Source: a virus. From it: a stretch of 27,509 bases of DNA. Shown here piece by piece: positions 1 through 27,509 of the stretch (the first letter of the stretch is position 1; each line of letters starts with the position of its first letter). The notes beneath the pieces are model-generated. The model was not told where the DNA came from. It did no database searches and saw only the letters and a program-made list of their open reading frames with translations. The position numbers were made by a program, and so were the translations under genes. The stretch covers positions 1 to 27,509 of IMG/VR virus record IMGVR_UViG_3300033985_000213; one strand, 5' to 3'.

Positions 1-1
1 C

Positions 2-346
2 CTATCCAACAAATGATTTAGGTGGCATCGGTATAATCTGCCCTTGTGGTTTCCATAAATGCAAACAGAATGGATGCACATTGACATATTCAGATTTTGG
101 CGGATGGTACTGGACAACACATTCATCTTCCCTGAAAAATATATCTTTTACCTCACACATTTCTTCCCATGAACAGCAATGATTTTTATAACTGACTGAT
201 ACATGATCCCAGCCACCACCCCAACTGAAGATAATCATAACTGGTTTTCTGCTGCCCCGGAGATAACCAATTGCCCATCCACCATCAGCTCCTATTTCCT
301 GAATAATAATCCTTTTATCTTGTTTTATTTCATCTAATGATTTCAT
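2..346 (-). CDS. Phage protein, DUF7694-like
   Basis: A complete 114-aa protein whose TAG stop lies at positions 2-4. The middle (WDHVSVS, then a WEEM segment) and the C-terminal part (VVQYHPPKSEYVN, then HPFCLHLWKPQG) match my memory of a small conserved phage family now called DUF7694. No catalytic function is known for it. The start is supported by an AGGAGG site just upstream. It is the last gene visible in the leftward early operon of prophage A, 12 bp downstream of the radical-SAM gene. The family assignment is from memory of the motifs, so treat it as probable rather than certain. Confidence 0.7.
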   Translation of the reverse strand: MKSLDEIKQDKRIIIQEIGADGGWAIGYLRGSRKPVMIIFSWGGGWDHVSVSYKNHCCSWEEMCEVKDIFFREDECVVQYHPPKSEYVNVHPFCLHLWKPQGQIIPMPPKSFVG

Positions 347-358
347 CTGTGATCCCTC

Positions 359-1372
359 CTAAACGTCCAGTTCAGGGGGAGTAACCCCCAAATTATCACA
401 AAGCTTTTCGTAACAACCTCTGCAGACATATGCTAATTGCTTTGCACCGGTTCCCCGTTTAGCTCTGGCCAGCAATGCAATCATTTCCTTCTTCAGCTTT
501 TCCTCTTTACATAAAGCACATTGACCGTACATCTTTTTATACCAGGCACTCTCTGTTTGCTGTTCCACACTTACTTGCCGTTTAAGGATCTCCGGAAACT
601 CCTGCAATGCTTTTAAATCGATACCTTTGCCCATAATATCTAGCAGATTATCTTTCAAAAATACCGGGACAATTTTCTCTTTGCACTTCTTAATAAGTCT
701 AAGAATCCAATCCCTCTCCGGAATAACTTTATCCCGCCGATTTCCTGTTTCAGCTCCGATAATTACCCAATCCACTTTTTCAACTAATTCATCAGCTGCT
801 TCATCGGACCATGGTGCAAGAATAGGTTCAATGCTTATAAATACATTCACTTTTTCATTCCAGAAAAATTCCATATCCGGAGTAGGTACAGTTGTGCCAT
901 ACCAAAAATTATCAGCTGTAGGGAGAATATCTCTTTTAAGCAGTTCTTCATAACGCTTTGGATTTTTTGTAAGAAACATATAATTGTGCTGCGGGTATTT
1001 CTTACAGGCTTCAAATATCATAGAGATCCATTCATCAGGTATCCAATCTCCAAAAACATCAGCCATCGACCCAACAAATATATTTCTGCCATTTTTCACT
1101 TTCCCGGGCCAATCCATGCGGTACATGTGCAGCGTAGGTTCAAATCCATAAGGATAATTCAATGCCCTGTTCTCCCGGGTAATAAATGGCTTATCTAACA
1201 CATATAATCCTCTTTCATTATCATACTGGCAGTCATTAGATGCCTTATTTAACCTGATGTCTCCTGAGAATCTTGCGGACTGCTTCCTTGCATAGCAGTA
1301 TGGGCAATCGTGTTTGCACCCGGTTATGGGATTCCATGAGTAGTCAGTCCAGTCTATTTTGCTCTTATTCAT
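359..1372 (-). CDS. Phage Gp37/Gp68 (DUF5131) radical-SAM-like protein
   Basis: A 337-aa protein starting at the ATG after a GGGGGGA ribosome site; a longer in-frame start exists but lacks one. The N-terminus has the family signature: IDWTDYSWNPITGC, then CKHDCPYCYA, giving a CX3CX2C cluster (C19, C23, C26) of the type that binds a 4Fe-4S cluster in radical-SAM enzymes. FVGSMADVFGDW, FLTKNP, SIEPIL and VIIGAETG follow in the usual order. The family is common in phages but its substrate is unknown. After about residue 270 there is an extension with two Cys pairs (CALC, CRGC), probably a zinc ribbon. It overlaps the upstream small gene by 8 bp, which suggests translational coupling. Confidence 0.85.
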   Translation of the reverse strand: MNKSKIDWTDYSWNPITGCKHDCPYCYARKQSARFSGDIRLNKASNDCQYDNERGLYVLDKPFITRENRALNYPYGFEPTLHMYRMDWPGKVKNGRNIFVGSMADVFGDWIPDEWISMIFEACKKYPQHNYMFLTKNPKRYEELLKRDILPTADNFWYGTTVPTPDMEFFWNEKVNVFISIEPILAPWSDEAADELVEKVDWVIIGAETGNRRDKVIPERDWILRLIKKCKEKIVPVFLKDNLLDIMGKGIDLKALQEFPEILKRQVSVEQQTESAWYKKMYGQCALCKEEKLKKEMIALLARAKRGTGAKQLAYVCRGCYEKLCDNLGVTPPELDV

Positions 1373-1592
1373 TATTACTTCCCCCCTTCTCCTTGGGCAT
1401 ATAAAAAATCGTTCTATTGTCACGAATATGGTTCTCTAATTTATCTATCACTTCCAAAGCTCTTTCTGGTGTATCATAGTCTCCCAGCTTAGTATCATCT
1501 GCAGCTCCTGAAACTCCCATTATTGAGGCTTCAACAATATAAACTTCTTTGTAATCACCAAATGAACGTCTATCCTGGCTTCTTATCCACAT
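1365..1592 (-). CDS. Small conserved phage protein (MWIRSQD type)
   Basis: A 75-aa protein beginning MWIRSQDRRSF, a start seen in a family of small proteins in Firmicutes phages and genomes. It also has a GDYDTPERALEVIDKLENHI segment typical of that group. Its function is not known. A GGGGG ribosome site lies 7 bp before the ATG. Its end overlaps the start of the radical-SAM gene by 8 bp, so the two are probably co-translated. Confidence 0.7.
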   Translation of the reverse strand: MWIRSQDRRSFGDYKEVYIVEASIMGVSGAADDTKLGDYDTPERALEVIDKLENHIRDNRTIFYMPKEKGGSNNE

Positions 1593-1607
1593 AATATAAC
1601 CCCCTGT

Positions 1608-3605
1608 CTACATTGCCTTTTTTTGTAATTGCGGAACCAGCTTTGTTTTCTCAAATTTATTTAAGAAGCTTTTAAGTTTATCTGTCATATCTGTATTGTT
1701 CTTACCTCTGCATTGGACTATCTTTCCATCTTTAACTTCCATAGTGCAGTACGGCTCATCCAGAGTTTCAACCTTTCGGATAAATAAAACTACTGTTATG
1801 CCCTCTGCAATTTGTTTTATATAGGTACCAACGCAATGGTGTAGAATTTGTCCTTCTTTAATCAACTCATCTGCATTTTGAGGAGCTCTTACTACAAGTC
1901 CCTTATATTCCATCCCATACTTTTCAGTGAGTTCTTTGGCCATGACCTTTATTTTATTTTTCATCTTTCTCTGCCTTCGGGCTTCTTCCTTATCACGTTT
2001 GGCCTGTACCAACTTGGCAGCTCTATCGTGTTCCTGTTTTAGGTTTTTGGGGTAAAGTATAAATTCATTTTTTAGGTCATATCTCAGTTCCTTGCAAAAC
2101 CCTATATAGTCCATCCAGTCACGATAAGCAATTGATAGCTTGGTATCCCTTTCTAAATGCATATAATTCCGCTGATCTTGATTTTTCTTGATTTTTTCAG
2201 CTTGAACAGAAAGATAATTAAGAGCCTTATTCACAGTGGTATATCTTGACAGTTCAAGGAGTCCGGTTGCACAGCCAAGATTATCACATATATACCTTAT
2301 CTGCTCCGGTGACAAGTTCAGCCCTTCTCTCTCCATCACTTGGACAAGCCTTAATTCTTCTAAGGAAGCATCTATCTTCTGTAGCAAAGGCAATGATTTT
2401 TTAGAAATCTTTAATATTTCCTGCATGTTTTTACCTTTTGCGTTAATCCAGTTTGTTACCATATGCCCTTGCACTACCTCATAGGTAAGCCTGTAGAGCT
2501 TTAACTTAACAAAATACTCAATAAACGGATAGTCCTTATAAGCTGATAGATATCTGTCAACATTAAATCCTATCCCTGGCTTATGAGTAGCAAACTCTTT
2601 AAGCGCTGAATACTTCCACTTTGTATCTTTCAAAACATCATCAAGGTTGGCATCATACACAGCTGTATTATGAAAATACCATTTACCTCTATAATCACAC
2701 CACCTTACATTTCCTGTCTGTTTAAAATTAGCCCATTCATAAGACTTTATTCTATCGCTACTTATATAGTAGAAATCTCTTGTTGCTTCAAACCAATGAG
2801 TTTTAGGCTTTCTGTAATGCTCATTAAATTCTCTGCCCACTTTGAAATACCTGATGATAAAGCCTTTATCAAATTTCTGAAACAGAGCAGCTTCAGCATA
2901 ATCATGCACTTTTTTTGATTTTCCAAGTGCCTTATATGTTATTGGGCTCTTGCAGTTGGGACATATCCCCTCCTGGTTATGCCTTGGCTTTTCTACCAAA
3001 ACATCCGTTTTACAGTAGGTGCAGTAGCCTTTCATGAGCTTCCTGGAGGATTTATACTCATAATAAATATATCTGCTCTTAAACAAGACCGTTTCCTCTA
3101 TCCATTTGTTAAAATCCCCCGGGAGCTCCGGTACCATCTCCATCTGTTTATCAATCTTGTCAGTAATTTTTTTGTGCTTTTGGGCAAGGCGTTTCTTCAT
3201 AATGGCTTCTTGAAAATCCTCAAGCCCTGCAAATACAGTTTTACCGCATTTAATAAAGCTTCTAATTGCTTTTTCAGATTGATCATCCACACAGACACAC
3301 CATTTCGGCCATTGCCATGCGTCTACCAAGCTTTTTAATGAAGCTGTTTTCCACTTTGATTTGACAGTTCTTAGGTCCTGTGTGATATAATCATCTTGAT
3401 TCAGGAATACCCTGAAGGCTGCTCTTGTTTTTTCTTCTCTCAGGTCGCATTGGGAATAGAAATTCAAGAGCAGTATTTTTTCATTCTCAACCTCTGTAAT
3501 TATTGCAGCAACAAAGTATTTAGCATTTTCAACTCTCTTTGCAAGACTTATATATTCCTCTTTTGCCGCCTTTTCCGGCAATTTTGCTAGTGCTCTTTTA
3601 TTCAA
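1608..3605 (-). CDS. PcfJ-like protein
   Basis: About 665 aa if translation begins at the TTG at 3603-3605, which has a GGGGG site 8 bp upstream and overlaps the end of the PcfK-like gene. The frame stays open further upstream, but that stretch is a lysine/arginine-rich shadow of the neighbouring gene. A zinc ribbon (C195, C198, C215, C218) lies near the first third. The C-terminal region has the conserved PcfJ pattern: a GQILHHCVGTY segment, then EPYCTMEV and a QCRGKNN stretch. PcfJ was named from the enterococcal conjugative plasmid pCF10, and homologues are frequent in phages. The biochemical role is unknown. It pairs with the PcfK-like gene here as it does in plasmids. Confidence 0.8.
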   Translation of the reverse strand: MNKRALAKLPEKAAKEEYISLAKRVENAKYFVAAIITEVENEKILLLNFYSQCDLREEKTRAAFRVFLNQDDYITQDLRTVKSKWKTASLKSLVDAWQWPKWCVCVDDQSEKAIRSFIKCGKTVFAGLEDFQEAIMKKRLAQKHKKITDKIDKQMEMVPELPGDFNKWIEETVLFKSRYIYYEYKSSRKLMKGYCTYCKTDVLVEKPRHNQEGICPNCKSPITYKALGKSKKVHDYAEAALFQKFDKGFIIRYFKVGREFNEHYRKPKTHWFEATRDFYYISSDRIKSYEWANFKQTGNVRWCDYRGKWYFHNTAVYDANLDDVLKDTKWKYSALKEFATHKPGIGFNVDRYLSAYKDYPFIEYFVKLKLYRLTYEVVQGHMVTNWINAKGKNMQEILKISKKSLPLLQKIDASLEELRLVQVMEREGLNLSPEQIRYICDNLGCATGLLELSRYTTVNKALNYLSVQAEKIKKNQDQRNYMHLERDTKLSIAYRDWMDYIGFCKELRYDLKNEFILYPKNLKQEHDRAAKLVQAKRDKEEARRQRKMKNKIKVMAKELTEKYGMEYKGLVVRAPQNADELIKEGQILHHCVGTYIKQIAEGITVVLFIRKVETLDEPYCTMEVKDGKIVQCRGKNNTDMTDKLKSFLNKFEKTKLVPQLQKKAM

Positions 3606-4419
3606 CACCTGCACCCCCAAAATCAAACAATGATAACTGTCCTTCCGGTTCATGCTTAGATTTCTTCGCTTTATCTCTTGAAGGTGCAGCTTCAACCTTC
3701 TTTGGTGCCTCTTTGGTCGGGGTTGACTTTTCCACTGCTGGAGCGCTCTTTGCCTTTTCAGCTTCCTTTTTCCTCTTCTCTTCCTCTTTCTTTTTATTTT
3801 CAGCTTTAATCCGCTCCAGTTCGGCGTCATCCAACCTGTAATAATCCTCTGCCCAAGCATAGACTTCATTATCATTAATCCACCCGGTGCGGTTATTCAG
3901 TTTCTTCCGAGCTTCACTTTCCACATGATTAAAGCATTTTTCAAGCGTCTTATGAGGCTGGAGTACCAGCTTTGCAAACTCGGCATCCTCTTTGCACTTT
4001 GCTATAAGATGCTTCGATATAGGCTGAGTAGGTACCGTATCATTCTTGGCCGTACCAGCTTCATTTTTGAGCTTTTCTTCAGCTGTTTCTGTTTGCGGTT
4101 CCTGTTTTTCTTCAGTGTAAGTAGTTGCTTTTTTCATTTCCTCCGCACATTTGCTGCACAGATCCGGCTCTACCCAATAACAACCACCTTCACAAGGATT
4201 ATTCCAGCTGCAGCCACATACACGGCACTTCTGAACTTTCTCCTGCTCCTCAATAAGGAACTGGCTATCTCCTTCATAAAACTTTTTTACTGTGTCCTCA
4301 TCCAGCCCGTTCTCCAAGCCTAAAACCAGCAGATCATCATACTCCCCTGCTCCCCTTAAATTTCTTGCTGTTTCATTAAGGTCATATAGATTATTAAAAT
4401 CTCCGAATATCTTACTCAT
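3598..4419 (-). CDS. PcfK-like protein (AcrIIA9-related family)
   Basis: A 273-aa protein. Residues 65-91 form a Cys-rich cluster (CRVCGC, CEGGC, CSKC), a likely zinc site. Residues 133-200 resemble the PcfK domain: an ISKHLIAKCKEDAEFAKLVL stretch, a KTLEKCFNHVESEA segment and then a WAEDYY motif. After that comes a charged Lys/Glu helix and a C-terminal QLSLFDF (residues 261-267), which matches the beta sliding-clamp binding consensus QL(S/D)LF. The PcfK family includes the reported Cas9 inhibitor AcrIIA9, so an anti-CRISPR role is possible but not shown by sequence. AGGAGAG precedes the ATG. Its end overlaps the PcfJ-like gene. Confidence 0.75.
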   Translation of the reverse strand: MSKIFGDFNNLYDLNETARNLRGAGEYDDLLVLGLENGLDEDTVKKFYEGDSQFLIEEQEKVQKCRVCGCSWNNPCEGGCYWVEPDLCSKCAEEMKKATTYTEEKQEPQTETAEEKLKNEAGTAKNDTVPTQPISKHLIAKCKEDAEFAKLVLQPHKTLEKCFNHVESEARKKLNNRTGWINDNEVYAWAEDYYRLDDAELERIKAENKKKEEEKRKKEAEKAKSAPAVEKSTPTKEAPKKVEAAPSRDKAKKSKHEPEGQLSLFDFGGAGVE

Positions 4420-4432
4420 GTATACTCTCCTT

Positions 4433-5422
4433 TCATTTGGCTATATCAAAGAGTGACAACTGGTCAAACTCTTCCTTTACCCGCCCTTTCTTCTTGCCTT
4501 TAATCTGTCTTGACTGGCCAGAAATTTCACTGATACCTTTCACAGGTACAGCGCTTTCAATAACAATTTGAGTAGGTTCAGCAACAATTTCAGGCTCTTC
4601 AATAGCGTTTTCTGCAGTTTCGGTAACATTTTTCTCATACCCGAGTACTCTGCGGAGCTTATCATACATGGGATCCATGCTTCTTTTGATAACTTCATCT
4701 TCAGCATTTCTGGCATCTGTCATCCCGCATTGCTGCCTCCATATCCAGCCATCAAGCATGTATACCGGGGTGTACCACCTGGACCATTCTTCTACAGTTA
4801 AGGTGTTACCATGGATAACCACTGCCGGTATTCCATACAATGAAAGCTGCAGATATGCCATATGAACACATTTCAAATCTATATCCTGAGCAGTAACCAC
4901 CATTTGTGAGCAATAATTCATCCCATTTGCTTTCATAGCTTTTGCAAAGCCCAATACCATAGCACCACTTCCGACACATGGCTCACATACTGTTATAAAA
5001 CCTTTTTCTTTAACCATTTGTGCTTTATCGGAAACTGTAATCATTCCCATAGCTTCACAAATATGCACTGGTGTAAAAAATTGCCCTTTCCACTTGTTGT
5101 GGAGTTCTAACTCGTGGAATACCTGACCGAGAATATCAGTAGGTCCTCCATTAAGAACCAAGCTATCTTCCATGGCGTTTGTCAGGTATGCAAGCATTTC
5201 AGGGAACCTTTCCTGCTCACTCTTGCTGTAAGTATTTATAATTTCAAGGTACCGTTTCTCCCTTTCTTCTCTGTGGATCCAGTCAACCGTATTACTCAGT
5301 GCTATAGCTGACATTTCAACGAAGTCCGAAGGCACCTGCCAGGTTGAGTGCCTATAACCCAAATCGCTTATTGTCTTTACAATCTCTTTCCGGTAATCTG
5401 AAATAGCTTGATTTTTACTCAT
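4433..5422 (-). CDS. N-6 DNA methylase-like protein lacking an NPPY motif
   Basis: A 329-aa protein starting at the ATG with an AGGAG site, overlapping the end of the DnaC-like gene by 8 bp. Features of type I/N6-adenine methylases are present: GQFFTP (113-118), an SAM-binding motif CEPCVGSGAM (146-155), and QDID followed by AYLQLSLYGIP (179-199). Where the catalytic NPP(F/Y) should follow the GNTL segment (205-208), the sequence reads TVEEWSRWYTP instead. It may therefore bind SAM without methylating, or use an unusual catalytic motif. The C-terminus ends DQLSLFDIAK, a sliding-clamp binding motif like that of the next protein. This is a common phage early protein, probably linked to replication or restriction evasion. 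Confidence 0.75.
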   Translation of the reverse strand: MSKNQAISDYRKEIVKTISDLGYRHSTWQVPSDFVEMSAIALSNTVDWIHREEREKRYLEIINTYSKSEQERFPEMLAYLTNAMEDSLVLNGGPTDILGQVFHELELHNKWKGQFFTPVHICEAMGMITVSDKAQMVKEKGFITVCEPCVGSGAMVLGFAKAMKANGMNYCSQMVVTAQDIDLKCVHMAYLQLSLYGIPAVVIHGNTLTVEEWSRWYTPVYMLDGWIWRQQCGMTDARNAEDEVIKRSMDPMYDKLRRVLGYEKNVTETAENAIEEPEIVAEPTQIVIESAVPVKGISEISGQSRQIKGKKKGRVKEEFDQLSLFDIAK

Positions 5423-6353
5423 AGCCACCACTCCTATAATCCTCCCAGGCCATGGTAATAACCGTTGATACCTCACGCAGGCGGCTTATAATTGCCACAA
5501 TTTTTTTATTTTCATAACCTTTTGGAGTTAGGTTCCTTATGAGGTCATCCTCATTGAAATTAGTGGTTATGATTGTCGGCTTCATATCCTCGTACCGGTC
5601 ATTGAGGATGGAATAAAGGGTTGACATGGACCAATCAGTACATTGCTCCTTGCCCAGGTCATCAATTATCAGCAAATCCACTTGCTTGTAGACTTTTAGC
5701 ACTTCATATTCGCTCACCTGGTTATCATCAAAAGCTTTCTTGATATCATCCAGCAGATCTATTGATGTCTTGCAAATTACCGGTATGCCCTGATGAATGA
5801 GCTGCAGTGCTATAGCAGCTGCTAAATGAGTTTTCCCGGTGCCATTTGTCCCCTCTATGTATAGGCCTTCCCCTCTCTCATAAAACTCCGAAAACCTGTC
5901 AGCATATGCCTTTGCCACAGCGTAAGCCTTTCTCTGCTCCGGTGTTCTTGCTCTGTAGTTTCCAAATGTCCTGTTAAGAAACCTTTTTTTGAGGCCGCTT
6001 TGTCCAAGCAACTTCTTTATCTTTTCCTGCATTGCTGCCCTTTTTCTTGCTAATTCCTCCTGCTCCTTGGCTTGACGCTGTTTTCCCTCATAATCAGTCC
6101 AATACTTTACCGCTGCCTCACAGGTGCAACGCTGGGGAGCTGGTGACCAGAAAGCTACCTGATCAAACAGGATAACCCCCTCATGGTATAATGTCTTTCC
6201 GCAAAACTCGCACTCCTTTGGTTCTGGTGGTTTCTTTTTGCATTTTATGCCATATTGCTCTGCTTCCAAAGATGTAACCACATTAGACCTTTTTTCTGAA
6301 TCCTGTGCTTGGTCTAAAACCGGACTGTACAGTAATTTGCTTATTTGTTCCAA
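5415..6353 (-). CDS. dnaC-like: DnaC/IstB-type helicase loader ATPase
   Basis: 312 aa from the TTG at 6351-6353, which has a GGGGG site about 8 bp upstream; an ATG at 6371 is the alternative start. The N-terminal part has a Cys cluster (C48, C51, C76, C78), probably a zinc site as in other phage DnaC proteins. The AAA+ core follows with Walker A GTNGTGKTH (168-176), Walker B LLIIDDLG (227-234), sensor 1 ITTNF and an arginine motif ISRLRE. The expected role is loading the replicative helicase onto phage origin DNA. It overlaps the replisome organizer gene upstream by about 70 bp, the usual phage arrangement of initiator followed by loader. Confidence 0.9.
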   Translation of the reverse strand: MEQISKLLYSPVLDQAQDSEKRSNVVTSLEAEQYGIKCKKKPPEPKECEFCGKTLYHEGVILFDQVAFWSPAPQRCTCEAAVKYWTDYEGKQRQAKEQEELARKRAAMQEKIKKLLGQSGLKKRFLNRTFGNYRARTPEQRKAYAVAKAYADRFSEFYERGEGLYIEGTNGTGKTHLAAAIALQLIHQGIPVICKTSIDLLDDIKKAFDDNQVSEYEVLKVYKQVDLLIIDDLGKEQCTDWSMSTLYSILNDRYEDMKPTIITTNFNEDDLIRNLTPKGYENKKIVAIISRLREVSTVITMAWEDYRSGGYE

Positions 6354-7212
6354 TTGCCACACCCCCTTCATTGTTAAACTCATCAAGCCATCCTTTAGCA
6401 TTTAACCAGGTTGAAGCATGAGGCATGTATCCGTCCAGAAATCGCTTATCGTATTTTTTTGCTCTTTCTACACCTGCTAAAATCGCCTTAAACAATTCTT
6501 CATCCGGATCCATTTTGGCCCATGTAATTTCTGCCTGACCCTTGCTCACTTTGTTTGGCCACAACTCCCAAAATCTATCAAACGATGCTCTTTGGCTTGC
6601 TGTTAACTCAGCTTTTTTACGAGATTTCCGGGTCTTGGAGGGGCTAACCTGAGATGGATCACCTGTGGCCGTTTCAACCAATAGGCTCTCGCCGGAGTTA
6701 TCCTTCGCTTTTTCATTCCCCCTTGAGGGGGATATAGGGGGAGTTATACTTTTATCTCCTATACTTTCCTCTACTTTACTTTGTGGATTATCGGTGCCAG
6801 TAACATCGTTTTCGTGGGGTTTTCGGTTCGGAAACTCATCATATTCTGGTTTTTTCGGTGCAGAAACTGTCCTTTTTGAGTAAACTGGTGCTAAATTGTT
6901 CACCAAAGATTCACACCAAATTACTTTATGTTTGCTCCATAAACTGCTATCAATCTTCCCCATGTCTGACAATTTCTCTAATATCTCTAAAGCGGTTTCT
7001 TCTGGAACTTTAGTTAATGCCAGTAGATATTCCCAGTCTGAAACACTGCTGCAATCATAAAAATGTCCATCACTTCTACAAAGAAGCTCCAGAAGCTTAA
7101 ACCAGAATGCATAGCCATCATTTCCGTATCGATTTTCCAGCATAAACTTCGTCTTGCTTTCAGTAACGAAGTGGGGAAAATAATCTACTGTTTGCTTTGT
7201 AGGCCTCGCCAA
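6283..7212 (-). CDS. Replisome organizer / replication initiator (Lin1244/Lin1753-type N-terminus)
   Basis: 309 aa from the TTG at 7210-7212, preceded by GGGAGG at 7-bp spacing. The N-terminus (ARPTKQTVDYFPHF, then GNDGYAFWFKLLELL) matches the winged-helix N-terminal domain of phage replication initiators. A low-complexity Pro/Ser/Lys linker follows. The C-terminal part has FWELWPNKVSKGQAEITWAK and, after a gap, FLDGYMPHASTWLNAKGWLDEF, a conserved domain of the same proteins. The expected role is to bind the phage origin, which in such phages often lies inside this gene, and to recruit the DnaC-type loader encoded next. No iteron array was obvious by eye. Confidence 0.85.
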   Translation of the reverse strand: MARPTKQTVDYFPHFVTESKTKFMLENRYGNDGYAFWFKLLELLCRSDGHFYDCSSVSDWEYLLALTKVPEETALEILEKLSDMGKIDSSLWSKHKVIWCESLVNNLAPVYSKRTVSAPKKPEYDEFPNRKPHENDVTGTDNPQSKVEESIGDKSITPPISPSRGNEKAKDNSGESLLVETATGDPSQVSPSKTRKSRKKAELTASQRASFDRFWELWPNKVSKGQAEITWAKMDPDEELFKAILAGVERAKKYDKRFLDGYMPHASTWLNAKGWLDEFNNEGGVAIGTNKQITVQSGFRPSTGFRKKV

Positions 7213-7262
7213 AATACCACCTCCCATCTCAAAGGGATTTGCAGGGGAGTTTAGACCCCTGC

Positions 7263-10200
7263 CTACCCATAAATAACCCTGCTTCCTTCCTCAGTTTTCT
7301 CTATATCTATACTCTGAGGGAACCGTGCCTTCATTGTCGGATCATGCGTGATGGCCATTATCTTTAATCCTGAATACCTGTTCTGGATTGTCTCCAGGGC
7401 ATCACAGTAAGCCTGTATTCCATCACTGTCTAAGAAAGGAGGTTCATCTATAAACAGCATTCCAAGCTGTATTCCGGCTCTGCTGCTCTTGATTTCTGCC
7501 AGAGCTAATATTACTGATAGTGAAGACTTCACTCTCTCACCGCCGGACTTCGATAAGTACGGGAGCCTGCCATTGTCGTTAATAAAGATGTCCAGAGTAA
7601 CGACTTCCTTTTTGTTATTGCTTTTAAGCAGCTTTTCAGTAACAAACTCTACGCTCATTTTCCCGCCACTCATTTGGCCGAGTATGTTATTTGCTGTAGC
7701 TTCAAGCATTGGTACAATGGACCGGATGATATTATGAGGAACACCATCTTGACTGAATGCTTTTTTTAATTCCTCATAAATGGTTACTTTATCAGCTAAA
7801 TCCTTTACAAGCTGCTGAAGACTTGATATTTCATCCTTTGCTTCCTGAAGATTTTCAAGCTGCTTGTTGTAAGCTCCGATATCCATTGACAACCTTTGTA
7901 TTTCGGTCTGGAGGTCGGATATGGATGTTTCCAGTACTGTAAGCTGTGATTTGAGTTCATCACTTCCGGATGCTGTCTGGTTCTCGGCTTCAAGATCCTG
8001 CTGCTTAGTCATTATCTCTGCCACAATTTCCGTAAGCTCTTTATCCAGCTCAGCAATACGGTTTTCAGCTATAGCTTTTTTCTCCCTTGCTACCGGAAGG
8101 AGCTTCTCTTTATCCAACCATGACTTAGCAGCTTCAATCTCCAATACAAGGGAGTTATACTTGTCAGCTGCAACTTTCATTTCTGTTAGCTGTTGTCCGG
8201 CAACCTTTTTTTCTTTGATGTAACCATTAAGCTTGTCCTGCAGCTCGTTAACCTTACTGTCAATGGCTTGTATGCGTTCATTTATAAGCTTTATTTGCTC
8301 CTTGTATCCCAGTATTGCTTCATACTCTTTTGAGGCTTTTTCAAGGCTTGAAATGAGAGCACGTTTGCTGTTGATGGTCTCCTGGTTGTAGCCTAAAGCG
8401 TTACGCCTATCAATAAGAGTATCAATGTACTTCTGAGCCTCTTCCAGCTTTACCTTTTGTTCTGCCTGCCACTTTTGGCAGTCATCTTTATATGGGAGCA
8501 GCTTTGATTTAGCATCCTGAGCATCCGCAAGGAAACGGCATCTGGCATTTGCTTTATCAATACAACCGCTGTTATCAAGTAAAGCTGCCTTTTCCTTAAG
8601 GCTTCTATATTCAGTAATGCGCCTGGTGTACTCAGTATCATATTGGGACTGCAGTACGGCTTTCTGTCTTTCAGCTGCAGATATCTCATTACTGACCCGT
8701 ATATATTCCCCTGCTTTCTCCTCGAGAATGGAGAGAGCTGCTTTTTCGGTGGTATATTGCTCATGCTTTGCCTTGAGCTGGCTTTCCATAGAAACCTTAT
8801 CTTCATAAGGCTTTTTCTTACTTACCAGTGAGGTCTTTTCAGTGTTCAGCCTTGCAATCTCTGCCTGGGTAGCCTCAATATCGGCAACAAGCTTTTGATA
8901 TTCGGCTTTCTTCGCATCATATAAAGCCTTGCCGGTAATGAGTTCCTTTTCCTGAGCCAGTAAGGAATTATACTTGGCAACTCCGGCAACAATGGTACTT
9001 TCCTGTGAAAGAATGATGTTGGAGTTGTTCAGGATATCAACCTGAGCGCTCCTGTTGGCTTCTACATCAGCCTTTTTCTTATTTAAGGTGTTAATACCTT
9101 CGCTAAGCTTTAAGGCCCGTGTAGCAGCCTCCAGCTTTGAATTTAACCGAAGCTTAAGCTTGTCAGCTTCATCAGTGAATGTCTTAATCTTTTGGTTATT
9201 TGCCTCAATAGATATTTCAGCTGCTTCAATATTCCTATGAATTTCTTCCTCATCAGGAAGAGTTAATGAGAGTTTGTCTATCTGATCGTTGTTTTGCCTA
9301 ATCTGGCGGTTAAGCTCTGTCACCTTATCCCTTGCTATGTTTTCCATGTCTTCATAAATCCCAAGGCCAAGAATATTGCCGAGGATGCTCATTCTGCTTT
9401 CCTTATCAGCCTGGAGGAATAAACCGTATTGGTCCTGCATGATGAGGGCGCAGCTCCTCAGGGTAAGGCTGTCCATGCCGAGAATGTTAATAATTTCAGC
9501 CTGGGTATCGTTCATGCGTTCCTTGGATCTGTTTATCCATTCACCGTCTACGAGCTCAGACAGGTTAAGCGTTGCTTTACCGCTTTTTGCCCTGGTTCTT
9601 GTAACCCGGAAAGTCCTTTCACCTATCTTAAAGGTAAATTTTATACTTCCGGAACGGGCTTTCTCGTTGTTGCTGATCCACCCGGTGATGTCCCCTTCTC
9701 TTGGTTCCTCATAGAGGCAGTCAAGGATGGCATCCATAAACAGTGAGCTTTTACCTACGCCATTAGGACCGTTTATGGTACAGAAAGTAATATCATCAAA
9801 GTTGAAGGTCTCTTCCGGATAATTTCTGTAATTTTTCACTTCAATTTCAACCGGTACGAATAAACCGGTAAGAGATGCAGTAATACTGTTTGCTGAAGCT
9901 TCGGCGATAATAGGCCGTGCAGCTTCTATGATGTCAACTATCTTATCATCAGGTATTGCCTTCTCTATCAGGTACTCTCTCAGATTGTTCTCCGGGGAAT
10001 TCCTTTCAGAAAGGTCATTCCTGTTTGCAGTAATTAAGATTTTTTCAGGAGTGATTTCCTGTACCCAAAATGCACCGTCTGAATATAACTCTTTTTCAAG
10101 GATTGCTTTATTTAAGGCTTTATTTAATTCATCAGTGCAGTTATAAAGAACCCTTACAATTTTGCCTTCAATTTCACCTCGCCATAATTTAGTGGCAACA

Positions 10201-11096
10201 TCATCTATACTGCCAAGGTTGAATGCAGCAATATCTTCGTTGGACATGCGGATGGTTTTGAATTCTCTATGCGGTGTTTTTATGAAATCATGGGTTCCAT
10301 ATTCAAAGTCATGTATCCAGAATCCGCGTTCCTGTCCTTCATCGTTGAAATTCAAAGCATTTATAGCTCCAGCATAGTAAGTATTAAGACAGCTGGTTAC
10401 CTGCTGTGGTCTATGAATATGGCCTAATGCTACCAAATCAAAGCCAGCCGCATCCAACGCCTCTGGAAGAAGTACGGGTTCAAACTGTGCAAGGAATTGT
10501 GTCTGTCCGCTTTCTGTATTGCAACCAGGTACTGTATAATGTGTCAAGAGGATTGAATTATAAGCTGGGTGACACATTGCCTTTAGGCTAAGTACGATTT
10601 TTCCGAGTTCCTCGGTGAATACCTGGTTTTCTTCTTCCTTTGACAGTCCCGGGAATTTAGCTCTGAATACACCTCTATCAAAGCCGGGGAGAGCGGCAAC
10701 ATTAATGTTACCGCTTTTTGTACTTATTACCTCGGCTCGGGGGGTATCGAAAATAGTAATAGCTGGCTCCTCTTTAAAAACCTCCTGCAACATCTTGAAC
10801 TGTTCCTCTCCATCATGGTTAGGTGTGCCACGAAGCACACATACAGGAGCAATTTCCGATAGGCCTTTTATAATGTTGATGGCATTATAGGTTTCATTCA
10901 GGCCTCTGTCTGCCCATACCTTAGCTGCATGGAATATATCACCTGATACAACAATTAAATCTGGTTGTTCATCTTTAGCCTTTTCAGTCATGAAACGCAA
11001 GCAATCGTATATATCCTTGCCTCGAAGGTTGACTCCGTTTTCTTCGGGTCCTGGATAATTCCCTATATGCCAGTCGGATGTATGAAGAATTTTCAT
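7263..11096 (-). CDS. sbcDC-like: Single-chain SbcD-SbcC (Mre11-Rad50) nuclease/ATPase
   Basis: 1277 aa from the ATG at 11096, which overlaps the stop of the preceding gene by one base. Residues 1-400 are a calcineurin-like Mre11/SbcD nuclease: SDWH (7-10), SGD (51-53), RGTPNHD (89-95), THYT (185-188) and GHIH (225-228) supply the metal ligands. Residues 415-1277 are a Rad50/SbcC SMC-like ATPase: Walker A GPNGVGKS (443-450), a Q-loop region, about 500 residues of coiled coil, signature SGGER (1184-1188), Walker B GMLFIDEP (1212-1219) and the H-loop THD (1250-1252). The coiled-coil apex has C845 and C853 (CX7C) instead of the usual CPXC zinc hook. It probably processes DNA ends for phage recombination and replication. 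Normally the two activities are separate proteins. Confidence 0.92.
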   Translation of the reverse strand: MKILHTSDWHIGNYPGPEENGVNLRGKDIYDCLRFMTEKAKDEQPDLIVVSGDIFHAAKVWADRGLNETYNAINIIKGLSEIAPVCVLRGTPNHDGEEQFKMLQEVFKEEPAITIFDTPRAEVISTKSGNINVAALPGFDRGVFRAKFPGLSKEEENQVFTEELGKIVLSLKAMCHPAYNSILLTHYTVPGCNTESGQTQFLAQFEPVLLPEALDAAGFDLVALGHIHRPQQVTSCLNTYYAGAINALNFNDEGQERGFWIHDFEYGTHDFIKTPHREFKTIRMSNEDIAAFNLGSIDDVATKLWRGEIEGKIVRVLYNCTDELNKALNKAILEKELYSDGAFWVQEITPEKILITANRNDLSERNSPENNLREYLIEKAIPDDKIVDIIEAARPIIAEASANSITASLTGLFVPVEIEVKNYRNYPEETFNFDDITFCTINGPNGVGKSSLFMDAILDCLYEEPREGDITGWISNNEKARSGSIKFTFKIGERTFRVTRTRAKSGKATLNLSELVDGEWINRSKERMNDTQAEIINILGMDSLTLRSCALIMQDQYGLFLQADKESRMSILGNILGLGIYEDMENIARDKVTELNRQIRQNNDQIDKLSLTLPDEEEIHRNIEAAEISIEANNQKIKTFTDEADKLKLRLNSKLEAATRALKLSEGINTLNKKKADVEANRSAQVDILNNSNIILSQESTIVAGVAKYNSLLAQEKELITGKALYDAKKAEYQKLVADIEATQAEIARLNTEKTSLVSKKKPYEDKVSMESQLKAKHEQYTTEKAALSILEEKAGEYIRVSNEISAAERQKAVLQSQYDTEYTRRITEYRSLKEKAALLDNSGCIDKANARCRFLADAQDAKSKLLPYKDDCQKWQAEQKVKLEEAQKYIDTLIDRRNALGYNQETINSKRALISSLEKASKEYEAILGYKEQIKLINERIQAIDSKVNELQDKLNGYIKEKKVAGQQLTEMKVAADKYNSLVLEIEAAKSWLDKEKLLPVAREKKAIAENRIAELDKELTEIVAEIMTKQQDLEAENQTASGSDELKSQLTVLETSISDLQTEIQRLSMDIGAYNKQLENLQEAKDEISSLQQLVKDLADKVTIYEELKKAFSQDGVPHNIIRSIVPMLEATANNILGQMSGGKMSVEFVTEKLLKSNNKKEVVTLDIFINDNGRLPYLSKSGGERVKSSLSVILALAEIKSSRAGIQLGMLFIDEPPFLDSDGIQAYCDALETIQNRYSGLKIMAITHDPTMKARFPQSIDIEKTEEGSRVIYG

Positions 11097-11485
11097 CAGT
11101 TTGCACCTTCTTTCATGCATTTGTAATACTGCTTAAATCGTTCTAAAATGCCACCAATTTCTCTCATAATTGAATCGATGTCAGACTCATGAAGTCCATC
11201 AAGAGCTATGCCATCAAGGGTAAATTTCTCACGCATTATGATGATGTCCCCTACTATCGGTTGTCTATGAATATCAGTTTCATACAAGTAGCATCCTAAC
11301 GGATTAAGTTCTAATTCCTTGAGGAGGCCTTCCTCATCGACTATCATGCAGTAAGGCTTGGGAAGCCTCTTGGGATGCACTACTTCCAAGTAACCGCCGA
11401 GAGCTTCTCGGATTGTTTTGTGTAAAGGTTCCTTAACATCTATTGTTTCAACCTCAGAATTAGTGGTAATTTTTAAGGCTAACAT
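11096..11485 (-). CDS. DUF3846-like protein
   Basis: A 129-aa protein from the ATG at 11485, overlapping the stop of the gene before it by one base and the start of the SbcDC gene by one base. The order IREALGGYLEVVHP, CMIVDEEGLLKELELNPLG and IVGDIIIM is the pattern of DUF3846, a small family frequent in phages and conjugative elements, with no established activity. Tight coupling (TGATG junctions at both ends) with a probable annealing protein and the SbcDC fusion places it in the recombination cluster, but that does not prove a recombination role. Confidence 0.7.
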   Translation of the reverse strand: MLALKITTNSEVETIDVKEPLHKTIREALGGYLEVVHPKRLPKPYCMIVDEEGLLKELELNPLGCYLYETDIHRQPIVGDIIIMREKFTLDGIALDGLHESDIDSIMREIGGILERFKQYYKCMKEGAN

Positions 11486-12636
11486 CAGTTGGCACCGCCT
11501 TTCTGGCACTTCATGCAGAGAGGTCTACCAAAATTCCTTACTGCATAGGCAGACACCTTATCGCTGATTGTTGCACTACAGACTGTACATATATTGGGGT
11601 CAAAATCTTCGTCAGGTTCCATCGGTTCCTCATCTGGAGGGAACGGAGATTGTTCATCCTCTTGCTCTTGTGATTCATCAAAAGGACTATCATCTTGAGG
11701 TAGATCAGAAGTAAATGCGGAATTATCTACAAATTCTTCCGGATTAAAGTCATCTTGGCTTGACTGTTCTATATATGAGGGAGCTGCAGTCAGTACCTTG
11801 CTTGTTCCAAACATATTACTCATAGAAGACATCCCTTGTTCAAGCATTGCTCTTCTTACTTCCGGATTACTGTAGTCAGGGCTAAATGTAACTCTAGGAA
11901 CCACAAAAGGCTTTTTCAATTCATCAAGTGTATAAGTGCCTTTTATGCCGATAAGTGCTCTGATAACTCTCAGAATTGCTCCGGTCATAGCCTTTTCTGC
12001 GAAAGTCTTTCTGAGCAATGTCATATTAACAAGCACAGCCCTTTCGATATATTTCTGCCTATCTTCATCAGCTATTTTGTAAGCTTTGCAGGGTTTCCCC
12101 CATTTGTCAGTGGTGTTAATCCACTCACCTTTAAACAGTTTTGCTGCTTCCTCTGCTGCCTTCTTGTCAGTAATTCCATGCAGGGATTTATCCATAAATT
12201 CAAGTCTGAAACGATCCTCTTCATCATCCAGGTTTATTACTTTTTCATCACAGTGTGTTTTGCCGGTACCATCCGGAAGCCTCATAGCACCGTATGCCTT
12301 TGCCTTATAACAGTTTTTTGAGATATAGGCGCCATATGTGTTGTTCGGATCAAATTGGATGCCAGCTGCAGCTGCAAGTTTCATAAGTAGCGGTTTAGCA
12401 GGGGAATATACATCGGAATAGATGTCTTTCCCAGTCTTGGGATCAGTTCCTGTTTTCACGCTTCCAACCTTAAATATGTCTCCGGAATTCTCAGATATAT
12501 CAGCCTGTACTTCCATAACGGTGAATTTATAGAATGGATTAATCTGTGCCTCATTAGATACCGGCATCAGTAAGTTTACATTCTGGCCACTATATTTTTT
12601 TTGAATTTCAACTAAAGAATTACTTGTATTTGCCAT
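11485..12636 (-). CDS. Candidate single-strand annealing protein with C-terminal zinc ribbon
   Basis: A 383-aa protein, ATG preceded by GGAGG at 8 bp. I do not recognise the family securely. What is visible: a globular N-terminal 270 residues containing an AEKAMTGAILRVIRALIGI helix that resembles the segment AETKAKNRALR found in Rad52/RecT/Erf-like annealing proteins; a very acidic, Pro-rich linker (about 300-345); and a C-terminal CXXC...CXXC ribbon (CTVC, CMKC) of a type often found at the end of phage recombination proteins. It is the first gene of a three-gene coupled cluster ending in the Mre11-Rad50 fusion, an arrangement that fits an annealing protein plus exonuclease pair. An alternative is a DNA-binding replication protein. 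Confidence 0.5.
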   Translation of the reverse strand: MANTSNSLVEIQKKYSGQNVNLLMPVSNEAQINPFYKFTVMEVQADISENSGDIFKVGSVKTGTDPKTGKDIYSDVYSPAKPLLMKLAAAAGIQFDPNNTYGAYISKNCYKAKAYGAMRLPDGTGKTHCDEKVINLDDEEDRFRLEFMDKSLHGITDKKAAEEAAKLFKGEWINTTDKWGKPCKAYKIADEDRQKYIERAVLVNMTLLRKTFAEKAMTGAILRVIRALIGIKGTYTLDELKKPFVVPRVTFSPDYSNPEVRRAMLEQGMSSMSNMFGTSKVLTAAPSYIEQSSQDDFNPEEFVDNSAFTSDLPQDDSPFDESQEQEDEQSPFPPDEEPMEPDEDFDPNICTVCSATISDKVSAYAVRNFGRPLCMKCQKGGAN

Positions 12637-12657
12637 TTTTCATACCTCCATATTGTT

Positions 12658-12674
12658 GATTTAAGTATTAAATC
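12658..12674 (-). promoter_or_regulatory. Hairpin in the leader of the annealing-protein gene
   Basis: On the minus strand, GATTTAA and TTAAATC form a perfect 7-bp stem with a 3-base loop, with an outer ATTGT/ACAAT pairing around it. It lies 22 bp upstream of the ATG of the 383-aa gene, next to the ribosome site. No U-run follows, so it is more likely an RNA structure or protein site than a terminator. Confidence 0.35.
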
Positions 12675-12709
12675 ATGCTACAATATGAACATAGGGCGAT
12701 TGCGTTAGC

Positions 12710-12967
12710 TTAGCGGGCGGCGCAATCTTTTTCTATGTTCATAAGCTCATTGTGGATCCTGCAAGCCTCAGAAAATCGGTTCTGATAAACTGTTTCCGAT
12801 ATAAGCATTGCCAGATACCATGGCTGACGCCTTTCCCCTTGTGCATCACCTTCCCTGCTGATTATCCAGTCGAGTTTGCGCCTTGCGTATTGCTCGGCTT
12901 TTTTCATTTCATCATCAGAAATACTGTCGCCAAGTTCAATTTCAGCAAGTGCTTTCAGGTTACTCAA
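12710..12967 (-). CDS. Small phage protein of unknown function
   Basis: 85 aa from the TTG at 12965-12967, preceded by AAAGGGGTG. A GTG nine bases earlier is in frame but lies inside that ribosome site. The sequence is helical and charged (DDEMKKAEQYARRKLDWII, later SEACRIHNELMNIEKD) with no recognisable motif. Its start overlaps the end of the upstream gene by 8 bp, so it is probably translated by coupling. The stop codon lies within a GATTGCG/CGCAATC inverted repeat (about 12,697-12,727) that may fold at the end of this gene. Confidence 0.65.
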   Translation of the reverse strand: MSNLKALAEIELGDSISDDEMKKAEQYARRKLDWIISREGDAQGERRQPWYLAMLISETVYQNRFSEACRIHNELMNIEKDCAAR

Positions 12968-13211
12968 TCTTAACACCCCTTTTCTTCAGCTCATCAATCC
13001 AAAAAGCCTTAATTTCGTCTGAGCAGTGCGACATGGCATCTTTCCATGTGGGCCATCTGCCATGGTCATTAAAGAATTTATACTGATAAAACAGACTTTG
13101 CTGGTTGTGAGGCTGCTCTGGTTCATGTGCAACTGCACATTCAGGACAAGTTCCTGGAGCTGCCGGCATGAGAGCAAATGCCCCGAGATGTTTTCCCTTA
13201 ATTAAATCCAT
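12960..13211 (-). CDS. Small conserved phage protein with CPEC motif
   Basis: An 83-aa protein, ATG preceded by GGAAGGGGGA. It contains PGTCPECAVAHEPEQPHNQQ, then SLFYQYKF and GRWPTWKDAMSHC, a sequence pattern I recognise from small early proteins in many Firmicutes phages. The function is unknown. The CPEC pair could be half of a metal site, completed by the nearby His and Cys residues. Confidence 0.75.
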   Translation of the reverse strand: MDLIKGKHLGAFALMPAAPGTCPECAVAHEPEQPHNQQSLFYQYKFFNDHGRWPTWKDAMSHCSDEIKAFWIDELKKRGVKIE

Positions 13212-13227
13212 TCTGGTTCCCCCTTCC

Positions 13228-13461
13228 TTATTTGGTTAAATAGCATCTTTGACACCCTGATTCGCATTCAGGATATCCCAACTCTTTTAAGCATTTTCCG
13301 TTCATCTTCTGAATTGATTTGTACTTATCTTCTCCATAATGTTTTAGCTGGTTTTCATGTGTTGCTAAAATAGCAGTGCCACCATAAGCTTGAATAATAA
13401 ATCCGTATTTTTCCGCCAGCTTCATTACTTCACTCCAATGTATATCCATCTGTTCCGGCAA
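13228..13461 (-). CDS. Small phage protein of unknown function
   Basis: 77 aa from the TTG at 13459-13461, which has GAGGAGG about 9 bp upstream; an ATG four codons later is the alternative. It has a conserved-looking core, AEKYGFIIQAYGGTAILATH, and a Cys-rich end (CLKELGYPECESGCQRC), perhaps a small metal site. Similar short proteins occur in other phage early regions, but no function is known to me. Confidence 0.65.
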   Translation of the reverse strand: MPEQMDIHWSEVMKLAEKYGFIIQAYGGTAILATHENQLKHYGEDKYKSIQKMNGKCLKELGYPECESGCQRCYLTK

Positions 13462-13477
13462 CTGTTATGCCCTCCTC

Positions 13478-13681
13478 TCATGAGCACCTGTGTAATATAA
13501 ATCCTCTTAACCCATCTTCAGCAGTCCTTCCTCTGCGGATATCTCCATTTGTCAGGACATACTCCTTATCACTGGTGTTATCAGGGATAAAAAATACCGG
13601 ATGAACATTTACTATCAGAGCCTTTTTCCCTTTTCTTTTAACGAAGCGTATTGCTCTACCGCATATACTGCATTTTGTCAA
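13478..13681 (-). CDS. Small zinc-finger-like phage protein
   Basis: 67 aa from a TTG start (13679-13681) with an excellent AAAGGAGGTG site 9 bp upstream, inside the end of the membrane-protein gene. It begins MTKCSICGRAIRFVKRKGKK and ends GLRGFILHRCS. The pattern is CxxC at the start, a VHPVFF segment and NGDI in the middle, and a final His/Cys, which is a common layout in small phage proteins that bind a metal through the terminal residues. The function is unknown. Confidence 0.7.
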   Translation of the reverse strand: MTKCSICGRAIRFVKRKGKKALIVNVHPVFFIPDNTSDKEYVLTNGDIRRGRTAEDGLRGFILHRCS

Positions 13682-13952
13682 TGTATTTCACACCTCCTTT
13701 GCTTTTTAACTTCCTAAACTGAACTGTAATTGCCCAATATGTAGCCCCAAAAGCGGCTATAATCAGAATCCACTCACCTCCTACAGCAAAGTATCCTCTT
13801 TGGGCATAAGCTGCAGGTAATGCCCACAATGACACAAGCCACGCTGAAAATATTGATATACCTATCTTGATTGATACTGTGACAAGAAATGCCGCTGTCC
13901 TGGCAACTGCTTTCTTGAGTTGATGTATTTTCGTGGAGTACACCTTGGGCAT
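13656..13952 (-). CDS. Small membrane protein
   Basis: 98 aa from the ATG at 13950-13952, which has an AAAGGAAGG site 6 bp upstream. The frame stays open to an ATG at 14033, but that upper part is covered by the zinc-ribbon gene in another frame. Two hydrophobic stretches (TAAFLVTVSIKIGISIF through WALPAAYA, and EWILIIAAFGATYWAITV) predict two membrane passes with basic ends. The function is unknown. Possible roles are exclusion of other phages or a membrane effect during early infection; the sequence does not decide. Confidence 0.6.
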   Translation of the reverse strand: MPKVYSTKIHQLKKAVARTAAFLVTVSIKIGISIFSAWLVSLWALPAAYAQRGYFAVGGEWILIIAAFGATYWAITVQFRKLKSKGGVKYIDKMQYMR

Positions 13953-14029
13953 ATGTAACCTTCCTTTGGAATTACTTTTTGAATACTGACTTGCCATGTC
14001 CGTTGGCATTTGATACACCTTGCAACCAT
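13862..14029 (-). CDS. 55-aa zinc-ribbon protein
   Basis: A short gene starting at ATG 14029 directly after the TGA of the upstream small gene, with GGGGGAGAG as ribosome site. It contains ARCIKCQRTWQVSI, then IPKEGYICPRC, i.e. a CXXC-X18-CXXC zinc ribbon typical of small phage proteins. The other reading frame across the same DNA gives a longer but motif-less N-terminal extension of the membrane protein, so I prefer this frame for the first half. Stop TAG is at 13862-13864. Confidence 0.7.
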   Translation of the reverse strand: MVARCIKCQRTWQVSIQKVIPKEGYICPRCTPRKYINSRKQLPGQRHFLSQYQSR

Positions 14030-14191
14030 TCATTTTCTCTCCCCCTTTGATGCCATTTGGCGTATTTCTTCTTCTGTATACTCATCCATCAGTGCATAAA
14101 TAAGAGCTGCAAATTCATTTTCATCAAGTCCTTGATTAATTGCTTTCCTGTATGCAATAACTGCATAGTTAATGGCCGTATTGTTATCCAA
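14030..14191 (-). CDS. 53-aa phage protein of unknown function
   Basis: Starts at the TTG at 14189-14191, with GAGGGGGC ending about 7 bp before it, overlapping the end of the upstream gene by 8 bp. It ends with TGA at 14030-14032, directly before the zinc-ribbon ATG. The sequence NTAINYAVIAYRKAINQGL, then a LIYALMDEYTEEEIRQMA helix, resembles a small helical protein found in many clostridial phages. The tight spacing on both sides supports it as a real gene. Confidence 0.6.
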   Translation of the reverse strand: MDNNTAINYAVIAYRKAINQGLDENEFAALIYALMDEYTEEEIRQMASKGERK

Positions 14192-14471
14192 CTTTTAGCC
14201 CCCTCTCTTTTTCCTTTTCTAAAATCTCCAGTGCCTCCCATGGGTAGCCTACTGTCTTGTAAACCTGGTTAATCCTATCAACTACATTCAAAATTTTCTC
14301 TATATCCTTTTGGATATGTGGAAGATCCATTTCATACTCTACATAAAGGACCAACTTACCCCGGTTTTCACAAAGTTCAAGTTCTGTTTGTGTGTTTTCA
14401 AAAATGTAGTCATAAAACTCAGGATCCACGTCGATGTCAAGCTCGATCTTTGCATTGAGTCTCCTTAGCAT
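14184..14471 (-). CDS. Phage protein of unknown function
   Basis: 95 aa from the ATG at 14471, which has AAAGGAGC 8 bp upstream; an in-frame ATG at 14540 has no good ribosome site and its extra residues overlap the zinc-ribbon gene. The protein has a beta-rich middle (AKIELDIDVDPEFYDYIF, KLVLYVEYEMD) and a C-terminal helix (IQKDIEKILNVVDRINQVYK). No family recognised. It overlaps neighbours at both ends, as do the other genes in this compact block. Confidence 0.6.
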   Translation of the reverse strand: MLRRLNAKIELDIDVDPEFYDYIFENTQTELELCENRGKLVLYVEYEMDLPHIQKDIEKILNVVDRINQVYKTVGYPWEALEILEKEKERGLKVG

Positions 14472-14598
14472 CAGTTTCAGCTCCTTTCTCTTTATCCTTG
14501 GAAGCTTCTTGAAGGTGCTTACTATAACAAACTCTTCCAAAGCCTAATTTCTGATACTTCGGGTTTTTCAATGTTCTACCGCACCTGCCACATTGCAT
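14437..14598 (-). CDS. 53-aa zinc-ribbon-like protein (DUF6011-like)
   Basis: Starts at the ATG at 14596-14598 after GGGGAGGTG. The beginning, MQCGRCGRTLKNPKYQKLGF and then GRVCYSKH, is the pattern CXXCGRxLxxPxSxxxGxGPxC of short phage zinc-ribbon proteins related to DUF6011. A charged tail follows. The end overlaps the next gene by 35 bp in another frame. No function is known; such modules often bind nucleic acid or serve as adaptors. Confidence 0.7.
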   Translation of the reverse strand: MQCGRCGRTLKNPKYQKLGFGRVCYSKHLQEASKDKEKGAETDAKETQCKDRA

Positions 14599-14629
14599 TT
14601 ATTTCACCTCCCCTATATAAAGGCCTGTC

Positions 14630-14842
14630 CTATTTAGAAACAGCCATTGCTTGCTCATGAGCGTTAATCTCATTCATGTCGCAATAGAACTTCTCGCAAA
14701 AGTACTTTTTGGGCACTTTCCCGGCTACTGTGATATATCCCTTTTTGCTAAGCTCCTTGTTGAGGTCCTGAATGATTTTATAAGCTTTTGATTTAGACAC
14801 GCCAAGCAGTGCCATAATATCTTCAACCCGGTAAAATGCCAT
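14630..14842 (-). CDS. Excisionase-like / helix-turn-helix DNA-binding protein
   Basis: A 70-aa protein, ATG after AAGGAGG. It begins MAFYRVEDIMALLGVSKSKA, followed by YKIIQDLNKEL, a MerR/excisionase-type winged helix-turn-helix, and ends with the basic GYITVAGKVPKKYF segment found in small clostridial phage regulators of this type. It may act as excisionase for the integrase at 17,670 or as an early regulator. It is the third regulatory gene of the leftward operon, after two XRE proteins. Confidence 0.7.
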   Translation of the reverse strand: MAFYRVEDIMALLGVSKSKAYKIIQDLNKELSKKGYITVAGKVPKKYFCEKFYCDMNEINAHEQAMAVSK

Positions 14843-14855
14843 GTTCTTCGCCTCC

Positions 14856-15338
14856 TTACTTCAGATTTTTTTCTGCCCATAATCGCAGTTCTTGACTATA
14901 CACAGTTATTTGTTCCAATGCCTGAAGTACCTCTTCAAGCTCAGGTTTCTCATGTTCTGATATAACCCCATCAGCAGCTATATCAATAAGCTTGTTCTTT
15001 ATTTCATCAATAGAGCGAAATGCTGATAAAACTTTTATGGTCAATCGGTCGAGTTCTGCAATCTCTAGTTTGGGAACTGTGTCTTTTCCGATCGGACATT
15101 CATTGGTACAATAATGGTTTTTTATCTCCGGTGCATTATAGAGATCTGCCATTAAAACTACCTTATCCACAGGTACAACCTTTGTGTTCCCAAGCTCATA
15201 ATCTGCAAGTGAAGAAACCGATACTCCAAGTAGTTCTGCCGCACCTTCTCTGCTGTTTAGCTTGTCATTATATTTTGCTGCCTCTTTTCTACAGCGACAG
15301 TAGATATTATCCAATGCTTTTGTAGGGTTGGTTCCCAT
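14856..15338 (-). CDS. XRE-family helix-turn-helix regulator
   Basis: 160 aa. Residues 28-58 contain a Cro/CI-type helix-turn-helix (SREGAAELLGVSVSSLADYE, then LGNTKVVPVDKVVLMADLY). A HYCTNECPIGKDTVP segment follows, a pattern I have seen in phage XRE regulators. The C-terminal 80 residues are helical, probably for oligomerisation. It is the second gene of the leftward operon and probably acts in the lytic switch or early gene control. Confidence 0.75.
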   Translation of the reverse strand: MGTNPTKALDNIYCRCRKEAAKYNDKLNSREGAAELLGVSVSSLADYELGNTKVVPVDKVVLMADLYNAPEIKNHYCTNECPIGKDTVPKLEIAELDRLTIKVLSAFRSIDEIKNKLIDIAADGVISEHEKPELEEVLQALEQITVYSQELRLWAEKNLK

Positions 15339-15385
15339 TTATCTCACCTGCCTTTTGATTTAGAATATTTCACAAGAACATATTC

Positions 15386-15592
15386 CTATTGAGATACTTC
15401 ATCTGCAAAAAAAATTTCTTCAATAGGAAGCTTAAAGTAATCAGCTATTTTCTTTGCTTCAGCTAATGTAAACTTTACGCTCCCTACTTCTTTTTTGTAG
15501 TATGCAGCTTTTGTTTCTAGGCCAAGAATTTCAGCCATTGTTTCTGCAGATATACCTTTTTGGTTTCTGAGGTTTCTTAGCTTTTCAAACAT
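15386..15592 (-). CDS. Cro-like XRE repressor
   Basis: A 68-aa protein, ATG preceded by AAAGGAGG at 7 bp. It is essentially a single helix-turn-helix domain (NLRNQKGISAETMAEILGL, then ETKAAYYKKEVG) with IADYFKLPIEEIFF after it. It is the first gene under the leftward consensus promoter and faces the repressor gene across the four-operator region, the position of Cro in lambdoid switches. Its role as Cro is inferred from size and position. Confidence 0.8.
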   Translation of the reverse strand: MFEKLRNLRNQKGISAETMAEILGLETKAAYYKKEVGSVKFTLAEAKKIADYFKLPIEEIFFADEVSQ

Positions 15593-15613
15593 TACATAGC
15601 CTCCTTTAACAGT

Positions 15614-15629
15614 GTCTTATTGGGATACT
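15614..15629 (-). promoter_or_regulatory. Operator-like repeat O1
   Basis: On the minus strand AGTATCCCAATAAGAC, the least conserved copy of the 16-bp repeat AGTATCYNATTAGGAM. It lies just downstream of the leftward -10 box, around the expected transcription start. Confidence 0.6.
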
Positions 15630-15632
15630 TTA

Positions 15633-15661
15633 ATTATAGTATCCTATTAGGAATATGTCAA
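15633..15661 (-). promoter_or_regulatory. Leftward early promoter (consensus sigma-A)
   Basis: Read on the minus strand: TTGACA (15661-15656), 17 bp, TATAAT (15638-15633), both hexamers a perfect match to the housekeeping consensus. It drives the Cro-like gene and the early operon. An operator-like repeat (15638-15653) fills its spacer and a second (15614-15629) covers the expected start point, so repressor binding would block it directly. Confidence 0.85.
15638..15653 (+). promoter_or_regulatory. Operator-like repeat O2
   Basis: AGTATCCTATTAGGAA, partly palindromic (TCCTATTAGGA), inside the 17-bp spacer of the leftward promoter. Binding here would exclude RNA polymerase from that promoter. 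Confidence 0.7.
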
Positions 15662-15677
15662 TAGTTTTTTTATAAAT

Positions 15678-15693
15678 AGTATCTGATTAGGAC
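15678..15693 (+). promoter_or_regulatory. Operator-like repeat O3
   Basis: AGTATCTGATTAGGAC, same core as O4 in the opposite orientation. It lies between the leftward promoter and the repressor gene, where binding could control repressor transcription. Confidence 0.7.
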
Positions 15694-15706
15694 ACAATTG
15701 TATAAT

Positions 15707-15722
15707 TTCCTAATCAGATACT
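15707..15722 (-). promoter_or_regulatory. Operator-like repeat O4
   Basis: On the minus strand AGTATCTGATTAGGAA. It ends two bases before a TATAAT (15724-15729) that is the likely -10 box of the repressor gene, so it may mediate autoregulation. No good -35 hexamer is seen for that promoter. Confidence 0.65.
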
Positions 15723-15748
15723 ATATAATTCTGCTTGAGGTGGTGAAT

Positions 15749-16171
15749 ATGAATAGAATTAAGCAATTAAGAGAGGAAAAAGGTTGGACACAAGAGGATT
15801 TAGGTCATAGATTAAAGGTTCAAAAATCAGCAGTGTCAAAATATGAAACAGGTAGAGTTCCTTTAACAGATGAGACTATAAAGAAACTTGTAGAAATATT
15901 TGATGAGAGTGCCGACTATATACTTGGTCTTAGTAATGTCAGAAAGGATAAGAAATATACGGCAAAACTCACTGAAAAAGATATTGCAAAGATAAAAGAG
16001 GAATCTAACCGAATTAAAGCCCTTATGTTGACATCCTTAGGGATGGCTTTTGATGGCGAAATCGATGATGAGGAAACCTTGGCGAAGGTTATGGCTGCAC
16101 TAGAGGAGGGTATGATGTTGGCAAAAAAAGAAGCAAAGGAAAAATACACTCCAAAAAAACATAGGAAATAG
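15749..16171 (+). CDS. ImmR/CI-like XRE repressor
   Basis: 140 aa from the ATG at 15749 with AGGTGG upstream; an earlier in-frame ATG has no ribosome site. The N-terminal 60 residues are a classic helix-turn-helix (QLREEKGWTQEDLGHRL, then KSAVSKYETGRVPLTDETI). The C-terminal part is a charged helical segment, not a LexA-type peptidase domain. With the ImmA-like peptidase downstream, this fits the ICEBs1-type switch in which the peptidase cleaves the repressor on induction. It most likely binds the four repeats at 15,614-15,722. Confidence 0.85.
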   Translation: MNRIKQLREEKGWTQEDLGHRLKVQKSAVSKYETGRVPLTDETIKKLVEIFDESADYILGLSNVRKDKKYTAKLTEKDIAKIKEESNRIKALMLTSLGMAFDGEIDDEETLAKVMAALEEGMMLAKKEAKEKYTPKKHRK

Positions 16172-16182
16172 GAGCTATTTCC
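16164..16182 (+). promoter_or_regulatory. Hairpin covering the ribosome site of the ImmA-like gene
   Basis: GGAAATAGGAGCTATTTCC folds into a perfect 8-bp stem with loop GAG. It contains the repressor stop codon (TAG 16169-16171) and the AGGAG site (16170-16174) of the next gene. Translation through the repressor end would melt the stem, so peptidase synthesis should depend on repressor translation. Confidence 0.6.
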
Positions 16183-16185
16183 ACT

Positions 16186-16632
16186 ATGCAGGATATTAAA
16201 AGTGTTGTTGAAAAGATTAAAAGGAAATATAAAACATCTGAGCCTTTTGAGTTGTGCAGTTTAATGGGAATCACGGTATTATACAGCGACCTTGGAAGTA
16301 TACGCGGAATATATCAGTATAAATATAAAAAACGAATGATCCATATAAACTGCAATCTTGACTCATACCTTAAACGCCAAGTGTGTGCCCACGAATTAGG
16401 CCATGCCGTATTACATCGAAAAACCAATACCGTATTCCTTGATGCCTTTACATATTTGCCAGTAGAAAAAGTCGAAATAGAAGCCAATATATTTGCCGCT
16501 GAGTTACTTATAGGTGATATTGATCCTAAACACTATGAAGGATATTGCCTTAGCCAGGTAGCCTCGTGTTTGGAGGTATCTGAAAAAATGATGGAATATA
16601 AGGTGAAATATTTGCTTGATAAGGAGGGTTAA
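16186..16632 (+). CDS. immA-like: ImmA/IrrE-family metallopeptidase
   Basis: 148 aa with the zinc-binding HELGH motif (H69, E70, H73) in the stretch QVCAHELGHAVLH and a downstream EIEANIFAAELL segment that supplies the third ligand region, as in ImmA of ICEBs1. Members cleave the cognate phage or element repressor. It lies 14 bp after the repressor gene with its ribosome site in a hairpin. The protein is a single peptidase domain and contains no membrane segment, so it acts in the cytoplasm. Confidence 0.88.
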   Translation: MQDIKSVVEKIKRKYKTSEPFELCSLMGITVLYSDLGSIRGIYQYKYKKRMIHINCNLDSYLKRQVCAHELGHAVLHRKTNTVFLDAFTYLPVEKVEIEANIFAAELLIGDIDPKHYEGYCLSQVASCLEVSEKMMEYKVKYLLDKEG

Positions 16633-16634
16633 AA

Positions 16635-17033
16635 ATGAAAACATCTATTACAAAAAACAAGTGGTTTTGGGTAGTTCTTGTTGTAGTTGTTTTTGCAGCA
16701 TTGGGAAATATTTTAGGTTTGTATGACAAAGGCACACCCGTTAAAGAAATTTTAACTACACAAATAGATGAACCATCGGATAACACCATTGCTTACGAAG
16801 TGGTCACCAGCGAAGATTATGGTGTAGGATTAAAAAATCATTCTTTTAGGGTAATTGTTGATGAAAAAGCTACAGATGAACAACTTCTCTGGGTATATTC
16901 TCAGTTAAATAATAGTAAATATGAAGAAGTTACAATATGGTTTTATAAGAGCAAATCGTCTATAGAAAATGGAGTATATGATGTGGCAATGGTCGAGAGA
17001 AAAGGGACAGCCTACCCAACAATAACAAGATAA
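16635..17033 (+). CDS. Membrane-anchored protein, DUF4875-like
   Basis: 132 aa, ATG after AAGGAGGG, two bases downstream of the ImmA-like gene. Residues 9-27 are one hydrophobic segment (WFWVVLVVVVFAALGNI), giving an N-in anchored protein. The outer part, IAYEVVTSEDYGVG, then FRVIVDEKATDEQLLWVYSQL and a final YDVAMVERKGTAYP, recalls DUF4875, a small domain of unknown function. Expressed with the repressor in the lysogen, it is a candidate for superinfection exclusion or host surface change. The family match is from memory and moderate. Confidence 0.6.
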   Translation: MKTSITKNKWFWVVLVVVVFAALGNILGLYDKGTPVKEILTTQIDEPSDNTIAYEVVTSEDYGVGLKNHSFRVIVDEKATDEQLLWVYSQLNNSKYEEVTIWFYKSKSSIENGVYDVAMVERKGTAYPTITR

Positions 17034-17036
17034 GCC

Positions 17037-17615
17037 ATGCTTCAAGGGTACTTAAAAAAGTATATAGATCCTTTAATCGCTCTTAAAGAGCTTTTAAGTT
17101 ATCCTTTGTGTAATTTTGTCCATGAATTTTTTACTTACACAAGAAATTATGAGTCCGGATTAGATTTTGCTGATTACTGCTATAGCATTTTAGAAATTAA
17201 CAAAGACAAGCTTACCGATAAAGAATTTGAGCAATTTGACAAACTTTTAATAACATTAAGGCTTTCTATGCTCGACTACCTTAACCGTTGGGGAGAATAC
17301 ATATCATACTATGAAAATATTCTCTCAACAAAGAATTACCTGCTTACATATGACAAAAGCAGAAACGATCCTGATTTCAACAAATATGTTGTCTATGAAG
17401 ATGAAAGGTATAAGTATGTTCATTTCCTTTATGCAGTAAGCCATAGATATGAAATCATCAAAAGGAAATTTAATAAATGGCTTAATGGAAAAAATGTAGA
17501 ACATTTGAAGCGTCACCAGCAGGACAGACTTTCTGATACTGAACTACAAGAAAGGATTGAATCAATATTCGCTCGACTTGATATGTATTTACGTAGAAGT
17601 CAGAATGATAAATAA
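17037..17615 (+). CDS. Protein of unknown function in the lysogeny operon
   Basis: 192 aa starting three bases after the previous stop. No clear ribosome site is present, so coupling is likely. The protein is rich in aromatic and charged residues (EFFTYTRNYESGLDFADYC, WGEYISYYENIL, YKYVHFLYAVSHRYEIIKRK), apparently all helical, without signal peptide, membrane segment or known motif. It lies between immunity genes and integrase, where phages carry genes expressed in the lysogen, often for defence against other phages. No family recognised. Confidence 0.6.
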   Translation: MLQGYLKKYIDPLIALKELLSYPLCNFVHEFFTYTRNYESGLDFADYCYSILEINKDKLTDKEFEQFDKLLITLRLSMLDYLNRWGEYISYYENILSTKNYLLTYDKSRNDPDFNKYVVYEDERYKYVHFLYAVSHRYEIIKRKFNKWLNGKNVEHLKRHQQDRLSDTELQERIESIFARLDMYLRRSQNDK

Positions 17616-17619
17616 CCAA

Positions 17620-17646
17620 AACCCCGCCCTATATAGGGGTGGGGTT
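17620..17646 (+). terminator. Strong hairpin before the integrase gene
   Basis: AACCCCGCCC and GGGGTGGGGTT pair over about 10 bp with G-U wobbles and a short ATATA loop, starting 4 bp after the stop of the 192-aa gene. The run after it (ATTCTGC) is a poor U-tract, so it may be a weak terminator that limits read-through into the integrase. Confidence 0.5.
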
Positions 17647-17669
17647 ATTCTGCAAAATGGGGTGTTATT

Positions 17670-18788
17670 ATGCCTGTATATAAAGATGAAAAACGTGGCA
17701 CTTGGTATGCAAGTTTTTATTATACAGACTGGACCGGTACACGTAAACTTAAAAAGAAAAGAGGATTTACCAAGCAAAAAGATGCTAAGGATTATGAGCG
17801 AGAATTCCTTAATAAATCCAAACAAAGCTGCGATATGTCATTTGAAAGCCTTGTGCAACTTTATTTAGAAGATGTATCTGCCCGTTTAAAAGGAAGCACT
17901 ATGGATACAAAGAAAAATATTATTGATACCCATATCCTCCCCTTTTTCAAAAAGTTGCCTTTGAATAAGATTGAGGCAACTCATGTTAGAAAATGGCAAA
18001 ACAAGCTTATAACAAATGAAAATGATTATTCACCTACTTATCTCAAAACGATAAATAATCAATTAAGTGCCATTTTTAACTATGCAGTAAAATACTATAA
18101 GCTACCCGAAAATCCTGTTCGTAAAGCTGGCAGTATAGGAAAGAAAAAAGCAGATGAAATGGAGATTTGGACCGTTAATGAATTTGAGCAATTTATTAAA
18201 GTAGTTGATAAACCAGCCATAAAGCTAGCTTTCGAAATAATGTTTTGGACAGGATTGCGAGTCGGAGAAACAATAGCCCTCACACCTAAAGATATTTGGG
18301 ATACTAAGATTATAGATGTGAATAAAACTGCATCTCGCAAAAATGGTGAGGACCGCATTTATGATCCTAAAACCACAAAGAGTGCCCGTAAAGTACCGAT
18401 ACCGGATTTCCTTTATAATGAAATTCAGGAGTATCTTAATTCATTGTATGAAATCAAAGATACTGATAAAGTTTTCTATTTTACTAAAACTACTCTCAAC
18501 AAGAATTTAGATAGCTTTGCAAAGATAGCCTGCGTAAAAAGGATAAGGGTTCATGACTTGCGCCATTCTCACGCTTCATTACTGATAGAAATGGGCCAGC
18601 CAATACTTCTTATTTCAGAACGCCTAGGACATGAAAGTGTGCAGACTACTATGGAAACATATGCACATCTTTATCCTAATAAAGGAATCCAGTTAGCTGA
18701 GGAATTACAAAAATTAAGAAATGTAGAATCCCAATGCCAAAATAATGCCACAAGTGAAAACGAAACCCCGAAATCCCTTGAAGAATAG
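17670..18788 (+). CDS. int: Tyrosine-type site-specific integrase
   Basis: 372 aa, ATG after GGGGTG. It begins with an AP2-like arm-binding domain (MPVYKDEKRGTWYASFYYTD), then a core-binding SAM-like domain (about 55-150), then the catalytic domain with R197 (TGLRVGE), K237 (TTKSARKVP), H295 and R298 (HDLRHSHAS), H321 (LGHES) and the nucleophile Y331 (TMETYAHLYP). This is the standard length for Tn916/phage-type integrases. It integrates and, with an excisionase, excises prophage A. Its last codons lie in the terminator stem, and DNA of the target gene follows within about 20-30 bp, so the attachment site is directly downstream. Confidence 0.95.
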   Translation: MPVYKDEKRGTWYASFYYTDWTGTRKLKKKRGFTKQKDAKDYEREFLNKSKQSCDMSFESLVQLYLEDVSARLKGSTMDTKKNIIDTHILPFFKKLPLNKIEATHVRKWQNKLITNENDYSPTYLKTINNQLSAIFNYAVKYYKLPENPVRKAGSIGKKKADEMEIWTVNEFEQFIKVVDKPAIKLAFEIMFWTGLRVGETIALTPKDIWDTKIIDVNKTASRKNGEDRIYDPKTTKSARKVPIPDFLYNEIQEYLNSLYEIKDTDKVFYFTKTTLNKNLDSFAKIACVKRIRVHDLRHSHASLLIEMGQPILLISERLGHESVQTTMETYAHLYPNKGIQLAEELQKLRNVESQCQNNATSENETPKSLEE

Positions 18789-18805
18789 GGGTTTTCGGGG
18801 TTTTT
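18763..18805 (+). terminator. Rho-independent terminator overlapping the integrase stop
   Basis: AAACCCCGAAA/TTTCGGGGTTT plus CCC/GGG form a stem of about 14 bp with one mismatch and a loop of about 11 bases containing the stop codon area, followed by TTTTTATT. The last 26 bases of the integrase gene form its left half. It also separates the integrase from the converging truncated tape-measure gene. Confidence 0.85.
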
Positions 18806-18830
18806 ATTCATCATTCCCAGTTCTATGATC
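18800..18830. other. Prophage A junction (attachment site region)
   Basis: On the minus strand, tape-measure coding sequence (NNLPKIIELGM) ends here and continues into unrelated codons that are the reverse of the integrase end. Base composition also changes. This is therefore one end of the integrated element, with the att core somewhere in this stretch. The core length cannot be told without the other junction. Confidence 0.75.
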
Positions 18831-19793
18831 TTCGGCAGGTTGTTCGTCATAAAATCAACGATGGACGCAATAATCCTCGGCAGGGCCTCGATAAGCTTTG
18901 GCAGGGCATTTACAAGACCCTGCGCCAGCCCTTCAATAATGGCAAAGGCCGCTTCAAGGATCTGATCCATGTTGTTTATGAGCGTCTCGCAGATAAGGAT
19001 GACGGCTTCGACGATTGCAGGTATCAGCTCCGGCAGCGCATCTCCGATTCCTGCCGCCAGCGTCACAATCATTTGAACGGCTGCCTCCACCAAAGCGGGA
19101 AGGTTGTCGATAATGCCCTGCACCAAAGCCATTACAAGCTGCAGCGCGCCGTCGGTTATCTGCGGCAAAGCGTCGATTAAAGCCTGCAATAGCGTCATGA
19201 CAATCTGCACTGCCGCGTCGATAATGACAGGTAGATTATCCACTATAGCCCCGCCGATTCCTTTCAAAACGCCGCCTAATTTTTCAAAACGCCCTCCAGC
19301 GTCGTCTGCCTGATCGGCGGCTTTTTTGATTTCATCGCCAAATTCGCCGGCCTGTTTTTCCGCTTCGTTGAACTCATCGCCTGCATTGTCCAGCGCTTTG
19401 TTGCTCTGCTCCAGCTCTCGCTCCATTTTGTTAAGTTCAGCCTTGGCATTGTTAAGCTGTATCTGCCAGGACTGAGTACGCCGGTCGGTTTCCCCGAAAG
19501 AGGAGGCGGCATTGGCAAGCGCTTTCTCCAAGGTGGCGATTTTTTCTTTCTGCGCATCGATCTCTTTGCTTAGTACCCTGTTTCGCACAGTAACAGCTTC
19601 AACTGACTTATCCTGTTTGTCAAACTGGGATGCGACAAGGTTCATTTCGCTGCCCAGCACCTTGAAGCTTTGGTTGATTTCCCGAATGGCGTTTTTAAAT
19701 TCCTTTTCGCCTTCAATGCCGATCTTCAGGCCAAAATCGTCTGCCACAAAACCGCCTCCTTCCTGCAAAATTTATAAAAATTATTAAAGGCTA

Positions 19794-19822
19794 TTGTATT
19801 TCAACGCGGTTTGGCATATACT
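19794..19822 (+). promoter_or_regulatory. Promoter of the AbrB/PIN cassette
   Basis: TTGTAT (19794-19799), 17 bp, TATACT (19817-19822): a good sigma-A-type promoter, 58 bp before the antitoxin ATG. It points against the phage late genes, so the cassette has its own transcription. Confidence 0.7.
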
Positions 19823-19831
19823 AATAGTAGG

Positions 19832-19855
19832 AAAAGTAGGGATTTCCCTGCTTTT
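19832..19855 (+). promoter_or_regulatory. Leader inverted repeat of the toxin-antitoxin cassette
   Basis: AAAAGTAGGGA and TCCCTGCTTTT form an 11-bp stem (one G-U) with a 2-base loop, between the promoter and the AGGAGG of the antitoxin. The right arm TTCCCTGCTTTT recurs exactly at 20,586-20,597 in the terminator after the toxin. It may be an operator for the AbrB-type antitoxin or a partial terminator. Confidence 0.55.
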
Positions 19856-19880
19856 CAAATCCAATAAAGGAGGTTTCAGC

Positions 19881-20153
19881 ATGAGCGTTCCTATAGTTGA
19901 TAATGCAAAGGTAATGGCCAAAGGCCAGATCACGCTGCCAAAAGATATCCGCTCCAAACTTCGCCTTTCCACCGGAGACCGTGTCACTCTCATCTGCGAG
20001 GAAGACCGTGTCATCCTTATGAACTCTGCTGTTTATGCCATGAAAATGCTGCAGAAAGAAATGGAGGGCGAGGCGGAAAAAGCCGGGATCCGCAGTGATG
20101 ACGACGTTATGGATCTGGTAAAGGACGTCCGCGCGGAGATTGAAGGACTATGA
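19881..20153 (+). CDS. AbrB/MazE-like antitoxin
   Basis: 90 aa from the ATG at 19881, which has AAAGGAGG 7 bp upstream. The N-terminal swapped-hairpin DNA-binding domain is clear: KVMAKGQITLPKDIRSKLRL, then STGDRVTLICEEDRVIL. The C-terminal acidic helices (DDDVMDLVKDVRAEIEGL) would bind and neutralise the toxin. The stop overlaps the toxin start by 4 bp (ATGA), the usual coupling in these modules. Such antitoxins normally repress their own promoter; the inverted repeat at 19,832-19,855 is a possible site. Confidence 0.88.
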   Translation: MSVPIVDNAKVMAKGQITLPKDIRSKLRLSTGDRVTLICEEDRVILMNSAVYAMKMLQKEMEGEAEKAGIRSDDDVMDLVKDVRAEIEGL

Positions 20154-20554
20154 GAGTATTGATCGACACCAATATCCTGATCTCCGCATCCTTGAGCAGT
20201 GAAGGAACGCCATATCAGGCGTACGTCAAAGCCGTTACACACCCCAACCACGGTATGGTCTGCGATCAAAACATCGATGAGCTTCGCCGGGTATACAACC
20301 GGAAATTCCCTCACAAAATCCAGGCGCTTGAACGCTTTTTGGCGCTTGCGCTTACCGTCCTTGAAGTTGTTCCGACTCCTGCTGTTGACGTGTCCGATGA
20401 AACTCTTGTCAGGGACGTATCCGACAGGCCAATTCTCCGGGCAGCCGTTGCGGCAAAAGCCGACGTACTTGTAACCGGCGACAGGGATTTTCTTGAATCC
20501 GGCATCACAAACCCAAAGATCGTAACAGCGGCAGAGTTTTTGCAAATGGAATAA
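20150..20554 (+). CDS. PIN-domain ribonuclease toxin (COG1569 type)
   Basis: 134 aa with the PIN acidic residues in place: D6 (LIDTNI), E44 (NIDELRR), D92 (VSDRPI), and D111 and D113 (TGDRDFL). The length matches the 'putative toxin component, PIN family' group, which cut RNA using Mg2+. It is intact and co-translated with the antitoxin. The cassette is on the opposite strand within a late tail operon, fitted between the tail chaperone stop and the tape-measure ribosome site, so it is an added gene pair with its own promoter and terminator. Confidence 0.88.
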   Translation: MRVLIDTNILISASLSSEGTPYQAYVKAVTHPNHGMVCDQNIDELRRVYNRKFPHKIQALERFLALALTVLEVVPTPAVDVSDETLVRDVSDRPILRAAVAAKADVLVTGDRDFLESGITNPKIVTAAEFLQME

Positions 20555-20604
20555 CAGCAGCTTTGTAAAGCAGGGATTGGATAAATTCCCTGCTTTTTGC
20601 TGTT
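20553..20604 (+). terminator. Terminator of the toxin-antitoxin cassette
   Basis: AAAGCAGGGA (20567-20576) pairs with TCCCTGCTTT, followed by TT, and an outer AACAGCA/TGCTGTT pairing extends the stem. It begins at the toxin stop codon and ends at the stop codon of the converging tail chaperone gene, so it may serve both strands. Confidence 0.75.
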
Positions 20605-20795
20605 TATATTCCATAGGGGATCACATCATCGATGGTCAGCTCCCGTTTCGGTTTGGAAATACCTAAGAACTGCTTGTGGCACTCCCACAAATCCAGCAGG
20701 TATCCGATAGGCATTAGCCATACTTCCTCCTCTGAGCTGTGAAGCTGGACAGTGCCGTAATACAAAAGCCGAGTGAACAATTCCTCATCGCTCAC
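20604..20795 (-). CDS. Tail assembly chaperone, frameshift domain (gpT-like)
   Basis: 63 codons after a GTG that overlaps the stop of the upstream chaperone (GTGA). There is no independent ribosome site of note, and the frame is the -1 frame relative to the upstream gene. The slippery heptamer 12 bp upstream (A AAA AAC) would join it to the chaperone as an extended product, as in lambda gpG-gpGT. The sequence (LFTRLLYYGTVQLH, EEVWLMPIGYLLDLWECHKQFL) fits a short T-domain. It is best read as the C-terminal part of the fusion rather than a free protein. Confidence 0.75.
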   Translation of the reverse strand: MSDEELFTRLLYYGTVQLHSSEEEVWLMPIGYLLDLWECHKQFLGISKPKRELTIDDVIPYGI

Positions 20796-21175
20796 CCGGC
20801 CTGTGTGTTTTTTGAATCATCCTCACTTTGAACGTTTCTTTTCGTGCCTTTGAACATCGCTTCCATAATTGCGTTCTTGTATGCCGCCAGCTCCAGCGGA
20901 GAAGTAAGAAGCTCCACCGCCTCCTCGGTCAGAAGTTCCCGCTTATCCTCGTTTTTTAGATTGTGTATCAGGATGCTTTGGTTGGCTAACAGCGTAATCA
21001 GCCACACTACTTCATCCAGCGCCATCTCGAAGTTTTCTGTCTTCATCAGCTTGGTGCCGAGATTTTCAAGTCCGCCGTACCTTTTAGCGATTTCCTTTGT
21101 CGCTCTGGTGGTTAGAATAAGCTGATACTCCTCGCTGCCGATGCTGATGCTTGCGCGTCTATCAGCATCCTGCAT
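20792..21175 (-). CDS. Tail assembly chaperone (gpG-like)
   Basis: A 127-aa protein whose ATG overlaps the stop of the tail protein remnant by one base (TAATG). It is rich in helices: GSEEYQLILTTRATKEIAKR, then MALDEVVWLITLLANQSI and TSPLELAAYKNAIMEAMF. Between the major tail protein and the tape measure, this size and layout identify the tail assembly chaperone that coats the tape measure during tail growth. Its last codons carry A AAA AAC in the correct phase for a -1 shift into the next frame, giving a longer GT form. Confidence 0.8.
   Translation of the reverse strand: MQDADRRASISIGSEEYQLILTTRATKEIAKRYGGLENLGTKLMKTENFEMALDEVVWLITLLANQSILIHNLKNEDKRELLTEEAVELLTSPLELAAYKNAIMEAMFKGTKRNVQSEDDSKNTQAG
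20807..20813 (-). promoter_or_regulatory. Programmed -1 frameshift slippery site
   Basis: On the minus strand AAAAAAC in the phase A AAA AAC (codons TCA AAA AAC), a canonical X XXY YYZ heptamer, four codons before the chaperone TGA. A -1 slip reads KKHTGRVSDEEL, straight into the downstream frame with no stop. Confidence 0.8.
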
Positions 21176-21640
21176 TATTCACCGCCTCCTCCTACAGCAA
21201 AGACAGGTTCATATACCTGCGTATACCAGCCGGTAATAGTGGCAGGCAATACGCCGGGGTCGTCCTCGCTGACCCCCGCCTTCCACGGATGCTTGCCCTG
21301 GCCGTCCGGCTTGTTGCGCCGCATGACTGTTCCTTCTATGGTTGGCGTTGAAAAAGTGATGCTGTCACCCTTCGTCTGCAGGTTTGTCGTAGGGATGCCG
21401 AATTTTACCCGGTACAGTCAGAAATACCTGTACTTGCCGTTGGCTTTTTTGGCTCTGAAGCCGATTGCCACCGGAACACCTCCGTCCTCGCTGGCAGAAA
21501 TCAGCACCTTGTTGTCGTCAAGGGTAGCTCCCGTCAAAACCTCGGCTGCGGCAACACCTATGTCTGCAACGCCGAGAGATAAGGTACCGCCTTGAAATTC
21601 CTTGACTACTTCAGCCGCTCCGTCATCAGCATAAAGCGTC
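21175..21640 (-). pseudogene. Major tail protein, C-terminal remnant with internal stop
   Basis: The frame that begins inside the capsid gene at about 21,640 reads TLYADDGAAEVVKEFQGGTL, then LISASEDGGVPVAIGF, KANGKYRYF, a TGA stop (21418-21420), LYRVKFGIPTT, DSITFSTPTIEGTVM and WYTQVYEPVFA to a TAA at 21175-21177. This is the order of the phi13/TP901-type major tail protein, in which the stop replaces a position usually held by Trp (…YFWLYRVKF…). The N-terminal half is missing and the rest is fused to the capsid gene. The protein cannot be made in full form. Confidence 0.82.
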
Positions 21641-22812
21641 GCCTCGGCCAGCACCAGTTTGCCGTCCACGCGCTGTGTTGACATGAAGCCCACCTGTCCG
21701 GTAGCGGCATACAGCTCGTTGAGCCGCTTGAAGACCCTGCCCTGGCGGTCTGCCATCCAGTAGTAGGAAAAGTCGCCGAATACTATCGTCTTAGCTCCGG
21801 CGGCAATGGCAGGCATATATGCCGACGTCTTGACAGGCCGGTTGAGGATTGTATCCGGTGTTCCGGCGGTAACGGAAGGCTGCCAGAGGTATTGGCCGTT
21901 GTTGTCCTTAAGCTTCCTGATAGTCTTGACTGTCGAATCGTTCATGATAAATACCGCGTTCCTGCGGTAGGGAGACTTAAGGCTATAGAACAAGTCCATT
22001 ATCTCGTCAAGAGTAATGGCTGTCGCGCTTGCCGCGGTCACTCCGACCTCGCCGCCGCCGTTATTTGCCAAGATTCCTGTAGGCTTGCCGGAACCGTCGC
22101 CGACAAAGAAAGCTTCCTCCTCCTTTGCTCCGATGCGGCGGGCGAATTCTTTGGCAATATACTGCTCCAGATTGAATACGCTGTCATTTAAAAGTTCCTC
22201 AGACACCTTGATCATTGTCGCCAGCTTGTAGGCTCCAATGGATACCTGCGCAAAGGAGTCGTCGCTCTCCGGGATCTGGCCTTCTTCATCCACCCAGGAT
22301 GCAGTGCCCTTGCTTGCCACCACCGGAATTTTCTTGTCGCCGCTGGACGTTATAATTACATTGACAATCTGGCGGAAGATGTTTTCCTCTTCCAGCACTT
22401 CCACAAGAGTACGCTCAAACTCGTCGGGGACAAGGTATCCGCCTTCAGTGTCTTCTCCGATCTGCAGTGCGTCCTGCACGTCATATTTGCGTCTGCCGCG
22501 CATCATGTTCCAGAAAGACTGTCGGTATTCATCGCTTGCGCGTCCGGTTTTTTCATTATTGCCCGGTATGGAAGCAGGCTTGTCTGTGATGGGGGCATTC
22601 AGCGGCTTTGATAGTTCCAAATCGATGACCGCCTGACGTTCAAGACGTTCTATTTCTTTGCCGAGCACCACAACGTCAGCTTCCATTTTCTCATAGGTTG
22701 CGGTGTCCTCCGGTGAAAGCAGCCCGTCGCTTCCGCGTTTGCTGTCGAGGAAAGCTTTGGCGGCTTCCCATGCTTTCGCACGTTTTTCACGCAGTTCCAA
22801 TATTTTGCTCAT
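21418..22812 (-). CDS. HK97-type major capsid protein fused to a tail-protein fragment
   Basis: 464 aa. Residues 1-75 are the coiled-coil delta domain (ILELREKRAKAWEAAKAFLD); after a linker the HK97 fold starts at TEGGYLVPDEF, with the expected IVNVIITSSGDKKIPVV, WVDEEGQIPESD, KVSEELLNDS and FFVGDGSGKPTGIL, ending at STQRVDGKLVLAEA (near 21,641). A normal capsid protein ends a few residues later. Here about 74 residues of major tail protein follow, up to a premature TGA. The capsid part is essentially complete and might still fold, but the fusion shows that a deletion removed its own end and the connector genes. Confidence 0.9.
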   Translation of the reverse strand: MSKILELREKRAKAWEAAKAFLDSKRGSDGLLSPEDTATYEKMEADVVVLGKEIERLERQAVIDLELSKPLNAPITDKPASIPGNNEKTGRASDEYRQSFWNMMRGRRKYDVQDALQIGEDTEGGYLVPDEFERTLVEVLEEENIFRQIVNVIITSSGDKKIPVVASKGTASWVDEEGQIPESDDSFAQVSIGAYKLATMIKVSEELLNDSVFNLEQYIAKEFARRIGAKEEEAFFVGDGSGKPTGILANNGGGEVGVTAASATAITLDEIMDLFYSLKSPYRRNAVFIMNDSTVKTIRKLKDNNGQYLWQPSVTAGTPDTILNRPVKTSAYMPAIAAGAKTIVFGDFSYYWMADRQGRVFKRLNELYAATGQVGFMSTQRVDGKLVLAEATLYADDGAAEVVKEFQGGTLSLGVADIGVAAAEVLTGATLDDNKVLISASEDGGVPVAIGFRAKKANGKYRYF

Positions 22813-22832
22813 TGTTAAATCCTCCTTTAAAT

Positions 22833-23621
22833 TTATGGTTTCAGCAAATTAAGCCGCTTTTCAAGCCACTCTGCTGGAGTGGCTTTGGCGACATCAATCG
22901 GGGTTCCTATTGGTTTTTCTTTAGGTATAAGTTTTTGCAGGATGGAATTTGTCACCGCTTGCCTGCTGAAAATCATTCCTTCCGATACTTCGAAATCAGC
23001 GGGAGACGATTCGTCCTCCATAAACAGGATGCCGTCGGCAAAGCCCAGTTCCACCGCTTTTCTTGCGTTAAACCAGCTTTCCGCATCCATGAGGTGCGAT
23101 ATTTTTGCCCGGGAAAGCCCTGTTTTCAGTTCATAGGCGTTGATGATGGATTCCTTTATTTCTTCCAGCATGGCGATGGCCTTTTCCATCTCTTCCGTAT
23201 CGCCGATAGCTATAGTCATTGGATTATGGATCATCATCATGCTCACCGACGACATGAACACGTCGCCTCCGGCCATAGCAATGACCGACGCGGCGCTGGC
23301 AGCGATACCGTCAATCTTTACGGTGACTTTGCCTTTGTAATCCATCAGCATGTTGTAAATCTGATTGGCCGCAAATATGTCGCCGCCCGGACTGTTAATC
23401 CAGATCGTAATGTCACCTTCTCCGGAAAGCAGTTCTGACTTGAATTGTTTGGGAGTCACCTCGTCTCCCAGCCAGCTTTCCTCGGCTATGGGTCCGTCGA
23501 GGTACAGGGTCCGGCTGTCGTCATCGTTTTGCACCCAGTTCCACCAGCGTGACGCTGGACCCAATCCGCGCTCCGGGTTTTGCGGGTTTTTGGGCTTATC
23601 TGCCCGCGTTTTTGCTTGCAT
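22833..23621 (-). CDS. ClpP-type prohead protease
   Basis: 262 aa from the ATG at 23621, which has AAGGAGG 8-9 bp upstream; an earlier ATG overlaps that site. The S14 fold is visible: LYLDGPIAEESW, ITIWINSPGGDIFAA, the nucleophile Ser in GIAASAASVIAMAG, and the catalytic His in MMMIHNPMTIA. The C-terminus is the usual variable region. The enzyme cleaves the delta domain of the capsid protein during prohead maturation. It overlaps the portal gene end and precedes the capsid gene by 20 bp, the standard order. Confidence 0.92.
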   Translation of the reverse strand: MQAKTRADKPKNPQNPERGLGPASRWWNWVQNDDDSRTLYLDGPIAEESWLGDEVTPKQFKSELLSGEGDITIWINSPGGDIFAANQIYNMLMDYKGKVTVKIDGIAASAASVIAMAGGDVFMSSVSMMMIHNPMTIAIGDTEEMEKAIAMLEEIKESIINAYELKTGLSRAKISHLMDAESWFNARKAVELGFADGILFMEDESSPADFEVSEGMIFSRQAVTNSILQKLIPKEKPIGTPIDVAKATPAEWLEKRLNLLKP

Positions 23622-24867
23622 TCTTATCTGCCTCCTTATCATAAAAATTGCCTGCTTGCGACAGCGGAAGCATATTGCCGTTGATGAGATACAGGTCGCC
23701 GCCCAGCTCCGCAGGAATGCGGTTCATATTCTCAAGCTCACGGATATCGTTGGCCGACATCCAGCCGTTCTGCCTTGCAGTGGCATAGCCATTCATGCGG
23801 CTGGCATAATCTCCGCGCAAAAGACCGTCTACATTGAACTTGACAAAGTACGTCCGCTTCTCCGACGGTAAAAGCAGCGCCTTTTGGATAGCCTGCTCCC
23901 AGCGCATCACCCACGGGTCGAGCGTATATTTGACAAACTCCAGCGACTGCTGCTCGATGTTTGAAAAGCTTGACTTTTCAAGGTCGCCTACCATATGGGG
24001 AGGCACGCGGAAGATGCGGGCGATCTCGTTTATCTGGAACTTCCTTGTCTCCAGAAACTGTGCCTGTTCGGGCGGGATACCGATCTGCTGAAACTTCATG
24101 CCCTCTTCAAGAACAGCAATGCGGTGGACGTTGGCACTTCCCTGATAGACGGCGTTCCAACTTTCACGCACCTTTGCCGGGTCCTTGAGCACGCCCGGAT
24201 GTTCCAGAACTCCGCCCGGGTTTGCGCCGTTTGCAAAGAAGGACGCGCCATACTCTTCGCAGGCAATGGCCATGCCTATTGCATTCTTGGCCATGGCAAT
24301 AGGGGAGTAGCCAATCAGCCCGTCAAAGCCGAGTCCTGGGATGTGCAGTACCTCCTCGCTTCGCAGGTATACCAGTCCCGCTTTCGGATCCGTCCTGCTC
24401 TCCTTGCTGTCCCGCCGGTAGATATAATACAGTTCTCCGTTTGGAGCCCTGTCCACCGTCATCTTGTTTGGCAAAAGCGGGTAAAGCGCCAGCACACGTC
24501 CTGTGCCGTCCCTAATAATCTGAGCGTAGGCATTTCCCCATAAAAGAAGATGACTCATCAGTGCCTCGCGGAACACGAATGAAGTCATCTCCGGATTTGG
24601 CTCGTCATGGAGCAGGTAATACAGCGGGTGAGTGAGCGCTTTCTCTTTGCCTCCGTCTTCCTTATACCGGTACACATGCAGCGGAAGCCCTGCGATGGCC
24701 TCCGCAAGTATCCTTACACAGGCATACACTGCCGTTGTCTGCATGGCTGTCCGCTCATTGACCGTCTTGCCGCTGCTGGTGCCACCGAAGAAAAAGCTGT
24801 ATGCATTGCCGAACAGGCTGTTTTTCGGCTTATCCATTGCTTTGAACAGGCGGGAAAATATTCTCAT
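23596..24867 (-). CDS. Portal protein (HK97 family)
   Basis: 423 aa. The start overlaps the terminase stop by 4 bp (ATGA). Family features are present in order: VNERTAMQTTAVYACVRILA, EAIAGLPLHVYR, a LYYLLHDEPNPEMTSFVF segment, then GNAYAQIIRD, EVLHIPGLGFDGLIGYSPI, and the C-terminal FRVPPHMVGDLEKSSFSNIE with QQSLEFVKYTL. Twelve copies form the DNA entry channel of the head and dock the terminase. The length is normal and no disruption is seen. Confidence 0.95.
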   Translation of the reverse strand: MRIFSRLFKAMDKPKNSLFGNAYSFFFGGTSSGKTVNERTAMQTTAVYACVRILAEAIAGLPLHVYRYKEDGGKEKALTHPLYYLLHDEPNPEMTSFVFREALMSHLLLWGNAYAQIIRDGTGRVLALYPLLPNKMTVDRAPNGELYYIYRRDSKESRTDPKAGLVYLRSEEVLHIPGLGFDGLIGYSPIAMAKNAIGMAIACEEYGASFFANGANPGGVLEHPGVLKDPAKVRESWNAVYQGSANVHRIAVLEEGMKFQQIGIPPEQAQFLETRKFQINEIARIFRVPPHMVGDLEKSSFSNIEQQSLEFVKYTLDPWVMRWEQAIQKALLLPSEKRTYFVKFNVDGLLRGDYASRMNGYATARQNGWMSANDIRELENMNRIPAELGGDLYLINGNMLPLSQAGNFYDKEADKNASKNAGR

Positions 24868-26501
24868 ATAATCAGCAACCCCCTTTCATCGTAGATTGAG
24901 CCATTGCGATCATCTCCTCCATGGCGAAGTGCGCGGTCAAGCGCCATAATGAGCGCAACCGCACCGTCTATTCTCTCGGTGGACTTTTCTTTATCAGGCT
25001 TTATATTTCCGGCCGGGTCGGTTTTGACAAAGATATTGTCCATCATCCAGCGCAGTACCGGATATCCGCCATGGGCAATGCGCTCCTCCAAAGTCAGCTT
25101 CATAATCTCTTTAGTAGGAGGCGACATGTCCTTGAACCCCTGACCGAACGGCACAACAGTAAAACCCAATGCCTCAAGGTTTTGTGTCATTTGCACCGCG
25201 CCCCAGCGGTCAAAGGCAATTTCTCTAATGTTATATTTCATACCGAGTTCCTCAATAAAGCTCTCAATGAAGCCGTAATGAACCACGTTGCCTTCGGTCG
25301 TGTATAAAAACCCCTGCCGTTCCCATATGTCATACGGCACATGGTCCCTCCGCACGCGCTGGTCAATATTGTCCTCCGGTATCCAGAAGAAAGGCAGGAT
25401 CTGATATTTATCCGATTCATCCAGCGGCGGAAACACCAGCACAAAGGCTGTAATATCGGTAGTACTCGACAGGTCAAGGCCGCCATAGCAAATGCGTCCG
25501 CGCAAGCTTTCCGCATCGACAGGGAATGCGCACCTGTCCCATTTGTCCATCGGCATCCAGCGCACCGATTGCTTGACCCACTGGTTCAGGCGAAGCTGAC
25601 GGAATAAGTTCTCCTCCGCGGGATTCTGTTTGGCGTTTTCAAAAGCCACCCTCAGTTTTTCAATATCCACAGTAATGCCCAGCGAAGGATTAACCTTTTT
25701 CCATACCTTTTCGCTCGTCCAGTCGTCGGTATCGGCTGCACTGTAAATAACCGGGTAGAAAGTCGGATCTATCTTGCGTCCCTGCAGGATGTCCTCAGCC
25801 TTTTGATGCACCTCCCAGCAGATGGAATTCCTGTCGGTGCCCGCAGTCGTGATCAGGAAAAACAGCGGCTGTTTTCTCGCGTCGCCGGAACCGTGAAGCA
25901 TCACGTCATACAGATCGCGGTTCGGCTGGGCGTGAAGTTCGTCAAATACCACGCCATGGACATTCAGCCCATGTTTCGTATATGCCTCCGCTGAAAGCAC
26001 CTGATAAAAACTGCCCAACGGTCTGTATACCAGCCGCTTCTGCGACAGCATCGGCTTAATCCGGGACTTTAATGCCGGACACTGTTCCACCATGTCTACC
26101 GCAACGTCGAAAACGATGGACGCCTGCTGACGGTCGGATGCGCAGCCGTACACCTCGCCGCCATGCTCAAAATCCCCGCAGGTCAGGTATAAGGCAATTG
26201 CCGCCGCAAGCTCCGATTTACCTTGTTTCTTCGGAATTTCCACATAGGCGGTGTTAAACTGCCGGTATCCGTTTGGCTTCAAAATCCCGAATACGTCGCG
26301 GACGATCTGCTCCTGCCAGTCAATCAGCTCGAATGGCATCCCATACCATTCGCCCTTGGTATGCTTCAAGCAGTTTATAAAGGTAACGGCAGCATCCGCC
26401 GCTTCCTTGTCGTATTGGGATCCTTCCGCCATAAATCGCGTAGGTTTATATCGCTTTAACTTCCGCAGCTTTGCCGCCTCCTTCCCTGAAAAGATGAACA
26501 C
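24864..26501 (-). CDS. terL: Terminase large subunit
   Basis: 545 aa. The ATPase part has a Walker A-like PKKQGKS (90-96) and a Walker B VVFDEL (184-189) with a LITTAGTDRNSICWE stretch. The nuclease part starts near YGGLDLSSTTDITAF and continues to a final RIDGAVALIMALDRAL. This is a headful or cos-type packaging motor subunit. The GTG at 26501 lacks a ribosome site. An AAGGAGG lies inside the frame just before a CTG at 26468, so the true start is unsure or was altered. No small terminase gene lies between it and the next gene. Confidence 0.93.
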   Translation of the reverse strand: MFIFSGKEAAKLRKLKRYKPTRFMAEGSQYDKEAADAAVTFINCLKHTKGEWYGMPFELIDWQEQIVRDVFGILKPNGYRQFNTAYVEIPKKQGKSELAAAIALYLTCGDFEHGGEVYGCASDRQQASIVFDVAVDMVEQCPALKSRIKPMLSQKRLVYRPLGSFYQVLSAEAYTKHGLNVHGVVFDELHAQPNRDLYDVMLHGSGDARKQPLFFLITTAGTDRNSICWEVHQKAEDILQGRKIDPTFYPVIYSAADTDDWTSEKVWKKVNPSLGITVDIEKLRVAFENAKQNPAEENLFRQLRLNQWVKQSVRWMPMDKWDRCAFPVDAESLRGRICYGGLDLSSTTDITAFVLVFPPLDESDKYQILPFFWIPEDNIDQRVRRDHVPYDIWERQGFLYTTEGNVVHYGFIESFIEELGMKYNIREIAFDRWGAVQMTQNLEALGFTVVPFGQGFKDMSPPTKEIMKLTLEERIAHGGYPVLRWMMDNIFVKTDPAGNIKPDKEKSTERIDGAVALIMALDRALRHGGDDRNGSIYDERGLLII

Positions 26502-26595
26502 GCTTTAAGTGAGTAAGAAAAAAAGAACCTCTTGCGAAGCTCCTTCTTACCAAGTGGATTTCTATGAAGTTATTTACGCTGCCAGCGTCTTTTTT

Positions 26596-27063
26596 CTATA
26601 CCTCTGACCTCTCTGCCTGCGCCGTTGAATCCCGCACCGCTTTATTGAGAACGGAGATGTCAAAGCTCGCGTCCATATATCCCTGCCGGATTACCTCGTA
26701 GTAATAACGTCTCGGCGCTCCTAAAGGCCTGCCGTCATTCATGATATATGCCATGGCCGATACCCACTGTCCCTTGAACCGTACCTTAACCGTTTCTTTC
26801 CGGTACAAGTGCGGATATCCTTCATACCGATCCAGCGCTTCCTCATCATACGGTGTAATTTTCCAAAGCAATACCGGAACGCTTTCGCCTTTTTGCTTTT
26901 CTATCGTCGCCACCGCTGCGCCGTTTCCTCCGCGGAATAAGAGCCGATAACCAGTCAGTTTCGCGCTACCTAATATTTTTGCAGTAGGACAACGGTATGC
27001 CATCTGTTTCAAATTCAGGTTGCTTCCGTATGCCAAATAAATTGTCCCTTTTTCCTTGTTCAT
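26596..27063 (-). CDS. Gamma-glutamylcyclotransferase-like (AIG2/GGCT) protein
   Basis: 155 aa from the ATG at 27063, after AAGGAGG. It begins TIYLAYGSNLNLKQMAYRCP, the GGCT phosphate-binding loop (YGSN), and keeps the acid region LDRYEGYPHLYRK that carries the catalytic Glu, plus VSAMAYIMND. Such genes are frequent in Firmicutes prophages, often near an amidoligase, and probably act on gamma-glutamyl-amine or peptide bonds. It lies 94 bp upstream of the terminase on the same strand. The role in phage is not established. Confidence 0.85.
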   Translation of the reverse strand: MNKEKGTIYLAYGSNLNLKQMAYRCPTAKILGSAKLTGYRLLFRGGNGAAVATIEKQKGESVPVLLWKITPYDEEALDRYEGYPHLYRKETVKVRFKGQWVSAMAYIMNDGRPLGAPRRYYYEVIRQGYMDASFDISVLNKAVRDSTAQAERSEV

Positions 27064-27128
27064 CGTATCTTCCTCCTTGTGTTTGCCGCAGGCAAGGGGC
27101 GGCTGTCTGCCCCGCGAAGCGCATTCAT

Positions 27129-27395
27129 CTATGCCGCCCGAAACCGCCATGCCGCGTTGCCGCTTAGCGCCTTGCAAAGGTGCTCCCGGCAGTTTTTGAA
27201 TTCGTCGCCGATAAGCCCTATGCGGTTAAGGTATGTCCGCATGGCGAATTTTTCGTTTTCAACCTGCGGCTTCTTGCTGGAAGCGCATTTTTGCGTCAGC
27301 GCCTGATGGTTGAGGGCCAGGGCAAGAACTATGTAGCTCCTTATTTTCCCGGCATGCAGCTCGCTGTTGAAACCTCTCTCTCTGTTTATGCTAAT
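27129..27395 (-). pseudogene. C-terminal remnant of a phage 'virulence-related' protein
   Basis: An open minus-strand frame without a clear start, 88 codons long, reading LALALNHQALTQKC, VENEKFAMRTYLNRIGLIGD and EFKNCREHLCKALSGNAAWRF. I recognise this pattern as the C-terminus of a protein annotated in clostridial prophages as virulence-related. The full protein should be much longer. The homology ends at about 27,395, just before sequence that looks like the edge of an insertion element, so it is probably cut by that insertion. Confidence 0.55.
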
Positions 27396-27399
27396 CTAA

Positions 27400-27509
27400 A
27401 AATGGACCCCGGTTATAATTGAAAAATCCCCCCCTGACAGGTAAACTCTCTTATGTAAAACATGCATAAGAGGGGGCAAGAGGAGTTGATTAAGTTGAGC
27501 CAGAAGCAA
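27400..27509 (+). mobile_element. Probable left edge of an insertion sequence
   Basis: From about 27,400 the sequence is unlike the prophage. A hairpin (CTCTTATG/CATAAGAG, 27448-27472) lies 22 bp before a likely gene start, and a G-rich AGAGGAG precedes TTG AGC CAG AAG CAA at 27495, whose first residues would be MSQKQ, a plausible transposase start. The upstream prophage gene is truncated at this point. The element continues beyond the window, so its family is not known. Confidence 0.4.

Follow-up and report, generated by a model that had tools for sequence, protein, structure and literature searches.

A temperate phage of a kind that integrates at the 3′ end of the housekeeping gene guaA (prophage A) has very probably landed at a secondary site, within the tape-measure protein (TMP) gene of an unrelated prophage (prophage B). 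The window, that is, the whole stretch of DNA analysed here (27,509 bp), is one entire IMG/VR record, IMGVR_UViG_3300033985_000213; nothing therefore lies to its left, and the left end of prophage A is absent from it. An integrase search of IMG/VR returned two sister records that were 100% identical to the window wherever they aligned, and these supply what the window lacks. G001 repeats the integrase/TMP junction of the window at 100% identity. G002 (58,177 bp) carries prophage A from end to end in the orientation opposite to that of the window, is 100% identical to window positions 7670–18819 and gives a length of ~58.05 kb for the complete prophage.

Architecture of the nested prophages

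The window falls into two parts. Positions 1–18819 hold the early and integration genes of prophage A, with a tyrosine integrase as the last of them. The minus strand from 18813 to 26501 is a partial late region of siphophage type, assigned to prophage B, which runs from the terminase through portal, protease, capsid and tail protein genes as far as the beginning of the TMP gene. The features that define the insertion are as follows (window coordinates unless G002 is named).

1–18819, strand not assigned: the 18.8 kb of prophage A nearest the integrase, with its lysogeny, replication and integrase modules, from G002 identity and annotation
17670–18788, plus strand: intact tyrosine integrase of prophage A (Pfam PF14657, PF14659, PF00589)
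18813–18819, minus strand: shared core TGGGAAT, attR copy, from alignment of both junctions
18813–19747, minus strand: N-terminal part of the prophage B TMP (PHROG tail length tape measure, E = 1.5e-50)
G002 58052–58058: shared core TGGGAAT, attL copy, from the junction alignment
G002 58052–58177: C-terminal continuation of the TMP

In G002, prophage A encodes a large terminase subunit (TerL), a portal, a virion structural (head) protein, a tail sheath, its own 952-aa TMP and a baseplate wedge, together with repressor-like regulators and a lysin-like gene (named by inspection). Judged by this gene set, prophage A is a complete contractile-tailed temperate phage of 58 kb and no satellite.

Two further features of prophage A were observed. 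A diversity-generating retroelement (L098:11110–14101, equal to G002 49287–52278) comprises a reverse transcriptase gene, a 107-bp template repeat and a variable repeat that forms the C terminus of an FGE-sulfatase-like protein of the tail region; all 12 differences between template and variable repeat fall at template adenines. Separately, a 1285-aa protein (window 7263–11120) seemingly combines within a single ORF an SbcD-like phosphoesterase with an SbcC/SMC-like ATPase, the SMC match being slightly under the curated cut-off.

Both junctions share a 7-bp core

The initial annotation had reported that the minus-strand TMP gene ends near the integrase terminator and runs on as antisense integrase, that base composition shifts at the same place and that the integrase is intact. 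Each of these observations was borne out. The TMP ORF starts at 19747 and extends down to the core at 18813–18819, beyond which it reaches its stop at 18671 only as antisense integrase. The core starts 24 bp beyond the integrase stop codon, the TMP gene is broken at the core, and the integrase and its terminator end ~20 bp from the break. GC content changes from 0.32–0.37 to 0.50–0.53 across the A/B junction. The integrase retains its Arm, SAM-like and catalytic Pfam domains, and the residues of the tyrosine-recombinase family align.

The other end of the insertion is found in G002, the first base of which corresponds to window position 18819 and the final 126 bases of which are TMP C-terminal coding sequence. 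The TMP C terminus, which the initial annotation had proposed to look for at the far end of prophage A, is thus present; its absence, or an assembly chimera, had been named as grounds against the nested arrangement, and a chimera is unlikely. Alignment of both junctions, also proposed there, yielded the 7-bp sequence TGGGAAT common to the two. Seven bases is a common length for the overlap region of tyrosine recombinases. Counting both strands, TGGGAAT occurs once in prophage B.

When the flanks were joined at the core by script, a single TMP frame resulted, ..NLPKIIELG|ITLIVQLAVGLIKAIPEL.. (in a wider excerpt, ..TNNLPKIIELGITLIVQLAVGLIKAIPELVKSLPQ..). Across 192 aa the joined TMP is 83–90% identical to the unbroken TMPs of its nearest relatives, with no interruption at the joint (90% over 192 aa for L022, 89–90% for L015 and L020). 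The joint corresponds to residue 578 of the 762-aa TMPs of relatives, so prophage A removes about the last 184 TMP residues. Both ends therefore agree with the earlier proposal of a phage inside a phage, with the attachment site within the TMP coding sequence.

The two junctions come from separate records: none holds both of them together with both TMP halves, and G002, the source of the left junction, carries no N-terminal part of the TMP. Exact searches of IMG/VR returned no attP, no intact attB and no shorter TMP-side site. A pattern for the left end of prophage A matched 13 stretches, one of which is G002; the 12 others look like chance 17-mers. The start of G002 at the first base of the core could be taken as a sign of a second context (a circle or another site), which we regarded as suggestive only and set aside: the other end of G002 lies 126 bases from the core, as against 127 at the IS end, and for that reason the reading was not used.

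The integrase of prophage A belongs with guaA-targeting relatives

The 3′ end of guaA is a known target of tyrosine integrases, for example those of GIsul2 and ATE-1 (PMC5704250). The top match in a genome scan of the integrase clade was a Clostridiales MAG (L102), whose integrase is 99.5% identical to that of prophage A. L102 shares the boundary sequence, TTTTTATTCATCATTCCCA, and has the guaA 3′ end (..TIEWE stop) immediately after it in place of the TMP. The opposite end of an A-like phage, 93% identical, lies on another contig of the L102 genome.

The same neighbourhood recurs more widely. Among the best 80 of more than 500 integrase relatives in GTDB, guaA lies no more than 700 bp downstream of the integrase in 50 (in 35 the guaA 3′ end is at most 300 bp away, in another 15 at most 700 bp). 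No guaA match was found for 26 of the 80, including 10 with too little downstream sequence to judge. Inspection of 12 relatives without a clear guaA neighbour revealed a GMP-synthase-like neighbour in one (L116), and in several of the remainder the core followed by what is possibly the end of another element.

The attachment sequences themselves differ in their likeness to guaA. Scored with a matrix of guaA 3′ ends, the left half of the prophage A attP reaches +15.5 and encodes KQPSIIEWE, a mimic of the guaA tail; for the TMP site the score is −26, which places it at rank 390 of 17,584 in prophage B. On these comparisons the prophage A integrase is a member of the guaA-3′-end clade. The present insertion is not at guaA, having TMP sequence on both flanks, and because the TMP site resembles guaA poorly and is matched only in the core, we regard it as a secondary site.

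A guaA-integrated genome, G013, was compared from the other side. No TMP relatives were found in this one genome. The far end of its phage diverges ~40 bp before the core, shows no core copy (L198:1–700, contig 22) and gives way to what is, by inspection, a purL-like gene. Lacking the expected core copy, attL of the G013 prophage seems to be altered.

Prophage B is in decay

Prophage B was compared with relatives at 80–90% DNA identity. The positions discussed below are these.

19248–19258, minus strand: site at which 801 bp of TMP sequence present in relatives is missing, in frame, at a short imperfect microhomology
20792–21175, minus strand: tail protein of prophage B between the major tail protein and the TMP (PHROG 2115)
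21418–22812, minus strand: fused ORF of the major capsid protein and the C-terminal part of the major tail protein, with the deletion at a 10-bp microhomology near 21641–21651
22833–23642, minus strand: ClpP-like head maturation protease of prophage B (Pfam PF00574)
23596–24867, minus strand: portal protein of prophage B (Pfam PF04860)
24864–26501, minus strand: terminase large subunit of prophage B (Pfam PF20441, PF03354)
27383–27509, strand not assigned: end of an IS21-like element, 127 bp, at the window end; the same end stands at window position 23968 in G001

Relative to these genomes, the window lacks 801 bp in the TMP gene, in frame, and ~1.6–1.75 kb between the capsid and major tail protein genes, where the connector genes would lie. 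Both halves of the resulting fused ORF match profiles, PHROG major head and PHROG major tail; TIGR01554 is well over its cut-off and TIGR01603 slightly under. In G001, the prophage B sequence is broken in the portal gene at window position 23968 and then passes into the IS21-like end (E = 7e-10, a match that falls short of the curated cut-off for the IS21 family model); in the window this end is found 3.4 kb farther along. With the end at two positions, the difference between the two records is not a plain 3.4-kb deletion; it may stem from a deletion next to the IS or from a separate insertion, either of which fits. As read from its gene complement, prophage B is a decaying or defective prophage without head–tail connectors and without most of the major tail protein. 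The initial annotation had held that prophage B could not make tails while the insertion stays, which proved an understatement, as connectors and a whole major tail protein are missing too.

Further variation was seen among B-like sequences. L027, which is B-like and derives from the metagenome that also yielded G002, has a deletion of ~270 bp in the TMP gene and one of ~490 bp at the portal/protease boundary, a pattern that suggests recurrent decay of B-like prophages. The tail genes of prophage B enclose, in antisense orientation, a pair made up of a MazE/AbrB-like antitoxin and a PIN toxin (window 19890–20554); contiguous alignments suggest the pair in L015, L016, L021 and L027, and it is absent from L017, L018, L020, L022 and L023. 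Compared with window 24864–26635, L017 has extra DNA at ~24868–24895 and ~26206–26219, possibly insertions, placed at the ends of the terminase gene and inside it.

Origin of the arrangement

We propose that a cell with the resident siphophage-type prophage B was entered by the contractile-tailed temperate phage A, whose integrase would have recombined its guaA-mimicking attP with the TMP gene at the common TGGGAAT. The two junctions would then be products of integrase strand exchange at the core. An occupied guaA may have been the reason for the landing in the TMP gene, and prophage A would have gained a chromosomal berth away from guaA. It may still be able to excise, which would restore the TMP frame but no working prophage B, whose function may have been lost before or after prophage A landed.

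Most likely, prophage A landed off target and does not act as a working gene switch. The initial annotation had drawn a parallel with skin-like elements: an in-frame TMP is indeed predicted on excision, but a functional switch is not supported. Such a switch, in which induction leads to excision of prophage A, restoration of the TMP and assembly of prophage B, the arrangement being under selection, would account for the exact in-frame restoration predicted at the core and has a precedent in helper-embedded PICIs (HE-PICIs), satellites in prophage late genes that are linked to delayed late-gene expression (PMC10111431). It is weakened by the guaA clade of the integrase, by the match confined to the core and by the defects that prophage B would keep even after precise excision, namely the missing connectors, the loss of most of the major tail protein with its capsid/tail fusion and, in G001, the broken portal gene. 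Moreover, prophage A has structural genes of its own and no need of prophage B, and its integrase is antisense to the TMP gene, unlike the co-oriented HE-PICIs. We consider the switch very unlikely. It is likewise highly improbable that the lineage of prophage A evolved to enter and disable the tail genes of competitor prophages. Many Firmicutes phages have a conserved TMP gene, and the insertion costs prophage B the last quarter of its own, as such targeting would have it; but no integrase among the best 80 of more than 500 GTDB relatives sits at a recognisable TMP of prophage B's TMP family, and the site is a poor match beyond the core. Nor is the core conserved at this TMP position: among six relatives inspected, L015 has TGGGAAT and L016, L020, L022 and L023 differ, the mapping of the sixth, L017, being unreliable.

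A fusion of two prophages by assembly or scaffolding error would be in keeping with the metagenomic source and with contig ends at repeats (the core and the IS end). Yet the junction is identical in the window record (G000) and in G001, the reciprocal junction in G002 has the same core in the correct reading frame, and a 7-bp overlap is probably far too short for an erroneous join by a k-mer assembler; we judge an artefact extremely unlikely. The off-target landing of prophage A might also be one instance of a wider habit, in which TMP genes of resident prophages serve phages of the guaA type as a recurrent alternative berth, the competitor being disabled and the element remaining excisable. 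This extension is very unlikely; if true, phage-in-phage nesting through such a berth would be a form of interphage competition.

Comparison with known systems

Prophage A resembles the elements found at the guaA 3′ end (islands, IMEs and prophages) in its integrase clade, in the guaA mimicry of its attP and in the L102 boundary at guaA, and differs from them in sitting in a TMP gene. The skin element is prophage-like DNA that splits a coding sequence, the gene being restored on precise excision. SP-beta is described as splitting spsM in sporulating Bacillus, with precise excision restoring the gene (PMC4191935). Prophage A likewise splits a coding sequence that precise excision could restore, but no sign of regulated excision was seen for it, and the gene restored would be that of a dead prophage rather than one of host development. 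Lysogeny of lambda at secondary sites when attB is unavailable (cited in PMC10111431) is similar in that integration proceeds with core similarity only; the secondary site of prophage A differs in lying inside another prophage.

The nearest published arrangement appears to be that of the HE-PICIs, which share with prophage A the location of a mobile element in a prophage late gene (the TMP gene being a late tail gene) and the predicted precise restoration of that gene; off-target integrations by their integrases have also been reported (Tommasini et al. 2023, PMC10111431). The differences are considerable. HE-PICIs are satellites, whereas prophage A is a whole 58-kb phage with TerL, portal, sheath, TMP and baseplate; their integrases form a clade specialised for late genes, whereas that of prophage A belongs to the guaA clade; they are co-oriented with the interrupted gene, whereas the integrase of prophage A lies on the plus strand and the TMP gene on the minus strand; and the prophage around prophage A is defective.

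The arrangement illustrates clearly, in nature, how phages can become nested when one of them lands off target, and it is a warning that prophage callers may merge two phages into a single record. In a partial literature search we found no paper on a tape-measure gene occupied by an entire phage, and the mobile elements covered by the published survey of prophage late genes are small satellites (PMC10111431). Prophage A, with an integrase whose usual site is, on the evidence above, guaA, is an entire temperate phage located in a late gene of a prophage unrelated to it, and both of its ends are resolved to a 7-bp core.
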